Assembly: GCF_014489635.1 (NCBI RefSeq)
Contig: NZ_CP060828.1
Coordinates: 7,924,001-7,988,000, forward strand
Reading direction: 5' to 3'
From: Streptomyces roseirectus
Lineage (GTDB): Bacteria; Actinomycetota; Actinomycetes; Streptomycetales; Streptomycetaceae
Length of the DNA stretch: 64,000 nt
Part shown: piece after piece, positions 1 through 64,000 of the stretch
How the letters are laid out: each line of letters opens with the position of its first letter
Position numbering within the stretch: position 1 is the first letter of the stretch
Program-made: the position numbers and the translations under genes
Notes under the pieces: generated by a model
What the model saw: the letters and a program-made list of their open reading frames with translations, nothing else
Told to the model about the DNA's origin: nothing
Database searches by the model: none

Positions 1-627
1 TTCACCCCAAGGGCTGCTCGGTGCGGCCATGGCGTGACCGTTCCGGCGACCCGTACTGCCTGGGTCCTCCACTCCTGCCGATGCACTCCTGTCGACTCGG
101 TCATCCGGGCGGCGGCAGGACTCGGCGTCCACCCGGACCGCCCCGCCTCTGGTGGCGGGGGCTTGTCGTCAGACAGGGATCTTGACTCACTCGTGACCGG
201 AATACCCAACGAATCCGAGGATTTGTGGCCTTACTCACGACTGGGCCATTCGGGTGAACAGTTCACACGGGGGCAACGTGTCCGTCACTCGACCAGCCCT
301 CGAACAGGGCGGAAATGCCCCGGTCCGCACCCCGTATCCGCAGGTTGCGCAACCGCTGAGGGCCGCCCGGGGGAAACCTCGTTACGCCGAACGGGGGTCT
401 TGGCCACGCCACTTCCGACACCCCTCGCCCCGTCGGCGGGCGCTGCGTCATCACGCACCCCGCGACGGGGCCGTACGTCCTTCGGCGGGAGCGCGGGGGC
501 AGGCACACGCGCGTGGCGCGAGGGGGGCGGCACGCGTGCGTGCTTCTGTGCTTCGTGCGTCCTCCGGTGCGCCTCCCGGTGTCCCCCCTCTGATGTTTCG
601 GGCGCTTTCGGGTGGTTCAGGGCGCTT
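1..627. other. Left-edge stretch with no supportable gene
   Basis: I see no reading frame here with a ribosome binding site, a recognisable product or a codon bias that the opposite strand does not share. The longest open frame on the plus strand runs on through the antisense of the clpP operon and is a GC-rich shadow. The only structure noticed is a short hairpin at 141-160. The stretch ends at the stop codon of the small minus-strand gene at 628. Confidence 0.5.
141..160. terminator. Possible hairpin terminator
   Basis: A perfect 7-bp stem (CCCCGCC / GGCGGGG) encloses the six-base loop TCTGGT. No T-tract follows, as is usual in Streptomyces. It could terminate a transcript entering from the left, but the gene it would serve is outside the window. 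Confidence 0.3.
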
Positions 628-930
628 TCAGGTGCCGGGAGGCGGCAGGTTCACCCGGGCCGTGCGGCGCTCGCCGTCCAGGACGCGCAGGGCGCGGGCC
701 AGGGTCGGGGCGTGCAGTTCGTGTTCGCCGCGCTGGTGCATCAGCGTCAGGGCGTCACGCAGCGCCGCCGCCTTCGTCACCAGGGCCTGGGCCGCCCTCA
801 GGCCCCGGTAGGTGTCGCCGTCCCGGCTCGGGTTGATGCGGCCCACCAGGTCGACGACCTCCAGGTAGTGGTCGACGAGGTCGGCCTCCGCGCGGGTCAG
901 CGCCGGCAGCGGCGGGAGTTCCGGCAGCAT
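628..930 (-). CDS. Small conserved hypothetical protein downstream of clpP
   Basis: The product is 100 residues with no membrane segment, charged and probably helical (for example RAEADLVDHYLEVVDLVGRI), and I do not recognise a family. The ATG sits seven bases after the clpP stop codon behind a GGAGG ribosome binding site that overlaps the end of clpP. It is therefore very likely the second gene of a clpP operon and translationally linked to it. The C-terminus is rich in Arg, Ala and Pro. A role as a Clp-associated factor is only a guess from position. Confidence 0.65.
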   Translation of the reverse strand: MLPELPPLPALTRAEADLVDHYLEVVDLVGRINPSRDGDTYRGLRAAQALVTKAAALRDALTLMHQRGEHELHAPTLARALRVLDGERRTARVNLPPPGT

Positions 931-937
931 CCGCCCC

Positions 938-1555
938 CTACCTCCCGCTCGACCTGCGGCTCGGCACGACCCGGTCGACCAGGCCGTACTCCACGGCCGC
1001 CGGGGCGTCCAGCACCATGTCCCGCTCGATGTCCTCGGTCACCCGCTCGGGGGCGCGGCCCGTGTGGCGGACGAGCATCTCCTCCAGGAGCGCGCGGGTA
1101 CGGGTCAACTCCTCGGCCTGGATGGCGAGATCGCTGGCCTGGCCCTGGATCTGACCGGCCTCCGGCTGGCCGATCACCACACGCGCGCCCGGCAGGATCA
1201 GCCGCTTGCCCGGGGTGCCGGCGGCCAGCAGGATCGCCGCGGACGAGCCCGCCTGGCCCAGGCAGATCGTCTCCACGTCGCAGCTGACGTAGCGCATCGT
1301 GTCGTAGATCGCCGCCATCGCCGTGAACGAGCCGCCGGGCGAGTTGATGTAGAGCGAGATGTCCTGGTCCGGGTCCCGGTACTCCAGGTGCATGAACTGG
1401 GCCATCACGTCGTTCGCCGACACGTCGTCCACCGGGGCCCCGAGGAACACGATCCGTTCCTCCAGGAGCTTCGAGTACGGGTCCAGGGTCTTGGTGCCGT
1501 GACTCGTGCGTTCGTGGAACTCGGGCAGGACGTGGCGGGCGGTCGGGCGGGTCAT
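938..1555 (-). CDS. clpP: ClpP-family protease subunit lacking the catalytic histidine
   Basis: This is a 205-residue ClpP-type S14 peptidase, the usual length. The ATG at 1555 gives MTRPTARH; the frame is open further upstream but offers no better start. The serine region GQAGSSAA (nucleophile about Ser104) and the C-terminal ERD (about Asp179) are present. At the position of the catalytic His, 25 residues after the Ser as in E. coli ClpP, the sequence reads VVIGQPEAG, with Gly129 in place of His. The handle-helix motif [13 protein letters not shown] is kept. The subunit is therefore probably a poor or inactive peptidase alone, and may act in a mixed ring with another ClpP. It is co-directional with the small gene at 628-930 and divergent from a Phd/YefM antitoxin gene. 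Confidence 0.93.
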
Positions 1556-1595
1556 GGGTGGCCCCTCTCCTTCGGCTTCTGTTCCGTCGGCGTCT

Positions 1596-1636
1596 GTAAA
1601 AAATGTACAGGACGTACGTGACGTTAGAATGGGGCC
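1596..1636. promoter_or_regulatory. Shared clpP / phd intergenic regulatory region
   Basis: The 81 bases between the divergent clpP and antitoxin starts hold overlapping short inverted repeats: TGTA-AAAAA-TGTACA at 1595-1609 and GTAC-AGGAC-GTAC at 1605-1617. A TAGAAT hexamer at 1625-1630 lies seven bases before the antitoxin ATG and could be a -10 element for a near-leaderless transcript. Phd/YefM proteins normally repress their own promoters through such palindromes, so autoregulation that also affects clpP is plausible but inferred. Confidence 0.45.
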
Positions 1637-1915
1637 ATGGCCTACGAGATTCCGGTGACGCAAGCCAGGGCTGAGCTCGCCGACCTGATCAACCGGGTTG
1701 TCTACGGCGGCGAACGCGTCGTCGTCACCCGGCACGGAAAACCCCTGGTCGCGCTGGTCTCCGCGGCCGATCTGGAACGCCTCGACGCGCTCGACGTGCC
1801 CGTCGAGGAGCCGATCGTCAGCGCGGTGTCGACGGTGCGAGAGGTGACTTCAGCTCCTGGCGAACGGCAGCGGTTCGGGATCGCGGCGGAGCATCGGGGG
1901 CCGGGGGTGCGTTGA
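1637..1915 (+). CDS. Orphan Phd/YefM-type antitoxin
   Basis: The 92-residue protein has the classic N-terminal Phd/YefM DNA-binding fold: [14 protein letters not shown] at residues 5-18, then [24 protein letters not shown]. These proteins bind their own operator and neutralise a partner toxin (Doc, YoeB or others). No toxin gene lies within reach: the next 580 bases downstream are non-coding and the neighbour upstream is clpP. The C-terminal part, which normally binds the toxin, is rich in Val, Ser and Gly here. The ATG at 1637 has no clear Shine-Dalgarno sequence and may be leaderless. It could be a solitary regulator rather than half of a toxin pair. Confidence 0.85.
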
Positions 1916-2495
1916 GGAGGGTGGGGTTCTGCGGGGTTCTTTAAAGGGGGGAGTGCTTGGGGCTCGTGGGGTGCGGGAAAGTGTGCGCGCCCTCGCCGGG
2001 ATGGCGGGGCGCGCGGTGTGATGAGCGGGGGAGTGGGCTGGGGGTGTCGGGGGTTTCGGGATCGGTCTCGATCGGCGAGTGACAGTCGGGTCGCGGCGCG
2101 GTGCCGGTCGGTGACGGCCGGTTTCCGCCCGTGCCGGTCGGCGGGAGACGTCGGTTCCCGGCCCGGCACCGCCGGTGCGAGCCGGTCGGGCCCGGCGCCG
2201 GTCCGTGTCCGTCGGCCCCCGCCCTGGAGCCGGCCCCTGCGCATCGGCTGACGCCGCCCCGGCACCGCCCGGCGTGAACCGGGCGGCACTGGTGCGGCGT
2301 CGTGGTCGTGCTCAGTACGCGGCGACCGGCCTCCACTCCTTTGCCGGTCCCTGGTCTTTCGTCGGCCTCCGTCTCTTCGCCGGTCCACGGCCCTTCGTCG
2401 GTCCCCGCGCTGGAATCAGCCGGTGCGCATCGGCGACGCCGCCCCGGCGCCGGCCGGCGTGAACCGGGCGGCGTCGGAGCGGCGTCGGGGGCGGG
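1916..2495. other. Gene-free stretch with a decayed duplication
   Basis: I see no gene in these 580 bases. The left part (1916-2210) is GC-rich low-complexity sequence dominated by variants of GCCGGTCGG. The right part is the upstream copy of a tandem duplication that includes the 3' end of the neighbouring membrane-protein gene (see the repeat at 2215-2585). Confidence 0.6.
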
Positions 2496-2585
2496 TCAGT
2501 GCGCGGCGACCGGCTTCCGCTCCGCCGCCGGCCCATGGTTCTTCGTGACCGGCCTCCGTCCCGCCCCCGCCCCACGGCTCTTCAG
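2215..2585. repeat. Diverged ~185-bp tandem duplication covering a gene 3' end
   Basis: Two direct copies lie about 184-186 bases apart. Landmarks are GCGCATCGG at 2239 and 2425, GGCGTGAACCGGGCGGC at 2271 and 2456, and TCAGTRCGCGGCGACCGGC at 2312 and 2496. The right copy contains the last ~30 codons and stop of the minus-strand membrane protein. The left copy preserves a recognisable, drifted version of that C-terminus ending VAAY-stop instead of VAAH-stop. The copies are clearly homologous but differ at many positions, so the event is old. Confidence 0.8.
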
Positions 2586-3617
2586 CGCCGTGCCCAGCAA
2601 CACCGCGCCCAGTCCGATCGCCGCCCACCAGGTCAGGGTGAGCGCGGGGGTGAGGGACGCGGCGCCGTCGAAGAAGGAGACCGAGCGCAGGAGGGTCGCG
2701 CCGGCGCCGGGCGGCAGCCACTGGCCGATCGTGCCGGCCGGGGCGGGCAGCATCTCGGGGGCCGAGGAGGCGCCGGAGAAGGGGTTGCCGATCAGCATCA
2801 CCGTCGCGGCGACCACGCTGATCGCGGCCCGCCCCGCCAGCGCGGCGGCTCCGGCGACCGCCGCGCTCACCGCCAGCGTCGCGAGGGACAGCGCGCCGGC
2901 CTCCGCCCACCAGTCACCGGTGAGGGCACCGAGCCAGCCGCCCGCGATCCCCGCGGCGACGGCCCCGACCAGCGCGGCGGACCCGACCAGCGCCGCCACG
3001 GCCGTCCACCCGGCCAGCCCCAGCAGCGCCACCACCGCGCCGGCCGCGATCCCCGCCATCGCCAGCGGCAGCACGCTCGCGGTCAGCGCCGCGCCCCTCG
3101 GATCCGACGCCGGCGCGGCGACCACGTCCACCGTCCGGACCTCGGCCCCCCGCGCCGCCGCCTGCTCCTGGACGGCCGCTTGGAGCAACTGCGCGACGAC
3201 GGGACTCGCCGCCGACGCCGTCAGCAGCTGAAGCCCTCGCGGGGTGACGACGACGGCCCCGTACACCTCCCGTGCCTCGATCGCGTCCCGCGCGGCGGCC
3301 TCGTCGGCGTACCGGTGGACCTCGAACGCCCCCTTCCGCTCCCGCAGTTGCCCCTCGACCTGGGCCACCGCCGCCGCCGGCCCCGCCACCCCCAGCGGCA
3401 GATCCCGAGGACCCGACCGAGCGGCCGGCCACGCGAACGCCGCCAGCGCGACGGCGGCGAGCAGCGGAACGACCAGCAGGACGGCGACGAGATGCCGGCG
3501 CACGAGGCCGCCGCCGGACGCGGGCGCACCGGACGGTCCGGCCGCCCCGGCGTGCGCGCTTCCCCTTGCGGCGACGTCCGTTCCCGTCTCCGCCCTGTCG
3601 ACCTGTGTGCTCTGCAT
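2496..3617 (-). CDS. ABC-2 / YhgE-Pip-like multipass membrane protein
   Basis: The 373-residue protein has a cytoplasmic, Gly/Ala-rich N-terminus, a first membrane helix near residues 42-66, then a soluble extracytoplasmic domain (LPLGVAGPAAAV onward to about residue 165) and about five more helices before a basic tail. This is the topology of ABC-2-type permeases of the YhgE/Pip or DUF3533 group, which are thought to export small molecules or take part in cell-envelope stress. No ATPase gene is adjacent. It is transcribed divergently from a TetR gene, and two near-identical operator-like sites lie between them, so it is the likely target of that regulator. Its last codons lie in the right copy of the local duplication. 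Confidence 0.75.
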   Translation of the reverse strand: MQSTQVDRAETGTDVAARGSAHAGAAGPSGAPASGGGLVRRHLVAVLLVVPLLAAVALAAFAWPAARSGPRDLPLGVAGPAAAVAQVEGQLRERKGAFEVHRYADEAAARDAIEAREVYGAVVVTPRGLQLLTASAASPVVAQLLQAAVQEQAAARGAEVRTVDVVAAPASDPRGAALTASVLPLAMAGIAAGAVVALLGLAGWTAVAALVGSAALVGAVAAGIAGGWLGALTGDWWAEAGALSLATLAVSAAVAGAAALAGRAAISVVAATVMLIGNPFSGASSAPEMLPAPAGTIGQWLPPGAGATLLRSVSFFDGAASLTPALTLTWWAAIGLGAVLLGTALKSRGAGAGRRPVTKNHGPAAERKPVAAH

Positions 3618-3631
3618 CTCGGCCCCCTAAA

Positions 3632-3710
3632 AAGAAGGATCGTTCGTTTTACGGTGAGACCACCGTGCTCCCGAGACGCGGCGCTTGTCAAGAAGGAACG
3701 TTCGTTTTAA
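3632..3710. promoter_or_regulatory. Twin TetR-operator-like direct repeats
   Basis: A 21-base motif occurs twice in the same orientation, at 3632-3652 and 3690-3710: AAGAAGGATCGTTCGTTTTA and AAGAAGGAACGTTCGTTTTA, one mismatch in the shared 20 bases. The core of the second copy, GAACGTTC, is a perfect palindrome. One copy sits just upstream of each divergent gene, the arrangement expected if the TetR protein represses both itself and the membrane protein. Confidence 0.75.
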
Positions 3711-3720
3711 GTTGAGGAGC

Positions 3721-4353
3721 ATGGCCCGTGTATCCCAGGCGCACCTCGACGCCCGCCGCCGTCAGATCCTCGACGCGGCCGAACGCTGCTTCGCCCGCAA
3801 CGGCTTCCACGCGACGTCGATGCAGGACGTACTGAAGGAGGCGGACCTCTCGGCGGGGGCGGTGTACCGCTACTTCAGCGGCAAGGACGAGCTGATCCGG
3901 GCGATCGTCGCCGAGGCGATCGCCGTGCTGGGGGAGGTGTACGGCACGGCGGCGGAGGAGACCCCGCCCCCGCTTCCGGACGAACTCGTGGTGCGGGCGG
4001 TGGCGAGGATGCGGACGACACGGCCCGTGCTGACGGAGGACGGGGAGTGGCAGTTCCCGCGCGTGATGATCCAGGCGTGGACGGAGGTCCTGCGCAACGG
4101 GGAACTGGCGGCGCAGGTGGCGGACGGCTACCTGCGGGTGCGGAAGGCGTGGGCGGACATCATGAACGGCTACAAGGCCGCCGGCATCGTCCCGCAGGAC
4201 GCGAACGCCGACGCGATGGCCCGCGTGATGATCGCGACGGCACAGGGACTGGTGACCCAGATCGCCGTCCTGGGCCTGCCCGCGAGCGAGATGGAGCAGA
4301 CGCTCGCGGAGGGCCTGCGGGCGCTGATGAGCGTGCGCGACCCGCGTCCCTGA
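3721..4353 (+). CDS. TetR/AcrR family transcriptional regulator
   Basis: The 210-residue protein starts at the ATG at 3721 after TTGAGGAGC. The N-terminus contains the TetR helix-turn-helix, ILDAAERCFARNGFHATSMQDVLKEA then SAGAVYRYF and the KDEL turn, about residues 14-58. The rest is an all-helical ligand-binding domain of normal size. It is divergent from the ABC-2-like membrane protein at 2496-3617, and the twin 21-base motif between them is the obvious operator. The likely role is ligand-relieved repression of that exporter-like gene. The ligand cannot be read from the sequence. Confidence 0.92.
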   Translation: MARVSQAHLDARRRQILDAAERCFARNGFHATSMQDVLKEADLSAGAVYRYFSGKDELIRAIVAEAIAVLGEVYGTAAEETPPPLPDELVVRAVARMRTTRPVLTEDGEWQFPRVMIQAWTEVLRNGELAAQVADGYLRVRKAWADIMNGYKAAGIVPQDANADAMARVMIATAQGLVTQIAVLGLPASEMEQTLAEGLRALMSVRDPRP

Positions 4354-4366
4354 CCCCCTCCGGAGG

Positions 4367-4394
4367 GTCACGGCTCGGTTAACGTCCCTGAAAC
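4367..4394 (+). promoter_or_regulatory. GlnR-like box upstream of ureA
   Basis: The sequence contains TTAAC-(6)-GAAAC at 4379-4394, preceded 12 bases earlier by GTCAC at 4367. The established actinobacterial GlnR site is built from GTnAC and GAAAC half-sites separated by six bases, and urease genes are known GlnR targets in Streptomyces. A TAGCCT hexamer at 4405-4410 could be the -10 element. The match is by eye, and GlnR control of this operon is inferred from it and from the family. Confidence 0.6.
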
Positions 4395-4490
4395 GCGTCC
4401 CAACTAGCCTCCGATCACGCCACCAGGGCTTTTCCCGTGGCAGCGGCAGCCGGACCCCGCACGGTCCGGCGCGAGGAGGTGAGGTGTGAC

Positions 4491-4793
4491 GTGCAACTGA
4501 CCCCGCACGAGCAGGAGAGGCTGCTGATCCATGTGGCGGCCGACGTCGCCGAGAAGCGGCGCGCGAGGGGCGTGAAGCTCAACCACCCCGAGGCGGTCGC
4601 CCTGATCACCTCGCACATCCTTGAGGGCGCCCGCGACGGCCGCACCGTCGCCGAACTCATGGCGTCCGGCCGCAAGATCCTGACCAGGGACGACGTCATG
4701 GAGGGCATCCCCGAGATGATCCACGACGTGCAGGTCGAGGCGACCTTCCCGGACGGCACGAAGCTCGTCACCGTCCACGACCCGATCGTCTGA
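4491..4793 (+). CDS. ureA: Urease gamma subunit
   Basis: The 100-residue protein matches the normal length and sequence of UreA ([20 protein letters not shown], then [14 protein letters not shown]). The GTG at 4491 after GAGGAGGTGAG is chosen over an upstream in-frame ATG because it gives the family N-terminus and has a strong ribosome binding site. It is the small structural subunit of the cytoplasmic nickel urease, which hydrolyses urea to ammonia and carbon dioxide. It is first gene of ureABCFGD, with ureB following after 11 bases. A GlnR-like box lies about 100 bases upstream, consistent with nitrogen control. Confidence 0.96.
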
Positions 4794-4804
4794 GGGGCGC
4801 CGCG

Positions 4805-5116
4805 ATGATTCCCGGAGAGATCCTGTTCGAGGACGGCCCGATCGTCTACAACGCGGGCCGCGAGGTCACCCGGCTGACCGTCCTCAACGCCGCCGACCGC
4901 CCCGTGCAGGTCGGCTCCCACTACCACTTCGCCGAGGCCAACCCGGGCCTGGAGTTCGACCGCGCCGCCGCCCGCGGCCTGCGGCTGAACGTCGCCGCCG
5001 GGACGGCCGTCCGCTTCGAACCGGGAATCCCCGTCGACGTCGAACTCGTCCCGCTGGCCGGCGCCCGGATCGTGCCGGGGCTGCGCGGGGAGACCGGAGG
5101 TGCCCTCGATGCCTGA
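4805..5116 (+). CDS. ureB: Urease beta subunit
   Basis: The 103-residue protein carries the UreB hallmarks [19 protein letters not shown] at the N-terminus, then [18 protein letters not shown] and a C-terminal barrel ([14 protein letters not shown]). It pairs with UreA and UreC in the (abc)3 urease core. The ATG at 4805 follows a GGGGCGCC spacer, and its stop codon lies inside the first codons of ureC, giving an 8-base overlap. Like other actinobacterial ureases, beta and gamma are separate polypeptides and not fused. Confidence 0.96.
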
Positions 5117-6830
5117 GATCTCACGCGCCGCCTACGCCGACCTGTTCGGCCCCACGACCGGCGACCGCATCCGCCTCGCGGACACCGACCTGCTGATCGA
5201 GATCGAGGAGGACCGCTCCGGCGGCCCCGGACTCGCCGGCGACGAGGCCGTGTTCGGCGGCGGCAAGGTCATCCGCGAGTCCATGGGCCAGGCCCGCGCC
5301 ACGCGCGCGGACGGCACCCCGGACACCGTCATCACGGGCGCGGTGATCGTCGACCACTGGGGCATCGTCAAGGCGGACATCGGCATCCGCGACGGCCGCA
5401 TCACCGGCATCGGCAAGGCCGGCAACCCCGACACCATGGACGGCGTCCACCCCGACCTCGTCATCGGCCCCGAGACCGAGGTCATCGCGGGCAACGGCCG
5501 GATCGTCACGGCCGGCGCGGTCGACGCGCACGTCCACTTCATCTGCCCGCAGATCGCCGACGAGGCCCTGTCGGCCGGCGTCACCACCCTGGTCGGCGGC
5601 GGCACCGGGCCCGCCGAGGGCTCCAAGGCGACGACCGTCACCCCCGGACCCTGGCACCTCGCCCGGATGCTGGAGGCGATGGAGCACTACCCCCTCAACA
5701 TCGGCTTCCTCGGCAAGGGCAACACCGTCTCCCACGAGGCGATGCTCTCCCAGATCCGCGGCGGCGCCCTCGGCCTGAAGCTCCACGAGGACTGGGGCTC
5801 GACCCCGGCCGTCATCGACGCGTCCCTCACCGTCGCCGACCAGACCGGCATCCAGGTCGCCATCCACACCGACACGCTGAACGAGGCCGGGTTCGTCGGC
5901 GACACCCTCGCCGCGATCGCCGGACGCGGCATCCACGCGTACCACACCGAGGGCGCCGGCGGCGGGCACGCGCCGGACATCATGACGGTCGTCTCGCAGG
6001 CCAACGTCCTGCCCAGCTCCACCAACCCGACCCGCCCCTACACCGTCAACACCGCCGAGGAACACCTCGACATGCTGATGGTCTGCCACCACCTCAACCC
6101 GGCCGTCCCCGAGGACCTGGCCTTCGCCGAGTCCCGGATCCGCCCCTCCACCATCGGCGCGGAGGACGTCCTGCACGACCTCGGCGCGATCTCGATCATC
6201 TCCTCCGACGCCCAGGCCATGGGCCGCGTCGGCGAGGTGATCCTGCGCACCTGGCAGACCGCCCACGTCATGAAGCGCAGGCGCGGCGCCCTCCCCGGCG
6301 ACGGCCGCGCCGACAACCACCGCGTACGCCGCTACGTCGCCAAGTACACGATCAACCCGGCGATCGCCCAGGGCCTCGCCCACGAGATCGGCTCCGTCGA
6401 GACCGGCAAGCTCGCCGACCTCGTCCTGTGGGAGCCCGCGTTCTTCGGCGTCAAACCCCACCTCGTCGTCAAGGGCGGCCAGATCGCCTACGCGCAGATG
6501 GGCGACGCCAACGCCTCCATCCCGACCCCGCAGCCGATCCTGCCGCGCCCCATGTACGGCGCGATCGGCCGCGCCCCGGCCGCCAACTCCCTCAACTTCG
6601 TGGCCCGGTTGGCGATCGAGGACGGTCTGCCGGAACGGCTCCAGCTCGGCAAGCGGTTCGTCGCGATCGAGTCGACGCGCGCGGTCACCAAGGCCGACAT
6701 GCGCGAGAACGACGCCCGTCCCGACGTCCGCGTCGACCCCGACAGCTTCGCCGTGCACATCGACGGCGAGCTGGTCGAGGCGACCCCGGCCGCCGAACTG
6801 CCCATGGCCCAGCGCTACTTCCTGTTCTGA
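5109..6830 (+). CDS. ureC: Urease alpha (catalytic) subunit
   Basis: The 573-residue protein has the full urease active site: His141 and His143 (AHVHF), the carbamylated lysine Lys224 in [10 protein letters not shown], His253 (AIHTDT), His279 ([13 protein letters not shown]), the mobile-flap pair Cys326-His327 (MVCHHLN) and Asp367 (SSDAQAMG). All metal ligands and catalytic residues are intact, so it should be functional once nickel is inserted. The ATG at 5109 overlaps the end of ureB and is preferred to a GTG nine bases earlier. ureF starts within the stop codon. Confidence 0.98.
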
Positions 6831-7495
6831 TGTCCAGGGCAGCGCTGTTGATCCTCGCCGACGGCCGCTTCCCCGCCGGAGGCCACGCGCACTCCGGCGG
6901 GGCGGAGGAGGCCGTGAGAGCGGGGCGGATCACGGGAGTCGAGGATCTGGAGGCGTTCTGCCGGGGGCGCCTGCACACGGCGGGGCTCGTGTCGGCGTCC
7001 CTCGCCGCTTCGGCGGCGGCGGGGGTCGACCCGGTGGCGCTGGACGAGGCGACCGACGCCCGAACTCCCGCACCGGCGCTGAGAGTCGCCTCCCGCAAGC
7101 TGGGGCGCCAACTGATGCGCGCCGCCCGCGCGACCTGGCCGAACCCCGAACTCGACGCCCTGGCCCGGGAGTTCCCCAAGGGGGCCCACCAGCCCGTGGT
7201 GTTGGGGGTGACGGCCCGTGCGGCGGGCCTCGGCCCCCGGGACGCGGCGTACTGCGCGGCGTACGAGAGCGTGAGCGGACCGGCGAGCGCGGTGGTACGC
7301 CTGCTGAGCCTGAACCCGTTCGACGCGACCGGCGTGCTGGCGCGGCTGGCGGCGGAGCTGGACATGGTCGTGGACCGTGCCGTCGAAGCCGCCTCCCTCC
7401 GGGACCCGGACGCGTTGCCGGCCTCGTCGTCCCCTCTCCTGGAACTGGGAGCGGAGATGCACGCGAGCCGGTCGGCCCGCCTCTTCGCGTCGTGA
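6830..7495 (+). CDS. ureF: Urease accessory protein UreF
   Basis: The 221-residue protein contains the UreF pattern LILADGRFPAGGHAHSGG near the N-terminus and the helical repeats that follow (YESVSGPASAVVRLL near residues 145-160). UreF works with UreD and UreG in the pre-activation complex that delivers nickel and carbon dioxide to apo-urease. The ATG shares one base with the ureC stop codon, so translation is coupled. The operon has no ureE, the usual situation in Streptomyces. Confidence 0.93.
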   Translation: MSRAALLILADGRFPAGGHAHSGGAEEAVRAGRITGVEDLEAFCRGRLHTAGLVSASLAASAAAGVDPVALDEATDARTPAPALRVASRKLGRQLMRAARATWPNPELDALAREFPKGAHQPVVLGVTARAAGLGPRDAAYCAAYESVSGPASAVVRLLSLNPFDATGVLARLAAELDMVVDRAVEAASLRDPDALPASSSPLLELGAEMHASRSARLFAS

Positions 7496-7559
7496 GGACG
7501 TCACGCGAAGCCGATTCACCTGATCACCATCCAGCCCCCCGGCCTCCAGGAGCCGCCCC

Positions 7560-8224
<665 letters not shown>

Positions 8225-8237
<13 letters not shown>

Positions 8238-8977
8238 CGGCGACCGCCCGGCTGCGGGCCACCCCCGACGGGCGCGGCGGCACCGCCCTGCCCGTCCTGG
8301 AGAGCGACGGCCCCCTCGCCCTGCGCCGCACCCGGGGCGAACACCCCGGCGAAGCGAAGGCGTTGCTGGTCGGCGCGATGAGCGGCCCGCTCGGCGGCGA
8401 CCGCTTCCGCGTCGAGGCCGACATCGAGGCCGGCGCCCGGCTCGCCGTGGGCTCCGCCGCCGCGACCATCGCGCTGCCGGGCCAGCACAAGGGCGAGGCG
8501 CGGTACGCCGTGCGGCTGCGGGTGGCCGGTGAACTCCGGTGGCTGCCCGAGCCGTTGATCTCCGCGAACGGCAGCGACCTGTACGTCACGACGCGCGTCG
8601 ACCTCGCCGAGGGCGCGCGTCTGGTGTTCCGCGAGGAGCAGATCCTCGGCCGCTCCGGCGAGGAACCCGGGCGCCTCACCAGCCGGTTGACCCTGCGCGT
8701 CGGTGAACGCCCCGTCCTGGACCAGGAGTTGGCGTGCGGTCCCGGCGCGCCCGGCGGCTGGGACGGCCCCGCCGTGCTCGGCGGTCACCGGGCCGTGGGC
8801 CAACTCCTCGTCGTCCGGCCCGAGTTCGCGCACACCCCGGTGCCGGCCACGGTGCTCGCGGACGGCGCCGCCACTATCGTCCCGCTGACCGGGCCCGCCG
8901 CTCTCGTGACCGCGCTCGCCCCCGACGGGCTGGTGCTGCGACGGGTGCTGGACGCGGCGCTCGGCGAACTCGGGTAG
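8225..8977 (+). CDS. ureD: Urease accessory protein UreD (UreH)
   Basis: The product of about 250 residues has the UreD fold signatures RCTP-like repeats, [22 protein letters not shown] and LLVVRPEFA. It is the scaffold that binds UreF and apo-urease. The start is uncertain: GTG codons at 8201 and 8225 are both in frame and both inside the end of ureG. I chose 8225 because it gives the [17 protein letters not shown]-terminus near the family length. It is last in the operon, and no strong terminator follows before tap. Confidence 0.88.
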
Positions 8978-9005
8978 GAGAACCGGCGAAGAACGGCAGC
9001 CGACC

Positions 9006-9043
9006 CCTGTTCACAGGAAACGCACAACTGACAGGATCCCTGT
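9006..9043. promoter_or_regulatory. Paired perfect inverted repeats upstream of tap
   Basis: Two perfect palindromes built from the same half-site lie 25-26 bases apart centre to centre: CCTGT-TC-ACAGG at 9006-9017 and ACAGG-ATC-CCTGT at 9031-9043. They lie 35-72 bases before the tap start and look like a two-site operator for a dimeric regulator. No regulator gene is adjacent. Confidence 0.55.
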
Positions 9044-9077
9044 ACTGATTCATCAACTTCAGCACAGGAGACGGCCT

Positions 9078-10697
9078 TTGATATCCCGCAGACCGACGAG
9101 AACGATGAAGCCGGCGAACCGGACCTTCGCGTTAGGCTCCGCCGGAGTACTCGTGACGGCGACCCTGCTGGCCGGCGCCGTCACCGCGCCCACCGCGAGC
9201 GCCACCACGGGCGGCCACCACGGCAAGGACCGGGAAGCCGTCGGCACCGCGATCGCCGCCGCGCGGGCCGCGAGAGCCGGCATCGACTGGCAGGACTGCC
9301 CCGCGAGTTGGGGCCTGGAGAAGCCCATCCAGTGCGGCTGGGTGACCGTCCCGGTCGACTACGCCAAGCCCCACGGCAAGCAGATCAAGCTCGCCGTCGA
9401 CCGCATCGCCCACACCGGGACGCCCGAGGAACGTCAGGGCGCGCTCCTCTACAACCCCGGCGGCCCCGGCTCCTCCGGGCTGCGCTTCCCGCGCCGCGTC
9501 ACCACCAAGGCGCCCGTGTGGGTCAACACCGCCAAGGCGTACGACTTCGTGGGCTTCGACCCGCGCGGCGTCGGCAAGTCCGCGCCGATCTCCTGCGTCG
9601 ACCCGCAGGAGTTCGTGAAGGCGCCCAAGATGGACCCCGTACCCGACTCCGAGGCCGACAAGCGCGCCCAGCGCAAGCTCGCCCGCGAGTACGCCGAGGG
9701 GTGCGCCGAACGCGGCGGCGCCCTGCTGCCGCACCTGACGACCGCGAACAGCGCGCGCGACCTCGACGTCATCCGCGCCGCGCTCGGCGAGAAGAAGCTC
9801 AACTTCCTCGGCGCGTCCTACGGCACCTACCTCGGCGCGGTCTACAGCACCCTGTTCCCGACCCACGTGCGCCGGATGGTGTTCGACAGCGTCGTGAACC
9901 CCTCGAAGGAGAAGATCTGGTACCAGGCCAACCTGGACCAGGACGTCGCCTTCGAGTCCCGCTGGCGCGACTGGCAGGACTGGGTCGCCGCCAACGACGC
10001 CGCCTTCCACCTCGGGACCACGCGCGACCAGGTCCAGGCGAAGTGGCTGAAGCTGCGCGCCGACGCGAAGAAGAGCCCGCTCGGCGGGGTCGTCGGACCG
10101 GCCGAGCTGATCGGCGCCTTCCAGCTCGCCCCGTACTACGACGCGCAGTGGGCGCCCGCCGCCACGCTCCTCAGTGAGTACTTCGCCGGGAACCCCCAGG
10201 CCGTGATCGACGCCGCCGCGCCCGACCTCTCCGACACGGCCGGCAACATCGCCGCCGAGAACGGCAACGCCGTCTACACGGCCGTCGAGTGCGCGGACGC
10301 CAAGTGGCCGACGGACTGGCGCACCTGGGACCGGGACAACACCCGGCTGCACAAGGACCACCCGTTCATGACGTGGTCCAACGCCTGGATGAACCTGCCC
10401 TGCGCGACCTGGTCCACGAAGCAGGGGCCGCCGGTGGAGGTGCGCACCGGCAAGGGGCTGCCGCAGACGCTCATCGTGCAGGCCGAGCGCGACGCCGCCA
10501 CGCCGTACGAGGGCGCCGTCGAACTCCACAAGCGCCTCAAGGGCTCCCGCCTCATCACCGAGAAGAACGCGGGCAACCACGGCGTGACCGCCCTGGTCAA
10601 CTCCTGCGTCAACCAGCGCGTGGACGCCTACCTCCTGCGCGGGACGCTGGACGCGGCCGACGTCGTGTGCGAACCGCACGCGGTGCCCAAGCCGTGA
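9078..10697 (+). CDS. tap: Secreted tripeptidyl aminopeptidase (S33 alpha/beta hydrolase)
   Basis: The 539-residue exported peptidase removes N-terminal tripeptides. The TTG at 9078 follows AGGAG at a 7-base spacing; an ATG at 9105 is an alternative start. A signal peptide (Arg-rich N-region, hydrophobic core, ASA cleavage region near residue 42) precedes the hydrolase domain. Visible features are the oxyanion segment NPGGPGSSG, the nucleophile elbow GASYGTYLG with Ser247, a C-terminal Asp in QAERDAATPYEGA and His in NHGVTAL. Codon 19 is the rare leucine codon TTA (9132-9134), so translation should depend on the bldA tRNA. Two palindromes upstream suggest transcriptional control as well. Confidence 0.93.
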   Translation: MISRRPTRTMKPANRTFALGSAGVLVTATLLAGAVTAPTASATTGGHHGKDREAVGTAIAAARAARAGIDWQDCPASWGLEKPIQCGWVTVPVDYAKPHGKQIKLAVDRIAHTGTPEERQGALLYNPGGPGSSGLRFPRRVTTKAPVWVNTAKAYDFVGFDPRGVGKSAPISCVDPQEFVKAPKMDPVPDSEADKRAQRKLAREYAEGCAERGGALLPHLTTANSARDLDVIRAALGEKKLNFLGASYGTYLGAVYSTLFPTHVRRMVFDSVVNPSKEKIWYQANLDQDVAFESRWRDWQDWVAANDAAFHLGTTRDQVQAKWLKLRADAKKSPLGGVVGPAELIGAFQLAPYYDAQWAPAATLLSEYFAGNPQAVIDAAAPDLSDTAGNIAAENGNAVYTAVECADAKWPTDWRTWDRDNTRLHKDHPFMTWSNAWMNLPCATWSTKQGPPVEVRTGKGLPQTLIVQAERDAATPYEGAVELHKRLKGSRLITEKNAGNHGVTALVNSCVNQRVDAYLLRGTLDAADVVCEPHAVPKP

Positions 10698-10702
10698 TTC
10701 GT

Positions 10703-10733
10703 GAGGGCGGACCGGAGCCACCGGCCCGCCCTC
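10703..10733. terminator. Bidirectional hairpin terminator between tap and the acyltransferase gene
   Basis: An 8-bp stem, GAGGGCGG at 10703-10710 and CCGCCCTC at 10726-10733, encloses a second CCGG/CCGG stem. It sits between two convergent stop codons and can serve both transcripts. Confidence 0.75.
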
Positions 10734-10736
10734 GTC

Positions 10737-11438
10737 TCAACTCAGCGGCAGCCGCGGGAACTTCTGCGCCTCCGCCTTCGCGACCGCCGCGTACTGGTCC
10801 ACGTACTCCTGCCCCGACAGCGTCAGGATCGCGTACATGATCTCGTCGGTGACGGCCCGCAGGATCGCCTTCTCGTGCTCCATCCCGGCGTACCGCGAGA
10901 AGTCCAGCGGCTTCCCGAACCGGATCGTCACCGGCCGCAGACTCGGGAATCGCTGCCCCGGCGGCTGCGCCTCGAACGTCCCGATCATCGCGCACGGCAC
11001 CACGGGCACCCCGGCGGTCAGCGCCATCACGGCGACCCCGACCTTCCCCTTGTAGAGCCGCCCGTCGTGCGACCGGGTCCCCTCGGGGTAGATCCCCAGC
11101 AGCTCCCCCTTGGAGAGCACCCCCAGCCCCTCCCGGATCGCGGCCTGCCCCGCCTCCTTCCCCGACCGGTCGACGGGAATCTGCCCCGCGCTGCGGAAGA
11201 ACGCCGCCGTCAGCCGCCCCCGCACCCCCGGCCCGGTGAAGTACTCGGCCTTCGCGAGGAACGTGATCCGCCGCTTGATGACCGCCGGCATCAGGAAGTG
11301 GTCGGAGAACGACAGATGGTTGCCCGCGACGATCGCCGCCCCGTCCTCCGGCACATGCTCAAGCCCCTCGATGCGCGGCCGGAACAACCCCCTCAACAAC
11401 GGGCCCAGCAGCACGTACTTCAACAGCCGATAGAACAA
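10737..11438 (-). CDS. 1-acyl-sn-glycerol-3-phosphate acyltransferase family protein
   Basis: The product of about 233 residues is a PlsC/LPLAT membrane-associated acyltransferase. The catalytic NHX4D box is NHLSFSD and the phosphate-binding motif is YPEGTRS. A hydrophobic N-terminal helix (KYVLLGPLLRGLF) is typical. The TTG at 11438 is chosen because it follows GCGAGGAGCGGGCC and gives the usual LFYRLLKY start; the frame extends upstream without a better site. It probably makes phosphatidic acid or another acylated lipid. It stands alone on the minus strand, 121 bases downstream of rocD. Confidence 0.9.
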   Translation of the reverse strand: MFYRLLKYVLLGPLLRGLFRPRIEGLEHVPEDGAAIVAGNHLSFSDHFLMPAVIKRRITFLAKAEYFTGPGVRGRLTAAFFRSAGQIPVDRSGKEAGQAAIREGLGVLSKGELLGIYPEGTRSHDGRLYKGKVGVAVMALTAGVPVVPCAMIGTFEAQPPGQRFPSLRPVTIRFGKPLDFSRYAGMEHEKAILRAVTDEIMYAILTLSGQEYVDQYAAVAKAEAQKFPRLPLS

Positions 11439-11559
11439 GGCCCGCTCCTCGCCCCGACGTTCCGGCAGGTCAGCCGGTACACAAAGTGGGGTCAGTGTAG
11501 GCGGGGCGAGTGACTTCGGGAACGGACCGCACCCGAACGTCCCCACGCCCCGCCCACGA

Positions 11560-12777
11560 TCAGCTCAACACCCTCCCCAACGCCGCGAGCGCCGACCGCA
11601 GTTCCTCCTCCGTCACACACAGCGGCGGGGCGATCCGGATCGTCGAACCGTGCGTGTCCTTCACCAGAACCCCCTCCCGCATCAGCCGTTCGCTGATCTC
11701 ACGGCCGGTGCCGAGCGCCGGATCCACATCCACGCCCGCCCACAGCCCCCGCGCCCGGAAGCCCACGACCCCACGGCCCACCAGGCCGGCCAGCCCCTCG
11801 CGCAGGACGACGCCCAACTCCGTGGCCCGGCTCTGGAACTCGCCCGTCTCCAGCAGCTCGACCACGGCCGTGCCGACCGCCGCCGCGAGGGGATTGCCGC
11901 CGAACGTCGAGCCGTGCTCCCCGGGACGCAGCACCTCAAGCACCTCCCGCCGCCCCACGACCGCCGACACCGGCACGATGCCCCCGCCGAGCGCCTTGCC
12001 CAGCAGCACCGCGTCGGGGACGACGCCCTCGTGCCCGACGGCGAGCGTGTGCCCCGTCCGCCCGAGCCCCGACTGGATCTCGTCCGCGATGAACAGGCAC
12101 CCCGCGCGCCGGGTCAACTCCCGTACACCGGTGAGGTATCCGTCGTCCGGGATCAGGACGCCCGCCTCGCCCTGGATCGGCTCGATCAGCACCGCCGCCG
12201 TCGTCTCGTCGATCGCCGCCTCCAGCGCCGCGAGGTCGTTGTACGGGACGATCCGGAAGCCCGGCGTGAAGGGCCCGAAACCGGCGCGGGCCGTCTCGTC
12301 GGTGGAGAAGCTGACGATCGTCGTCGTCCGGCCGTGGAAGTTGTCGGCGGCGACGACGATGGTCGCCTGGTCGGCGGGGACGCCCTTCACGTCGTACGCC
12401 CACTTGCGGGCCAGCTTGATGCCGCTCTCGACCGCCTCGGCGCCCGTGTTCATCGGGAGCATCATGTCGTAGCCGGTCAACTCGACCAGCCGACGGGCGA
12501 ATTCGGCGAGCCGGTCGTTGTGGAAGGCGCGCGAGGTGAGTGTCAGCCGGTCCAGCTGGCGGTGGGCCGCCTCGATCAGCGCGGGGTGGCGGTGGCCGAA
12601 GTTCAGCGCCGAGTAGCCGGCCAGCAGGTCGAGGTAACGGTGGCCGTCGACGTCCTCGACCCAGGCGCCCTCCGCGCGGGCCACGACGACGGGCAGCGGG
12701 TGGTAGTTGTGCGCGAGGACGGGCTCCTCGGCGCTGATCAGCTCGGCAGAGGTACGCGGGTCGGACACGGTCGTCAT
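11560..12777 (-). CDS. rocD: Ornithine aminotransferase
   Basis: The 405-residue class III PLP aminotransferase converts ornithine and 2-oxoglutarate to glutamate semialdehyde and glutamate. Features in order: NYHPLPVVVARAEG at the N-terminus, the substrate/PLP segment NTGAEAVESGIKLARKW, EPIQGEAGV, the aspartate in FIADEIQSGLGRTG, the PLP lysine in LLGKALGGG, and GSTFGGNPLA. The ATG at 12777 overlaps the stop of the dimethylargininase gene by one base, so the two are translated together. Together they take dimethylarginine-derived or arginine-derived nitrogen toward glutamate/proline. An Lrp-type regulator lies upstream in the same direction. Confidence 0.93.
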   Translation of the reverse strand: MTTVSDPRTSAELISAEEPVLAHNYHPLPVVVARAEGAWVEDVDGHRYLDLLAGYSALNFGHRHPALIEAAHRQLDRLTLTSRAFHNDRLAEFARRLVELTGYDMMLPMNTGAEAVESGIKLARKWAYDVKGVPADQATIVVAADNFHGRTTTIVSFSTDETARAGFGPFTPGFRIVPYNDLAALEAAIDETTAAVLIEPIQGEAGVLIPDDGYLTGVRELTRRAGCLFIADEIQSGLGRTGHTLAVGHEGVVPDAVLLGKALGGGIVPVSAVVGRREVLEVLRPGEHGSTFGGNPLAAAVGTAVVELLETGEFQSRATELGVVLREGLAGLVGRGVVGFRARGLWAGVDVDPALGTGREISERLMREGVLVKDTHGSTIRIAPPLCVTEEELRSALAALGRVLS

Positions 12778-13586
12778 CAGCGGATCTCCTGGGTGCAGCA
12801 CTTGATGCCGCCGCCGGCCTTGTGGAACTCGGACAGGTCGACGGGGACGGGGACGTAGCCGTGGTCGGCGAGCCGCGCGGCCAGCGCCTCGGCGCGCGGG
12901 GCGATGAAGACGTGCCGGCCGTCGGAGACGGAGTTCAGGCCGAACGCCAGCGCGTCGTCCCGGGTCGCGAGGACCGCGTCCGGGTACAGCGCCGCCAGCA
13001 CCTCGCGGCTGCCCGGCGAGAACGCCTCGGGGAAGTAGGCGATGTTGTCGTCGTCCAGGACGAACAGCGCGGTGTCCAGGTGGTAGAAGTACGGGTCGGT
13101 CAGCGTCAGCGCGATCACCGGCCGGCCGAAGAACTCCTGCGCCTCGCGGTGCGCCTCCCGCGTCGTGCGGAACCCCGTCCCGGCGAGCAGGTAGCGGCCC
13201 GTCCAGACGAGGTCGCCCTCGCCCTCGACGACGTGCTCCGGACGCCGCACGTCGTAGCCGGCGGACTTGAACCAGGTGTCGTAGTGGACGGACTCGGGGC
13301 GCCGCTCGGGCGCGTGGAACAGGGCGCCCAGCACCCGGCCGGCGACGACCACCGCCGAGTTCGCGGCGAACACCATGTCGGGCAGGCCGGGCGCGGGCTC
13401 GACGCTGTCGACGGTGTGGCCGTGGGCGCGGTAGGCGCGGATCAGCGACTGCCACTGCTCCTGCGCGAGATCGACGTCCACGGGCTTGTCGGGGTGCATC
13501 CACGGGTTGATCGCGTACCGCACGGCGAAGTGTCTGGGTTCGCAGACGAGAAAGCGCCGGGGGCGCGCCACACGGGAGTCGGACAC
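12777..13586 (-). CDS. Dimethylargininase (DDAH-like amidinotransferase-fold hydrolase)
   Basis: The product of about 269 residues belongs to the arginine deiminase / N,N-dimethylarginine dimethylaminohydrolase superfamily. Family features are PRHFAVRYAINPWM, PDMVFAANSAVV, EGEGDLVWTG, the His in YHLDTALFVL and the C-terminal catalytic Cys in GGGIKCCTQE. The GTG at 13586 is preferred because GGAGGAA lies just upstream; an ATG six codons earlier would start inside that ribosome binding site. It would yield citrulline plus dimethylamine, or act on arginine-like substrates. It overlaps rocD by one base. Confidence 0.88.
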   Translation of the reverse strand: MSDSRVARPRRFLVCEPRHFAVRYAINPWMHPDKPVDVDLAQEQWQSLIRAYRAHGHTVDSVEPAPGLPDMVFAANSAVVVAGRVLGALFHAPERRPESVHYDTWFKSAGYDVRRPEHVVEGEGDLVWTGRYLLAGTGFRTTREAHREAQEFFGRPVIALTLTDPYFYHLDTALFVLDDDNIAYFPEAFSPGSREVLAALYPDAVLATRDDALAFGLNSVSDGRHVFIAPRAEALAARLADHGYVPVPVDLSEFHKAGGGIKCCTQEIR

Positions 13587-13701
13587 AGAGGGGTTCCTCC
13601 GCATTTCCTGTGAAATCTACGAGGTGTGATCAACGGTAGGAACTCGCCCGCACGCGGTACAAGTGATCGACGTTGCGTGTCGGCGCAGGAATGCTGCGTG
13701 T

Positions 13702-14202
13702 TCAAGCCTCTTCGCGCACGTCCGGTGCGGGCTGGCTGGCGCCCGCCTCCGGAGCCTCCGGCAGCAGGTGCGACAGCACCATCACACTGATCGTCTTGCG
13801 GATGAACGGCTCCGTCCGGATCCGCTCCAGGACCTCCTCGAAGTGCCCCACGTCCCGCGCCCGCACGTGCAGCAGGGCGTCCGCCCCGCCCGTCACCGTC
13901 ATCGCCGCCACGATCTCCGGATGGTTGCGCACCACCTCCGCGAGCCGCCGAGGGGGCGCGGCGCCCTCGCAGTACACCTCCACATACGCCTCCGTGCGCC
14001 ACCCCAGCGCCGACGGCCGCACCGTCGCCGTGAACCCCGTGATCACCCCGGTCTCCCGCAGCCGGTCCACCCGCCGCTTCACCGCCGTCGGCGACAGCCC
14101 GACCGCCGCCCCGATCTCCGCGAAACTGGTCCGCGCGTTCGCCATCAGCGCCGTGACGATCTTCCGGTCCAGACCGTCGAACGAGGGCGCGCCAGAATTC
14201 AT
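13702..14202 (-). CDS. Lrp/AsnC family transcriptional regulator
   Basis: The 166-residue protein has an N-terminal AsnC helix-turn-helix (LDRKIVTALMANARTSFAEIGAAVGLSPTAVKRRVDRL, about residues 10-48) followed by the RAM effector domain. The ATG at 14202 gives MNSGAPSFDG. It lies directly upstream of, and in the same direction as, the dimethylargininase and rocD genes, with 115 bases between. Lrp/AsnC proteins commonly sense amino acids and control linked catabolic genes, so arginine/ornithine-responsive control of ddaH-rocD is the natural inference. The tail (EAPEAGASQPAPDVREEA) is probably disordered. Confidence 0.92.
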   Translation of the reverse strand: MNSGAPSFDGLDRKIVTALMANARTSFAEIGAAVGLSPTAVKRRVDRLRETGVITGFTATVRPSALGWRTEAYVEVYCEGAAPPRRLAEVVRNHPEIVAAMTVTGGADALLHVRARDVGHFEEVLERIRTEPFIRKTISVMVLSHLLPEAPEAGASQPAPDVREEA

Positions 14203-14288
14203 GCGGGCACTGTATCCAGCGACAACACGTGCACCCGCCGGCCGGAACCCCAACGGCCTACATGTGTGCACAACCCCCGTTCCCCCCG

Positions 14289-14466
14289 GTAGGCCCTGTC
14301 GCCAGATTTCCACCTGCCGGGCGGCGCCTGGCACGCGCATCTGCGGCGTTGTCGTCGGTTGCCGACGCTCCGCGTCGCCGCCCTCCTCCGCCTTGCAGCT
14401 GCACGCACCAGGCGCCGCCCGGCCCGCCCTGCGGGCGGACGGTGCAAATCTGGCGACAGGGCCTAC
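14289..14466. repeat. Long imperfect inverted repeat (MITE-like element)
   Basis: A 21-base terminal inverted repeat matches perfectly: GTAGGCCCTGTCGCCAGATT(T) at 14289-14309 and its reverse complement at 14446-14466. Inside it a second perfect 15-bp pair (CCGGGCGGCGCCTGG at 14317-14331 with 14408-14422) continues the fold, and weaker pairing runs toward the centre. The whole 178 bases can form one long cruciform or RNA hairpin. It has no coding capacity. It lies between the divergent lrp and LytTR-regulator genes and ends 11 bases before the regulator ATG. I recall similar sequences in other Streptomyces intergenic regions, but that was not checked. Confidence 0.85.
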
Positions 14467-14477
14467 ACTCCCCATTC

Positions 14478-15227
14478 ATGCTGCGAGCCCTCGCCGTCGA
14501 CGACGAACGCCCCTCCCTGGAGGAGCTGCTGTACCTGCTCAACGCCGATCCGCGGATCGGCAGTGTCGAGGGCGCGGGGGACGCGACCGAGGCGTTGCGG
14601 CGGATCAACCGGGCGCTGGAGTCGGGGCCCGGGGGGCCCGAGGCCATCGATGTGGTGTTCCTCGATATTCAGATGCCCGGGTTGGACGGGCTTGATCTCG
14701 CGCGGCTGCTCACCGGGTTCGCGCAGCCGCCGCTGATCGTGTTCGTCACCGCCCACGAGGACTTCGCGGTGCAGGCGTTCGACCTGAAGGCCGTCGACTA
14801 CGTCCTCAAGCCGGTCCGCAAGGAACGCCTCGCCGAGGCCGTGCGCCGCGCCGCCGAACTGCGCGGCGCCACCCCGCACATCCCCGTCCACGAACCCGAC
14901 CCCGACCACCTCCCCGTCGAACTCGGCGGCGTCACCCGCTTCGTCTCCGTCGACGACATCACCCACGTCGAGGCCCAGGGCGACTACGCCCGTCTGCACA
15001 CCGGGCAGGGCAGCCACCTCGTCCGCATCCCCCTGTCGACCCTGGAGGAGCGCTGGCGCGCACGCGGGTTCGTGCGCATCCACCGCCGCCACCTGGTCGC
15101 CCTGCGCCACATACGGGAACTGCGCCTGGACGCCGGCACGGTGAGCGTCCTCGTCGGCTCCGAGGAACTTCAGGTCAGCCGCCGGCACGCGCGCGAACTG
15201 CGGGACCTGCTGATGAGGAGAACGTGA
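14478..15227 (+). CDS. LytTR-domain response regulator
   Basis: The 249-residue protein has an N-terminal receiver domain (residues 1-125: VDDERP, phospho-acceptor Asp in VVFLDIQMPG near residue 62, Thr in FVTAHED, Lys in DYVLKPV) and a C-terminal LytTR DNA-binding domain (about 145-245: VEAQGDYARLHT, RIHRRHLVAL). It is the partner of the LytS-type kinase at 18399-19604, separated from it only by a DUF485 gene and a symporter gene. The ATG at 14478 has no Shine-Dalgarno sequence. A TACACT hexamer at 14464-14469, at the edge of the inverted-repeat element, could be the -10 box of a near-leaderless transcript. Confidence 0.93.
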   Translation: MLRALAVDDERPSLEELLYLLNADPRIGSVEGAGDATEALRRINRALESGPGGPEAIDVVFLDIQMPGLDGLDLARLLTGFAQPPLIVFVTAHEDFAVQAFDLKAVDYVLKPVRKERLAEAVRRAAELRGATPHIPVHEPDPDHLPVELGGVTRFVSVDDITHVEAQGDYARLHTGQGSHLVRIPLSTLEERWRARGFVRIHRRHLVALRHIRELRLDAGTVSVLVGSEELQVSRRHARELRDLLMRRT

Positions 15228-15268
15228 AGACCCCCCACCGCCCGCCGACGGCGAGGAGACTCTGACAG

Positions 15269-15631
15269 GTGCCCCACCAGGACCCCGCCGAGCGCCGCGT
15301 CACCGTCACCGGACCGCCCCGCCGCACCAGGCGCCCCTCCGGCGCCTACCGCCCGCGCACCGAGATCGACGAGCAGACCACCCTCGGCCACACCTACGTC
15401 CGCTCCCTCATGCGCTCCCAACTGCGCGCCGGGCTCACCGGGTTCGCCGTCCTCGCGCTCCTCGTCGGCCCCCTCCCGCTCGTCTTCGCCACCATGCCCG
15501 GCGCCCACCGCTCGGCCTGGTTCGCCCTCGGGTTCGGCCTGTACGTGCCGCTCGTGCTGCTCGCCCGCTGGTACGTGCGCCGCGCCGAACGCAACGAACG
15601 GGACTTCGTGCGCCTGGTCGAGGACCGATGA
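15269..15631 (+). CDS. DUF485-like small membrane protein
   Basis: The 120-residue protein has a basic, Pro/Arg-rich cytoplasmic N-terminus (to about residue 45) and two membrane helices (GLTGFAVLALLVGPLPLVFA and WFALGFGLYVPLVLLARWYV). Its size, topology and position before a solute:sodium symporter match the DUF485/YjcH proteins that precede acetate permease ActP in other bacteria. The GTG at 15269 follows GAGGAG, though the spacing is rather long. Its stop overlaps the symporter start by four bases (ATGA), so the two are translationally coupled and probably form one complex. Confidence 0.82.
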   Translation: MPHQDPAERRVTVTGPPRRTRRPSGAYRPRTEIDEQTTLGHTYVRSLMRSQLRAGLTGFAVLALLVGPLPLVFATMPGAHRSAWFALGFGLYVPLVLLARWYVRRAERNERDFVRLVEDR

Positions 15632-18402
15632 ACCCCTCGTACGCGATCCCGGCCGTCGCGCTCGTCGTCGTCGCGACCGTCCTCGTCGGCGCGTTCGGGC
15701 TGCGGATATCGCGTACGACGTCCGACTTCTACGTCGCCTCCCGGACCGTCGGGCCACGCCTGAACGCCGCCGCGATCAGCGGGGAGTACCTGTCCGCCGC
15801 GTCGTTCCTCGGGATCGCCGGGCTCGTCCTCGTCCAGGGGCCCGACATGCTCTGGTACCCGGTCGGCTACACCGCCGGGTACCTCGTGCTGCTCCTGTTC
15901 GTCGCCGCGCCGCTGCGCCGCTCCGGCGCCTACACGCTGCCCGACTTCGCGGAGGCGCGGCTCGCGTCGCGGACGGTGCGGCGGCTCGCGGGGACCTTCG
16001 TCGTCGGCGTCGGCTGGCTGTACCTGCTGCCGCAGCTCCAGGGCGCGGGGCTGACGCTGACCGTGCTGACGGGGGCACCGGGGTGGCTCGGCGGGGTCAT
16101 CGTCGCCGTCGTCGTCACCGCGACCGTCGCGGCGGGCGGGATGCGCAGCATCACCTTCGTGCAGGCGTTCCAGTACTGGCTGAAACTCACCGCGCTCCTC
16201 GTCCCCGCGCTCTTCCTCGCGCTGGCCTGGCACGGCGACGGGGGGCCGAAACGCGCCTTCGACGAACCGGCGTCCTTCCGCGAGCAGCGGGCCGTGCGGA
16301 TCGACGACAGCGTCGATCTGAACCTCGCGAGCCCGCTGACCGTGAAGGTGACCGGAAGGGTGGACGGCCGCCGGTACACCGGCACGGAGGTGAGCCTGCC
16401 GATGGGCACCCACCGCGTGGAGCGCGGCACCCAGCTCGTCTTCCCCGCGGGCGCGGACGTCCCCACCGCCGAGCGGGGCAGCAACGGCGGCATGTCGACG
16501 TCGCTCGCGGCGGGCCGCGAGGAACGGCCGCTGTACGCCACGTACGGGCTCATCCTCGCGACGTTCCTCGGCACCATGGGGCTGCCGCACGTCGTCGTCC
16601 GCTTCTACACCAGCCCCCACGGGGTCGCCGCGCGCCGCACGACGGTGGCGGTGCTGGCGCTGATCGGCGCGTTCTACCTGCTGCCGCCCGTGTACGGCGC
16701 CCTCGGCCGCCTCTACGCCCCCGAACTCGCCCTTACCGGCGACGCCGACGCGGCGGTCCTCCTCCTGCCGGACCGGGTGATCGGCGGCCTCGGCGGCGAC
16801 CTCCTGGGGGCCCTCGTCGCCGGGGGCGCCTTCGCCGCGTTCCTCTCCACGGCCTCGGGCCTCACGATGGCCGTCGCGGGCGTCCTCACGCAGGACGTCC
16901 TTCCCGCGCGCGGGGTGCGCCACTTCCGCCTCGGCACGGCCCTCGCGATGGCGGCCCCGCTCGCCGCCAGCCTTCTCGTCGGCGGCCTCCCGGTGGCCGA
17001 CGCGGTCGGCCTCGCCTTCGCCGTCTCCGCGTCCTCCTTCTGTCCCCTGCTGGTCCTGGGCATCTGGTGGCGCCGCCTCACCCCACCGGGCGCGGCGGCC
17101 GGAATGCTGGTGGGCGGCGGCTCGGCGTTCATCGCCGTGGCGACCACGATGTCCGGCCTCCCCGTGACGGGCACCCTGCACGCCCTCCTCGCCTGGCCCG
17201 CCCTCTGGTCCGTCCCCCTCGGCTTCCTCACCATGATCCTCCTCTCCCTCGCCACCCCCAGCCGCGTCCCCCCGGGCACCGCCGCCATCCTGGCCCGCTT
17301 CCACCTCCCGGAAGACCTGACGACCGGCCGCCCCCTGCCCCCCTCCTACGAGGTGGGCCCGGAGGAGGAGCCGGAGGGAACACGAACCCAGCCCGGCGCG
17401 CCTCCGCAGCCGCCGGCCGAGGGAACGACGTACCACCACACACCAGCCGCCGGCCACCCACACGACCGCGTGCCCCCGCAGGCAGGCTCACCCGAGGGCG
17501 CGCCCGGCCCGAAGCCCGTACCGCCGCCGAGCGCCACGCCGGATGCGCTGTCGACGCATGGCCGCGCGCCGTGTCCCGGCGGGGTGACGCCGGGACCGGC
17601 CGTCGGCCGCCTGCCCGGTCGGGTGTCCCCGCAGGCGGGCTCACCCGAGGGTGGGCCCGGCCCGGGGTCTGTGCCGCCGCCGGGCGCCGCGCCGGATGCG
17701 CTGTCGACGCATGGCCGCGTGCCGCGTGCCGGCGGGGTGACGCCGGGGCCGGCCGTCGGCCGCCTGCCCGGTCGGGTGTCCCCGCAGGCGGGCTCACCCG
17801 AGGGTGGGCCCGGCCCGGGGTCTGTGCCGCCGCCGGGCGCCGCGCCGGATGCGCCGTCGGCGTACGGCCGCGTGCCGCGTGCCGGCGGGGTGACGCCGGG
17901 GCCGGCCGTCGGCCGCCTGCCCGGCCGGGTGTCCCCGCAGGCGCCGCCCGCTGCCTCGTCGCGTGTCGGCGGAGCGGGTCCGGACGCCGCACCTCTGCGC
18001 GACCGGGTGCCGTCGCCGGAGTCGTCCGCGAGGTCCGGTGCGCGGCAGGTGCCCCCGCCGGGTGAGAAGCGGCCGGGCGAGGATGCGCCGCCCGGCGACA
18101 GGACGGCACCGGAGGCCGGCCGCCCGCGCGACCGGGTGCCCCCGCAGACGGGGTCCCCCGGGGCCGGGGTGAGGGCGGGCGGTGTCGTGGCGCGGCCGGG
18201 GCTGGAGGGCGCGGCGAGCGGTGCCGTGCCGGCGTCGCACGACCGCGTGCCCGTCCAGCAGTCGCCCCCGTCGTCCTCGGCGTCTTCGTCGGCCCCGGCG
18301 TCCCCGGCGTCCTCGTCGCCCTCCTCGTACGAGCAGACCCGCGGCCCCCGCCTGCCGGAAGCCGCTCCCCACACCCCCCACCCCCCGGAGTCCGGCTCAT
18401 GA
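15628..18402 (+). CDS. Solute:sodium symporter (ActP-like) with a long repetitive C-terminal tail
   Basis: The product is 924 residues. Residues 1 to about 555 are a sodium/solute symporter core related to acetate/monocarboxylate permeases: SEY-type helix AAISGEYLSAASFLGIAGL, GYTAGYLVLLLF, and the FLSTASGLTMAVAGVLTQD helix. A large extracytoplasmic loop lies around residues 203-300. From about 560 to the end is a Pro/Gly/Ala-rich, probably disordered cytoplasmic tail that contains three 51-residue tandem repeats (SPQAGSPEG ... AVGRLPG). Usual family members end near 550 residues. It overlaps the DUF485 gene and the histidine-kinase gene by four bases each. The operon suggests transport coupled to sensing of a small organic acid. 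Confidence 0.88.
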   Translation: MNPSYAIPAVALVVVATVLVGAFGLRISRTTSDFYVASRTVGPRLNAAAISGEYLSAASFLGIAGLVLVQGPDMLWYPVGYTAGYLVLLLFVAAPLRRSGAYTLPDFAEARLASRTVRRLAGTFVVGVGWLYLLPQLQGAGLTLTVLTGAPGWLGGVIVAVVVTATVAAGGMRSITFVQAFQYWLKLTALLVPALFLALAWHGDGGPKRAFDEPASFREQRAVRIDDSVDLNLASPLTVKVTGRVDGRRYTGTEVSLPMGTHRVERGTQLVFPAGADVPTAERGSNGGMSTSLAAGREERPLYATYGLILATFLGTMGLPHVVVRFYTSPHGVAARRTTVAVLALIGAFYLLPPVYGALGRLYAPELALTGDADAAVLLLPDRVIGGLGGDLLGALVAGGAFAAFLSTASGLTMAVAGVLTQDVLPARGVRHFRLGTALAMAAPLAASLLVGGLPVADAVGLAFAVSASSFCPLLVLGIWWRRLTPPGAAAGMLVGGGSAFIAVATTMSGLPVTGTLHALLAWPALWSVPLGFLTMILLSLATPSRVPPGTAAILARFHLPEDLTTGRPLPPSYEVGPEEEPEGTRTQPGAPPQPPAEGTTYHHTPAAGHPHDRVPPQAGSPEGAPGPKPVPPPSATPDALSTHGRAPCPGGVTPGPAVGRLPGRVSPQAGSPEGGPGPGSVPPPGAAPDALSTHGRVPRAGGVTPGPAVGRLPGRVSPQAGSPEGGPGPGSVPPPGAAPDAPSAYGRVPRAGGVTPGPAVGRLPGRVSPQAPPAASSRVGGAGPDAAPLRDRVPSPESSARSGARQVPPPGEKRPGEDAPPGDRTAPEAGRPRDRVPPQTGSPGAGVRAGGVVARPGLEGAASGAVPASHDRVPVQQSPPSSSASSSAPASPASSSPSSYEQTRGPRLPEAAPHTPHPPESGS
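17467..17944 (+). repeat. 153-bp tandem repeat, three units plus a partial fourth
   Basis: Units begin at 17467, 17620, 17773 and 17926 (about 19 bases of the fourth). Units two and three differ at only about five positions, while unit one is more diverged in its first half. The period is 51 codons, so the symporter frame is preserved. There are no spacers of CRISPR type. The near identity of units two and three points to recent duplication or gene conversion. Confidence 0.92.
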
Positions 18403-19604
18403 GTGGTTTTCTGGCCGGTTTGCTGGTCGCGGCGCTTCCTCTGCTCGGGGCGGGGTTCTGGTTGGGGAGGCGGACGGCGCGGCCGGAGGCGTTGGGGGGG
18501 TTGGGGACGCCGGTGGAGCATGCGACGTTCCAGACGTTGCACACGGCGTCGCTGGCGGCGCCGGCGTTGAGGGCGGGGCTTACCGAGGAGTCCGCGCGGA
18601 AGTCGGCGCGGCGGCTGAGGTCGCTGCTGGGGACGGACGCGCTGTGCCTGACGGACGAGGGGAGGGTGCTGGCGTGGGACGGGGTGGGGGCGCATCACCG
18701 GGCGGAGATCATGCAGCGGCTGGCGGGGCCGATGGAGACGGGCCGGGGCGAGGCGTTCCGGCTGGAGTGCGACGCCCCCGACTGCCCCGTCCGCTGGGCC
18801 GTCGTCGCCCCGCTGACCGTGGACGACCGGGCGCACGGCGCGCTGGTCGCGTGCGCGCCGAAGGAGTCGGCCGTGCTGGTGCGGGCGGCGGCGGAGGTCG
18901 CCCGCTGGGTCTCCGTCCAGCTCGAACTCGCCGACCTGGACGACTCCCGCACCCGGCTGATCGAGGCGGAGGTCAAGGCGCTGCGCGCGCAGATCTCCCC
19001 GCACTTCATCTTCAACTCCCTCGCGGTGATCGCCTCGTTCGTGCGGACGGACCCGGAGCGGGCGCGTGAACTGCTCCTGGAGTTCGCGGACTTCACGCGC
19101 TACTCGTTCCGCAGGAGAGGCGACTTCACCACGCTGGCGGACGAACTCCACGCCATAGACCACTACCTGGCCCTCGTCCGGGCCCGCTTCGGCCCCCGCC
19201 TCGCCGTCACCCTCCAGATCGCCCCGGAAGTCCTCCCGGTCACCTTGCCCTTCCTGTGCCTGCAACCGCTCGTCGAGAACGCGGTCAAGCACGGCCTGGA
19301 AGGCAAGTCCGACAAATGCCACATCAGGATCACCGCTCAGGACACCGGCGCCGAGGCCACCGTCGTCATCGAGGACGACGGCGCCGGCATGGACCCCGAA
19401 CTCCTGCGCCGCATCCTCGCCGGCGAGGTCAGCCCCTCCGGCGGCATCGGCCTGTCCAACGTCGACGACCGCCTGCGCCAGGTCTACGGCGACGACTACG
19501 GCCTCGTCATCGAGACGGCCCCCGGCGCCGGCATGAAGATCACCGCCCGGCTGCCCAAGTACCAGCCGGGCGTCCACTCGGCCGCCCGGCTGGTCCAGGG
19601 ATGA
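18399..19604 (+). CDS. LytS-type sensor histidine kinase
   Basis: The 401-residue protein has one N-terminal membrane anchor (FLAGLLVAALPLLGAGFWLG), a GAF-like sensor region (about residues 40-180; TDALCLTDEGRVLAWDG, ALVACAP), the His_kinase motif with the phospho-accepting His in QISPHFIFNSL (about residue 202), and a GHKL ATPase domain (N-box LVENAVKHGLEG, G1 EDDGAGMD, G2 GGIGLSNVDDRL). This is the LytS/YpdA/BtsS architecture, but with a single anchor and not a multipass sensor. It overlaps the symporter by four bases. Its partner is the LytTR regulator at the head of the operon. Sensing may pass through the symporter and the GAF domain. Confidence 0.93.
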   Translation: MSGFLAGLLVAALPLLGAGFWLGRRTARPEALGGLGTPVEHATFQTLHTASLAAPALRAGLTEESARKSARRLRSLLGTDALCLTDEGRVLAWDGVGAHHRAEIMQRLAGPMETGRGEAFRLECDAPDCPVRWAVVAPLTVDDRAHGALVACAPKESAVLVRAAAEVARWVSVQLELADLDDSRTRLIEAEVKALRAQISPHFIFNSLAVIASFVRTDPERARELLLEFADFTRYSFRRRGDFTTLADELHAIDHYLALVRARFGPRLAVTLQIAPEVLPVTLPFLCLQPLVENAVKHGLEGKSDKCHIRITAQDTGAEATVVIEDDGAGMDPELLRRILAGEVSPSGGIGLSNVDDRLRQVYGDDYGLVIETAPGAGMKITARLPKYQPGVHSAARLVQG

Positions 19605-19608
19605 AACG

Positions 19609-19779
19609 TCACGCCTGACGCAGCACGACCAGCGCCAGTGTGATCAGCCCGAGCACCACCCAGCCGAACCACAGCCAGCCGTTGCTGCCGAGCGCGACCG
19701 TGTACGCGGTCACCGCGACGAGCCCGCCGACGGTGACCACCCCCATGGTCTTCGTGGAACTGTCCGTGGAACCGGCCAT
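19609..19779 (-). CDS. Small two-helix membrane protein
   Basis: The 56-residue protein has a polar N-terminus (AGSTDSSTKTMG) and two hydrophobic segments, VVTVGGLVAVTAYTVAL and LWFGWVVLGLITLALVVL. The ATG at 19779 follows GAGGAGG at good spacing, and a longer in-frame start upstream is not supported. It converges on the histidine-kinase gene, with four bases between the stops. I cannot assign a function. Such small proteins often accompany cytochrome oxidase or CtaG genes, and the next gene upstream in the same direction is CtaG-like. Confidence 0.72.
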   Translation of the reverse strand: MAGSTDSSTKTMGVVTVGGLVAVTAYTVALGSNGWLWFGWVVLGLITLALVVLRQA

Positions 19780-19842
19780 CGCGACACCCTCCTCAGGGCC
19801 GCCCCTCCGCAGGGCGTGTCCACCCTCCATGGTGCCCTGGGA

Positions 19843-20793
19843 TCAGCCCCGGCGTGAGTTCAGGGACGCGAGATATGCGTTGTACGCCTCGAGCTCCTTG
19901 TCGCCGTCCCGGTCGGCCGCGCGGTCCTTGCGCCTGGCCTGGCGCTGTTCGGAGCCGTACCACTGGAAGAGCAGGGCGATGAGGACGATGACCGAGGGGA
20001 TCTCGCTGAAGGCCCAGGCGATGCCCCCGGCGGCGCTCTGGTCGGAGAGGGGGTCGACCCCGAGGGAGGCCGGCGGGTGTTCGAAGGTCGTGACCATCGG
20101 CGTGGACGCCATCATCAGCGCGATCCCGAAGAACGCGTGGAACGGCATCCCGGCGAACAGCTCCAGCATCCGCATCAGATACCCGGGCCGGTTCGGGCCG
20201 GGGTCGACACCGATGATCGGCCAGAAGAACACCACGCCCACGGCGAAGAAGTGGACCATCATCCCGATGTGCCCCGCCTTGGAGCCCATCAGCGTGTCGA
20301 ACAGCGGCGTGAAGTACAGCGCGTACAGCGAGGCGATGAACAGCGGAATGGTGAACGCGGCATGTGTGATCACCGTCATGTACCGGCTGTGCAGCAGCGC
20401 CAGCAGCAGCTCACGCGGCCCTTTGTGCCCCTTCCCGGCGACCGGCAGTGCCCGCAGCGCCAGCGTCATCGGCGCCCCGAGCAGTACGAGGATCGGCGAG
20501 ACCATGCTGATGATCATGTGCTGCACCATGTGCACGCTGAACATGACCATGCCGTAGTCGTTGAGCTTGGTGCACATCACCAGCGCGACGGTGAGCACGC
20601 CGAGCACGTAGGAGACGGTGCGCGGCCACGACCAGGTGTCACCGCGCCGCCGGAGTCTCAGCACGCCCCACCCGTACAGCCCGAGCCCGAGAACGCAGGC
20701 GACGAGGAAGAACGGATCGGCGGACCATTCCAGCCCCCGCCCCAGCGTGAACGGCGGCAGATCCATCGTCATGCCGTGCCCGCCGTGATCCAT
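19843..20793 (-). CDS. CtaG/Caa3-type cytochrome c oxidase assembly membrane protein
   Basis: The 316-residue protein has about seven to nine membrane segments and the DUF2243/CtaG_c pattern: a His-rich start (DHGGHGM), FSVHMVQHMIISMVSPILVLLGAP, THAAFTIPLF, and GMMVHFFAVGVVFFWPIIGVDP. The conserved His and Met residues fit a role in copper handling or assembly of a terminal oxidase. The ATG at 20793 is chosen because GGAG lies just upstream and the His-rich start matches the family; the frame extends 13 codons further. The last 40 residues are charged and cytoplasmic. Confidence 0.87.
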   Translation of the reverse strand: MDHGGHGMTMDLPPFTLGRGLEWSADPFFLVACVLGLGLYGWGVLRLRRRGDTWSWPRTVSYVLGVLTVALVMCTKLNDYGMVMFSVHMVQHMIISMVSPILVLLGAPMTLALRALPVAGKGHKGPRELLLALLHSRYMTVITHAAFTIPLFIASLYALYFTPLFDTLMGSKAGHIGMMVHFFAVGVVFFWPIIGVDPGPNRPGYLMRMLELFAGMPFHAFFGIALMMASTPMVTTFEHPPASLGVDPLSDQSAAGGIAWAFSEIPSVIVLIALLFQWYGSEQRQARRKDRAADRDGDKELEAYNAYLASLNSRRG

Positions 20794-20841
20794 AAGAACG
20801 GCTCCAAGAGAGTGGGGGATATGCCCCCACAAGAGTAGGAC

Positions 20842-20871
20842 TGCCCCCGGCGACGACCGTCACCGGGGGCA
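20842..20871. terminator. Hairpin terminator after pfkA
   Basis: A perfect 9-bp stem, TGCCCCCGG at 20842-20850 and CCGGGGGCA at 20863-20871, has a 12-base loop. It lies seven bases downstream of the pfkA stop (minus strand) and upstream of the CtaG-like gene. Confidence 0.8.
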
Positions 20872-20877
20872 CCCGAC

Positions 20878-21903
<1,026 letters not shown>

Positions 21904-22039
21904 AGCCCGCAACAACCTTCTTCACGTGGGCCGGGGACCGGACCACGTCGTCCGGCACGATTCCCGCACACCCTAGCGTCAGGAAGGGGTCGATCCGAAG
22001 GGTGCGTCCGTCTGCTGGACGTACCCGCTCACCTGCGCG

Positions 22040-22073
22040 GGGGCACCGTCAGACGGGCTGTTGACGGTGCCCC
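22040..22073. terminator. Hairpin terminator after gatD
   Basis: A perfect 11-bp stem, GGGGCACCGTC at 22040-22050 and GACGGTGCCCC at 22063-22073, has a 12-base loop. It is the strongest simple hairpin between the murT-gatD operon and pfkA and separates the two transcription units. Confidence 0.85.
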
Positions 22074-22095
22074 GAAAACCAGGTGAACACACAGG

Positions 22096-22824
22096 TCAGG
22101 CAGGCTGCTGCGCCGAGGCGATCCGCTCATTGCGCAACGCCTCGTACCAGCGGTCGTCGCACGGCGGCAGCGCGTTCACGTCGAGCGCCAGCTTCAGCAG
22201 CAGGTCGCCGATCAGCGGGTTGCGCGCGAGGACCGGGCCGTGCATGTACGTGCCGAACACGGTGTCGTTGTACGCGCCCTCAGTGCCGTCGCCCGTGCCG
22301 TTGCCCTTGCCCATCTGCACCCGGGCGAACGGCCGTGCCGTCGGCCCGAGGTGCGTGACGCCCTGGTGGTTCTCGAACCCGGTGAGCTGCGGCAGCCCGA
22401 GCCGGGGGTCGATGTCCGCGAGGACGTCACCGACACACCGCTCGCCCTCGCCGCGCACCGTGGTGACGTCGAGCAGCCCGAGGCCCGGCTGGCGCTGGCC
22501 CTGGTCGTTGACGAACTCGTGCCCCAGGATCTGGTAGCCGGCGCAGACCGCGAACACGATCGCCCCGTTGTTCACCGCCTGATACAGGTGCCCGTCCCGG
22601 ATCAGCCGCTCCGCCGCGAGCCGCTGCGGACGGTCCTCACCGCCGCCGATCAGGTAGATGTCGCCGGACGTCGGGATCGGCTGGTCACTGCGGACGTCGA
22701 GCCGCGCCACGTCAAGACCGCGCTGGCGCGCCCGCCGCTCGACGACCAGGACGTTGCCCTGGTCGCCGTACGTGCTCAGCAGGTCGGGGTAGACCCACAC
22801 GACCCGCAGTTGGTTGTCGCTCAC
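22096..22824 (-). CDS. gatD: Lipid II isoglutaminyl synthase, glutaminase subunit GatD
   Basis: The 242-residue class I glutamine amidotransferase (CobB/CobQ-like) has the nucleophile Cys94 in VFAVCAGYQILG and the catalytic His in YMHGPVLARNP. With MurT it amidates the D-glutamate of lipid II stem peptides, acting at the cytoplasmic face of the membrane. The GTG at 22824 lies 15 bases after the murT stop, so the pair forms an operon as in other Gram-positives. N-terminal LRVVWVYPDLLSTYGDQGNVLV matches the family. Confidence 0.93.
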   Translation of the reverse strand: MSDNQLRVVWVYPDLLSTYGDQGNVLVVERRARQRGLDVARLDVRSDQPIPTSGDIYLIGGGEDRPQRLAAERLIRDGHLYQAVNNGAIVFAVCAGYQILGHEFVNDQGQRQPGLGLLDVTTVRGEGERCVGDVLADIDPRLGLPQLTGFENHQGVTHLGPTARPFARVQMGKGNGTGDGTEGAYNDTVFGTYMHGPVLARNPLIGDLLLKLALDVNALPPCDDRWYEALRNERIASAQQPA

Positions 22825-22839
22825 TGGTTGAACATCCCC

Positions 22840-24078
22840 TCAGTTGCCGACGCGGCGGCGCAGATCCTGGAAGGCGGTGTAGTTGGCGATGACCTCGATC
22901 CGGCCCGGCGGACACGCCGCCACCGCCTGGTCGACCGAGTCGAACACCTGGAAGTGCTGGTTCGCGACTTCGAGACGGACGGCCAGGTCGAGCTTGCGGT
23001 CGCCGATCACACAGATCGGGTGCCCGGTCAGCCGCGTGTAGTCGACGTCCCACAGCCAGGACGTGTCCGTGCCGTCGGCGCCGCGCGCGTTCACCGAGAG
23101 GATCACCGGCGCGGGCGCCGGGTCGATCAGGCTGAACGTCTCCAGCCAGCCCGCCGGGTTCTTCGCCAGCAGCAGCCGCATGTCCCGGCCCTGGAACTGG
23201 ACGACGTCATACCGCCCGGCGACCGCCTGCACCTGGTACATCCGCTCCAGCGCGACCTGCGGCGGCACCCCGAACACGGCGGCGACGGCGGCCGAGGAGG
23301 CGGCGTTGGCCTTGTTCGCGCGCCCCGGCAACTGGAGGTGGATCGGCCACGCGGAACCGTGCGGGTCGATGACGTGGTCCCCGGACAGCGCCCAACTGGG
23401 CTGCGGACGGCGGAAACCGCACTCGGCGCAGTACCAGTCGTCGCCCGGCCACTGGAGAACGCCGCCGCACGACGGGCAGGACCAGGCGTCGTCCTTCCAC
23501 ATCTGACCGGCCGCGACCCAGATCACATTGGGCGAGGACGACGCCGCCCACACCACCAGCGGATCGTCCGCGTTGGCGACGACGACGGCCTTCGAGCCGG
23601 CCAGGCCCTCGCGCCACGCCTCCGCCATCATGCGGGTCTCGGCGGCGCGGTCGAGCTGGTCGCGGGAGAGGTTCAGCAGCGCGATGCACTTCGGGTCGGT
23701 GTCGCGGGCGACCCCGGCGAGGTACTTCTCGTCGACCTCGATGACGCCGTAGCGGGAGTCCGAACCGCCCGCGAGCGCCGAGGTGATGCCGGCGGGCATG
23801 TTCGCGCCGAGCGCGTTGGAGACGACCGGTCCCGCCGCGCGCAGCGCCTCCGCGATCAGCCGGGTCGTGGTGGTCTTGCCGTTGGTGGCCGAGACGAGGA
23901 CGACGTCCAGGTTCTGGGCGAGCCGGGCGAGGAGGTCGGGGTCGAGTTTCAGGGCGACCTTGCCGCCGATCACCGAACCGCTGCCGCGGCCGGCGGCCCG
24001 GGATGCCGCCGCGACCGCTTTGCCCGCGGTCACGGCGATCTTGGCCCGCGGCGTGAGCGGGTCCGAGTTGCCTGCCAT
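22840..24078 (-). CDS. murT: Lipid II isoglutaminyl synthase, Mur-ligase subunit MurT
   Basis: The 412-residue Mur-ligase-like protein has the ATP loop SATNGKTTTTRL near residues 63-74, the MurF-type central domain (GVIEVDEKYL, NLSRDQLDR) and a C-terminal DUF1727 domain (VILSVNARGADGTDTSWLWDV). A Cys4 zinc ribbon, CPSCGG and CAECG, is inserted near residues 203-225, a hallmark of MurT. It activates the D-Glu carboxylate of lipid II for amidation with ammonia supplied by GatD. It is divergent from the peptide deformylase gene. Confidence 0.94.
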   Translation of the reverse strand: MAGNSDPLTPRAKIAVTAGKAVAAASRAAGRGSGSVIGGKVALKLDPDLLARLAQNLDVVLVSATNGKTTTTRLIAEALRAAGPVVSNALGANMPAGITSALAGGSDSRYGVIEVDEKYLAGVARDTDPKCIALLNLSRDQLDRAAETRMMAEAWREGLAGSKAVVVANADDPLVVWAASSSPNVIWVAAGQMWKDDAWSCPSCGGVLQWPGDDWYCAECGFRRPQPSWALSGDHVIDPHGSAWPIHLQLPGRANKANAASSAAVAAVFGVPPQVALERMYQVQAVAGRYDVVQFQGRDMRLLLAKNPAGWLETFSLIDPAPAPVILSVNARGADGTDTSWLWDVDYTRLTGHPICVIGDRKLDLAVRLEVANQHFQVFDSVDQAVAACPPGRIEVIANYTAFQDLRRRVGN

Positions 24079-24234
24079 CAGTCCTCGATCCTCCTTGCGT
24101 ACGCGCCGCGCCTCTGCCTGACGACAACGTGGTGTGCGGCCAGCCTATCGAGATCCATTCGCACTCCCGAATCCCGGCACCGTCTCACGCTTGTTCGACA
24201 TGCGCGTGTCACAAAGGACCGTACCCTTACCGCC

Positions 24235-24780
24235 ATGCCACACCGCTCCATCCCGGGCACGCGCGGGCGAGTCCGCCCCCTCACTTTGCACGGCGCCCCG
24301 GTCCTCCACACCCCGTGCGCCGAGGTCCCCGCCTTCACGCCCGAACTCGCGGACCTCGTCGAGGACATGTTCGCGACGATGTACGCGGCGCGGGGGGTCG
24401 GCCTCGCCGCGAACCAGGTGGGCGAGGCCCTGCGCGTCTTCGTGTACGACTGCCCCGACGACGAGGACGTCCAGCACCGGGGCCACCTCGTCAACCCCCG
24501 CCTGGTCTCCGTGGACGGCGTGGTGATCCGGGGCCCGGAGGGCTGCCTCTCCCTGCCGGGCCTGGAGGCGGGAACGGAACGCCACGACGAGACGGTCATC
24601 GAGGGCTGGACCGCGCAGGGCGACCCGGTCACCGTCCACGGCACGGGCTTCTTCGCACGGTGCCTCCAGCATGAGATGGACCACTTGGAGGGGAAGACGT
24701 ACGCGGACCGCCTGGAGGGGCGGAGGCAAAAGAAACTGCTGAGGCAGGTAGGCAGGGCCTCTTGGAACAAGGGGAACTGA
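24235..24780 (+). CDS. def: Peptide deformylase
   Basis: The 181-residue metallohydrolase removes the N-formyl group from nascent proteins. All three signature motifs are present: GVGLAANQVG, EGCLSLPG (metal Cys) and QHEMDHLEG (HExxH). The ATG at 24235 has no Shine-Dalgarno sequence. TACCCT at 24222-24227 is placed as a -10 box would be for leaderless initiation at that ATG. It is a paralogue typical of actinobacteria and divergent from murT-gatD. A GGGCGC-gaca-GCGCCC hairpin follows the stop. Confidence 0.95.
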   Translation: MPHRSIPGTRGRVRPLTLHGAPVLHTPCAEVPAFTPELADLVEDMFATMYAARGVGLAANQVGEALRVFVYDCPDDEDVQHRGHLVNPRLVSVDGVVIRGPEGCLSLPGLEAGTERHDETVIEGWTAQGDPVTVHGTGFFARCLQHEMDHLEGKTYADRLEGRRQKKLLRQVGRASWNKGN

Positions 24781-24791
24781 GATCTTTGATT

Positions 24792-24811
24792 GGGCGCGAC
24801 AGCGCCCTTCT
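24792..24811 (+). terminator. Hairpin terminator after def
   Basis: GGGCGC-GACA-GCGCCC followed by TTCT forms a compact 6-bp stem with a tetraloop, 11 bases after the def stop codon. It abuts the dispersed element at 24811-24860. Confidence 0.75.
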
Positions 24812-24860
24812 AGGGGCGCGGGGAACTGCGCGACCAGCCACAGACAACCCGCACCCCGCA
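24811..24860 (+). repeat. Dispersed intergenic element, copy 1
   Basis: The sequence TAGGGGCGCGGGGAACTGCG continues with CGACCAGCCACAG and ends CGCACCCCGCA. The same element occurs in inverted orientation at 26866-26916, with roughly 80% identity by eye and a perfect match over the first 22 bases. I recall this motif as common between Streptomyces genes, often next to terminators. Confidence 0.8.
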
Positions 24861-24864
24861 ACGC

Positions 24865-25506
24865 TCAGAACCCCGGCCCCCCGACCCGATCCCCAGCCGC
24901 CGCCAGCCGTCCCCACAACAGATCCGCCAGACACCGCACCAACTCGGCCCGCTCACAAGGCCGTTCCCCCAGCCACCAGTCGCCGGCCGCATGCATCATC
25001 CCGACGATCCCATGCCCCCACACCCGGGCCACCTGCTGCCCACCCGGCCCCAGATCCAACCGCTCCTCGATGACCTGCGCCAACTCCTCACCCATCCGCT
25101 TGAGCAGCGGCGCGGAATGCCGGCCGACATCAAAACCCTGCTCCCCTCCGGAGGACTCCGCGGGGTGCATGAGGAACCGGTACACCTGGGGCCGCGCCTC
25201 GATCGCCGCGAGGTACGTGTCGAGGGTCGCCTCGACCCGCTCGCGCCGCTCCGCCGGGGCGTCCAGCGCGGCCCGCAGGGAGGCGAGCAGCGCGTCCGTG
25301 TGTCGCTTGGCGAGCGCCGCGTACAGCCCGCCCTTGTCCCCGAAGTGCCGGTACAGGATCGGCTTCGTGATCCCCGCCTCGGCCGCGATCGCGTTCATCG
25401 ACGCCTGTGGCCCGTCGCGCAGCACCACCCGGTCCGCGGCCTCCAGCAGCTCACGCCGGCGGCGGTCAGCAGACCTCTGCTGCTCGGTCCGCTGTGTGGT
25501 GTCCAT
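24865..25506 (-). CDS. TetR-family regulator beside an acyl-CoA dehydrogenase
   Basis: The 213-residue protein has an N-terminal TetR helix-turn-helix (ELLEAADRVVLRDG, ASMNAIAAEAGITKPILYRHFGDKGGLYAAL, about residues 18-62) and a helical effector domain (RVWGHGIVGMMHAAGDWWL). The ATG at 25506 follows GGGGAG. It is divergent from the acyl-CoA dehydrogenase at 25642, and an inverted repeat built from TTAC/GTAA half-sites lies between, so it probably represses that gene and itself. An acyl-CoA or related lipid is the likely ligand by analogy with KstR/FadR-type TetR proteins. Confidence 0.9.
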   Translation of the reverse strand: MDTTQRTEQQRSADRRRRELLEAADRVVLRDGPQASMNAIAAEAGITKPILYRHFGDKGGLYAALAKRHTDALLASLRAALDAPAERRERVEATLDTYLAAIEARPQVYRFLMHPAESSGGEQGFDVGRHSAPLLKRMGEELAQVIEERLDLGPGGQQVARVWGHGIVGMMHAAGDWWLGERPCERAELVRCLADLLWGRLAAAGDRVGGPGF

Positions 25507-25563
25507 TTCGCTCCCCTGTGGTGTTTCGGTCACGCCTGCGCAAACTAACACCCGCGCCCGGAG

Positions 25564-25610
25564 TTGACTTTTCCTACTGGCCGGTAACAGACTGGGGTTA
25601 CCGCTAGTAA
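25564..25610. promoter_or_regulatory. TetR / acyl-CoA dehydrogenase operator region
   Basis: TACTGGCCGGTAA at 25575-25587 and TTACCGCTAGTAA at 25598-25610 form an imperfect inverted repeat whose halves each resemble TTAC-type TetR operators. A TTGACT -35-like hexamer at 25564-25569 precedes it. The second half-site ends 31 bases before the dehydrogenase ATG, placing it where a repressor would block transcription. Confidence 0.65.
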
Positions 25611-25641
25611 CATGATTGTGCACCGCCGCGCTGGAGGAGTC

Positions 25642-26865
25642 ATGGCCGAGTTCACCATGGAGCTCAACGACGAACAGAAAGAGGTCCGCGACTGGCTCCA
25701 CGGTTTCGCCGCCGATGTCATTCGCCCCGCCGCCGCGGAGTGGGACGAGCGCGAGGAGACTCCCTGGCCGGTCATCCAGGAAGCCGCCAAGGTCGGCATC
25801 TACTCCCTGGACTTCTACGCCCAGCAGTACTTCGACGCCACCGGCCTCGGCATCCCGATGGCGATGGAGGAGCTGTTCTGGGGCGACGCCGGCATCGCCC
25901 TGTCCATCGTCGGCACCGGCCTCGCCGCCGTCGGCGTCCTCGCCAACGGCACCGAGGAGCAGATCGGCACCTGGATCCCGCAGATGTACGGCGACGCGAA
26001 CGACGTGAAGGTCGCCGCGTTCTGCTCCTCCGAGCCCGACGCCGGCTCCGACGTCGCCTCCATGCGCACGCGCGCGGTGTATGACGAGGCCAAGGACGAG
26101 TGGGTGCTGAACGGCACCAAGACCTGGGCGACCAACGGCGGCATCGCCAACGTCCACGTCGTCGTCGCGGTCGTCGACCCCGACCTCGGCTCCAAGGGGC
26201 ACGCCTCCTTCATCGTCCCGCCGGGCACCGAAGGGCTCACGCAGGGGCAGAAGTTCAAGAAGCACGGCATCCGCGCCTCCCACACCGCCGAGGTCGTCCT
26301 CGACAACGTGCGCGTCCCCGGCTCCTGCCTCCTCGGCGGCAAGGAGAGGCTGGACGAACGGCTCGCGCGCGCCCGCGAGAAGGCGAAGAGCGGCGACCGG
26401 GTGAAGAACGCGGCGATGGCGACGTTCGAGGCGAGTCGCCCCGCGGTGGGAGCCATGGCGGTCGGCACCGCCCGCGCCGCCTACGAGGTCGCCCTCGACT
26501 ACGCGAAGACGCGTGAGCAGTTCGGGCGTCCGATCATCGACAACCAGGGCGTGGCCTTCCAACTTGCCGAAATGCGCACGCAGATCGACGCCGCGCGCCT
26601 CCTCGTCTGGCGTGCCTCCTGGATGGCGATCAACGGCAGGCCGTTCACCGCCGCCGAGGGCTCCATGTCCAAGCTGTTCGCGAGCGAGACCGCCAAGAAG
26701 GTCACCGGGCAGGCGATCCAGATACTCGGTGGGAACGGGTACACCCGCGAGTACCCGGTGGAGCGGATGCACCGGGACGCGGCGATCTACACGATCTTCG
26801 AGGGGACCAGCGAGATCCAGAAGCTGGTGATTGCTCGGACTCTGTCCGGGGTGGCGATTCGCTGA
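25642..26865 (+). CDS. Acyl-CoA dehydrogenase
   Basis: The 407-residue flavoprotein oxidises acyl-CoA thioesters at the alpha-beta bond. The order is the N-terminal helical domain, the FAD-binding motif AFCSSEPDAGSDVASM and TWATNGGIA near residues 135-175, and the C-terminal four-helix domain with REQFGRPI, QILGGNGYTREYPVERM and the catalytic-Glu region IFEGTSEIQKLVIAR. ATG 25642 follows GGAGGAG. It is controlled with the divergent TetR gene. The chain-length specificity cannot be judged. Confidence 0.95.
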   Translation: MAEFTMELNDEQKEVRDWLHGFAADVIRPAAAEWDEREETPWPVIQEAAKVGIYSLDFYAQQYFDATGLGIPMAMEELFWGDAGIALSIVGTGLAAVGVLANGTEEQIGTWIPQMYGDANDVKVAAFCSSEPDAGSDVASMRTRAVYDEAKDEWVLNGTKTWATNGGIANVHVVVAVVDPDLGSKGHASFIVPPGTEGLTQGQKFKKHGIRASHTAEVVLDNVRVPGSCLLGGKERLDERLARAREKAKSGDRVKNAAMATFEASRPAVGAMAVGTARAAYEVALDYAKTREQFGRPIIDNQGVAFQLAEMRTQIDAARLLVWRASWMAINGRPFTAAEGSMSKLFASETAKKVTGQAIQILGGNGYTREYPVERMHRDAAIYTIFEGTSEIQKLVIARTLSGVAIR

Positions 26866-26916
26866 TGCCGGGTGCGGGGTGCGCTGTGGTTGCTCGCGCA
26901 GTTCCCCGCGCCCCTA
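26866..26916 (-). repeat. Dispersed intergenic element, copy 2 (inverted)
   Basis: This is the reverse complement of the element at 24811-24860, starting immediately after the acyl-CoA dehydrogenase stop codon and ending TTCCCCGCGCCCCTA. It lies between the convergent stops of the dehydrogenase and the cupin gene and probably also serves as a terminator. The pair brackets the TetR/dehydrogenase locus. Confidence 0.8.
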
Positions 26917-26927
26917 AAAACATCCAC

Positions 26928-27449
26928 TCACCGGTGCTTCAGAGGCGTGAGTTGCTCGATGTCGTAGCGCCTGCGCAGCTCCTCGATCGCCCCCTGGTCC
27001 GGCGGGCCGCCGCCCCCCAGGATCTCCAGCAGCTCCTCGAAGTAGCGCTCGTGATCCGGGGGCGGTGACGCCTGGAAGAACATCTTGGCCGGGGTGTCGG
27101 TGGGGTTCGCGAAGGCGTGGGGGCAGCCCGGCGGGACGACGATGACGGTGCCCGGTGTCGCGCGCACCACCCGGCTTCCCGAACGCGACTCCCAGCGCCG
27201 CCAGTTGTCCGGCGTGCGCACCCGCGGCTCGAAGGCGAGGACGTCCAGCTCGCCTTCGAGGACGTAGAACAGCTCCTCGCTGTGGGTGTGGACGTGCGCC
27301 CCGACGTCGAACCCCGGCGGCACCTCCACCTCGAACGTCGACGCGATCCGCGAGTGCTCCCCGGTCACCTTGAACGTCACCCGCTGGGCCGGCGTCTGGA
27401 CGACCCGCCCGTGCCCCGGCGGCACGAGCAGCCCCTCGGGGGCCGTCAC
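26928..27449 (-). CDS. Cupin-domain protein of the RppA/CYP158 operon
   Basis: The 173-residue single-domain cupin has the metal motifs HVHTHSEELFYVLEGELDV (motif 1) and PPGCPHAFANPT (motif 2). The GTG at 27449 overlaps the stop of the P450 gene. The same rppA - CYP158 - cupin order is known from S. coelicolor, where the pathway makes flaviolin and coupled pigments. The cupin is probably a quinone-forming monooxygenase or an auxiliary enzyme on tetrahydroxynaphthalene. The C-terminal 50 residues (EELLEILGGGG ... RYDIEQLTPL) form an added helical segment. Confidence 0.85.
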   Translation of the reverse strand: MTAPEGLLVPPGHGRVVQTPAQRVTFKVTGEHSRIASTFEVEVPPGFDVGAHVHTHSEELFYVLEGELDVLAFEPRVRTPDNWRRWESRSGSRVVRATPGTVIVVPPGCPHAFANPTDTPAKMFFQASPPPDHERYFEELLEILGGGGPPDQGAIEELRRRYDIEQLTPLKHR

Positions 27450-28651
27450 CAGGTCACCGGCAGCGACTCGGGACCACGGATCAACGCGCCCTTCTTGAAG
27501 GGCACTTGGTCGGCCGGCACCGCGAGCCGAAGCCCCGGCAGCCGGTCCAGGACCGCGTCGAGCAGCAGCTCCTCCTCCATCCGGGCCAGCATGTTGCCGG
27601 GGCAGAAGTGCGGCCCGAACCCGAACGCGACGTGCGGATTCGGCGTGCGCGAGAAGTCGACGGTGTCCGGGTCGGGGAAGACCGCCGGGTCCCGGTTCGC
27701 CGCGAGGTACGACACGTACACCGCGTCGCCCGCCCGGATCCGCACGCCCCTGATCTCGACGTCCTCGGTCGCGATCCGGGACAGGCCGACGGCGTTGCGG
27801 TGGGGGATCCAGCGCAGCAGCTCGTCGATCGCCCGGGGCCGCAGCGCCGGCTCCGCGCGCAGCCGTGCCGTCAGGTCGGGCCGCGTCAGCAGGAGGTGGA
27901 ACAGCTGGCCGCTGTTGTTGGTGACCGCCTCGCCGCCGATCTGGAGCAGCACCGCGAGCCCCACGGCCTCCTCCAAGGTCACCTCGCCGCGGCCCACGGC
28001 CGTCCCCAGCAGTGAGGCGACGTCCTCGCCGGCGGAGTCCTCGCGCAGCCCGATCAGGTCGGCGAAGTACGCGCCCATCGCGGCCTTGGCCTTCTCGCTG
28101 ACCTCCCGGCCGTGCGCCGAGGACAGGATGAGCTGCGTCCAGGTGTGCATGACGTGGTGGTCGGCGGCGGGCACCCCCATCAGCTCGCAGATGACGGCGA
28201 TGGGGAACGGTACGAGGACGGCCGCCGAGAGGTCGGCGGGCGGCCCCGCCGCGAGCAGGGCGTCCACCAGCTCGTCCAGCATCACCCGCGAGCGGTCCCG
28301 GACGCGCTCGACGCCCCGCGCGGTGAACGCGGCGGCCACCGAGCGCCGGATGCGCGTGTGGTCCGGCGGGTCGAGGAAGCCGACCGCGCCGCGTTCGGGG
28401 ATGAAGTGCGGGGCGAGCCGTGTCACCGGCCGGTCCATGACGGCCGCGCGGCTGAACCGCGGATCGCTGACGGCCATGCGGACGTCGTCCATGCGCGTCA
28501 CCAGCCACGCCCAGCCCTCGCCGTTGGGGAGCTGGATCCGGGTGACCGGGCCCTCGGCCATCAACTCCCGTAGCACGGGGTCGAATTCGGTGCCCTGGAG
28601 GTCGAGGGCGGGCCACTGCCGTACGGCCTGGGTGATCGTCTCCTCGGTCAC
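27446..28651 (-). CDS. Cytochrome P450 of the CYP158 type (flaviolin coupling)
   Basis: The 401-residue soluble bacterial P450 has ELLRWIPH (ExxR) and the haem loop FGFGPHFCPGN with the proximal Cys. In helix I the usual AGxD/ET-T motif reads IGGEAVTN, with Ala at the conserved Thr. That replacement is established for CYP158A2, which couples flaviolin into dimers and trimers. The GTG at 28651 overlaps the rppA stop by four bases, and the cupin follows with a similar overlap, so the three are one translational unit. The likely product is a protective polymeric pigment. Confidence 0.9.
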   Translation of the reverse strand: MTEETITQAVRQWPALDLQGTEFDPVLRELMAEGPVTRIQLPNGEGWAWLVTRMDDVRMAVSDPRFSRAAVMDRPVTRLAPHFIPERGAVGFLDPPDHTRIRRSVAAAFTARGVERVRDRSRVMLDELVDALLAAGPPADLSAAVLVPFPIAVICELMGVPAADHHVMHTWTQLILSSAHGREVSEKAKAAMGAYFADLIGLREDSAGEDVASLLGTAVGRGEVTLEEAVGLAVLLQIGGEAVTNNSGQLFHLLLTRPDLTARLRAEPALRPRAIDELLRWIPHRNAVGLSRIATEDVEIRGVRIRAGDAVYVSYLAANRDPAVFPDPDTVDFSRTPNPHVAFGFGPHFCPGNMLARMEEELLLDAVLDRLPGLRLAVPADQVPFKKGALIRGPESLPVTW

Positions 28652-29697
28652 GCGCGGCTCCAACGTCCGAGCGCCATCTCGGCGGTGATCCCGGGCCCGA
28701 ACCCGGCGAGCAGACCGCGCGCCCGGTCGGGGGCGCCGCCCTCGTCGAACAGCCGGCGCAGCGCGTCCAGGACGACGGCGCTCGCGATGTTGCCGTACTC
28801 GGTGAGCGTGGCCCGGCTGAAGCGGAAGGCGTGCGGGTCGACCTGGAGGAACTTGCTCAGGTCGTCGAGGATGCGCGGACCGCCCGCGTGGACGATGTAG
28901 AAGTCCAGGTCGGCCGCGTCCCAGCCGTGCGTGCCCGCCAGCTCCTGGAGGGCCGGCGCGAGGGGTTCCATCGTCGCCGGGACCCGCTTGTCCAGCAGGA
29001 AGTGGAAGCCCGTCGCCCGCACGTCGTACATGATCCACTCCTCGGTCTTGGGGATCAGGTACGAGCCGTTGCGCTCCAGCGCGATGCCCTCGCCGCCCCG
29101 GCCGCGCACCACGGCCGCCGCGATGCCGTCGCCGAACAGGCCGTTGGAGAGCAGGGAGCCGATCGCGAGGTCGGTCGGCTGGTAGCACAGCGAGCAGAAC
29201 TCGCAGGCCACGATCAACGCGTTGGCCTGCGGGTACGCCGTGCAGAAGTCGTGCGCCCGGTTGATCGCCGCGCCGCCCGCCGCGCAGCCGAGCTGGGCTA
29301 TGGGTATCTGGCGCGTGGTGGCCTCGAAGTCCATCTCGTTGATCAGCCACGCGGTCAGCGACGGCATCATGAACCCCGTGCACGACACGTACAGGATGAC
29401 GTCGATGTCGGAGGTCAGCAGCTCCGCGTCGTCCAGGGCCCGTTGCACCACCGCGGGCACCCGCGCCTTCGCCTCGGCGACGTAGACCCGGTTGCGCTCC
29501 TCGAACCCCGGGTGTTTCAGGGTCTCCTCGATCGGCTGCACGATGTGCCGTGTCCTGACCCCGGTGTTCTCGATCAGCCGCAGGGCCAGGGGGAGTTGGG
29601 GGTGGTCCGGGTGTCGCTCGCGCGCCAGGTCCAGCGTCTGCTCCATCGTGATCACATGCTCCGGCACCGACACCGAGGGTCTGCACAAAGTAGCCAT
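28648..29697 (-). CDS. rppA: Type III polyketide synthase, 1,3,6,8-tetrahydroxynaphthalene synthase
   Basis: The 349-residue chalcone-synthase-like enzyme condenses five malonyl-CoA to tetrahydroxynaphthalene. The catalytic Cys138 lies in IAQLGCAAGGAAINR, the His in FYIVHAGGPRI and the Asn in EYGNIAS, with the G-F/PG loop GFGPGITAEM at the end. The RppA-specific N-terminus PSVSVPEHVITMEQTLDLAR is clear. The protein ends soon after the PG loop, lacking the ~25-residue extension seen in the S. griseus enzyme. It is the first gene of the operon with the P450 and cupin. Confidence 0.94.
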   Translation of the reverse strand: MATLCRPSVSVPEHVITMEQTLDLARERHPDHPQLPLALRLIENTGVRTRHIVQPIEETLKHPGFEERNRVYVAEAKARVPAVVQRALDDAELLTSDIDVILYVSCTGFMMPSLTAWLINEMDFEATTRQIPIAQLGCAAGGAAINRAHDFCTAYPQANALIVACEFCSLCYQPTDLAIGSLLSNGLFGDGIAAAVVRGRGGEGIALERNGSYLIPKTEEWIMYDVRATGFHFLLDKRVPATMEPLAPALQELAGTHGWDAADLDFYIVHAGGPRILDDLSKFLQVDPHAFRFSRATLTEYGNIASAVVLDALRRLFDEGGAPDRARGLLAGFGPGITAEMALGRWSRA

Positions 29698-29934
29698 GAA
29701 CCGAGCCTGCTTTCGCCGTCCGACGGCCCCGGGGAGCCGCCCGGAGAGGGTGGTGCCCCCACGATCACCCGGCCCCCTGGCGATCTCGCGCGGGATTACT
29801 CCATTGCAGCGACACGACGGCCCCCGCCCGCGCCTCGCCCTCCGGCCCGTCCCCGGCGGCGCGGTGCCACCGCCGGGGTGAACCACCCTCGCGCGTACGG
29901 ACGTTGCTTCCCTGCCCGCCCAACGCCCCCGTGT

Positions 29935-30996
29935 TCAGCCGCCGATGCCCGTCCGGGCCCCGAACTTCCCGCCCCGGGTGGCCAGTTCCTTGATGACGAC
30001 GGCCGTGCGGCCGGTGAACCGGGTCGGCCGCAGGGTGTCGTCACGCTCCGTGAGCTGCCCCACCGCGTCGTGCCGTCCGAGGGTCACCGCGCGGGCGAGG
30101 TAGCGCACGGAGAACGCCTCCGGGTCACGCCCCGCGAGGATCCTGGCCAGCGTGTCCGCCGCGTGCGCGCCCTGCGGGCCCGCGAGCGCGCACGCGAACC
30201 GGGCGCCGGGCACCGCCGCGCAGTCGCCCACCACGAACAGGCGCTCGTCGTCCACGCTGCGCAGACAGGCGTCGACCAGCGCGCGCCCGTCCGCGTCGAC
30301 CGACAGCCCGCTGCGCGCCGCCAGGGCGGGCACGCCCGACACGATCGCCCACAGCGCGAGGTCGGATGCGAGCGAGGCGCCGGAGGCCAGTCGCACGGTG
30401 CCGTCGTCGGCGACGGCCTCGACACCGTCGTCCACGATCTCGACGCCCAGCCGCTCAAGGCCCTTGCGCGCGGTCTCGCGGGCGCGGCCCGTGAAGACGT
30501 CGGCGACGTGCGGGCCCACGATGCGCACGCGCAGGGCGGGGTGGGACTCGGCGATCTCGGCGGCCGTCTCGATGCCGGTCGCGCCGCCGCCGACGACGGT
30601 CACCCGGCCCCCGGGCGGCAGCGTGGCCAGCGCCGCGCGCGCCCGCTCGGCGCCCTCCCAGACGCCGACCGGGATCGTCCCCGGCAGCGGGCGGACCGTG
30701 CTGCCGACGGCCAGGAACGCGTAGTCGTACGTGAGGACCGTCCCGTCGGCCAGCAGCGCGCTGCCGTCCCCGATCTTCTCGACCGTCCCGACCCGTACCC
30801 TCACCCCGTCCCGCGCCATCGACTCCAGCGGCGCCGCCGCCTCGGCCGTCCCCGCGATCCGCTGATGCAGCCGGACCCGCTCCACGAAGTGCGGACGGGG
30901 ATTGACGACCGTGACCCGCGCGCCCTTCACCTTCTTCGCGACCCGGTTCGCCGCCAGCATCCCCGCGTACCCGGCACCCACCACCACGACCTGCAT
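29935..30996 (-). CDS. FAD-dependent pyridine nucleotide-disulfide type oxidoreductase (NDH-2-like)
   Basis: The 353-residue protein has two Rossmann motifs: VVVVGAGYAGMLAANRVAKK for FAD at the start and VTVVGGGATGIETAAEIAE for NAD(P)H near residue 150. The C-terminal FAD motif LFVVGDCAAVPG is also present. There are no redox-active cysteines and no clear C-terminal membrane anchor, so it may be a peripheral type II NADH dehydrogenase or a related quinone reductase. ATG 30996 follows GGGAGG. It lies upstream of the rppA operon on the same strand but 237 bases away, so it is probably separate. Confidence 0.88.
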   Translation of the reverse strand: MQVVVVGAGYAGMLAANRVAKKVKGARVTVVNPRPHFVERVRLHQRIAGTAEAAAPLESMARDGVRVRVGTVEKIGDGSALLADGTVLTYDYAFLAVGSTVRPLPGTIPVGVWEGAERARAALATLPPGGRVTVVGGGATGIETAAEIAESHPALRVRIVGPHVADVFTGRARETARKGLERLGVEIVDDGVEAVADDGTVRLASGASLASDLALWAIVSGVPALAARSGLSVDADGRALVDACLRSVDDERLFVVGDCAAVPGARFACALAGPQGAHAADTLARILAGRDPEAFSVRYLARAVTLGRHDAVGQLTERDDTLRPTRFTGRTAVVIKELATRGGKFGARTGIGG

Positions 30997-31098
30997 CCCG
31001 GCCTCCCGCCGTTCGTGACTGTCGACCACGAGACGACGGCCGGGCGCGCGCTGTGACAGGGGAGGGGTGTGTCGCCGGTCACAGGGGGAGGGGATGCG

Positions 31099-31335
31099 TT
31101 ATGACGAGCGGCCGCTGCTGTGGGCGATGCAGGCGACGTCGATCCGGTCGGCCAGCTTCGCCAGCTCGATCGTCAGCTCGGCGACCGTCTCCTCGTCCCA
31201 CCCGGAGTCCCCGGCCTCGACGAGGTGCAGCCACCGCCCGCCGAGCGTGCGCAGCAACTTGCTGACGTCGGCCGCGGCCACCTGGAGGTCGCCACGGTCG
31301 TCGACGATCAGAGGCAGAGTCACTTCCCGGTTCAC
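31099..31335 (-). CDS. Small conserved hypothetical protein
   Basis: The 78-residue acidic protein (TLPLIVDDRGDLQVAAADVSKLLRTLGG then WLHLVEAGDSGWDEETVAELTIELAKLADRIDV) looks like a compact alpha/beta domain. I believe it is one of the small DUF families restricted to Streptomyces, but cannot name it with certainty. The GTG at 31335 gives VNREVTLP; an upstream start is less likely. It follows the aldehyde dehydrogenase gene by 24 bases in the same direction and may be its last operon partner. Confidence 0.65.
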   Translation of the reverse strand: MNREVTLPLIVDDRGDLQVAAADVSKLLRTLGGRWLHLVEAGDSGWDEETVAELTIELAKLADRIDVACIAHSSGRSS

Positions 31336-31359
31336 GCAGCGATCGTAACCGCGCAACCG

Positions 31360-32745
31360 TCACACACCGTGCCAAACGGTCGTGATGTTGCAGAACTCCC
31401 GGATCCCGTGCCCGGACAGCTCACGCCCGTACCCGGAACGTTTCACCCCGCCGAACGGGAACGCCGGATGCGAGGCCGTCATCCCGTTGAAGTAGACGCC
31501 CCCGGCCTCCAGCTCCGCCGTGAACCGCCCGGTCTCCTCCTCGTCCCGCGTCCACACGTTCGAACTCAGCCCGAACGGCGAGTCGTTGGCGACGGCGATC
31601 GCCTCGTCCACATCGGCCACCCGGTACACGACGGCCACCGGGCCGAACGCCTCCTCCCGGTGGATGCGCAGCTCGCGGCCGACGTCGGCGAGCACGGTCG
31701 GCGGATAGAACCAGCCGTCCCCCTCCGGCCGCGCGCCCCCGCACAGCACCCGCGCCCCGCCGCGCACGGCGTCCTCGACCAGCTCCTCCAGCTCGGCCCG
31801 CCCCCGCTCGCTCGCCAGCGGCCCGACCTGCGTGTCCTCGTCCAGCGGATCCCCCACCTTCAGTGCCCGCATCCCCTCGACGAACCGCCCGACGAAATCG
31901 TCGTACACCCGCTCGTGGACGACGAACCGCTTGGCGGCGATGCACGACTGCCCGTTGTTCTGCACGCGCGCGGTCACCGCGACCTCGGCCGCGCGCACGA
32001 CGTCGGCGGACGGCATCACGATGTACGGGTCGCTGCCGCCCAGTTCGAGGACCGTCTTCTTGACCATGTCCCCGGCGGTGGCGGCGACGGCCCGCCCGGC
32101 GGGCTCGCTCCCGGTGAGGGTCGCCGCCTTGACGCGCTCGTCGCGCAGGATCCCGTCGACGGCGCCGGAACCGATCAGCAGCGTCTGGAAACAGCCCTCC
32201 GGGAACCCGGCCCGACGCAGCAGGTCCTCCAGGTAGAGGGCGGTCTGCGGCACGTTCGACGCGTGTTTCAGCAGGCCCACGTTGCCCGCCATCAGCGCGG
32301 GCGCCGCGAACCGGATCACCTGCCACAGCGGGAAGTTCCACGGCATCACCGCGAGCACCGGGCCCAGCGGCCGGAAGCGCACCAGCACCCGTTCCGCCCC
32401 CGAGTCCCGCGCGTCGGCCGTCGCCGGCACCTCGTCGGCCAGCAGCGCCGCCGCGTTCGCCGCGTACCAGCGCATCGCCCGCGCGCACTTCGCCGCCTCC
32501 GCCCGCGCCTGCGTGACCGGTTTGCCCATCTCGGTCGTCATGACCCGCGCGATGTCGTCGCGGTCCGCGTCGAGCAGGTCGGCGGCCTGGTTCAGCAGCC
32601 GCGCCCGCTCCTCGAACGACGTCGCCCGGTACGCCCGGAAGGCGCCCTCCGCGAGCCGCAGCCGCCGCTCCACCTCCTCGCCGTCCAGGGCCGTGTACGT
32701 CTTCAGGGTCTCGCCGGTCGCCGGATTCACCGTCGCGATGGTCAT
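31360..32745 (-). CDS. Aldehyde dehydrogenase (succinate-semialdehyde type)
   Basis: The 461-residue NAD(P)-dependent aldehyde dehydrogenase has MPWNFPLWQVIR (cofactor binding), TGSEPAGRAVAA, the catalytic Glu in LELGGSDPYIV, the nucleophilic Cys in NNGQSCIAAKR, and EEAFGPVA. The short form with NPATGE at the start is typical of succinate-semialdehyde dehydrogenases. The ATG at 32745 follows AGGAGG; a TTG two codons upstream overlaps the same site. It overlaps the upstream NUDIX gene (stop at 32748) within its ribosome binding site. Confidence 0.93.
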   Translation of the reverse strand: MTIATVNPATGETLKTYTALDGEEVERRLRLAEGAFRAYRATSFEERARLLNQAADLLDADRDDIARVMTTEMGKPVTQARAEAAKCARAMRWYAANAAALLADEVPATADARDSGAERVLVRFRPLGPVLAVMPWNFPLWQVIRFAAPALMAGNVGLLKHASNVPQTALYLEDLLRRAGFPEGCFQTLLIGSGAVDGILRDERVKAATLTGSEPAGRAVAATAGDMVKKTVLELGGSDPYIVMPSADVVRAAEVAVTARVQNNGQSCIAAKRFVVHERVYDDFVGRFVEGMRALKVGDPLDEDTQVGPLASERGRAELEELVEDAVRGGARVLCGGARPEGDGWFYPPTVLADVGRELRIHREEAFGPVAVVYRVADVDEAIAVANDSPFGLSSNVWTRDEEETGRFTAELEAGGVYFNGMTASHPAFPFGGVKRSGYGRELSGHGIREFCNITTVWHGV

Positions 32746-32747
32746 CG

Positions 32748-33218
32748 TCAACCTCCTTCTGAGGGCGAGTGCTCAGCCAGCCGGTCGAGAAACGCGGCCT
32801 GGGCCGCGACGACGAGACCGCGCGCCTCGTCGAGCCCGAACCAGGCGACCCGGTCCAGCTCCGGGAACTCCTGGACCCGCCCCGAGCGGGGCGGCCACTC
32901 CATGCGGAACGTCCCCGGCACGACCGCCGCCGGATCGAGGTCCGCCTCGACCGCCCACACGGTGACGACCTTGCCGCCGGCCTGCCTGACCTCCCCGAGC
33001 GCGACCGCCTCCCCCTCCGGCGGATCCAGCCCCAGCTCCTCCCGGAACTCCCGCCGCGCCGCCTCCCACGCCGGCTCGTCCGGCCCGTACTCGCCCTTCG
33101 GCACCGTCCACGCGCCCGCCTGCCGGCGCGCGAACAGCGGCCCGCCCATGTGCCCGAGCAGCACCTCGGTGCGCCCCTGGCGGCGCCGGAACAGCAGCAG
33201 TCCCGCGCTCCTTCTCAC
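32748..33218 (-). CDS. NUDIX hydrolase
   Basis: The 156-residue protein contains a full Nudix box, GEYGPDEPAWEAARREFREELGLD, preceded by GAWTVPKGEY. The KGEYGPDE variant and short length resemble the small NUDIX proteins often next to DNA-repair ligases. The GTG at 33218 overlaps the stop of the DNA ligase gene by four bases (GTGA), so the two are coupled. It may clean up damaged nucleotides or remove 5'-adenylates, the latter an inference from the neighbour. Confidence 0.9.
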   Translation of the reverse strand: MRRSAGLLLFRRRQGRTEVLLGHMGGPLFARRQAGAWTVPKGEYGPDEPAWEAARREFREELGLDPPEGEAVALGEVRQAGGKVVTVWAVEADLDPAAVVPGTFRMEWPPRSGRVQEFPELDRVAWFGLDEARGLVVAAQAAFLDRLAEHSPSEGG

Positions 33219-34747
33219 GGCCGCACCTCCGGGTGCACGGCGAGCAGCGCCGCCACGGTGTCCGCGTCCCCGGGCCGCTTGTCCTCCCGGTAGCGGACGA
33301 CCCGCGCGAACCGCAGGGTGACCCCGGCCGGGTAGCGGGAGGAGCGCTGGAGGCCGTCGTAGGCGATCTCGACGACGAGTTCGGGGCGGACGGTGACGGT
33401 CCAGCCGTCGTCCGCGACGGCCAGCTCCGTCAGGCGCCGCGTCTGCCAGGCCAGCATCGCGTCGGTCATGCCCTTGAACGTCTTGCCCAGCATCACGAAA
33501 CCGCCGTCCTCGGCGCGGGCGCCGAGGTGCAGGTTGGAGAGCGTGCCCGCGCGGCGGCCGTGGCCGCGCTCGACGGCCAGGACCACCAGGTCGAGGGTGT
33601 GGACGGGCTTCACCTTCCGCCAGGACGCGCCGCGCCGGCCCGCGCTGTAAGGGGCGTCGAGGGACTTGAGGACGACGCCCTCATGGCCGCAGGCCAGGGT
33701 CTCGGCGAGGAACGTCGCCGCCGGGCCCGGCTCGGTCACGACCGTGCGGCGCACCCGCATCGGCTCCGGGACCAGATGGGCGAGTTCGGCGTGGCGGTCG
33801 GCGTAGGGGAGGTCGAGGAGGTCGCGGCCGTCCACGTGCAGGGCGTCGAAGAAGACGGGGGAGAGCGGGGTGGTCTCGGCCGCCTTGGCGACATCGACGC
33901 GGGAGCCGACCCGGCCCGCGGTCTCCTGGAAGGGCAGGGGGCGGTTCGTCGTCGGGTGCAGGGCCAGGACCTCGCCGTCCAGGATGACGGTGGTGGCCGG
34001 CAAGTCGCGGGCTACGGCGGTGAGTTCGGGGACCCGGTCGGTGATGTCGTCGAGGGTGCGGGTGTAGACGTGGACCTCGAAGCCGTCGCGGTGGAGCTGG
34101 ACGCGGATGCCGTCGAGCTTCTCCTCGACCGCGCAGGGGCCGAGGGCCGTGAGGGCTTCCTCGACGGAGGCCGCGGCGCGGGCGAGCATGGGGAACACCG
34201 GCCGCCCGACGGTGAGTTGAAAGGCGGCCAGGGCCGGCGGGCCGTCGGCGAGGAGGGCCTGGGCGACCGGGTGCAGGGAGCCCGCCAGCATCACCGCGCG
34301 GCGAACGTCCGCCGGGGGAGCGCCGGTTGCCTTCGCGAGGGCTTCCACGGCGACCGCGTCCAGCGCGCCCTGGCGGACCTCGCCGCTCAACAGGCCCCGC
34401 AGGAACCGCTGTTCGTCCTCGGTGGCCGCGCCCATCAACTCCGTGAGCAGGCGGGCGCGTTCGGCCTGGGAGCCGGTGCCCCTGACCTCGCCGAGGGCGG
34501 TGAGGCGGGCGTCGGTGTCCAGGACGGTGAGGGTCGGGGCAGGGGCCGGGTCCGGCGTGCGGCTGAGGAGCCGTGGGCCGATGCCGAGGCGGCCCTGGGG
34601 GAGGCGGCCCGCGAGGTAGGGGATGACGACGGGGACGTCGTCCGGGGCCGTCTCGCGGAAGAGGTCCGCGAGCAGGGCCGTCTTGCGGGAGCGCGCCGAG
34701 GTGGCGGCGACCTCGCGGGAGACCTCGGCCAGGCGTGCGAGGAGCAT
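33215..34747 (-). CDS. ATP-dependent DNA ligase
   Basis: The 510-residue enzyme has the adenylation motif EEKLDGIRVQLHRDG (nucleophilic Lys near residue 210), then DGEVLAL, FFDALHVDG, GHEGVVLKSLDAPY, WRKVKPVHTLDLVVL, and an OB-fold domain. An N-terminal helical DNA-binding domain (LLARLAEVSREVAATSARSRKTALL) is present, as in archaeal-type LigB proteins. It is one of the accessory ATP-dependent ligases of actinobacteria beside the essential NAD-dependent LigA. It heads a tightly packed ligase-NUDIX-ALDH block. The ATG at 34747 gives MLLARLAE. Confidence 0.94.
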   Translation of the reverse strand: MLLARLAEVSREVAATSARSRKTALLADLFRETAPDDVPVVIPYLAGRLPQGRLGIGPRLLSRTPDPAPAPTLTVLDTDARLTALGEVRGTGSQAERARLLTELMGAATEDEQRFLRGLLSGEVRQGALDAVAVEALAKATGAPPADVRRAVMLAGSLHPVAQALLADGPPALAAFQLTVGRPVFPMLARAAASVEEALTALGPCAVEEKLDGIRVQLHRDGFEVHVYTRTLDDITDRVPELTAVARDLPATTVILDGEVLALHPTTNRPLPFQETAGRVGSRVDVAKAAETTPLSPVFFDALHVDGRDLLDLPYADRHAELAHLVPEPMRVRRTVVTEPGPAATFLAETLACGHEGVVLKSLDAPYSAGRRGASWRKVKPVHTLDLVVLAVERGHGRRAGTLSNLHLGARAEDGGFVMLGKTFKGMTDAMLAWQTRRLTELAVADDGWTVTVRPELVVEIAYDGLQRSSRYPAGVTLRFARVVRYREDKRPGDADTVAALLAVHPEVRP

Positions 34748-34796
34748 AGGGCCATGGTGCTACGGGGCTCGCGCGCGCACATCCCGGCGTGCGGTG

Positions 34797-34825
34797 TTGA
34801 CAAAACCGGGTTGCCGAAACTGCAA
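34797..34825 (+). promoter_or_regulatory. Promoter and palindromic operator of the XRE-cupin gene
   Basis: TTGACA at 34797-34802 is a consensus -35. A palindrome TTGC-CGAAACT-GCAA follows at 34811-34825, overlapping the -10 position and ending at the first possible ATG. XRE-cupin regulators commonly bind TTGC/GCAA-type sites at their own promoters, so autoregulation is likely. Confidence 0.6.
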
Positions 34826-34833
34826 TGCCGGGC

Positions 34834-35406
34834 ATGAGTACCGAGGACGTTCTCGCCGAAGTGGGGCCCCGGCTGCGCCGGCTCCGCAAGGACCGCCGGG
34901 TGACGCTGGCCGCGCTCGCGGAGACCACCGGGATCTCCGTCAGCACGCTGTCGCGGCTGGAGTCGGGGCTGCGCAAGCCCTCCCTCGAACTGCTGCTGCC
35001 GATCGCGCAGGCGCACCAGGTGCCGCTGGACGAACTGGTGGGGGCGCCGCCCGTCGGGGACCCCCGGGTGCGGGCCAAACCGTTCGAGCGGGGCGGGCGG
35101 ACCTTCTATCCGCTGACCCGGCAGCCGGGCGGGCTCCAGGCGTACAAGGCGATCGAGCCGAAGCGCTCCGAGGAACCGCGAACGCGCACCCACGAGGGGT
35201 ACGAGTGGCTGTACGTGCTCTCCGGGAAGCTGCGGCTGGTGCTGGGGGAGCACGACGTCGTGCTGACGGCCGGGGAGGCGGCGGAGTTCGACACGCGGGT
35301 GCCGCACTGGTTCGGGTCGACGGGGGAGGGGCCGGTGGAGTTCCTGAGCCTGTTCGGGCCGCAGGGGGAGCGGATGCACGTGCGGGCGCGGCCCAAGAAG
35401 ACCTGA
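34834..35406 (+). CDS. XRE-family regulator with C-terminal cupin domain
   Basis: The 190-residue protein joins an N-terminal XRE helix-turn-helix (PRLRRLRKDRRVTLAALAETTGISVSTLSRLESGLRKPSLELLLPIA, about residues 11-58) to a cupin sensor domain (HEGYEWLYVLSGKLRLVLG, PHWFGS). Such PuuR-like proteins bind small metabolites in the cupin and switch adjacent catabolic genes. ATGs at 34825 and 34834 are both possible and neither has a Shine-Dalgarno sequence. A promoter with a TTGC-GCAA palindrome lies directly upstream. The downstream oxidoreductase/acyl-CoA dehydrogenase operon, 80 bases away in the same direction, is a reasonable target. Confidence 0.92.
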   Translation: MSTEDVLAEVGPRLRRLRKDRRVTLAALAETTGISVSTLSRLESGLRKPSLELLLPIAQAHQVPLDELVGAPPVGDPRVRAKPFERGGRTFYPLTRQPGGLQAYKAIEPKRSEEPRTRTHEGYEWLYVLSGKLRLVLGEHDVVLTAGEAAEFDTRVPHWFGSTGEGPVEFLSLFGPQGERMHVRARPKKT

Positions 35407-35486
35407 GTGTTCCCTCACGGCAAGCGACCGCTTAGTATGCGGATCGACCCCGGTCAGACGAAGCAGTCCCCCCGTGGAGGCCCCCC

Positions 35487-36446
35487 ATGCAGGCATGGCA
35501 CGTGCACGAGAACGGCGAGCCGAGCGAGGTGATGCGGCTCGTGGACGTGGCGCCGCCCACGCCCGGCGAGGGCCAGGTCCTGCTGAAGGTGCGCGCCGTG
35601 AGCATCAACTTCCCGGACGCCCTGCTCGCCCGGGGCCAGTACCAGATCAAGCCGCCGCTGCCCTTCACGCCGGGCGTCGAGCTGTGCGGGGAGACCGAGG
35701 ACGGCCGCCGCGTCATCGGCAACCCGGTCCTGCCGCACGGCGCGCTCGCCGAGTACACCCTCGCCGACGCCGCCGCCCTGCTGCCCGCCCCGGAGTCCCT
35801 GGACGACGCCGAGGCGTCGGCGCTGCTCATCGGCTACCAGACGGGGTGGTTCGGACTGCACCGCCGGGCCCGTCTCGAAGCCGGCGAGACGCTGCTCGTG
35901 CACGCCGCCGCCGGCGGGGTCGGCAGCGCGGCCGTCCAGCTCGGCAAGGCGGCCGGCGCGCGCGTCATCGGCGTCGTCGGCGGCCCCGACAAGGCCGCCG
36001 TCGCCCGCGAGCTGGGCTGCGACGTCGTCATCGACCGACGCGCGGACGACGTCGTCGGCGCCGTCAAGGAGGCGACCGGCGGCCGGGGCGCCGACGTGAT
36101 CTACGACCCCGTCGGCGGGGAGGCGTACCAGCAGTCCGCCAAGGCCGTCGCCTTCGAGGGCCGGATCGTGGTCGTCGGCTTCGCCAGCGGCTCCGTGCCG
36201 AGCCCCGCCCTGAACCACGCGCTGGTGAAGAACTACTCGATCCTGGGCCTGCACTGGGGCCTGTACGGCACCAAGAACCCCAAGCTGATCGCGCACTGCC
36301 ACGAACAGCTCACCGAACTCGCCGACCGGGGCGCGATCAAGCCCCTCGTGAGCGAGCGCGTGCCCCTCGCGGACGCGGCCGGCGCCGTGCAGAAGCTCGC
36401 CGACGGTGCCACCACCGGACGGGTCGTCGTGGAGGTCTCCGCATGA
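35487..36446 (+). CDS. NADPH:quinone oxidoreductase family (MDR) protein
   Basis: The 319-residue MDR-superfamily protein has the GroES-like N-terminal domain (VSINFPDALLARGQYQ, PPLPFTPGVELCGE) and the NADPH-binding HAAAGGVGSAAVQLGKAAGARVIG near residues 138-160. The zinc-binding cysteines of alcohol dehydrogenases are absent, so it is a quinone oxidoreductase or enoyl reductase type. The ATG at 35487 follows GGAGG. Its stop overlaps the next gene by four bases. With the two acyl-CoA dehydrogenases it makes a three-gene catabolic operon. Confidence 0.92.
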   Translation: MQAWHVHENGEPSEVMRLVDVAPPTPGEGQVLLKVRAVSINFPDALLARGQYQIKPPLPFTPGVELCGETEDGRRVIGNPVLPHGALAEYTLADAAALLPAPESLDDAEASALLIGYQTGWFGLHRRARLEAGETLLVHAAAGGVGSAAVQLGKAAGARVIGVVGGPDKAAVARELGCDVVIDRRADDVVGAVKEATGGRGADVIYDPVGGEAYQQSAKAVAFEGRIVVVGFASGSVPSPALNHALVKNYSILGLHWGLYGTKNPKLIAHCHEQLTELADRGAIKPLVSERVPLADAAGAVQKLADGATTGRVVVEVSA

Positions 36447-37624
36447 CCGACGCGAGTGAACTGCGCCGCCGCACCACCGAGTTGCTGGCCGCCCACCCGC
36501 CCGCGACGACCGAACGGCTGGACTTCCTGCGCGCCCGCTTCGACGCCGGGCTCGCCTGGGTCCACTACCCCGTCGGACTCGGCGGCCTCGACGCGCCCCG
36601 CGCCCTCCAGGCCGTCGTGGACGCCGAGCTGGCGGCGGCCGACGCCCCCGACAACGACCCGCGCCGCAACGGCATCGGCCTCGGCATGGCCGCGCCGACC
36701 ATCCTCAAGTACGGGACGCCCGAGCAGCACAGCCGCTTCCTGCGGCCCCTGTGGACCGGCGAGGAGGTCTGGTGCCAGCTCTTCAGCGAGCCCGGCGCGG
36801 GCTCCGACCTCGCCGCACTCGGCACCCGCGCCGTCCGCGAGGGCGACAACTGGATCGTGAACGGGCAGAAGGTGTGGACGTCCGGCGCGCACAACGCCCG
36901 CTGGGCCATCCTCATCGCCCGCACCGACCCGGACGTCCCCAAGCACGCGGGCATCACCTACTTCCTGTGCGACATGACCGACCCCGGCGTCGACGTCCGC
37001 CCGCTGCGCCAGATCACCGGCGAGGCCGAGTTCAACGAGGTCTTCCTCACGGACGTCCGCATCCCCGACGCCCACCGGCTCGGTGAGACCGGGGACGGCT
37101 GGCGGGTCGCGCAGACCACGCTGAACAACGAGCGCGTCGCGATCGGCGGCATGCGGCTGCCCCGCGAGGGCGGGATGATCGGGCCCGTCGCCAAGACCTG
37201 GCGCGAACGGCCCGAGCTGCGCACGCACGAACTGCACCAGCGGCTGCTGAAGCTGTGGGTCGAGTCCGAGGTGTCGCGGCTCACCGCCGACCGGCTGCGC
37301 CAGCAGCTCTCCGCCGGGCAGCCCGGACCCGAGGGCGCCGGGATGAAGCTCGCGTTCGCCCGCCTCAACCAGGAGATCAGCGGCCTGGAGGTCGAACTCC
37401 TCGGCCCCGAGGGCCTGTTGTACGACGACTGGACCCTGCGCCGCCCGGAACTCGTCGACTTCACCGGGCGCGAGGCCGGCTACCGCTACCTGCGCGCCAA
37501 GGGCAACAGCATCGAGGGCGGGACCAGCGAGGTCCTGCTGAACATCGTCGCCGAACGCGTCCTGGGCCTGCCCGCCGAGCCGCGCACCGACAAGGACGTC
37601 GCCTGGAAGGACCTCGCCCGATGA
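36443..37624 (+). CDS. Acyl-CoA dehydrogenase, active-type subunit of a pair
   Basis: The 393-residue protein has the flavin site QLFSEPGAGSDLA and VWTSGAHNARW, and the C-terminal IEGGTSEVLLNIVAERVLGLP, where the GTSE loop contacts FAD. The C-terminal LVDFTGREAGYRYLRAKGNS region is typical of FadE-like enzymes acting on bulky acyl-CoAs. It is flanked by four-base overlaps with the oxidoreductase before and the second acyl-CoA dehydrogenase after it. The pair is of unequal length with one partner lacking the GTSE loop, as in the heterotetrameric FadE enzymes of mycobacterial sterol catabolism. Confidence 0.92.
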   Translation: MTDASELRRRTTELLAAHPPATTERLDFLRARFDAGLAWVHYPVGLGGLDAPRALQAVVDAELAAADAPDNDPRRNGIGLGMAAPTILKYGTPEQHSRFLRPLWTGEEVWCQLFSEPGAGSDLAALGTRAVREGDNWIVNGQKVWTSGAHNARWAILIARTDPDVPKHAGITYFLCDMTDPGVDVRPLRQITGEAEFNEVFLTDVRIPDAHRLGETGDGWRVAQTTLNNERVAIGGMRLPREGGMIGPVAKTWRERPELRTHELHQRLLKLWVESEVSRLTADRLRQQLSAGQPGPEGAGMKLAFARLNQEISGLEVELLGPEGLLYDDWTLRRPELVDFTGREAGYRYLRAKGNSIEGGTSEVLLNIVAERVLGLPAEPRTDKDVAWKDLAR

Positions 37625-38694
37625 GCGATCTGTTGTACTCGGAGGAGGAAGAGGCCCTGCGGTCCGCCGTACGGGACCTGCTTGGCGACCACTGCGACCC
37701 GGCCGGGGTCATCGCGCGCGTGGAGTCGGACGCCCCGCACGACACCGCCGCCTGGAAGGCGCTCGCCCAGAACATGGGCCTCGCCGGGCTCCTGGTCCCC
37801 GAGGAGCTGGGCGGCCAGGGCGCCACGCACCGTGAAGTCGCCGTCGTCCTGGAGGAGTTGGGCCGCTTCGTCGCGCCCGTGCCCTACCTGTCCAGCGCCG
37901 TCGTCGCCACCGAGGCGCTGCTGGAGTGCGGTGACGCGGAGCTGCTGGAACGGCTCGCCTCCGGCCGGGCGGTCGGCGTCCTCGCGGTCGGGCTGCACCG
38001 CGCCCCGGGCACCGCGTTCTCCGTCGCCCGCCTCGAAAACGGGCGCCTGCACGGGCAGTTGACGGGGATCGCGGACGCCGGCGCCGCCGACGTGCTGCTG
38101 GTTCCGGCGGAGGACGGCGGGCTGTACGCGGTCGAGGCGGCCGACGCGGCGATCGCCCCGCAGTCGTCCCTCGACCTCACCCGCCCGCTGGGCACGGTCA
38201 CGCTCGACGGCGCCCCCGGCCGCCGCCTCGGCGAGTCCGCGCCCGCCGTGCACCGCGCGCTGCGGTCCGCCGCCGGACTGCTGGCCTCCGAGCAACTGGG
38301 CGTCGCGGACTGGGCGTTGACCGAGACGGTCCGCTACCTCAAGGACCGCACGCAGTTCAACCGGCCCGTCGGCGGGTTCCAGGCGCTCAAGCACCGGCTC
38401 GCACAGGTCTGGCTCGAAGTCGTCAACCTCCGCGCCGCCGCCCGGAGTTCGGCCGACGCGCTGTCCACCGGAGAGGACGTTGAGGTGGCCGTCGCGGTCG
38501 CCCAGGCGTACGCGTCGCCCGCCGCCGTGCGGATCGTCGAGGAGGCCCTGCAACTGCACGGGGGCATCGGGATGACGTGGGAACACCCCGTCCACCTGTA
38601 CCTCAAGCGGGCCAAGGCCGACTCGATCGCGTACGGGACCGCGGGGGCCCACCGGACGGCGCTGGCCGCACTGGTGGACCTCCAAGCACCCTGA
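37621..38694 (+). CDS. Acyl-CoA dehydrogenase, second subunit of a pair
   Basis: The 357-residue protein has the acyl-CoA dehydrogenase fold (LLVPEELGGQGATHREVAVVLEELGRF, YLKDRTQFNRPVGGFQALKHRLA, LQLHGGIGMTWEHPVHLYLKRAK), but the usual EGTSE loop is replaced by IAYGTAGAHR. It therefore probably lacks some FAD and substrate contacts of its own and works as the partner subunit of the preceding protein. The ATG overlaps the previous stop by four bases. A strong hairpin terminator follows at 38716-38745. Confidence 0.92.
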   Translation: MSDLLYSEEEEALRSAVRDLLGDHCDPAGVIARVESDAPHDTAAWKALAQNMGLAGLLVPEELGGQGATHREVAVVLEELGRFVAPVPYLSSAVVATEALLECGDAELLERLASGRAVGVLAVGLHRAPGTAFSVARLENGRLHGQLTGIADAGAADVLLVPAEDGGLYAVEAADAAIAPQSSLDLTRPLGTVTLDGAPGRRLGESAPAVHRALRSAAGLLASEQLGVADWALTETVRYLKDRTQFNRPVGGFQALKHRLAQVWLEVVNLRAAARSSADALSTGEDVEVAVAVAQAYASPAAVRIVEEALQLHGGIGMTWEHPVHLYLKRAKADSIAYGTAGAHRTALAALVDLQAP

Positions 38695-38715
38695 GTTCCA
38701 CCGGCGTTCACTTCG

Positions 38716-38745
38716 CAGGGCCCGTCCCACCCGGGGCGGGCCCTG
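38716..38745 (+). terminator. Hairpin terminator of the acyl-CoA dehydrogenase operon
   Basis: A perfect 9-bp stem, CAGGGCCCG at 38716-38724 and CGGGCCCTG at 38737-38745, with a 12-base loop, lies 22 bases after the stop codon. Confidence 0.85.
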
Positions 38746-38865
38746 TGCCGTCCTCGGTGAACTGACGGCGGCGGTCCGGCCAACTCCTGCGCCGCTTCCT
38801 CCTCTTGAGGTGTCCACGCCCGCATACTCGCGGGGGACCCCCACGGAAGAGACAGGGAGCAGCGC

Positions 38866-39729
38866 ATGGCCCTCACCACCCGCCGCAGAGCCCTCGGCAC
38901 CCTCGGCGTCGCCCTCGCGGGCAGTCTCGCCCTGCCGAGCGTCAGCGCCCTCGCGGCCGAACGCCACCCCGTACGCCGCCCGTTGTGGCGGGCGCACGCG
39001 CACAACGACTACGAGCACCCCCGCCCCCTCTTCGACGCCCTCGACCACCGCTTCGGCAGCGTCGAGGCGGACATCTTCCTTGTCGGCGACCAGCTTCTGA
39101 TCGCCCACGACGCGAGCGAACTCGACCCCGCCCGCACGCTCGAAGCCCTCTACCTCGACCCCCTCGCCGCCCGGGTGAAGGCCAACCACGGCTCGGTGTA
39201 CCGGGGGCAGCGCCGGCCCCTCCAACTCCTGATCGACATCAAGACCGAAGGCTCCTCGACCTACCTGGAGCTGGACCGCCACCTGCGCCGCTACCCCGGC
39301 CTGTTCACCACCTACGCGCACGGCCGGATCCGCGAGGGCGCCGTCACCGCCGTCATCTCCGGCGACCGCGCGGCACGCGGCCCCCTGGAGGCGCAGACCG
39401 TCCGCAGCGCCTTCTACGACGGCCGCCTCGCCGACCTCGGCACCGCCGCGCCGGCCTCGCTGATCCCGCTGATCAGCGACAACTGGACGCGCACCTTCAC
39501 CTGGAGCGGCGTCGGCGCCTTCCCCGACGCCGAACGCGCGACACTGCGCGGGATCGTCGACCAGGCGCACGCGCGCGGCCAGCAGGTCCGTTTCTGGGCC
39601 ACCCCCGACCTCGCCGGGCCCGCCCGCGACGCCCTGTGGGGCGAACTCCTCGCCGCCGGCGTCGACTTCCTCAACACCGACGACCTCGCCGGACTCGAAG
39701 CGTTCCTCGACACCCGCACGGCCGCGTAA
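38866..39729 (+). CDS. Tat-exported PI-PLC/GDPD-like phosphodiesterase
   Basis: The 287-residue protein starts with a twin-arginine signal (TTRRRALGTLGVALAGSLAL, cleavage near SALA). The mature part has a TIM-barrel phosphodiesterase pattern: RAHAHNDYEHPRPLFDAL with the first catalytic His, VEADIFLVGDQLLIAHD with metal Glu/Asp and the second His, then LLIDIKTEG. It resembles the AIM6-like branch of the phosphatidylinositol phospholipase C / glycerophosphodiesterase fold. It probably acts outside the cell on phosphodiesters. The ATG at 38866 follows AGGGAGCAGC. Confidence 0.87.
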   Translation: MALTTRRRALGTLGVALAGSLALPSVSALAAERHPVRRPLWRAHAHNDYEHPRPLFDALDHRFGSVEADIFLVGDQLLIAHDASELDPARTLEALYLDPLAARVKANHGSVYRGQRRPLQLLIDIKTEGSSTYLELDRHLRRYPGLFTTYAHGRIREGAVTAVISGDRAARGPLEAQTVRSAFYDGRLADLGTAAPASLIPLISDNWTRTFTWSGVGAFPDAERATLRGIVDQAHARGQQVRFWATPDLAGPARDALWGELLAAGVDFLNTDDLAGLEAFLDTRTAA

Positions 39730-39830
39730 CCACCCGTTCGAGGGACAGGTCACTCGCCCGATCCGCCCCTCCGCTACGCCACACTTGCGGCCGAACGCCG
39801 CAAAAGCGGACGTAGCGGAGGAGGTTGGCG

Positions 39831-40025
39831 TTGGCCCTGTCCATTTCCCTGGTCGTACTGCTGCTGATCCTGGTGGTGGTCTTCGTCCGCACCGGCGGAC
39901 TGAAGCCGTCCCACGCCGTCACCTGCCTCCTGCTCGGCTTCTTCCTCGCCGGCACGAGCATGGCGCCCACCATCCACAGCGGCCTCACCGCGACGGCGGA
40001 CCTGGTGGCCGGCATCCGCCCCTGA
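39831..40025 (+). CDS. Small single-pass to two-pass membrane protein
   Basis: The 64-residue protein has an N-terminal hydrophobic helix (LVVLLLILVVVFVRTGG) and a second segment (AVTCLLLGFFLAGTSMAPTI). TTG codons at 39825 and 39831 are candidate starts; 39831 is favoured because AGGAGG lies six bases before it. Small proteins of this kind are frequent in Streptomyces, and I cannot assign a function. It converges on the methyltransferase-NUDIX gene with eight bases between stops. Confidence 0.7.
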   Translation: MALSISLVVLLLILVVVFVRTGGLKPSHAVTCLLLGFFLAGTSMAPTIHSGLTATADLVAGIRP

Positions 40026-40033
40026 CGGGCTGG

Positions 40034-41194
40034 TCAGCCCCGGAACGGCGTGAAGTGCGCCGGCGCGTGGTCGATCGGCAGCCCGGGGCGCCAGGCGGTG
40101 AGGGACTGCGCGCTGCACACGAACAGGGACGGCGGCAGCCGGTCCAGCGGATACCAGCGCCAGTCGCCGACCCGCTCACCCGGCTGGTCCGAAGGCTCCC
40201 CGCGCCACTTCTCCACCACGGCGCCGACGGTGACGCGGACGACACCGTCGACATGGTCGAGGAGCGTCCCGAGCAGCCGCACGTCCCGCGCGTCCGCCTC
40301 GATGCCGGTCTCCTCGCGCAACTCCCGCACGACCGTCTCCTCCAGCCGCTCGCCGGGCTCGGACGTGCCGCCGGGCAGCTCCCAGGTACCGCGCCGGTGC
40401 CGGCCCAGGAGGAGCCCGCGGGGCCCGTGGAGGATGGCGCCGACCCCGAGGGCGGCGTGCGGGACGGGCGGGAGGTTCGTACGGGGGCGGGACGTCGTGC
40501 GCGGCGGGCGGCGGGCGCGGAAGACGCGGTAGGAGGCGGGGTTCGCGGGGTCGGGCGAGGCGACCGTCTCGACGCGGTCGACGCTCAGCCCGTGCTCCGT
40601 CAACAGCCCTTCCCACAGCTCCGGTTCGAGCACCCACATCCGCACGCTCTCCTCACCGCCGCCCGCGAGCCGCAGGGGTTCGGGGCGGGCGGTGACCGTG
40701 CCGGAGGGGCCGGCGCCGTCCGAGTCGGTGTGCAGCACCGAGAAGCACAGGACGGCGCCCGGCGCGAGGGCGGTCGCGAGGGCCGGGAGGAGGCGGTACG
40801 GGTCGATGTACGGCAGCGAGCCCACCGCGTACACGACGTCGTACGGCTCCGCCGTCGCGCGCAGGTGGTCCACCGCGTCCGCCGTGATCAGGCGCAGCCC
40901 CGGCAGGTCGCCGTACCGCGCGCGGGCCCGCTCGATCTGGCCGGGCGAGGCGTCGACGGCGTCCACCCGGGCGCCGTGCGCCGTGACGAGGTGCGCGGCG
41001 TGCCGGGCGAGACCGCAGCCCAGGTCCAGGACCCGGCGCCCCGTCAGCTCGCCCAGGAACTCGGTGCCGGGGCCCACGCCGGGGAACCCCCAGTCGACGC
41101 GGTCCGCGTCCTCGACGGGCGTGCCCCGGCGCAGGTGGTGTTCCGCGTAGGTCTGCCAGACGGCGGCGTTCACGGACTCGGGGGACTGCGGCAC
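40034..41194 (-). CDS. Methyltransferase-NUDIX fusion protein
   Basis: The product of about 386 residues has two domains. Residues 1 to about 225 are a class I SAM-dependent methyltransferase (motif [16 protein letters not shown], acidic [29 protein letters not shown]). After an Arg/Pro linker ([18 protein letters not shown]) comes a NUDIX hydrolase with the full box [25 protein letters not shown]. The GTG at 41194 follows GGAGG at a 5-base spacing; GTG and TTG codons two and four positions upstream are alternatives. Both sites look intact. The pairing suggests one enzyme that methylates a substrate and hydrolyses a nucleotide-linked partner, but the substrate is unknown. Confidence 0.9.
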
Positions 41195-41228
41195 GGGCAC
41201 CTCCAAGGCGGGCCGGGACGGCGGGAGT

Positions 41229-41678
41229 TCAGCGCACCGGGTGCTTGCTCATGATCGACACCCGGTTGAACGCGTTGATGGTGACGGCCGCCCACACGAC
41301 CGCCGACACCTGATCGTCCGTGAACACCTCACGCGCCCGCGCGTACGCGGCCTCCTGGGCGTCCGCGTCCGTCGTGAGCGTCGTCACCTCGGCCAGCGCC
41401 AGTGCCGCGCGCTCCTGCGGGGTGAACAACTCGGTGTCCCGCCAGGCCGCGAGCACACCGAGCCGGCGCGCGGTGTCGCCCTCGCGCAGCGCCGCCTTGG
41501 TGTGCACGTCGAGACAGAAGGCGCAGCCGTTGAGCTGGGAGACCCGCAGGTTCACCAGCTCGATCAGCGTGCGCCCGAGCCCCGCCTCGGCGGCCGTCGC
41601 CCGCACCGCCTCCGAGGTCTGCACCAACGCGTGGTACGCCTTCGGGCTCTGCTTGTCGATGAAGATCCGTCGCGTCAC
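41229..41678 (-). CDS. AhpD-like carboxymuconolactone decarboxylase-family protein
   Basis: The product of about 149 residues has the redox-active CxxC of AhpD in [14 protein letters not shown] (Cys52, Cys55, His59), followed by the helical bundle typical of the family. It is therefore an alkylhydroperoxidase-type thiol peroxidase or adaptor and probably not a true decarboxylase. The GTG at 41678 gives [15 protein letters not shown], close to related proteins. A GTG at 41711 is an alternative start. It ends 34 bases before the methyltransferase-NUDIX gene start, on the same strand. Confidence 0.88.
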
Positions 41679-41844
41679 GGGCAAATCCAACCACGGGGCG
41701 GCCGGGCGCACCCACCCCTTCCCATGCCCTATGATTGATCTTGCGAGGCCGCCCCAACTCGGGGCGCCGGACAGTGCGTTGGTGGTCCAAGGAAAGACGT
41801 CCCGCTTCCTGCGGGGAGATGCAGGTGCAAGGCCGGCCCAGCGC

Positions 41845-44055
41845 TCAGAGTCGAAGCCCGTCCTGTTCAGCGGGGCGGGCTTCGCGCGTACCCGGCGCCT
41901 CGCCCTCGCGGATCGCGTACCGCCGGTGCAGCCGCCGCAGCGGCGCCGGCGCCCACCACGTCGCCCGCCCGCCGAGCCGCATCGCCGCCGGCAGCAGCGC
42001 GCCCCGGATCAGCGTCGCGTCCATCAGCACCGCCAGCGGCAGCCCCACCCCGTACGCCTTCACGAAGGTGATCCCGGAGACCAGGAACGCCAGGAACACC
42101 ACCGAGATGAGGACGGCGGCGGCGGTCACCATCCGGCCCACCCGCTCAAGTCCCATGGCGACGGCGGCCGTCGGCGACCCGGTGCGCTCGTACTCCTCCC
42201 GGATCCGGGCCAGCATGAACACCTGGTAGTCCATCGCCAGCCCGAAGGAGAGCGCGAACAGCATCACGGGGACGATGGACGCGATCGTGCCGGTGACCGT
42301 GAAACCGCCCAGCAGGGACGCGAGATGACCCTCCTGGAAGATCCACACCAGCGCCCCGAACGTCGCCGTGAGACTCAACCCGCTCAGCATCAGGGCGAGT
42401 ACGGGCAGCAGCACACTGCCCGTCAGCAGGAACAGCAGGACCACCATGGCGAGCGCGACCGCGCCGAGCGCGTACGGCAGCCGGTCGGCGAGCGAGCGCG
42501 TGGTGTCCCGGTCGACGGCCGCGATCCCGCCGACCAGCGTCTCGAACGGCGCGTCCAGCGACCGGACCTCACCCACCAGGGCCTTCGCGTCGGCGGCGGA
42601 GGCGGGCACCACGGAGAGATACGTCCCGCCCCCGATCACGAACCGCTCGTGCGCCGGGCTCGCCGGCGACACCAGCGCCCCCTTCGCGTAGCTCCCGGCC
42701 ACGCTGTCGACGCGGGCGGCGTGCGGGAGCCGCGAGAGGCGGGCGGCGTAACCGGCGACCTCCTCGGCCGGCCCTCCCTCGGCCAACTCAGCCTCGGGTG
42801 CCACCACTTGCAGCGCGTTCAGCTCCCCCGAGTCGAACCCCTCCCGGATGGCCGTGGCGACCTGCCGCGCCTTCGAACTCTCCGGCATGCTCCGCTCGTC
42901 GGCCATCCCCAGCCGCATCCCGAGCGCCGGCGCCCCCAGCAGGATCAGGAACGCCAGCGCGACCGTGACGACCGGCACCGGACGGCGCATCACGAACAGG
43001 GCGAGCCGGTGCCAGAATCCCGTCCGCTCTCGCGCAGAGCCCCCACGCCGGCTCTCCACCCTCGCCCCGAGCACGACGAACAGCGCGGGCAGCACCGTCA
43101 GCGCCGCCCCCGCCGACAGCAGCGCCGTCAGCATCCCGGCGTACGCCATCGACCGCACCGCGGGCAGCGGGAAGAACAGCAGCCCCGCGAGGACGACGGC
43201 GACGGTGACGGCGGAGAACGCGACCGTGCGCCCGGCCGTCACCATCGTCGTCCGCAGCGCCTCCCGGCGGGGTGCCGTGCGCAGTTCGTCGCGGTAGCGG
43301 GTGACCATCAACAGGCAGTAGTCGACGGCGAGTCCGAGACCGAGGAGGGTGACGACGCTCAGCGCGAAGACCGACAGGTCGGTGACGCTCGCCAGGATCC
43401 ACATCAGGCCCATGCCGACGAGCAGCGCGACGAACGCGACGATCAGGGGGAGCAGCGCGGAGACGACGCTGCCGAAGACGACGAACAGGATGACGAGGGT
43501 CACCGGGAACGCGATCAACTCGCCCTTCGCGCCGTCCTGCTGGGTCTGTTTCCCGGCCTCCTGCTGGAACACCGCGTACCCGCCGACGGCGACGTCGAGC
43601 CCGTCCTGCTCGCCCTCGTAGCGCGGCAGCAGCGTGTCGAGCCGCTTGCCGGCCGCCGTCTCGTCCCCGGCGACCGTCGCGACGACCAGCGCCCGCCCGC
43701 CGTCCTCGGAGCGGAGCTGGGGCGCGCGGCCGGCCGTCCAGTACGAGGAGACGTCCCGGACGCCGGGTTCCTCGGCGAGCTTGCGGGTGAGCCGGGTGCC
43801 CGCCTCGGTGGCCGTGGCGTCGTCCACCCCGGCGGGGGCCGTGACCAGCAGCGTCAGGTTCGGGGCGCCCTGGCCCGAGCGCGCCAGGACCGCCGCCGCC
43901 CGGCCCGACTCGGTGGTCGGGTCGGTCAGGCCGCCCGCCGTCAGCTTGTCGAACAGGGTCGCGCTCGCGGCGCCGCCGAGCAGCGCGAGCACCGCCGCCG
44001 TCACGAGCACCGCTCTGCCCCGCCGCCAGATCAACTCCGCCAGTCGTGCCGACAT
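41845..44055 (-). CDS. MMPL/RND-family membrane transporter
   Basis: The 736-residue protein has two repeats of the MMPL fold: a first helix, a large extracytoplasmic domain, and six helices in each half. The conserved Asp/Tyr-type proton-relay segments are GLGLAVDYCLLMVTRYRDE in the first half and ALSFGLAMDYQVFMLARIREEY in the second. This family exports lipids, siderophores or polyketides in actinobacteria. The ATG at 44055 follows GAGGGG. It lies downstream of and co-directional with the ligase/NAT pair, so it could be their exporter, though 151 bases and a hairpin separate them. Confidence 0.93.
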   Translation of the reverse strand: MSARLAELIWRRGRAVLVTAAVLALLGGAASATLFDKLTAGGLTDPTTESGRAAAVLARSGQGAPNLTLLVTAPAGVDDATATEAGTRLTRKLAEEPGVRDVSSYWTAGRAPQLRSEDGGRALVVATVAGDETAAGKRLDTLLPRYEGEQDGLDVAVGGYAVFQQEAGKQTQQDGAKGELIAFPVTLVILFVVFGSVVSALLPLIVAFVALLVGMGLMWILASVTDLSVFALSVVTLLGLGLAVDYCLLMVTRYRDELRTAPRREALRTTMVTAGRTVAFSAVTVAVVLAGLLFFPLPAVRSMAYAGMLTALLSAGAALTVLPALFVVLGARVESRRGGSARERTGFWHRLALFVMRRPVPVVTVALAFLILLGAPALGMRLGMADERSMPESSKARQVATAIREGFDSGELNALQVVAPEAELAEGGPAEEVAGYAARLSRLPHAARVDSVAGSYAKGALVSPASPAHERFVIGGGTYLSVVPASAADAKALVGEVRSLDAPFETLVGGIAAVDRDTTRSLADRLPYALGAVALAMVVLLFLLTGSVLLPVLALMLSGLSLTATFGALVWIFQEGHLASLLGGFTVTGTIASIVPVMLFALSFGLAMDYQVFMLARIREEYERTGSPTAAVAMGLERVGRMVTAAAVLISVVFLAFLVSGITFVKAYGVGLPLAVLMDATLIRGALLPAAMRLGGRATWWAPAPLRRLHRRYAIREGEAPGTREARPAEQDGLRL

Positions 44056-44159
44056 GCCTGTCCCCTCGCCGGTGTCGTGTCGCACACGAGAGGGGCCGAG
44101 CCCGGGGTTTGTGACAGGCGGGAGCGGAAAGAGACGTGGATCACATGTGCGGCCCGGAC

Positions 44160-44190
44160 CCTGGGCCCCGCATGGGGGCCGGAACCCAGG
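44160..44190. terminator. Probable hairpin terminator after the ligase gene
   Basis: CCTGGGCCCC followed by GCAT and GGGGGCC, with an outer CCTGGG/CCCAGG pairing at 44160-44165 and 44185-44190, gives a nested hairpin just downstream of the ligase stop codon (minus strand). Confidence 0.55.
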
Positions 44191-44206
44191 GAGTCCGGGG
44201 GCCGGA

Positions 44207-45781
44207 TCACGCCGGTTCGAGGCGTTCCCGCAGCCGGCGGGCCAGCTCCAGGCGCTGGACCTTCATCGTCGCCGTCCGGGGCAGCTCGGCGAGCGGGAGC
44301 TGGATGGGGTCGGCGAGCTGGGGGAAGTCCTTCACCGCGCCCCGCCAGCGCGCCGGGTCCAGCGGCACGTTGTTCTTCGTGCACACCACCGGCACCGCCT
44401 CGCCCGAGGGCCCCGCGACCAGCACCAGCTCGACCAGCTCGTCGAGCCGGCCGAGGACCGCGTCCTCGACCTCCAGCGTGGAGTCGACGTTCTCGATGAC
44501 GTCCACGGCCCGGTCCAGGACGTGGACCCGCCCCCACCGGTCGCGGTAGCCGACGTCACCCGTGCGCCACCAGCGGCCGTCGCACTCCTCCTGGTAGCGC
44601 TCGTCCTCGGCGTAGTAGGTGATCGCGCGGCCGTCGCTCATCACCTCGATGAAGCCGGGCGTCTTCTTCGAGGGCCGCTGCCCGTCGCGCGGCACCACCC
44701 GCAGGTGCGTCATGCCCGGCAGCGGGTAGCCGAGGCAACGGCCGTTCGCCTTCAGGGCGTTCTTGCGGGTGTACCAGCGGGCGACGAGCGGACCGCACTC
44801 GCTCTGCCCGTAGAACTGGAAGAAGATCGGGTTGCGGCGCAAAGACGCCGAGAGCAGCTTGTGGATCGTGGGCGGGTGGATCGCGTCGAACGTGCCGCTG
44901 TAGTACTTGACGTTCGACAGCGGACGCAGCGGATGCTCCACCAACTCCTCCCACTCCACGAAGGTGTTGGGGTGCGTCTCCACGATCCCCGGCCTCGTGC
45001 GCGCCAGCAGCGGCGCGACCCGCTCCGGCTCGGGGTCGTCGATGACGACGACCGGCATGCCGTGCTCCAGCATCACCGCGAGCGCCATGTACATCCGCGA
45101 GTGGACGAACGAGACGTGGACGGCGTACGTCTCCCGCTCCCGGATCAGCCGCACCAACCGCTCCTGCGGCCGGTAACGCCCGCGCAGCGACAGCGCGGTG
45201 TGCACGACCAGCTTGGGCACCCCGGTCGTCCCGGACGTGTGCGTCATCAGCGCCGGCTGGTCCCCGTCGAGCCTGACCGGCGTGCGGCGCGGGGAGCCCG
45301 CCAGCTCCTCCAGGGACACGGTGCCGGGGCGCTCGCCGCGCGGCACGATCACCCGGGCCGCCGACTCGGCCAGCGGCAGACCGGCCAGCGGGCCGCTCAG
45401 CTTGGCCTCGTCGGTGAGGAGGTTGGGCCGCTCCAGGCGGTCGAGGAGCGCGCGGACCGTCGTCCCGTCGAGCGCCGGCGACAGCAGCACCGGCACCGCG
45501 CCGAGCCGCGAGGCCGCGCACGCCAGGAGGTAGATGTCGAAGTTGTGCGTCTTGTAGAGGGCGATGTGTTCACCGGCCCGGACGCCGGCCGCCCACAGCC
45601 GGGCGGCCAGGTCGTCGACGAGGTCGGCGAGCGAGGCGAACGTCAGCTCGCGGCCGGCCTCGGGGACGGTGTCGATGTCGTGGTCCAGGGTGACCGGCAC
45701 CCCCGGGTGCCGGGCCGCCGCCTCCTCGGGCACGAGCCCGAGCCTCAGCGGCTTCTTGCTGGCGGGCAGGTGGAGCGCCAT
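44207..45781 (-). CDS. AMP-binding acyl/aryl-CoA ligase-like enzyme
   Basis: The 524-residue adenylate-forming enzyme has the core motifs THTSGTTGVPKLVVH (A3), FYGQSECGP (A5), WWRTGDVGYRD (A7), RVHVLDRAVDVIENVDS (A8) and the catalytic lysine near the end in PRTATMKVQR (A10). It should activate a carboxylic acid as the adenylate and then the thioester. Two adjacent ATGs exist (45784 and 45781); the second leaves better spacing to AGGAGG. It starts inside the stop of the arylamine N-acetyltransferase gene, so the two enzymes are made together. A ligase feeding acyl-CoA to a NAT-type acyltransferase is the obvious reading. The substrate is unknown. Confidence 0.9.
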   Translation of the reverse strand: MALHLPASKKPLRLGLVPEEAAARHPGVPVTLDHDIDTVPEAGRELTFASLADLVDDLAARLWAAGVRAGEHIALYKTHNFDIYLLACAASRLGAVPVLLSPALDGTTVRALLDRLERPNLLTDEAKLSGPLAGLPLAESAARVIVPRGERPGTVSLEELAGSPRRTPVRLDGDQPALMTHTSGTTGVPKLVVHTALSLRGRYRPQERLVRLIRERETYAVHVSFVHSRMYMALAVMLEHGMPVVVIDDPEPERVAPLLARTRPGIVETHPNTFVEWEELVEHPLRPLSNVKYYSGTFDAIHPPTIHKLLSASLRRNPIFFQFYGQSECGPLVARWYTRKNALKANGRCLGYPLPGMTHLRVVPRDGQRPSKKTPGFIEVMSDGRAITYYAEDERYQEECDGRWWRTGDVGYRDRWGRVHVLDRAVDVIENVDSTLEVEDAVLGRLDELVELVLVAGPSGEAVPVVCTKNNVPLDPARWRGAVKDFPQLADPIQLPLAELPRTATMKVQRLELARRLRERLEPA

Positions 45782-46662
45782 CATCCCTCCTGGGGACTCG
45801 CGAAGGTGGTGGACAGCCGCTGCGTCAGCAGCCGTGCGTCGGTGTCGGTCAGCCGGACGCCGAAGATCTCGCGCAGGGCCCGGACGGCGCCGGCGGCGCC
45901 CAACTCCCGCCGCTCGCCGGCCCCGTCGGTGTGACGGGTCGTCAACTCCGTGTTCAGCAGGGTCTGCTGACTGACTGCGTCGCCGCGCATCGCGACGAGC
46001 TTGCCGGTGAACGTGGAGCGGGGGTGGTGGGCGGTGTAGTGGTTGGAGACGTCGAAGTCGACGGCGTGGTGGCGCTCCAGGCGGAACGCGTACAGGTCGA
46101 ACCAGCCGTCGTCGTGCAGCGACTGGAGGACCCACTGGTCGTCCTCGCGCACCACCCGCCAGGCGAAGCCGCCCTCGGTGTGCGTGGCGCCGTCCGCCAG
46201 GGGCAGCGGGGCGAGCGGGCTCTCGGCGCCGAAACCGACGTCCGCGAGCAGCGTCTCGCCGCCCGCCTCGACGAGGAGCGTGGTGTGGGCGCGGTAGCGG
46301 ACGGTCTTCCTGCCCTGCCGGACGCGGGCGAGGTGCCGGGTCACCGGCAGGCCCAGGCGTTCCAGGGCGGCGGCGAACAGCAGGTTGTGCTCGAAGCAGT
46401 AGCCGCCCCGGCCGCCGGTCACCAACTTGCGCTGGATGTCGGTGAGTTCGAGGGAGACGCCGCGCTCGAGGGCGACATCGACGTTCTCGAAGGCGATCGC
46501 GGCCCGGTGGGCCCGGTGCAGGGCGTCCAGGGTCGTGCGCGTGGCGGTCAGGGGGCCCGCGTGGCCGACGCGGGCCAGGTAGGCGTCGAGGTCCAGGAGG
46601 TCCCCGCCCCACTGCGGGTCCGCCGGTGCTGCCGGGGTGAGTACGGTGTGATCCGTGGCCAT
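45781..46662 (-). CDS. Arylamine N-acetyltransferase 1
   Basis: The 293-residue NAT has the catalytic triad in place: Cys89 in GGRGGYCFEHN, His126 in RYRAHTTLLV and Asp141 in LLADVGFG. Enzymes of this family acetylate arylamines and hydrazines or, in natural-product pathways, act as amide synthases. The ATG at 46662 gives MATDHTV; only a weak ribosome binding site precedes it. It overlaps the ligase gene downstream and follows the transposase-like gene by 56 bases. A second NAT, of a different subtype, lies at 50272-51087. Confidence 0.93.
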   Translation of the reverse strand: MATDHTVLTPAAPADPQWGGDLLDLDAYLARVGHAGPLTATRTTLDALHRAHRAAIAFENVDVALERGVSLELTDIQRKLVTGGRGGYCFEHNLLFAAALERLGLPVTRHLARVRQGRKTVRYRAHTTLLVEAGGETLLADVGFGAESPLAPLPLADGATHTEGGFAWRVVREDDQWVLQSLHDDGWFDLYAFRLERHHAVDFDVSNHYTAHHPRSTFTGKLVAMRGDAVSQQTLLNTELTTRHTDGAGERRELGAAGAVRALREIFGVRLTDTDARLLTQRLSTTFASPQEG

Positions 46663-46718
46663 GCGCCGGATCCTGTAAGCGGCGCCCGGGGCCGGGCAAC
46701 GCGGCCGAAAGCAGTTCG

Positions 46719-47753
46719 TCAGGTCCCGCAGGGCGGCAGCGCGGCGACCGCGCAGGCCACCGACGCGAGCGTCAGATGGCGGTGCCAGCCGGTCAGGGAA
46801 CGGCCCGCGAAGTCCTTCAGACCCGTCTGCCGGGCCCTGGTCACCGCCGTGCGGCCGACCCGGTCGGCGTGCTTGGTCAGGCGCAGCAGGACCGGCGCGG
46901 GCAGGCGCATGTTGGTGACCCACAGGTGGGCCGGCGGCCTGCGCGGGTCGGTCCACTCGCCCAGCAGCAGCGCGGGCCTGCGGGCCGCCGTCGTCACCGG
47001 GACGGCCGCCGCGAGCGACACCGCCGGGGCGGGGGAACCGTCGTGCCACTCGACGGGCCTGCGCAGCGACGTCACCGCCGCGAGGGTGTCGCGCGCCGGA
47101 CGCGGGCCCGCCCCGTACCCCGGCAGGGCGGGGTCCGCCATGCGCAGGGGGGCGGACGGCTGGGTGCGCGCGATCGCCGGGAACGGGGCGAGGGGCAGCC
47201 GGGTGAGGGCGTCGGGGGCGTCGACGCCGTGGACGTCCAGGACGACCGGGCGCCGGGGGGTGTCCGCCGAGCCGAGGGCTTCCAGGACGGCGGCGGTGAC
47301 GCCGTCCTCGTAGGGCTCGTCCGGGACGATGTCGTCGTCCGGGAGGTACAGGCGCCACGCCACGGGGGTGACGACGTCCGGGGAGACGAACCACACGCCG
47401 AACGACTGCCGGCACCGGGGGGTGCCGCACGGGCGTTCGCCGCTCCTCGGCAGCGGCATCGGCTGCACCACCCACGCCGCGAGCGGGTGCGTCGCCGCCA
47501 GCCACTCCACGAGCGCCGCGCGCACCGGACGCCAGTCCCAGGTGGACCCCGTCACCAGGTGGTGCAGCCGCTGCTCGGCCGCCGAGTCGCCGCCCGTGTG
47601 CTGCGCGATGCTCCGGAACGACTTCCGCCCCGGCGTCGACAGCAGCCCCCGCACGTACTCCTCCGCCCGCCGCCGCTGATCACGCCTCGGCAGCGCCCCG
47701 AACACGGCCGCGCACATCTCCCGCGCCGCGTCTTCCTGAACGAGCGTGTTCAT
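46719..47753 (-). CDS. Degenerate IS701-family transposase retained as an intact ORF
   Basis: The 344-residue protein has the IS701 transposase framework: EYVRGLLSTPGRKSFRSIAQ at the N-terminus, GSTWDWRPVRAALVEWL, LYLP in the middle, and the conserved end RSLTGWHRHLTLAS. The catalytic positions are gone. The VVDxTGF aspartate motif reads VVQPMPLP, the second GDS-type aspartate region is replaced by LDVHGVDAP, and the acidic residue before the GWHRH block is not present. No terminal inverted repeats flank it. It is therefore a domesticated DNA-binding protein or a slowly decaying one. The full-length frame, with no stop or frameshift, argues for retention. It lies between the MFS exporter and the NAT/ligase genes. 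Confidence 0.8.
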   Translation of the reverse strand: MNTLVQEDAAREMCAAVFGALPRRDQRRRAEEYVRGLLSTPGRKSFRSIAQHTGGDSAAEQRLHHLVTGSTWDWRPVRAALVEWLAATHPLAAWVVQPMPLPRSGERPCGTPRCRQSFGVWFVSPDVVTPVAWRLYLPDDDIVPDEPYEDGVTAAVLEALGSADTPRRPVVLDVHGVDAPDALTRLPLAPFPAIARTQPSAPLRMADPALPGYGAGPRPARDTLAAVTSLRRPVEWHDGSPAPAVSLAAAVPVTTAARRPALLLGEWTDPRRPPAHLWVTNMRLPAPVLLRLTKHADRVGRTAVTRARQTGLKDFAGRSLTGWHRHLTLASVACAVAALPPCGT

Positions 47754-48041
47754 CGAGCCTCCTGGGACGGTTGGGGGTGGACGACGCCTCGTCGACGCCG
47801 GGGGAGGGGGAGCGGTCCGGAGAAGGAACGCTCCGGAGGAGCGGTCGGCGGGCCCGCCCGGTTCCCGGGGGATTCGCGAGGTGGCCGGTTCACGGCGGTG
47901 CCCGAAGGAGGGGGCCGCCCGCCCCGGGAAGCCCCCTGCCGGGACCGGCCGCCTCGCCGGGCCGCCCGGCACAGGGCTCGCGCGGCTCCGGTCACCTCCC
48001 GGCGGCCGTCCCGGGATTGGCCGGTTCCCCGGCCCTCCGGG
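47754..48041. other. Non-coding stretch between the MFS and transposase-like genes
   Basis: These 288 bases hold no supportable gene. They are rich in GGCCGG and CCCGGG words with several weak hairpins, and no terminal repeats of an insertion sequence could be found next to the transposase-like gene. Confidence 0.5.
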
Positions 48042-49277
48042 TCACGCCAGCGACAGCGCCACGATGGCCGGGCCGAAGGCCGCGCCGAGCTGGTAGCAGA
48101 GGGTGAACAGGCCGAGGGCGGTGGTGCGCAGCCGGTCGGGGGCGCCGGTGACGGCGATGACGGAGAGGGTGGCCTGACCGGAGGCGGTGACGAAGACGGC
48201 GACACCGCCGGCCGCGAGCATGAGCGGCGCGGGGACACCGAGCGCGACGGTGAGCGGGGCCAGCGCGCCGAGCGTCAGCAGCACCGTGAGGACCGTCGAG
48301 CGGCGGATCCGGTTCGCGGAGGCGGCCATGACCCAGGAGAGGGAGGAACCGATGAGGAGGGCGACGAGGATGCCGACGCCGACGGCCGAGGTGTCCCACC
48401 CGGCGTCGTCCTCCAGCAGCCGCGGCACGGCGTACAGGAGCGCGAAGTACGCCGTCGACAGCGAGCACACCACCGCGCACGCCGTGAGGTAGACCGGCGA
48501 GCGCAGCAGCGCGGCCGGCACGAACCCCTCGGGCCGGCGCCGGATCCAGGCGGTGAGCGCGCCGACGAGGACGGCCGCGGCGAGCACCGCCGGCAACGGG
48601 AACCGCCCCAGCAGCACCAGCGAGCTGATCAGCGCCGCGGTGAGCACCGCCCCCGTCGCGTCGAACGCCGTGTGCCCCTCGGCGGGCCGGAACTTAGGCG
48701 CGCGCAGGTACACGTACGGCGCGGCGAGGAGGGCCACGGCGGAGAGGGAGAGCGCCGCGTGCCACGACACGTGGTCGCTGAGCAGCGAACCGGAGAGCGG
48801 CCCGATCGCCCCGAGCATCCCGCTTCCCGCCGTGATGACGCCCATCCGCGCGGGCGTCCCGGCCAGGTTGATCGCGGTGGTGATGAACCCGCCCCCGCCG
48901 AACGCCTGGGCGGCCCGCCCGGCGATCAGCCCCGGCATCGAGTCCGCGGTGAGGACGACCACCGTGCCCGCGATCACCAGTAACGAGCAGAGCAGGACGG
49001 CCGGCCGCACCCCCCGGTGGCGCAGCAGCGCGGCGACCATCGGCGTGCCGAGCGCCATCGCGAGCCCGAACACGGTCGCGATCCAGGTCGCCGCCGGCAC
49101 GGATATCCCGATGCCGTCGGCTATGTCGGGCAGCGTCGTCGTCGCCGCGTTGGCGCTCAGCGCGGTCGGCGTGGCCATGACGCCCAGCGCGAGCGCGGCG
49201 ATCCGGTGCCGTTCGGGCGGCGGCGCTGGTTCGGCCACGGCGTCGCGCGGCTGCTGGTCCGGTGCGGAACGGGTCAT
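48042..49277 (-). CDS. MFS multidrug-type exporter with a TTA codon
   Basis: The 411-residue protein has about twelve membrane helices and DHA-type motifs (LALGVMATPTALSANAATTTLPDIA, GLIAGRAAQAFGGGGFITTAINL). It is a likely proton-driven exporter. Codon 99 is TTA (forward-strand 48981-48983, protein context LLCSLLVIAG), so translation should need the bldA tRNA and be linked to development or secondary metabolism. It is divergent from the TetR gene at 49469, the classic exporter/repressor arrangement. The ATG at 49277 has a weak ribosome binding site. Confidence 0.92.
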   Translation of the reverse strand: MTRSAPDQQPRDAVAEPAPPPERHRIAALALGVMATPTALSANAATTTLPDIADGIGISVPAATWIATVFGLAMALGTPMVAALLRHRGVRPAVLLCSLLVIAGTVVVLTADSMPGLIAGRAAQAFGGGGFITTAINLAGTPARMGVITAGSGMLGAIGPLSGSLLSDHVSWHAALSLSAVALLAAPYVYLRAPKFRPAEGHTAFDATGAVLTAALISSLVLLGRFPLPAVLAAAVLVGALTAWIRRRPEGFVPAALLRSPVYLTACAVVCSLSTAYFALLYAVPRLLEDDAGWDTSAVGVGILVALLIGSSLSWVMAASANRIRRSTVLTVLLTLGALAPLTVALGVPAPLMLAAGGVAVFVTASGQATLSVIAVTGAPDRLRTTALGLFTLCYQLGAAFGPAIVALSLA

Positions 49278-49358
49278 GACAGGGAGCCCTTCTGGGACGT
49301 GACGCAGCAGCGAAGTCGTGATAACAGAGGGTGAACTACTGCGCGTAGAGTATGTGTT

Positions 49359-49369
49359 GCACCAGGTGC
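49359..49369. promoter_or_regulatory. Short palindrome between MFS and TetR genes
   Basis: GCACC-A-GGTGC is a perfect 11-base inverted repeat in the 191-base region between the divergent exporter and TetR genes. It is a candidate operator, but short palindromes are common in GC-rich DNA. Confidence 0.35.
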
Positions 49370-49468
49370 TGTAAACAATGCGACGATCGATGTAGGTCCA
49401 ACGGTGTAGACCCCCGCCCACCAGCGGACGGGTACGCTGCGGATCCACGGCCGAGCGGAGGGACTGCG

Positions 49469-50128
49469 ATGACGGTGGGAACGACGGCGGACACCCGTCG
49501 CGGCATGCCGGAGAAACGACGGGCGATCATGCGGGCGGCCCGCGCCGTGTTCGGACGAGAGGGCTACACCCGGGCCGGGGTCGACACCATCGCCCTGGAG
49601 GCCGGCGTCTCCAACAGGACCATCTACAACCACTTCGCCGACAAGGAACAGCTCTTCCAGATGGTCGCCCTGGAGGGCGCCGAACAGGTCACCGCCGCCA
49701 TCGCGGAGATCCTGGAACGCCACCTCCGCAAGATCGTCGACGTCCGCGAGGACCTGATCGCCTTCGCCCTGGAGCGCGTCCAGGCGGTCACCGAGTTCCC
49801 CGACCACTTCGCCCTCGTCCGCACCATCGAGGCCGAGGCGTCCCGCATCCCCGTCGACGTACTGGAGTCCTGGCGCGACGTCGGCCCGCTCTCCGCGCAC
49901 AAGCGGCTCGCCCCCTACCTGCGCCGCATCGGCGAACGCGGCCTCCTCGACCTCGACGACGCCGAACGCGCCGCCAACCACTTCAACCTGCTGACCATCA
50001 TCGACGTCAACCAGCGCACCTTCTACGGCGCCCTGCCCCTGCCCGGACCCGAGGTCACCACCATCGTCATCGAGGGCGTCGACACGTTCCTGCGCCTCTA
50101 CGGCACCGGACGGGCGACGGAACACTGA
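49469..50128 (+). CDS. TetR-family transcriptional regulator
   Basis: The 219-residue protein has the TetR helix-turn-helix (AIMRAARAVFGREGYTRAGVDTIALEAGVSNRTIYNHFADKEQLFQ, about residues 20-64) and a C-terminal domain of the TetR_C_7 type (FNLLTIIDVNQRTFYGALP). The ATG at 49469 follows GCGGAGGG. It is divergent from the MFS exporter and co-directional with the NAT2-hydroxylase genes that follow after 143 bases, so it may control both. A hairpin overlaps its stop codon. Confidence 0.93.
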   Translation: MTVGTTADTRRGMPEKRRAIMRAARAVFGREGYTRAGVDTIALEAGVSNRTIYNHFADKEQLFQMVALEGAEQVTAAIAEILERHLRKIVDVREDLIAFALERVQAVTEFPDHFALVRTIEAEASRIPVDVLESWRDVGPLSAHKRLAPYLRRIGERGLLDLDDAERAANHFNLLTIIDVNQRTFYGALPLPGPEVTTIVIEGVDTFLRLYGTGRATEH

Positions 50129-50161
50129 CCGCGCCCCCGATCCGGCGGACGCGCTGGTCAG
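50125..50161 (+). terminator. Possible hairpin terminator after the TetR gene
   Basis: CTGACCGCGC at 50125-50134 pairs with GCGC-T-GGTCAG at 50151-50161 with one bulge. The stem includes the stop codon. It would separate the regulator transcript from the following NAT-hydroxylase operon. Confidence 0.5.
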
Positions 50162-50271
50162 CTCCCCACTCCACGCCCCGCTCCGGGACCTGACGGACTC
50201 GCCCCGGTGCCCTTTGTGCCCCTGCGGACGGCCACCGATGCTGGCCGGGCAGGAGACCTAGGGGGGCGGAG

Positions 50272-51087
50272 ATGGACGGTGAGGCCACGGGCCGGGCGCG
50301 GCACGCCCTGGACGCCTACCTGCGGCGGCTCGGCGTCCCACGGCCAGAGCGGGCCGACCTGGAGACGCTGGCCCGGCTCCAGGACCGCCACCTGCGGACC
50401 GTGCCGTTCGAGACGATCGACTTCAACCTCGGCATCCCCGTCCGCCTCGGCGAGGGCGCCGTCGAGAAGATCGCCCACCGGCACCGGGGCGGCGGCTGCT
50501 ACGAGCTGAACACCGCCTTCGCGCTCCTGCTGCGCGACCTCGGCTACCAGGTCGACCTGCTGTCCGGCCGCACCCTGCACGACGGCAGGCGAGCCCCGCT
50601 CGGCGTCCTCGGCGGCCACCTCATGCTGAAGGTGACGATCGACGGCGAACCCTGGCTCGTCGACGTCGGCTTCCGCTGGGCGAACCAAGGCCCCCTGCGC
50701 CTGCGCGAGCGCGGCCCGCAGAAGGACGAGAACGGCGAGTACCGCATCCTCGACGCCGACCACGGCGACGTCGTCATCGTCCACGACGGCGTCCCCCGCG
50801 TCCGCCTGGAGACCCGGCCCCGCGACCCCGAGGACTTCGCCGCGACCCTGTGGTGGTTCGCCACCGCCCCCGAATCCCCCGTCACCGGCACCACGGTGTG
50901 GGCGTCCATCGTGACCGGCACCGGCCGGGTCTCCCTCCTGGACCGCACCCTCACCCGCGAGGAACACGGCGAACGGATCCGCGACGTCCTCGACGACGAC
51001 GCCTTCCCCGCCGCCTGCCGGCGCTGGTTCGGCATCGAACTGGACCGCCTGCCGACGCTCCCGCCGCTGCCGGCCGACCCCTCCTGA
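50272..51087 (+). CDS. Arylamine N-acetyltransferase 2
   Basis: The 271-residue NAT has catalytic Cys76 in RGGGCYELN, His116 in GGHLMLKV and Asp131 in WLVDVGFR. The RGGGC context, not RGGYC, and the shorter length set it apart from the NAT at 45781-46662, so it is not a recent duplicate. The ATG at 50272 follows GGGGGGCGGAG. It heads an operon with an aromatic hydroxylase (17-base gap), a small unknown protein and an esterase. An acetylation or amide-forming step on an aromatic amine is likely. Confidence 0.93.
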   Translation: MDGEATGRARHALDAYLRRLGVPRPERADLETLARLQDRHLRTVPFETIDFNLGIPVRLGEGAVEKIAHRHRGGGCYELNTAFALLLRDLGYQVDLLSGRTLHDGRRAPLGVLGGHLMLKVTIDGEPWLVDVGFRWANQGPLRLRERGPQKDENGEYRILDADHGDVVIVHDGVPRVRLETRPRDPEDFAATLWWFATAPESPVTGTTVWASIVTGTGRVSLLDRTLTREEHGERIRDVLDDDAFPAACRRWFGIELDRLPTLPPLPADPS

Positions 51088-51104
51088 CCAGAAAGCGGAA
51101 GGCG

Positions 51105-52685
51105 ATGAAGAGCACCGAACGCACAGAGAAGATCTTCGACGTCCTGGTCGTCGGGGCCGGCCCCTCCGGGCTGCTCCTCGGCTGCGAACTCCTCAGCCGG
51201 GGCGTCCGGGTCAGGATCGTCGACGCGGCCCCCGAGCCGACCCGCGTCCCCCGCGCGCTGTCCATCTACCCCCGCGCCCTGGACATCCTCGCCGACCAGG
51301 GCCTGCGCGACGCGGTCTACGAGGTGTCCGGCACGATCCGCACCCTCAGCTATTTCTCCGAACGAAACCACTTGGCCTCGTTCCACATCCCCGAGGAGCA
51401 CGCGGCCCGCGTCCTGCCCCAGTACGAGACCGAGCGCATCCTCACCGAACGCCTCGAAGCCCTCGGCGGCAAGGTCGAGCGCGGAGTGCGCCTGCTCTGC
51501 CTGGAGAACGTCGACTTCAGCGGCCGCATCGAGAACACCGACGGCGTCACCGCCGTCCTCGAAGGCGCCGACGGCATCGTCGAGCGCGCCGTCGCCTCGT
51601 ACGTCGTCGGCGCCGACGGCGCGGGCAGCGCGGTGCGCGGCCAGCTCGGCATCGGCTTCCACGGGTCCACCTACGGGCTGGAGTTCGCTCTCGTCGACGC
51701 GCGGATCGACGGCCGCCTCGACCCCGAGGAGATCCTGTACTACCAGGGCCCCACCGGCACCCTCGCCGTCGTCCCGCACCCGGGCGGCGTCTTCCGCTTC
51801 CTGTCCGTCCTGCCGCAGGGCGTCGCGAAGAGCGCCGGCGTCGCGATGATGCAGGAGATCGTCGACGAACGCGGCCCGCGCGGCATCCGCATCACCGAGC
51901 CCGTGTGGACGACCGTCTTCCGCGTCCACGCCCGCCTCGCCGCCGACTTCCAGCTCGGCCGCGTCTTCCTGATCGGCGACGCCGCGCACGTCCACAGCCC
52001 GGCCGGCGGACAGGGCATGAACAACGGCCTCCAGGACGCGCACAACCTCGGCTGGAAACTCGCCGCCGTCCTCCGGGGCACCTCCCCTGTCTCCCTCCTC
52101 GACACCTACGGCCCCGAACGCTCCGAGGCCACCCGGCGCAGCGTCCGCGACACCGACCTGCACACCAAGGCGTGGATGGCCAAGGGCAAGACACGCGTGC
52201 GCGTGCGGGACGCCGGGTTCAAACTCGCCGAGCGCACCGGAGCCGTCTCCCGCCTGTACGCGCCCGTCCTCGCCGGACGCCGCCAGACCTACCCCGTCCC
52301 GCGCGACACCCAGCTGCCGTCCGGTGTCTCGCCCTGCCAGGCGCGCGCGAAACTCCCCGGCGGCATCGGCGTCGGCGGGCTCTTCCCGCGCGAACAGGCC
52401 CTCGCGCACGGCGTCACCGGGCCGCACTGGACCCTCGTCCTCACCGGCACCACCCTCGACGCCGGACCCTGGCGCGCCCAGGTCGGCCACATCGCCGCCC
52501 GCTGGCCCCACCTGAAGACCGTCACCGTGCCCGCCCGCAGCCTCGCCGCCGCGACCGGCTGCCGCCGGCTCGGCTACCACCTCGTCCGGCCCGACGGCCA
52601 CATCGCCGCGCACGGCCACGAGCACGACCTCAGCCGCCTGGAACAGGAACTCGCCGCCGGCCTCGGGCCCGGGAAGCGGGGCTGA
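51105..52685 (+). CDS. FAD-dependent aromatic hydroxylase (PheA/TfdB type)
   Basis: The 526-residue flavoprotein monooxygenase has the dinucleotide fold VLVVGAGPSGLLLGCELLSRG, the DG motif VVGADGAGSAVR and the FAD-phosphate motif RVFLIGDAAHVHSPAGGQGMNNGLQDAHNLGWKLA. A thioredoxin-like C-terminal domain follows (VPARSLAAATG). It belongs to the group that hydroxylates phenols, polyketides or rifamycin-like compounds. The ATG at 51105 follows GGAAGG. It lies between NAT2 and a small unknown gene, so the NAT substrate may be its product or precursor. Confidence 0.94.
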   Translation: MKSTERTEKIFDVLVVGAGPSGLLLGCELLSRGVRVRIVDAAPEPTRVPRALSIYPRALDILADQGLRDAVYEVSGTIRTLSYFSERNHLASFHIPEEHAARVLPQYETERILTERLEALGGKVERGVRLLCLENVDFSGRIENTDGVTAVLEGADGIVERAVASYVVGADGAGSAVRGQLGIGFHGSTYGLEFALVDARIDGRLDPEEILYYQGPTGTLAVVPHPGGVFRFLSVLPQGVAKSAGVAMMQEIVDERGPRGIRITEPVWTTVFRVHARLAADFQLGRVFLIGDAAHVHSPAGGQGMNNGLQDAHNLGWKLAAVLRGTSPVSLLDTYGPERSEATRRSVRDTDLHTKAWMAKGKTRVRVRDAGFKLAERTGAVSRLYAPVLAGRRQTYPVPRDTQLPSGVSPCQARAKLPGGIGVGGLFPREQALAHGVTGPHWTLVLTGTTLDAGPWRAQVGHIAARWPHLKTVTVPARSLAAATGCRRLGYHLVRPDGHIAAHGHEHDLSRLEQELAAGLGPGKRG

Positions 52686-52687
52686 CG

Positions 52688-52954
52688 ATGCCCCTCCGGG
52701 CGGTCGCCCGCCGGCCGGTCGCCGCCCCCGGCCCCGCCGCGCTGAGCCAGGCGGCGCCCGTGCCGGACGGCCGGATCGGCGTCCACCCGCACGCCCGCAC
52801 GACCGGCCGGTCCAGCGTGAGCGCCGCGTCCGTCGTCGCCGACCGGCTCACCGCCCGGTACGGCATGCCGCGCGTCCTCGCCCGAGACGAGGACGACGTG
52901 CTTCGGCGGTACGAACCCTTCGGGCGGGCGCGGGAGGGGCCGGCGCGGGGGTGA
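52688..52954 (+). CDS. Small protein of unknown function
   Basis: The 88-residue ORF begins two bases after the hydroxylase stop codon, so it would be translated by coupling, since no ribosome binding site is visible. The product is basic at the start and has an acidic, possibly helical second half (SVVADRLTARYG, RDEDDVLRRYEPFG). I recognise no family. The frame uses GC-rich codons like its neighbours. It could be a helper of the hydroxylase or a non-functional leftover. Confidence 0.45.
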   Translation: MPLRAVARRPVAAPGPAALSQAAPVPDGRIGVHPHARTTGRSSVSAASVVADRLTARYGMPRVLARDEDDVLRRYEPFGRAREGPARG

Positions 52955-53021
52955 GGACGTCGCAAGGCGGGCCCTGGCGGACGTGCCGGGGCCCCTTACT
53001 TTTCAGAGGAGTCGTACGAGC

Positions 53022-54569
53022 ATGACCTCCGGTCTCACCACCACCTCTGTCGTGCGGATCGCGAGTGGCGAGCTGCGCGGCACCCTGGAGACGTGCCGGC
53101 AGCGTCCGCTGCACGTCTTCCGGGGTGTGCCCTACGCCCGCGCCGCACGCTTCGCCTCGCCCCGCCCGGCCGACCCCTGGACCGACGTCCGCGACGCGAC
53201 CGTCTTCGCCCCGGCCTTCCTCCAGCCCGGTGTTCCTGACAGCACCGAGGACGCCCTGTACGCCAACGTGTGGACGCCCGACCCCGGCGCCCGCCTGCCC
53301 GTGCTGGTCTACGTCCACGGCGGCGGCTGGCAGGTCGGCTCCGGGAGCGCGCCCACCTTCGACGGGGCCAAGCCCGCCGCGCTCGGCAATATGGTCGTCG
53401 TCACCTTCAACTACCGCCTCGGTGCCTTTGGTTGGGGGCTGCACGAGGCGTTCGAGGACCCCGGCACCGGGCGCTTCGCGAACTGGGGGCTCCAGGACCA
53501 GGCCGCGCTGCTGCGCTGGGTCCGCGACAACATCGAGGCGTTCGGCGGGGACCCCGGCGCCATCACCCTGTGCGGCACCTCCGCCGGCTCCGTCTGCGCC
53601 CGCCTCCTCACCGCCGCCGAGGAGACCCGGGGCATCGCGCGCCGGCTCATCGCGATCAGCGCGAGCCGGCCCTGGGCCCCCACGATGGGGCTCACCCCCG
53701 CCGACGCGACCCGCGCGTACGAACTGATCGCCGGGCAACTCGGGGTCGGCGTACGGGACTTGCGCACGGTACCGGCGGGCGCCCTGTTCGCCGCGTGGAA
53801 CGCGCTCTTCGACGGGCCGCCCGCCGGGCGGGTGCTGGGCAGCGGACGTGAGTACCGGGGGCCGGTGCTCGACGCGCCGACCGGCGTGGGGAAGGAGCCC
53901 GTCGTCCCGGCGATACCGGTGATGTCGGTCCACAACCGCACCGAGGGCTCCTTCTTCACCGACCCGCACAGCGTGTCCTTCCCCCCGGCGCCGCCCGCGC
54001 CCACCGACGAACGCGAACTGCGGGCCGCCGTACGGGAGGTGATGCTCAAGTGCACCGACTCCGTACCCGACTGGCAGCCCGCCGCGTGCGTGGCCGCGTA
54101 CCGCGAGGCCGCGCTCGACGAGGGCCGGCCCGCCGATCCGCTCTCCCTGTGGACCGAGGTGTGGGGGGACGCCGTCTTCCGCTACCAGATCGTGCGGCTC
54201 GCCCAGCGGCACGCGCTGCGGGGGGCCTCCCCGCAGTACGTGATGGAGTTCGCGCATCCGGTGCGGGCGCCGCACTTCGGGACGCCGCACGACGCGACGT
54301 CCAAGTTCCTCTTCGGGTCCCACGCCCACCCCCTGTTCGTGGGGCAGTTCGGGGACGGGCCGCTGGAGCGGCGGGTGTCGGACACGTTCGTGGACCTCGT
54401 CGCGTCCTTCGTGCGCGGGGAGGCGCCGGCGGAGGAGTGGCCGGTGTACGCGCCGGGGACGCCGAGTGCGTTGATCCTGGGCGGGGTCGAGGGGGCTCGG
54501 GTGGAACACCCGTCGAAGCTGCGGCAGTTGGAGTTCTGGGACGAGGTGGAGTGGCTGCCGGGAGCGTAG
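53022..54569 (+). CDS. Carboxylesterase (type B / p-nitrobenzyl-esterase-like)
   Basis: The 515-residue alpha/beta hydrolase has VFRGVPYA near the start, the oxyanion motif YVHGGGWQVGS, the nucleophile elbow LCGTSAGSVCA (GTSAG for the common GESAG), and a catalytic His late in the sequence (MEFAHPV region or later). No signal peptide is evident, so it is cytoplasmic. The ATG at 53022 lies 10 bases after GAGGAG. It ends the NAT2-hydroxylase group, and a strong U-tract terminator follows. Confidence 0.92.
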   Translation: MTSGLTTTSVVRIASGELRGTLETCRQRPLHVFRGVPYARAARFASPRPADPWTDVRDATVFAPAFLQPGVPDSTEDALYANVWTPDPGARLPVLVYVHGGGWQVGSGSAPTFDGAKPAALGNMVVVTFNYRLGAFGWGLHEAFEDPGTGRFANWGLQDQAALLRWVRDNIEAFGGDPGAITLCGTSAGSVCARLLTAAEETRGIARRLIAISASRPWAPTMGLTPADATRAYELIAGQLGVGVRDLRTVPAGALFAAWNALFDGPPAGRVLGSGREYRGPVLDAPTGVGKEPVVPAIPVMSVHNRTEGSFFTDPHSVSFPPAPPAPTDERELRAAVREVMLKCTDSVPDWQPAACVAAYREAALDEGRPADPLSLWTEVWGDAVFRYQIVRLAQRHALRGASPQYVMEFAHPVRAPHFGTPHDATSKFLFGSHAHPLFVGQFGDGPLERRVSDTFVDLVASFVRGEAPAEEWPVYAPGTPSALILGGVEGARVEHPSKLRQLEFWDEVEWLPGA

Positions 54570-54591
54570 GCGAGGTGCTGGGTGCACAGGC

Positions 54592-54645
54592 GGGAGCGCC
54601 GGTCCGGAGAGGGGGTTCCGGTCCGGCGCTCCCGGGTCTTTTTTT
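54592..54645 (+). terminator. Strong intrinsic terminator with a T-tract
   Basis: A perfect 11-bp stem, GGGAGCGCCGG at 54592-54602 and CCGGCGCTCCC at 54623-54633, has an inner CCGGA/TCCGG stem and is followed by GGGTCTTTTTTT. A run of seven T is unusual in this genome. It lies between the convergent esterase and PcaB-like genes. Confidence 0.92.
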
Positions 54646-54656
54646 GGGGCGGGGGC

Positions 54657-56030
54657 TCAGTCGCCCAACGCCCGGTCCACCAAGGCAGGCGCCGCCCCCA
54701 AGTACCGGGTGGGATCGCAGAGTTCGGCGACCTCCTCGGCGGGGACCTCGGGGAGCAGGCCGGCCAGCACGGCGGCCAGGGGCTGACCGGACGCGTCGGC
54801 CTCGACGGAGGCGCGGGTGAGGAGTTCACGGGCGCGGGCCCTGCCGAGGCGGGGGGTGAGACGGGCCGCGATCCGCTCCGACACGATCTGACTGCCTGTC
54901 AAGTCCAGGTTGGCGCGCATCCGTCCGGGGTCGACCACAAGACCTGAGGCCAGCTCCACGGCCGTGTGCGCCGCGCCGCCCACCAGACGCAGACACTCCC
55001 GCAGCAACAGCCACTCGGCGTGCCAGGCCCCGGCCGAGCGCTCGTCCTCCGTCACCATGCACTGCGTCAACGCCCCCGCCAGCGCCGGGACTTGCAGCGC
55101 AGCCGAGCGGATCATCGTGCTCAGCACCGGGTTGCGCTTGTGCGGCATCGCCGAGGACGCGCCCCGCCCGGACACCGGCGGCTCCGCCACCTCCCCGACC
55201 TCCGTGCGCGCCAGCGCCTGCACGTCGACGGCGACCCGGCCGAGCGCCCCCGCCGTGAACGCCAGCACGGCGGCGAGGTCCGCGAACGGGGTGCGCAGCG
55301 AATGCCAGGGCAGTGCGGGGACGGCGAGGCCCGTCTCGGCGGCGAACGCCTCGACCAGACGGTCCGGATAGCCGGCCCTGTCGCCGGGCGCCCCGTCCAC
55401 CGCCGCGTACTCCAGGTACCCGGCGAGCGTGCCGGCCGCGCCGCCGAGCGACACCGGCAGCCCCTCGTCCGCCACCCGGGCCAGCCGGCGCCGGGCGTCG
55501 AGGAGCAGTTCCCGCCACCCCGCCGCCTTCAGACCGAACGTCGTGGGCACGGCGTGCAGCGCCAGCGTCCGGCCCGCCATCGGGGTGTCCCGGTGGGCGC
55601 GGGCCGAACTGCCCAGCGCGTCCGCCGACTTGTCGAGGTCCGCGACGATCAGGCGCAGCGCGCGCCGGGCGATCAGCATCGCCGCCGTGTCGAGGACGTC
55701 CTGGCTCGTGGAGCCCCGGTGCACGAACTCCGCCGCGCTCGGGTCGACTTGGGCCACCCGCCGGGTGAACGCCTGGACCAGCCCCACGACCGGGTTCGCC
55801 GTCTCCCGCGAGGCCAGCGCCAACGCCCGTACGTCCAGGCCCCCTTCGGCCGCGACCGCGCTGATGACCCGCGCCGCGTCCTCCGGCACCGTCCCGAGCC
55901 CCGCCTGCGCCCGCACCAGCGCCGCCTCGGTGTCCAGCATCGCCTGCACCCACGCGTCGTCGGCGACGACCGTCTCCACGGGGGTGCCGGCGCGGACGGG
56001 GGAGAGGAGACCGGAGTCGGGGGCGGTCAT
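54657..56030 (-). CDS. pcaB: 3-carboxy-cis,cis-muconate cycloisomerase-like lyase
   Basis: The 457-residue fumarase/aspartase-superfamily protein has the signature GRGASSAMPHKRNPV near residues 270-284 and the catalytic-His region of the family (VHRGSTSQDVLDTA near 105). Length and sequence (TPVETVVADDAWVQAMLDTEAALVRAQA) match PcaB of the protocatechuate branch of the beta-ketoadipate pathway. No pcaG, pcaH, pcaC, pcaD, pcaI or pcaJ lies nearby. The ATG at 56030 gives MTAPDSGLL. It may act in another ring-degradation route or be the only copy and serve a remote pca operon. Confidence 0.85.
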   Translation of the reverse strand: MTAPDSGLLSPVRAGTPVETVVADDAWVQAMLDTEAALVRAQAGLGTVPEDAARVISAVAAEGGLDVRALALASRETANPVVGLVQAFTRRVAQVDPSAAEFVHRGSTSQDVLDTAAMLIARRALRLIVADLDKSADALGSSARAHRDTPMAGRTLALHAVPTTFGLKAAGWRELLLDARRRLARVADEGLPVSLGGAAGTLAGYLEYAAVDGAPGDRAGYPDRLVEAFAAETGLAVPALPWHSLRTPFADLAAVLAFTAGALGRVAVDVQALARTEVGEVAEPPVSGRGASSAMPHKRNPVLSTMIRSAALQVPALAGALTQCMVTEDERSAGAWHAEWLLLRECLRLVGGAAHTAVELASGLVVDPGRMRANLDLTGSQIVSERIAARLTPRLGRARARELLTRASVEADASGQPLAAVLAGLLPEVPAEEVAELCDPTRYLGAAPALVDRALGD

Positions 56031-56361
56031 CGGACGTCCTCGGGGGAACGGGCGTCGCGGGCGGGGGAGTTGGGGGGTGGTGGGTTGAGGGCGGGGGAGC
56101 TGAGGGGGTGCGCGGACTCGGCGCGACCGGGGGAGGTGGTCCCGGAGAAGGCGGTTCCGGCACGCCCGAGGGAGGAGACGGCTACCCCGCGCCCTGCGCT
56201 CCGCGCATTCGCCGCGCCAGGCCCTGCGCTCCGCGCACCCGCCGCCTCGCGCCCCGTGCCCCGCACATCCGTCGCCCGCTGAGGAGCCGCCGCCCCCTGA
56301 GGAGCCGCGCGGCCTCCCGATCGCCGGCGCCGTACCTGGCACGCCGCCCGTGTCAGCGCGC
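56031..56361. other. Gene-free GC-rich stretch with a 30-bp tandem repeat
   Basis: The 331 bases between the PcaB-like and FAD-binding genes (both minus strand) hold no supportable gene. The frame is open on the minus strand, but its composition (Arg/Gly/Ser runs) is not protein-like. Three imperfect 30-base units lie at 56191-56280. Confidence 0.6.
56191..56280. repeat. Three imperfect 30-bp tandem repeats
   Basis: Units start at 56191, 56221 and 56251. The first two begin with the identical 17 bases GCCCTGCGCTCCGCGCA, and the third is diverged (GCCCCGTGCCCCGCACA). A shorter direct repeat, CTGAGGAGCCG, follows at about 56279 and 56298. Confidence 0.8.
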
Positions 56362-58341
56362 TCACACGACCACCCCGGACCACTCGCTGTCGTCCTGGAG
56401 CGGGCGCACTTCCTGCGGGACCCGGGCCACCGGTGGCAGGGCGAGGACGGCGCGGGCGATGGCGTCGGAGTCGCCGAGGGTGACGGAGTCGACGCCGGGG
56501 CGGATCCCGGCGGCGGTCACCCAGTGCACGGCCTCGGTCGGGACGCCGAAGGCGAACCGGCGCGGATGCGGCCGGCCCTGGCTGTCCAGGAGGTGGTAGG
56601 GGCGTTCGCCGACGGCGAGCCCGCCGGTCTCGTACATCGTCCCGCAGCTCCCGTCGATCCGGAACGGCGCCGCCTGCTCGGTGGCCAGCAGGTGCCGCAG
56701 CAGCGGGTCCTCGGTGCGGCGGACGTCCGGCTCGGGCAGCCGCGCCTCGATCAGCGCCCGCGCCCGCACCGGCGGCCCGGGAACCGCCGTCGTGTGCGCG
56801 ACGAACGACGGGTCGGCGGTGTCGAAGCGGATCTGCGTGCCAGGACCGGTGAGGACCAGCAGCCCGGCGTCCAGGAGGGCGATCATCTCCTCGATGCGGG
56901 AGGCGGGCGGGCCGATCGACAGGAACGCGTTGAGCGGCGTGTACCAGCCCTCGACGTCGTCCCGGTAGGAGTTCCCGTCGATGCCGCCGTGGTCGACGGC
57001 GAGCCGGATCTCGTTGCGCAGGTCGCGCAGCACGTCGAGCGCGGCCTTCAGCGGCCCCTCGACGTTGCCGGCCTCGGCCTCGCGGACGTCGCGCAGCAGA
57101 TAGCCGCGCAGCCACGCCCCGAACTCCTCGCGGCTCGCGAACTCCCGCCCGGCGAGCGGCGAGACGATCCGCTCCCAGTCCCAGCGGGCGTCGGGCTCGA
57201 GCCCGTGCCGCTGGAGCAGCGCGGTCGCGTCCGCGCCGGGCCCGAGCGCCAGGAACTCCTCGGCGAACTCCTCGGCCTTCCCGCCCCGGGCGGCGAGCAG
57301 CGTCGTGTAGTACACGTGCTCCACCTCCCAGCGGATCAGCGGCCACAGGTCCTCGCCGAAGTAGGGCCGGTCCCCGTCGGCGCCGCGCGAACGCAGCCCC
57401 TCGACGTACTCGGCGGTCAGCAGCTTCGGGAGGTAGCGGCCGTGCGCGCCCTTCTGGTTGGCGCCGCGCGCGTGGTACGGCACCCCGCGCCGCGAACTCG
57501 CGTACATCACCGGCTCGCGTCCGCTGGGCCGGTAGACGAGCCCGCCCTGCGGCCGCCGTTCGAAGACGCCGCCGCGCCCGAGCGTGAGCAGCGCCATGTA
57601 GTCGAAGAAGTTCAGCCCGAGCCCGCGCACCAGCACCGGCTCGCCCGGCAGCACCCCGCTGAGGTCGGCGTCCGCCGGGTTGGTCGGGGTCAGATAGGTG
57701 AGGTGGTGGATGCGGGCCAGCGCCGCCGTCCGCTCCTGGCGGGGCGTCAGGCGCGCCGGCACGTGGCCCTGCGCGAGGACGACGGCGTCCAGGTCGTTCA
57801 GCCGCGTCCCGTCCGCGAGCCGCACGCCCTGCCGGCCGCCCCGCACGCCGTGCACGTCGGACATGGCGACCGCCTGCGAGCGGTGCACCCGTACCTCGAC
57901 GTGCCCGGGGGCGCGCGCGAGGATCTGCCGGAAGCAGTCGTTGAGGTAGTGCCCGTAGAACGCCCGGCTCGGATACGAGTCCGGCTCCAGGCGGCGCGCC
58001 TCCGCGAGGGTGTCCTCGTCGTAGTCGTGGCCCTCGACCCCCAGCAGCGCGAGCTGGCGCGCCCAGTCGTACAGCGAGGGCCCCGGCTCGATCGGCCCCT
58101 CGATCCGCACGCTGTCGTCGGTGAACACGGTCACCTGCGAGGCCACGGTGTTCATCAGCAGATGCCGCGACTGCCCCGCCCGCCACACCCGGCCCGCGCC
58201 CGGCGTGTTCGGGTCGACGAGATGGACGACGACGAAGGCGTCGGAGGGGTTCAGGCGCTCGCCCGCGCACAGCCGCTCCAGCACGGACAGTCCCCGGGGG
58301 CCCGCGCCGACGACACAGATTTCCTTATGCCTTCTGCTCAT
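56362..58341 (-). CDS. Large FAD/NAD(P)-binding protein (FAD_NAD_binding_9 type)
   Basis: The 659-residue protein has an N-terminal dinucleotide-binding motif ICVVGAGPRGLSVLERL, followed by HLLMNTVASQVTVFTDDS, LVRGLGLNFFDYMALLTLGRGG and a large unique C-terminal half. This matches the FAD/NAD(P)-binding family found alone or in natural-product clusters, whose chemistry is mostly unknown. The ATG at 58341 follows GAGGAG; a longer frame upstream lacks a ribosome binding site. It is divergent from the oxidoreductase at 58500, with 158 bases between. Confidence 0.85.
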   Translation of the reverse strand: MSRRHKEICVVGAGPRGLSVLERLCAGERLNPSDAFVVVHLVDPNTPGAGRVWRAGQSRHLLMNTVASQVTVFTDDSVRIEGPIEPGPSLYDWARQLALLGVEGHDYDEDTLAEARRLEPDSYPSRAFYGHYLNDCFRQILARAPGHVEVRVHRSQAVAMSDVHGVRGGRQGVRLADGTRLNDLDAVVLAQGHVPARLTPRQERTAALARIHHLTYLTPTNPADADLSGVLPGEPVLVRGLGLNFFDYMALLTLGRGGVFERRPQGGLVYRPSGREPVMYASSRRGVPYHARGANQKGAHGRYLPKLLTAEYVEGLRSRGADGDRPYFGEDLWPLIRWEVEHVYYTTLLAARGGKAEEFAEEFLALGPGADATALLQRHGLEPDARWDWERIVSPLAGREFASREEFGAWLRGYLLRDVREAEAGNVEGPLKAALDVLRDLRNEIRLAVDHGGIDGNSYRDDVEGWYTPLNAFLSIGPPASRIEEMIALLDAGLLVLTGPGTQIRFDTADPSFVAHTTAVPGPPVRARALIEARLPEPDVRRTEDPLLRHLLATEQAAPFRIDGSCGTMYETGGLAVGERPYHLLDSQGRPHPRRFAFGVPTEAVHWVTAAGIRPGVDSVTLGDSDAIARAVLALPPVARVPQEVRPLQDDSEWSGVVV

Positions 58342-58499
58342 CCGAATCTCCTCAGGTGCGCGAATTCCTTTGCGAAGTTCCGGCCCCGGAGAAGCCCGCG
58401 TCAATGAAGGAAACGGGGATAAGTCAGGTCCCCCGGCGGACCTGACGAATTCCCCCGCACCGCATGTCCGACGGCGTTGTCCGGCGACAGTCTGACGTC

Positions 58500-59471
58500 A
58501 TGCGTGCCGCCTACATCACCGAACTCGGGCCGTCCGACGGGATCCGCCACGGCGACCTGCCCGAGCCGACGCCCGGACCGACCGACGTGCTGGTAGAGGT
58601 CGAGTGCACCACCGTCAACCCCGTCGACACCCTCGTGCGCTCCGGACGGTTCCGCACCCCCGTCCCGCTGCCCCTGGTCGTCAGCCGCGACCTCGTCGGC
58701 ACCGTCCTGACCGCGGGCCCCGGCGCCCCCGGCTTCCGCCCCGGCGACCGGGTGTGGACCAACTCCCTGGGCCACGGCGGACGTCAGGGCGCCGCCGCCG
58801 AGCGGGCCGTCGTCCCCGCCGACCGGCTCTACCACCTGCCGCCCGGCGCCGACGCCGAACAGGCCGTCGCCGTGCTGCATCCCGGAGCCACCGCCTACCT
58901 CGCACTGTTCAGCGAGGCCCGACTGAGGCCGGGGGAGACGGTGTTCGTGGCGGGCGGCGCCGGGAACGTCGGCAGCGCGCTCGTGACGCTGGCCGTCGAG
59001 GCGGGCGCCCGCGTCGTGGCGTCGGCGTCGGCGGCGGACGCCGGGTACGTGCGCGGGCTCGGCGCCGAGGCCGTACTCGACTACCGGGCACCGGACTTCG
59101 GGAAGTGGCTCGGACGGATCGACGTCCACCTCGACAGCTTCGGCACCAACGACCTCAGCCAGGCGGTGGAGTTGATCGCGCCCCGGGGCCGGATCGTGCT
59201 GCTCGCGGGGGTGGCCGCACGACCTGTCCTGCCCGTCGGGCCCTTCTACCAGAAGGACGCCTCGATCCTCGGGTTCGTCATCTCGCACGCGACGACCGGA
59301 CAGCTCGCCGAGGCCGCCGTCACCGTCAACCGCCTCGTCGCGGCGGGGAGGTTGACGCCCCGGCACATCGAGCGCGTGCCCCTGAGTGAGATGGCCGACG
59401 CCCATCTGCGCATGGAGAAGGGCGAGTTGCGCGGCAGACGGCTCATCGTCCGCCCCGACCTGGACCGTTAG
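58500..59471 (+). CDS. NADPH:quinone oxidoreductase family (MDR) protein
   Basis: The 323-residue protein has a GroES-like domain (VLVEVECTTVNPVDTLVRSG, PLPLVVSRDLVGTVL) and the cofactor loop VAGGAGNVGSALVTLAVEAGARVVASAS near residues 150-178. No zinc ligands are seen. It is distinct from the MDR protein at 35487. ATG 58500 has no clear ribosome binding site; an ATG 36 bases upstream is in frame. It heads a probable operon with a FAD monooxygenase (10-base gap), a SRPBCC protein and possibly an FAH-family enzyme. Confidence 0.9.
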   Translation: MRAAYITELGPSDGIRHGDLPEPTPGPTDVLVEVECTTVNPVDTLVRSGRFRTPVPLPLVVSRDLVGTVLTAGPGAPGFRPGDRVWTNSLGHGGRQGAAAERAVVPADRLYHLPPGADAEQAVAVLHPGATAYLALFSEARLRPGETVFVAGGAGNVGSALVTLAVEAGARVVASASAADAGYVRGLGAEAVLDYRAPDFGKWLGRIDVHLDSFGTNDLSQAVELIAPRGRIVLLAGVAARPVLPVGPFYQKDASILGFVISHATTGQLAEAAVTVNRLVAAGRLTPRHIERVPLSEMADAHLRMEKGELRGRRLIVRPDLDR

Positions 59472-59481
59472 GAGACCGGCA

Positions 59482-60672
59482 GTGATACACCTCGTGGTGG
59501 TCGGCGGCGGCATCGGCGGACTCGCCTCCGCGCTGGCCTTCGCCCGGCACGGCCACCGGGTCACCGTCCTGGAACGGCGCGCGGAGTTCACCGAACTCGG
59601 CGCCGGCATCCAGCTCGCCCCCAACGCCTACCACGCCCTCGACCGCATCGGCGTCGGCGCCGAGGTCCGGGCCCGCTCCGTGTTCGTCGACGCCCTGCGC
59701 CTGTACGACGGCACCACCGACGAACTCATCAACTCCATGCCGCTGACCGGGGGTTACCGCCGCCGCTTCGGCAACCCCTACGCCGTCGTGCACCGCACCG
59801 ACCTGTACCGGCCGCTCCTCGAGGCGTGCCGCGCGCGGCCCGGCGTACGGCTCGTCACCGGGGCGTCCGTGAGCGGGTACGGGCAGGACGCGGCGGGGGC
59901 GTGGGCGCTGCTCGCCGACGGCACCCGCGTCGCCGGGGACGCGGTGATCGGCGCCGACGGCATCCGCTCCGCCGTCCGGGGGCAACTCCTCGGCGACGGC
60001 GAGCCGCGCGTGTCCGGGCACACCATCTACCGGTCCGTCATCCCCATGGACCGGGTGCCCGAGGAGCTGCGCGCCAACGCCGTGTGCCTGTGGGCCGGGC
60101 CGCAGTGGCACTTCGTCCACTACCCGATCAGCGGCGGGCGCGAGCTGAACCTCGCGGCGACGCGGGACGACGGCGCCGTCACGGCCGTCGCCGGGGAGGC
60201 CGTCGAGCGGGCCGCCGTCCTCGCCGAGTTCCCCGAACTCGGCGACGTCACCGGGCAGTTGCTGCGGCTGGGGGAGGGGTGGCGGCGCTGGGTGCTGTGC
60301 GACCGGGACCCCGTCGCCACCTGGGTCGACGGCCGCGTCGCCCTCCTCGGCGACGCCGCGCACCCCATGCTCCAGTACGCCGCGCAAGGCGCCTGTCAGG
60401 CCCTCGAAGACGCCGTCCTGCTGGGCGAGTTGCTGGGCCCGCAGATCTCCGCCGACGCGCTGCCCGCCCGGCTCGGCGCGTACGCCGCGCTGCGGCGGAC
60501 CCGGGCCGCGCGCACGCAGCTCGTCGCGCGGGAGATGGGGCGGCAGGTCTACCACCCCGCCGGGGTCGCCGCGAAGATCCGCAACGCGGAACTGTCCGCC
60601 CTGAGCGCCGACGAACTCCACGAAAAGGTCGAATGGCTGCACGGCGACCGGGAATTCCAGCGCACCGCGTGA
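59482..60672 (+). CDS. FAD-dependent monooxygenase, salicylate / 3-hydroxybenzoate hydroxylase type
   Basis: The 396-residue flavoprotein hydroxylase has the FAD fold IHLVVVGGGIGGLASALAFARHG, the GD motif RVALLGDAAHPMLQYAAQGACQALEDAVLLGE and the DG motif VIGADGIRSAVRG. The ELGAGIQLAPNAYHALDRIG segment matches salicylate 1-hydroxylase and 3-hydroxybenzoate 6-hydroxylase. The GTG at 59482 follows TAGGAG. It is probably co-transcribed with the upstream MDR and the downstream SRPBCC gene. The products of either hydroxylation (catechol or gentisate) would need a ring-cleavage dioxygenase not present in the window. Confidence 0.92.
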   Translation: MIHLVVVGGGIGGLASALAFARHGHRVTVLERRAEFTELGAGIQLAPNAYHALDRIGVGAEVRARSVFVDALRLYDGTTDELINSMPLTGGYRRRFGNPYAVVHRTDLYRPLLEACRARPGVRLVTGASVSGYGQDAAGAWALLADGTRVAGDAVIGADGIRSAVRGQLLGDGEPRVSGHTIYRSVIPMDRVPEELRANAVCLWAGPQWHFVHYPISGGRELNLAATRDDGAVTAVAGEAVERAAVLAEFPELGDVTGQLLRLGEGWRRWVLCDRDPVATWVDGRVALLGDAAHPMLQYAAQGACQALEDAVLLGELLGPQISADALPARLGAYAALRRTRAARTQLVAREMGRQVYHPAGVAAKIRNAELSALSADELHEKVEWLHGDREFQRTA

Positions 60673-60707
60673 AATCACCTCCCTACCAGAGAGCGAGCAC
60701 ACCGAAA

Positions 60708-61253
60708 ATGACCACCGATTACGAACGCCCCGGCGTGACCACATTCCAGGTCCGCGCGGAGATATTCATCGCCGCCTCCCCCGAAACGGTCTACGCCACC
60801 GTCAGCGACCTCGGCCGCAGCGCCGAGTGGAGCCCCGAGTGCCGGGGCGGCACCTGGATCAAGGGCACCCCGTCCACCGTCGGCGCCGTCTTCGAGGGCA
60901 CCAACCTCCGAGGCGCCGACGCCGTCCCCTGGGCCCCCGTCATCCGCGGCACCTGGTCCACCCTCTCCGAGGTCGTCGAAGCCGTCCCCGGCTCCGTCTT
61001 CCGCTGGATCATCCTCACCTCCGCCGGCGAACCCCAGGAGAGCACCTGGTCCTTCGAGATCTCCCCCACCGCCGGCGGCAGCCACCTCGTCCACCACTAC
61101 CGCCTCGGCCGCCTCACCGAGGGCCTCTCCAAAATCTTCGCCTCCCTCGACGAGCCCGGCCGCGAACGCTTCGTCACCGAGTGGAACGCGAAGCTGGCGG
61201 CCGATGTGGAGCGGACGGTGGCGGGCATCAAGCGGGTGATCGAAGGGGCGTGA
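60708..61253 (+). CDS. SRPBCC (START-like) ligand-binding protein
   Basis: The 181-residue protein has the polyketide-cyclase/START fold: AEIFIAASPETVYATVSDLGRSAEWSPECRGG at the N-terminus and the C-terminal helix RFVTEWNAKLAADVERTVAGIKRVIEG. This is a hydrophobic-cavity fold that binds or cyclises aromatic or lipid ligands. The ATG at 60708 has no obvious Shine-Dalgarno sequence. It follows the FAD monooxygenase by 35 bases, so the hydroxylation product is a reasonable ligand. It could equally be a CoxG-like or stress protein. Confidence 0.85.
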   Translation: MTTDYERPGVTTFQVRAEIFIAASPETVYATVSDLGRSAEWSPECRGGTWIKGTPSTVGAVFEGTNLRGADAVPWAPVIRGTWSTLSEVVEAVPGSVFRWIILTSAGEPQESTWSFEISPTAGGSHLVHHYRLGRLTEGLSKIFASLDEPGRERFVTEWNAKLAADVERTVAGIKRVIEGA

Positions 61254-61404
61254 GGGGACCCGGCGCAGTTCGCCCCCTGGACGCCGTTCGTCGCGTCATT
61301 CGATGATGGCCGGGCAGGGTACGACCCGTGGGGCGGGTGCGAGGTGTTCGACGGGCGTCCCGCGACTCCCACCGAACCCCCTCGAACCCAGGAGAGCAGC
61401 GATC

Positions 61405-62574
61405 GTGGAATCGGCAGCAGCGCGCCCCCGCCCGGTCCTGACGGCGGGCTCCGTCCTGCCGGCGGACGCCGACCGGGCCGCCCTCGTCGCGCGTGTCCAG
61501 GGCCCGGACGGGCCGTGTGTGGCGGCGGTGCGTGGCGAGGAGGTCGTCGATCTGACCGCCGTCGCCCCGACCGTCGCCGATCTCATGGAACGCGACGACG
61601 CGGCGGACGTCGTCCGCGAGGCCGCCGGCGGACAGGTCTGGCGTCTGGACGACCTGCTCGGCAACCAGGACGTTCCGCGTCTGCTCGCGCCCGTCGACCT
61701 GCAAGTGATCAAGGCCGCGGGCGTCACCTTCGCCCGGAGTCTGCTGGAACGCGTCATCGAGGAGCGCACGGGCGGTGATCCGGCGCAGGCCGCGCGGATC
61801 CGGGACCGGGTCGGGGAGGTGGTGGGCGGCACGCTCGACGGCATCCGTCCCGGATCGCCGGAGGCGGACAAGGCCAGGGAACTGCTCGTCGCCGAAGGGC
61901 TGTGGTCGCAGTACCTGGAGGTCGGGATCGGCCCCGACCCGGAGGTGTTCACCAAGGCCCCGGTCCTGTCCGCGGTCGGCACCGGCGCCGACATCGGCGT
62001 GCTCGGCGCCTCGGTGTGGAACAACCCCGAGCCCGAGGCCGTCCTCGTCGTCGACTCGCGCGGCCGGGTGCGCGGCGCGACGCTCGGCAACGACGTCAAC
62101 CTCCGTGATATCGAGGGCCGGAGCGCCCTGCTGCTGTCCCGCGCGAAGGACAACAACGCCTCCTGCGCGATCGGCCCGTTCGTCCGCCTCTTCGACGAGG
62201 ACTTCGACCTCGACACCGTCCGAGGGCTTGACATCGACCTCCGGATCGACGGCACGGACGGCTACGTCCTGCACGGCAGCAGCTCCATGCGCGAGATCAG
62301 CCGCGACGTCCTGGACCTGGTGGCCGCCACGCACGGCCCGCACCACCAGTACCCGGACGGCTTCGTGCTGTTCACCGGCACGCTGTTCGCCCCCACCGAG
62401 GACCGGCAGGCACCCGGCGCGGGCTTCACCCACGAGCACGGCGACGTCGTGCGGATCTCCAGCCCGCGCCTCGGCGCGCTCGTCAACACCGTCGTCCCCA
62501 GCGAGCAGGCCACGCCGTGGACGTTCGGCGTAGGGGCGCTGATGCGCAGCCTCGCCCGGCGCGGCCTGCTGTGA
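61405..62574 (+). CDS. FAH-family hydrolase/dehydratase (2-keto-3-deoxy sugar acid type)
   Basis: The 389-residue protein belongs to the fumarylacetoacetate-hydrolase superfamily. The C-terminal half carries the metal and substrate motifs AAGVTFARSLLER, VWNNPEPEAVLVV, GNDVNLRDIEG, SRAKDNNASCAIGPF and VLFTGTLFAPTEDR. Its two-domain length and the GKDNNAS-type segment resemble 2-keto-3-deoxy-arabinonate dehydratases more than true FAH. The GTG at 61405 follows AGGAG. Direction and neighbours could place it with the aromatic hydroxylase operon, but 151 bases separate it. The convergent glycosidase points to sugar metabolism instead. Confidence 0.85.
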   Translation: MESAAARPRPVLTAGSVLPADADRAALVARVQGPDGPCVAAVRGEEVVDLTAVAPTVADLMERDDAADVVREAAGGQVWRLDDLLGNQDVPRLLAPVDLQVIKAAGVTFARSLLERVIEERTGGDPAQAARIRDRVGEVVGGTLDGIRPGSPEADKARELLVAEGLWSQYLEVGIGPDPEVFTKAPVLSAVGTGADIGVLGASVWNNPEPEAVLVVDSRGRVRGATLGNDVNLRDIEGRSALLLSRAKDNNASCAIGPFVRLFDEDFDLDTVRGLDIDLRIDGTDGYVLHGSSSMREISRDVLDLVAATHGPHHQYPDGFVLFTGTLFAPTEDRQAPGAGFTHEHGDVVRISSPRLGALVNTVVPSEQATPWTFGVGALMRSLARRGLL

Positions 62575-62577
62575 GCT

Positions 62578-64000
62578 TCAGGCGACCGGCTCCTGCACGA
62601 TGGTCGCGTGCAGGCGCCGTGTGTGGTCCACCCGGCGTTCGGCCCCGGTCAGCACGACCCTGGCCGTCAGCCGCGCATTCGCGCTGGACGCCGCCAACCG
62701 CACCTCCAGCTCGCCCGGTTCGACCACACGCCGCCCGTCGCGCCCGGTGAAGGAGGCGAGGTCGGCCGGGAGAGTGACCCGCAGCCGCCGCGCCTCACCC
62801 GGCTCCAGGGCGACCCGGCCGTACCCGACGAGGCGCTGCACCGGCTGGACGACGGAGGCGACCGGGTCGTGCAGATAGAGCTGGACGACCTCGGTCCCGG
62901 CCCGCCCGCCCGTGTTGCGGACGGTGAAGGCGAGGGCGAACTCGCCGTCGGTCGGCGCCTCCTGGACGTCCACGGCCAGGTCGGTCCAGTCGAACCGCGT
63001 GTAGGACAGCCCGTGCCCGAAGGCGAACGCGGGCGTCGGATCGGCGGTGGACACCTTGCTGACGTGAGCGAGCCGCGCCCCGAGGTATGTGGCCGGCTGG
63101 GAGCCCGCCCCGCGCGGCACGCCGACCGGGAGACGCCCGGAGGGCTCGGTACGGCCACTGAGCACCCCGGCGATCGCGTGCGTGCCCTCCTCGCCGGGGA
63201 AGAAGGACTGCACGATCGCGGCGGACTCCGTCACGGCACGCCCGAGGGCGTACGGCCGTCCCGCGAGCAGGACGGTGACCACGGGCGTCTCCAGGTCGAG
63301 CAGGGCGTCGAGCAGGTCCTGCTGCGCGCCGGGCAGCACCAGCGCCTCGACGTCGCACCCCTCGCCGCTGGTGCCCCGCCCGAAGACCCCGGCGCGGTCG
63401 CCGAGCACGACCACGGCGACGTCGGCCTCGCGCGCCACCCGGACGGCCTCGGGGATGCCGGAGAGGTCCCCGTCGTCGATCCCGGTGCCGCGGGCGACCG
63501 TGATCTCGGCGCCGGGGAACTCGGCGGTGAGCGTGTCGCGCAGGGTGGGCAGCGCGATGCCGAGCGGGGTACCGGGGTGGCGGACGCCGATGTGCTGGGG
63601 GAAGGAGTAGCAGCCGAGGACGGCGGTGGGTTCGTCGGCGTTGGGGCCGAGCAGCGCGATGCGGCGCGGTCTCTCCAGCGGCAGGGTGCCGTCGTTGCTC
63701 AGCAGGACGACCGCTTCCTCGGCGACCGTGCGGGCCAGCGCGCGGTTCCCGGGACCGTCCAGGTCGATCCGGCCGCGCAGGGCTTCCGGGTCGTCCATGT
63801 CGTCCAGGTTCGCCCCGTCGAGCGCGGCCGGCACGGGGTTCCAGTCCGGGTCGAGCAGGCCGAGCACCGCCTTCTGGGTGAGGACCCGGCGCAGGGCGCG
63901 GTCGACCAGCGCCTCCGGTACGCGGCCGTCGGCGACGGCACCGGCCAAAGGGGCGCCGTACGTCTTGACGTTGGGCAGTTCGACGTCGGTGCCCGCGCGC
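62578..64000 (-). CDS. Glycoside hydrolase family 3 beta-glucosidase (partial, N-terminus beyond the window)
   Basis: The visible 474 residues are the C-terminal part of a GH3 enzyme. They begin in the end of the N-terminal barrel (TDVELPNVKTYG), followed by the GH3_C sandwich (VLLSNDGTLPL, ALLGPNADEP, VVVLGDRAGVFGRGTSGEGCD with the acid/base region) and a fibronectin-III-like domain at the end (FAFTVRNTGGRAGTEVVQLYLHDP). The catalytic Asp-nucleophile region of the barrel is outside the window. The frame is open to the right edge. It converges on the FAH-family gene with three bases between stops. Confidence 0.93.
   Translation of the reverse strand, partial: RAGTDVELPNVKTYGAPLAGAVADGRVPEALVDRALRRVLTQKAVLGLLDPDWNPVPAALDGANLDDMDDPEALRGRIDLDGPGNRALARTVAEEAVVLLSNDGTLPLERPRRIALLGPNADEPTAVLGCYSFPQHIGVRHPGTPLGIALPTLRDTLTAEFPGAEITVARGTGIDDGDLSGIPEAVRVAREADVAVVVLGDRAGVFGRGTSGEGCDVEALVLPGAQQDLLDALLDLETPVVTVLLAGRPYALGRAVTESAAIVQSFFPGEEGTHAIAGVLSGRTEPSGRLPVGVPRGAGSQPATYLGARLAHVSKVSTADPTPAFAFGHGLSYTRFDWTDLAVDVQEAPTDGEFALAFTVRNTGGRAGTEVVQLYLHDPVASVVQPVQRLVGYGRVALEPGEARRLRVTLPADLASFTGRDGRRVVEPGELEVRLAASSANARLTARVVLTGAERRVDHTRRLHATIVQEPVA

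Follow-up and report, generated by a model that had tools for sequence, protein, structure and literature searches.

The window analysed here, a stretch of 64000 nucleotides from Streptomyces roseirectus, carries between approximately 44.2 and 61.3 kb a gene cluster that is conserved with relatives (Table 1) and whose key is the pair creD and creE, which lies just beyond the 44207–54569 range described in an earlier, sequence-only reading. The nitrous acid core of this cluster is near certain, and the window genes probably represent the larger part of a conserved nitrous-acid-making pathway, in which an N–N bond on an aminophenol may follow. Our best reading of the whole is a split, penzonemycin (pzm)-like cluster of the diazo/hydrazone type, for which we infer the use of a cassette at 3.40 Mb, the substrate of the ligase LIG and the nature of the final product.

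Table 1 Features of the cluster and its left-hand neighbour (positions within the window)
Feature	Position	Strand	Assignment	Evidence
MMPL	41845–44085	-	MMPL transporter, doubtful member	PF03176
LIG	44207–45781	-	Class I adenylate-forming ligase, 524 aa, AMP-binding	PF00501, 128 bits
NAT1	45781–46662	-	Arylamine N-acetyltransferase fold	PF00797, 197.6 bits
TNP	46719–47753	-	IS701-derived protein without the aspartate pair of the active element	NCBIfam NF033540, 188 bits (cut-off 150)
MFS	48042–49277	-	Predicted MFS exporter	PF07690, 105 bits
Operator	49357–49373	+	Candidate TetR operator, MFS/TetR intergenic	Match to TTRCACC-N6-TGYA
TetR	49469–50128	+	TetR-family regulator	PF00440, PF14246
NAT2	50272–51087	+	Second NAT	PF00797, 158.3 bits
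HYD	51105–52685	+	FAD-dependent aromatic-ring hydroxylase	PF01494, 230 bits
Small ORF	52688–52954	+	88 aa, remnant of LLM-class (F420-type) oxidoreductase	tblastn to locus L089, E=9.4e-10; DNA remnants
EST	53022–54569	+	Type-B carboxylesterase	PF00135, 244 bits
CreD	54657–56030	-	Nitrosuccinate lyase	NCBIfam NF052556, 758.9 bits (cut-off 650); PDB 5xny (CreD), 582 bits
CreE	56362–58341	-	FAD-dependent, nitrosuccinate synthase type	PDB 8cp2, 648 bits over 8–634; PF13454
QOR	58500–59471	+	Quinone oxidoreductase	Pzm13 counterpart by type and size
HB6	59482–60672	+	3-Hydroxybenzoate 6-hydroxylase family FAD mono-oxygenase (start codon as in a gene call)	NF006021, 452.4 bits (just below cut-off 459)
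SRPBCC	60708–61253	+	SRPBCC/polyketide_cyc2 protein	PF10604, 43.7 bits; Pzm19 counterpart by type and size

Gene content and conservation of the cluster

All of the genes listed in the sequence-only reading (ligase, NATs, transposase-like gene, MFS, TetR, hydroxylase, small ORF, esterase and MMPL) were located, including the overlap of the LIG start with the NAT1 stop at 45781, the MFS exporter with a TetR gene beside it and the second NAT with its aromatic hydroxylase, and no PKS or NRPS was present among the cluster genes scanned. That list was nevertheless incomplete, as creD, creE, a quinone reductase, a second FAD hydroxylase and an SRPBCC protein to the right also belong to the cluster. 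The MMPL gene had been noted as lying nearby; it is indeed present, but its membership is doubtful, there being none between the ligase and AhpD genes in S. acidiscabies.

Failure of these genes to be co-inherited in other Streptomyces had been named as an observation that would count against a cluster, and we found the opposite. In relatives, ligase, NAT, hydroxylase, esterase and quinone reductase genes stay together with creD/creE and a catalytically dead IS701-like gene, and this shared set is present in S. acidiscabies and other genomes of the genus, extending over approximately 40–50 kb in S. phaeofaciens, S. aureocirculatus and S. typhae. Several relatives add a phzE–phzD–dhbA–DAHP synthase cassette for 3-hydroxyanthranilate (3-HAA). 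The esterase is common to relatives' clusters (4 of 15 genomes' loci compared, and four named relatives), the SRPBCC family is present in 10/15 and HYD adjoins the ligase in several relatives.

CreD and CreE as the predicted source of nitrous acid

At the family level CreD is recognized both by its NCBIfam model and by the solved CreD structure, and creE lies upstream of it on the same strand, 331 bp away. CreE aligns over nearly its whole length with PDB 8cp2, an entry named only ‘FAD-binding protein’ which we take to be a nitrosuccinate synthase; no NCBIfam model matched CreE. With function assigned by family, it is near certain that the two proteins make nitrous acid from aspartate, which CreE would oxidize to nitrosuccinate before CreD liberates nitrous acid from it.

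The ligase LIG

LIG has an ANL fold with intact adenylation residues: the motifs TSGTTG.PK, YGQSE and DR..D (423–427), together with D409 and K507, to which we assign the usual adenylation roles by assumption, are invariant in 40 aligned sequences. As a nitrous acid supply forms part of the cluster, LIG may be a nitrite-using, CreM-like enzyme and not a plain acyl-activating one, although its score with NF058622, the model for the diazotase AvaA6, was only 65.2 bits (cut-off 975).

To describe its linkage we took the 112 listed LIG matches of at least 50% identity, the window's own excluded, which merge into 100 loci, and used a radius of 40 kb. A listed CreE was near 34 of these loci, PhzE near 28 and neither near 60, and the linkage to creE is confined to the closest homologues: among the 58 loci of the 70 best-scoring listed matches CreE was found at 33, PhzE at 28 and neither at 19, whereas the other 42, lower-scoring loci gave one CreE and no PhzE. 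The chance of finding CreE at a random place is approximately 1%, a rough estimate that assumes 1.3 CreE per genome. Given the many loci with neither gene and the single CreE among the lower-scoring ones, a tie to nitrous acid does not extend to the entire ligase family. In the draft genome of S. niveiscabiei LIG is 94% identical, and the best CreE is only 63% identical and on a different contig.

These data bear on a rival reading, which we regard as rather unlikely, that LIG is a carboxylic-acid ligase feeding an acyl group to NAT1, with nitrite used by another enzyme or non-enzymatically, e.g. in nitrosation. The 60 loci without CreE or PhzE fit such a role, as do the best NCBIfam matches of LIG, which are fatty-acyl-CoA ligases, and the position of LIG and NAT1 as neighbours in six of the 15 genomes' loci and in all five loci of named species. 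In addition, the cluster ligases form two clades in our tree and, because the CreE-adjacent ligase of two-ligase clusters falls in the clade other than that of LIG, LIG could take the acyl-activating role in such a pair. However, in the window's clade no second ligase of this kind was seen beside creD/creE (for the window's own genome, among the 5 of 91 candidates scored), so that CreD and CreE would be left without a partner if LIG were an acyl ligase; moreover, LIG is a 50–56% relative of the CreE-adjacent ligases among the matches listed.

The NATs and erosion of this copy

NAT1 and NAT2 are the only two PF00797 matches in the genome (cut-off 22.8), and in both a Cys, a His and an Asp, presumably the catalytic triad, align with those of solved NATs. 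The sequence-only reading had likened them to amide synthases, but both are closer to arylamine N-acetyltransferases: the best solved relative of NAT1 is 2bsz at 180 bits (97 bits for NAT2), compared with 71 and 58 bits respectively for the GdmF amide synthase. Nor was a PKS seen in the scan of the cluster genes, and the pair does not fit a macrolactam amide synthase of the RifF/GdmF type.

The small gene following HYD, previously described as unknown, is instead what is left of an LLM-class oxidoreductase of approximately 305 aa that is intact in two relatives (307 aa in locus L089 and 304 aa in L094). A KAS III gene precedes NAT2 in S. acidiscabies and the relative G215 and is missing from the window cluster, so this copy is eroded, and with KAS III and most of the LLM gene lost either its product may not be the one made by the relatives or decay of the pathway may be under way. 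Decay to the point that no final product is made in this strain would agree with the loss of these two genes, both intact in S. acidiscabies and G215, but we think it quite improbable, since the other members, creD and creE included, have open frames with GC3 of 0.93–0.98 and normal codon composition.

Regulators and exporter

TNP had been described as a dead transposase. It is catalytically dead, the aspartate column (presumably catalytic in the IS701 element) being lost in all 15 rows of its type when set against one active-type copy, but its family is a conserved cluster member, with a homologue in 13 of the 15 genomes' loci. Four equal-scoring 397-bit IS701 copies elsewhere in the genome are likely to be the active element; TNP itself has neither the catalytic aspartates nor the multiple copies of an IS701 transposase, and is possibly a domesticated regulator.

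The suggested bldA link of the MFS gene rests on one TTA codon (48983–48981, codon 99), which is present; the link is weak, because in the S. acidiscabies MFS gene the TTA lies at a different position and the MFS gene of G215 has none. The TetR protein has a 59–60% identical paralogue at 3.40 Mb, and the candidate operator has three matches in 9.95 Mb, being found at both the window and 3.40 Mb loci and also in S. acidiscabies and G215. At 3.40 Mb it precedes a TNP paralogue and not the phz operon.

Probable source of the amine

The operon at 3.40 Mb, millions of bases from the window cluster, has the order DAHP synthase–DhbA–PhzD–PhzE–AroK–AroC and hence holds all four cassette enzymes in one operon: PhzE scored 763 bits to 3r74, PhzD 322 bits to 1nf9, DhbA 353.5 bits to TIGR04316 (cut-off 300) and DAHP_synth_II 411 bits, below its cut-off of 614.7. 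Paralogues of the window TetR and TNP adjoin it, S. acidiscabies has the same two-locus arrangement and in three relatives PhzE, PhzD, DhbA and DAHP synthase adjoin LIG. The amine is probably 3-HAA supplied by this distant cassette.

Displacement of half of the cluster does not by itself explain the 3.40 Mb cassette, because its own PhzE groups apart in the tree from the PhzE proteins linked to the closest LIG homologues. This discordance, the three PhzE-like copies in the genome (3.40, 6.90 and 8.86 Mb) and a comparison of 74 PhzE places, where CreE lay within 40 kb of 25, LIG of 28 and neither of 43 and which shows that PhzE-type cassettes often occur apart from this cluster, would suit a cassette that serves another product while the window cluster uses another amine. 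We hold this to be unlikely in view of the TetR and TNP paralogues, the shared candidate operator and the S. acidiscabies arrangement, and retain 3-HAA as the probable amine.

Comparison with known systems

The nearest published cluster that we found is that of penzonemycin from Streptomyces sp. SCSIO 40020, itself assigned by bioinformatics only, and our comparison with it is by annotation and size, not by sequence. On that basis both clusters hold together CreD (pzm11), CreE (pzm12), a quinone reductase (pzm13), a CreM-like ligase (pzm18), an SRPBCC protein (pzm19) and a transposase (pzm10), as well as an MFS protein (pzm15). The 3-HAA genes pzm6–9 lie within the pzm cluster, whereas their counterparts here are at 3.40 Mb and none is among the window cluster genes. 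The pzm cluster alone has an acetolactate synthase (pzm16), which the scan of the window cluster genes did not reveal, together with an additional ligase and an acetyltransferase of 171 aa; features of the window cluster that set it apart from pzm are its two NATs of family PF00797, its pair of FAD hydroxylases and its esterase. The cluster had been called possibly undescribed, but it is not of a wholly undescribed type, since pzm has by annotation much of the same gene set.

The cremeomycin (cre) aspartate–nitrosuccinate (ANS) pathway shares with the window the CreD/CreE supply of nitrous acid and an ANL-superfamily ligase in the cluster, but uses 3,4-AHBA made by CreH/CreI, no gene of which type was recognized among the window cluster genes scanned. 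The avenalumic acid and p-coumaric acid clusters (ava and cma) have an ANS pathway and an ATP-dependent diazotase, and differ in their ketosynthase/chain-length-factor genes and 3,4-AHBA synthases, and LIG scores far below the cut-off of the AvaA6 model. Diazotases of the ANL superfamily are, with pzm and the paulomycin protein Pau17, published precedents for our best reading. For ring A of paulomycin (pau17–21), the available part of the source proposes PhzE, PhzD, DhbA, DAHP synthase and Pau17, a 3-hydroxybenzoate 6-hydroxylase homologue, in one 3-HAA-type route, and that part mentions no ANS genes, unlike the window cluster. Arylamine N-acetyltransferases of S. griseus and P. chlororaphis have the fold of the window NATs and act on 2-aminophenol, the P. 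chlororaphis route being shared with phenazine-1-carboxylic acid; the available portions of these accounts likewise mention no ANS cluster.

Proposed pathway and significance

We put at about even the chance that the window holds the tailoring and nitrous acid half of a split cluster operating as follows. LIG would most likely use ATP to activate nitrite and join it to an aromatic amine, so that a diazo intermediate forms, the amine most likely being 3-HAA or a derived aminophenol from the 3.40 Mb operon. HB6 and HYD would act as hydroxylases of the ring, quinone-type intermediates may be the substrates of QOR and the SRPBCC protein, and the two NATs would acylate an amine or hydrazine nitrogen, with MFS as putative exporter and with TetR and the IS701-derived proteins as putative regulators. 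The product first suggested, an aromatic compound that is N-acylated and hydroxylated, is still plausible. A bolder version, which we offer tentatively and consider doubtful, is one pathway in two places, 3-HAA being made at 3.40 Mb and the nitrous acid/ligase/twin-NAT module lying at 7.97 Mb, tied together by operator-sharing TetR paralogues and dead IS701-derived regulators; a single ligase–NAT pair would both join and cap the two nitrogens, and the product would be a new class of N-acylated diazo, hydrazone or azo aminophenol.

Nitrous acid clusters yield natural products with diazo, hydrazone and triazene groups, and the window cluster could be misread in any search that relies on PKS/NRPS genes or on finding the whole gene set at a single locus. 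If the split is real, looking only around creD/creE can hide the source of the amine. The ligase–NAT pair gives a direct assay for the mode of nitrite use, and the conserved, catalytically dead IS701-like gene may represent a new type of cluster regulator, a proposal open to testing.

Gene content of the cluster

The host genome (G000) is a single contig of 9.95 Mb, C1, and the genes that the sequence-only reading had listed within the window were all found, i.e. an AMP-binding ligase gene (LIG) overlapping the NAT gene NAT1, an IS701-like gene (TNP), a TTA-bearing MFS exporter gene, a divergent TetR gene, a second NAT gene (NAT2), an FAD hydroxylase gene (HYD), an 88-aa ORF and a carboxylesterase gene (EST). 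Directly to the right of EST, beyond the limits of that reading, lie genes for a nitrosuccinate lyase (CreD) and a CreE-type flavoprotein, followed in order by a quinone oxidoreductase (QOR), a 3-hydroxybenzoate 6-hydroxylase-family enzyme (HB6; 452.4 bits against a cut-off of 459) and an SRPBCC protein. The lyase model had a single match above its cut-off in the host genome, and NCBIfam models gave no match to the flavoprotein. The window holds a real, conserved cluster of the aspartate-nitrosuccinate (ANS) type, with a gene set like that of the penzonemycin (pzm) cluster.

Coordinates of features (window numbering unless marked C1, the host contig, or given by locus)
Feature	Coordinates	Remarks
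Window	C1:7924001-7988000
RppA-type PKS	28648-29649	upstream of the cluster
LIG	44207-45781 (-)
NAT1	45781-46662 (-)
TNP	46719-47753 (-)
MFS	48042-49277 (-)
Operator matches	49357-49373; C1:3.40 Mb; C1:3033833	candidate
TetR	49469-50128 (+)
NAT2	50272-51087 (+)
HYD	51105-52685 (+)
88-aa ORF	52688-52954
EST	53022-54569 (+)
CreD	54657-56030	NCBIfam NF052556 758.9 bits, cut-off 650; CreD structure 5xny 582 bits
CreE-type flavoprotein	56362-58341	structure 8cp2 648 bits
Cassette	C1:3402043-3408297	DAHP synthase, DhbA, PhzD, PhzE, shikimate kinase, chorismate synthase
PhzE-like genes	C1:3403789, 6897380, 8859118
IS701 copies	C1:4532301, 4535132, 6706279, 9420592	equal-scoring
NasC/NirB-like loci	L069:5064-9905; L042, L043, L071, L037
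S. typhae CreE match	C27:14164-16248 (L128)	two pieces in one open frame

The pzm cluster (PMC9323291) was the nearest published one found; the likeness lies in gene set, the gene table includes a transposase, pzm10, as the window has TNP, and the identity reported between Pzm18 and CreM is 48%. Among the open-access papers listed in our searches, we recognized none describing the window cluster. According to PMC11429834, several strains carry homologues of creD/creE that lie outside predicted clusters; further sources on related systems are PMC10777205, PMC11705231, PMC7236291 and PMC4425429.

The proposal that the NATs are amide synthases of the rifamycin/geldanamycin type did not hold, as arylamine NATs outscore GdmF and no PKS turned up among the cluster genes scanned. 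The type III polyketide synthase of the RppA type upstream was not seen with the cluster elsewhere, except for a 70% homologue beside LIG in genome G141. An MMPL transporter was rejected as a sure member, none being present at the corresponding place in S. acidiscabies. The TTA codon in MFS is present as claimed, but bldA control is weakened, as the codon's position differs in S. acidiscabies and it is absent in genome G215. In both of these relatives a KAS III gene, absent from the window, lies between TetR and NAT2, and an LLM-class oxidoreductase gene follows HYD; the 88-aa ORF, previously taken for a small gene, is a remnant of the latter, so the window copy is eroded. The remaining cluster members are open frames with GC3 of 0.93-0.98.

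Co-inheritance across Streptomyces

The gene order in S. acidiscabies matches that of the window (LIG-NAT1-TNP-MFS / TetR-KASIII-NAT2-HYD-LLM-EST / CreD-CreE / QOR-HB6-SRPBCC), with 78-94% identity in shared genes except the SRPBCC protein, which was matched only via a relative's protein. In S. phaeofaciens, S. aureocirculatus and S. typhae, genes for PhzE, PhzD, DhbA, DAHP synthase, EST, NAT1, LIG and HYD stand side by side, with CreD/CreE, QOR, HB6 and SRPBCC approx. 40 kb away on the same contig. The CreE match of S. typhae falls in two pieces within one 711-aa open frame. A counter-example is the S. niveiscabiei draft, where LIG (94%) lies on a 9.2 kb contig and the best CreE match, only 63%, is elsewhere. 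We compared in detail 15 genomes, the window's and 14 chosen by LIG or CreE similarity, using stretches of differing length, and found HYD-family genes in 12, QOR in 12, CreE in 14, CreD in 13 and TNP-family genes in 13. The genes are co-inherited among close LIG homologues and most of the named relatives. In five of these genomes (G215, G108, G173, G134 and G289), genes for a nitrate reductase resembling NasC and for two NirB-like flavoproteins are found inside the cluster or close to it, adjoining LIG in G215; they may form a second nitrite source.

The ligase and its linkage to CreE

Among the matches listed for 295 Streptomyces genomes, the host included, a CreE-like protein occurs in 241 and LIG in 103 (both at E≤1e-60), and the host PhzE is matched in 108 (E≤1e-190). 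The 112 listed matches to LIG with an identity of 50% or more, the host's own excluded, were merged into 100 loci. Within 40 kb, 22 loci had both CreE and PhzE, 12 CreE only, six PhzE only and 60 neither, the absences not being firm as the listed matches are those above a threshold and short contigs hide neighbours. The 70 best-scoring matches (58 loci) gave 22, 11, six and 19 respectively, so that CreE was near in 33/58, and in one of the 42 lower-scoring loci. Close homologues therefore appear tied to a nitrous acid supply and the distant group not, and linkage of ligase and CreE for the whole listed family is weakened. This distant group (approx. 50-53% identity) had CreE or PhzE near at 1/42 loci. 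In a plasmid search, all 32 records held ligases of <60% identity, 26 of them being from Streptomyces.

The adenylation residues of LIG are kept in 40/40 aligned sequences, and its score with the AvaA6 diazotase model (65.2 bits) is far below the cut-off of 975. In a tree, cluster ligases form two clades, one of CreE-adjacent ligases from two-ligase clusters and one holding LIG. With no further ligase seen next to creD/creE in the latter clade, we infer that LIG is the strongest candidate for the enzyme that would use the nitrite. Neither Pzm18 nor CreM was recognized when the relatives listed for a CreE-adjacent ligase, 120 in all, were compared. The alternative, that LIG activates a carboxylic acid as an acyl-ligase, gains from CreE linkage at just 34/100 loci, a count over all listed matches that slightly lowers our confidence in the main reading; we rate the alternative as doubtful but worth weighing, and grant an even chance to a split nitrous-acid cluster with a nitrite-using LIG.

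Probable amine supply at 3.40 Mb

The additional genes in relatives' clusters form a 3-hydroxyanthranilate cassette, which the window is without. The host genome carries such a cassette at 3.40 Mb (DhbA, 353.5 bits against a cut-off of 300; PhzD, 322 bits to 1nf9; PhzE, 763 bits to 3r74), neighboured by a TetR 59-60% identical with that of the window, an IS701-like gene 43-45% identical with TNP and a PucR-type regulator. S. acidiscabies shares this two-locus arrangement, its PhzE (91%) lying on a contig other than that of LIG and CreE. In a PhzE tree the host protein groups only with that of S. acidiscabies, away from the PhzE proteins encoded near the closest relatives of LIG, and among 74 places compared (the 73 best-scoring matches listed, own excluded, plus G279) CreE lay within 40 kb in 25 and LIG in 28. 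Both results weaken the suggestion that the cassette and the window cluster might simply be two halves of one ancestral cluster, the former having moved away. The host has three PhzE-like genes, and PhzD-, DhbA- and HB6-like genes lie near that at 8.86 Mb.

Candidate regulatory features

The window, S. acidiscabies and G215 all carry the pattern TTRCACC-N6-TGYA, a candidate TetR operator, in the intergenic region between MFS and TetR. The host genome has three matches, that at 3.40 Mb lying between TetR and the IS701-like gene; no cluster-type gene was recognized within 3 kb around that at 3033833. As a reversed control pattern gave four, the count is not above chance and the placement alone is informative. 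A scan of 25 stretches (983 kb) gave five matches, all in these regulator regions, against 0.5 expected from mononucleotide shuffles, although three of the five are source regions of the pattern and the 3.40 Mb region was known when it was chosen. In S. acidiscabies the pattern also precedes the IS701-like gene, where no TetR was found; the stretch around the site is 87% conserved overall, making site conservation alone weak proof.

Four full IS701 copies of equal score (397 bits each) elsewhere in the genome are probably an active insertion sequence, and TNP scores 186-188 bits. At the aspartate-pair column of the element, aspartate occurs in 0/15 TNP-type rows of an alignment leaving out row IS_L100, a translation in the wrong frame. 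TNP is thus catalytically dead, as the sequence-only reading had it, but its conservation in 13/15 genomes' loci shows that it is not debris, and suggests domestication to a DNA-binding role. Among the open-access papers listed in a search on IS701-like cluster regulators, none names IS701.

Overall, the window cluster is probably split from its amine supply; at even confidence, we read it as a split cluster supplying nitrous acid, with LIG as the enzyme that would use the nitrite.
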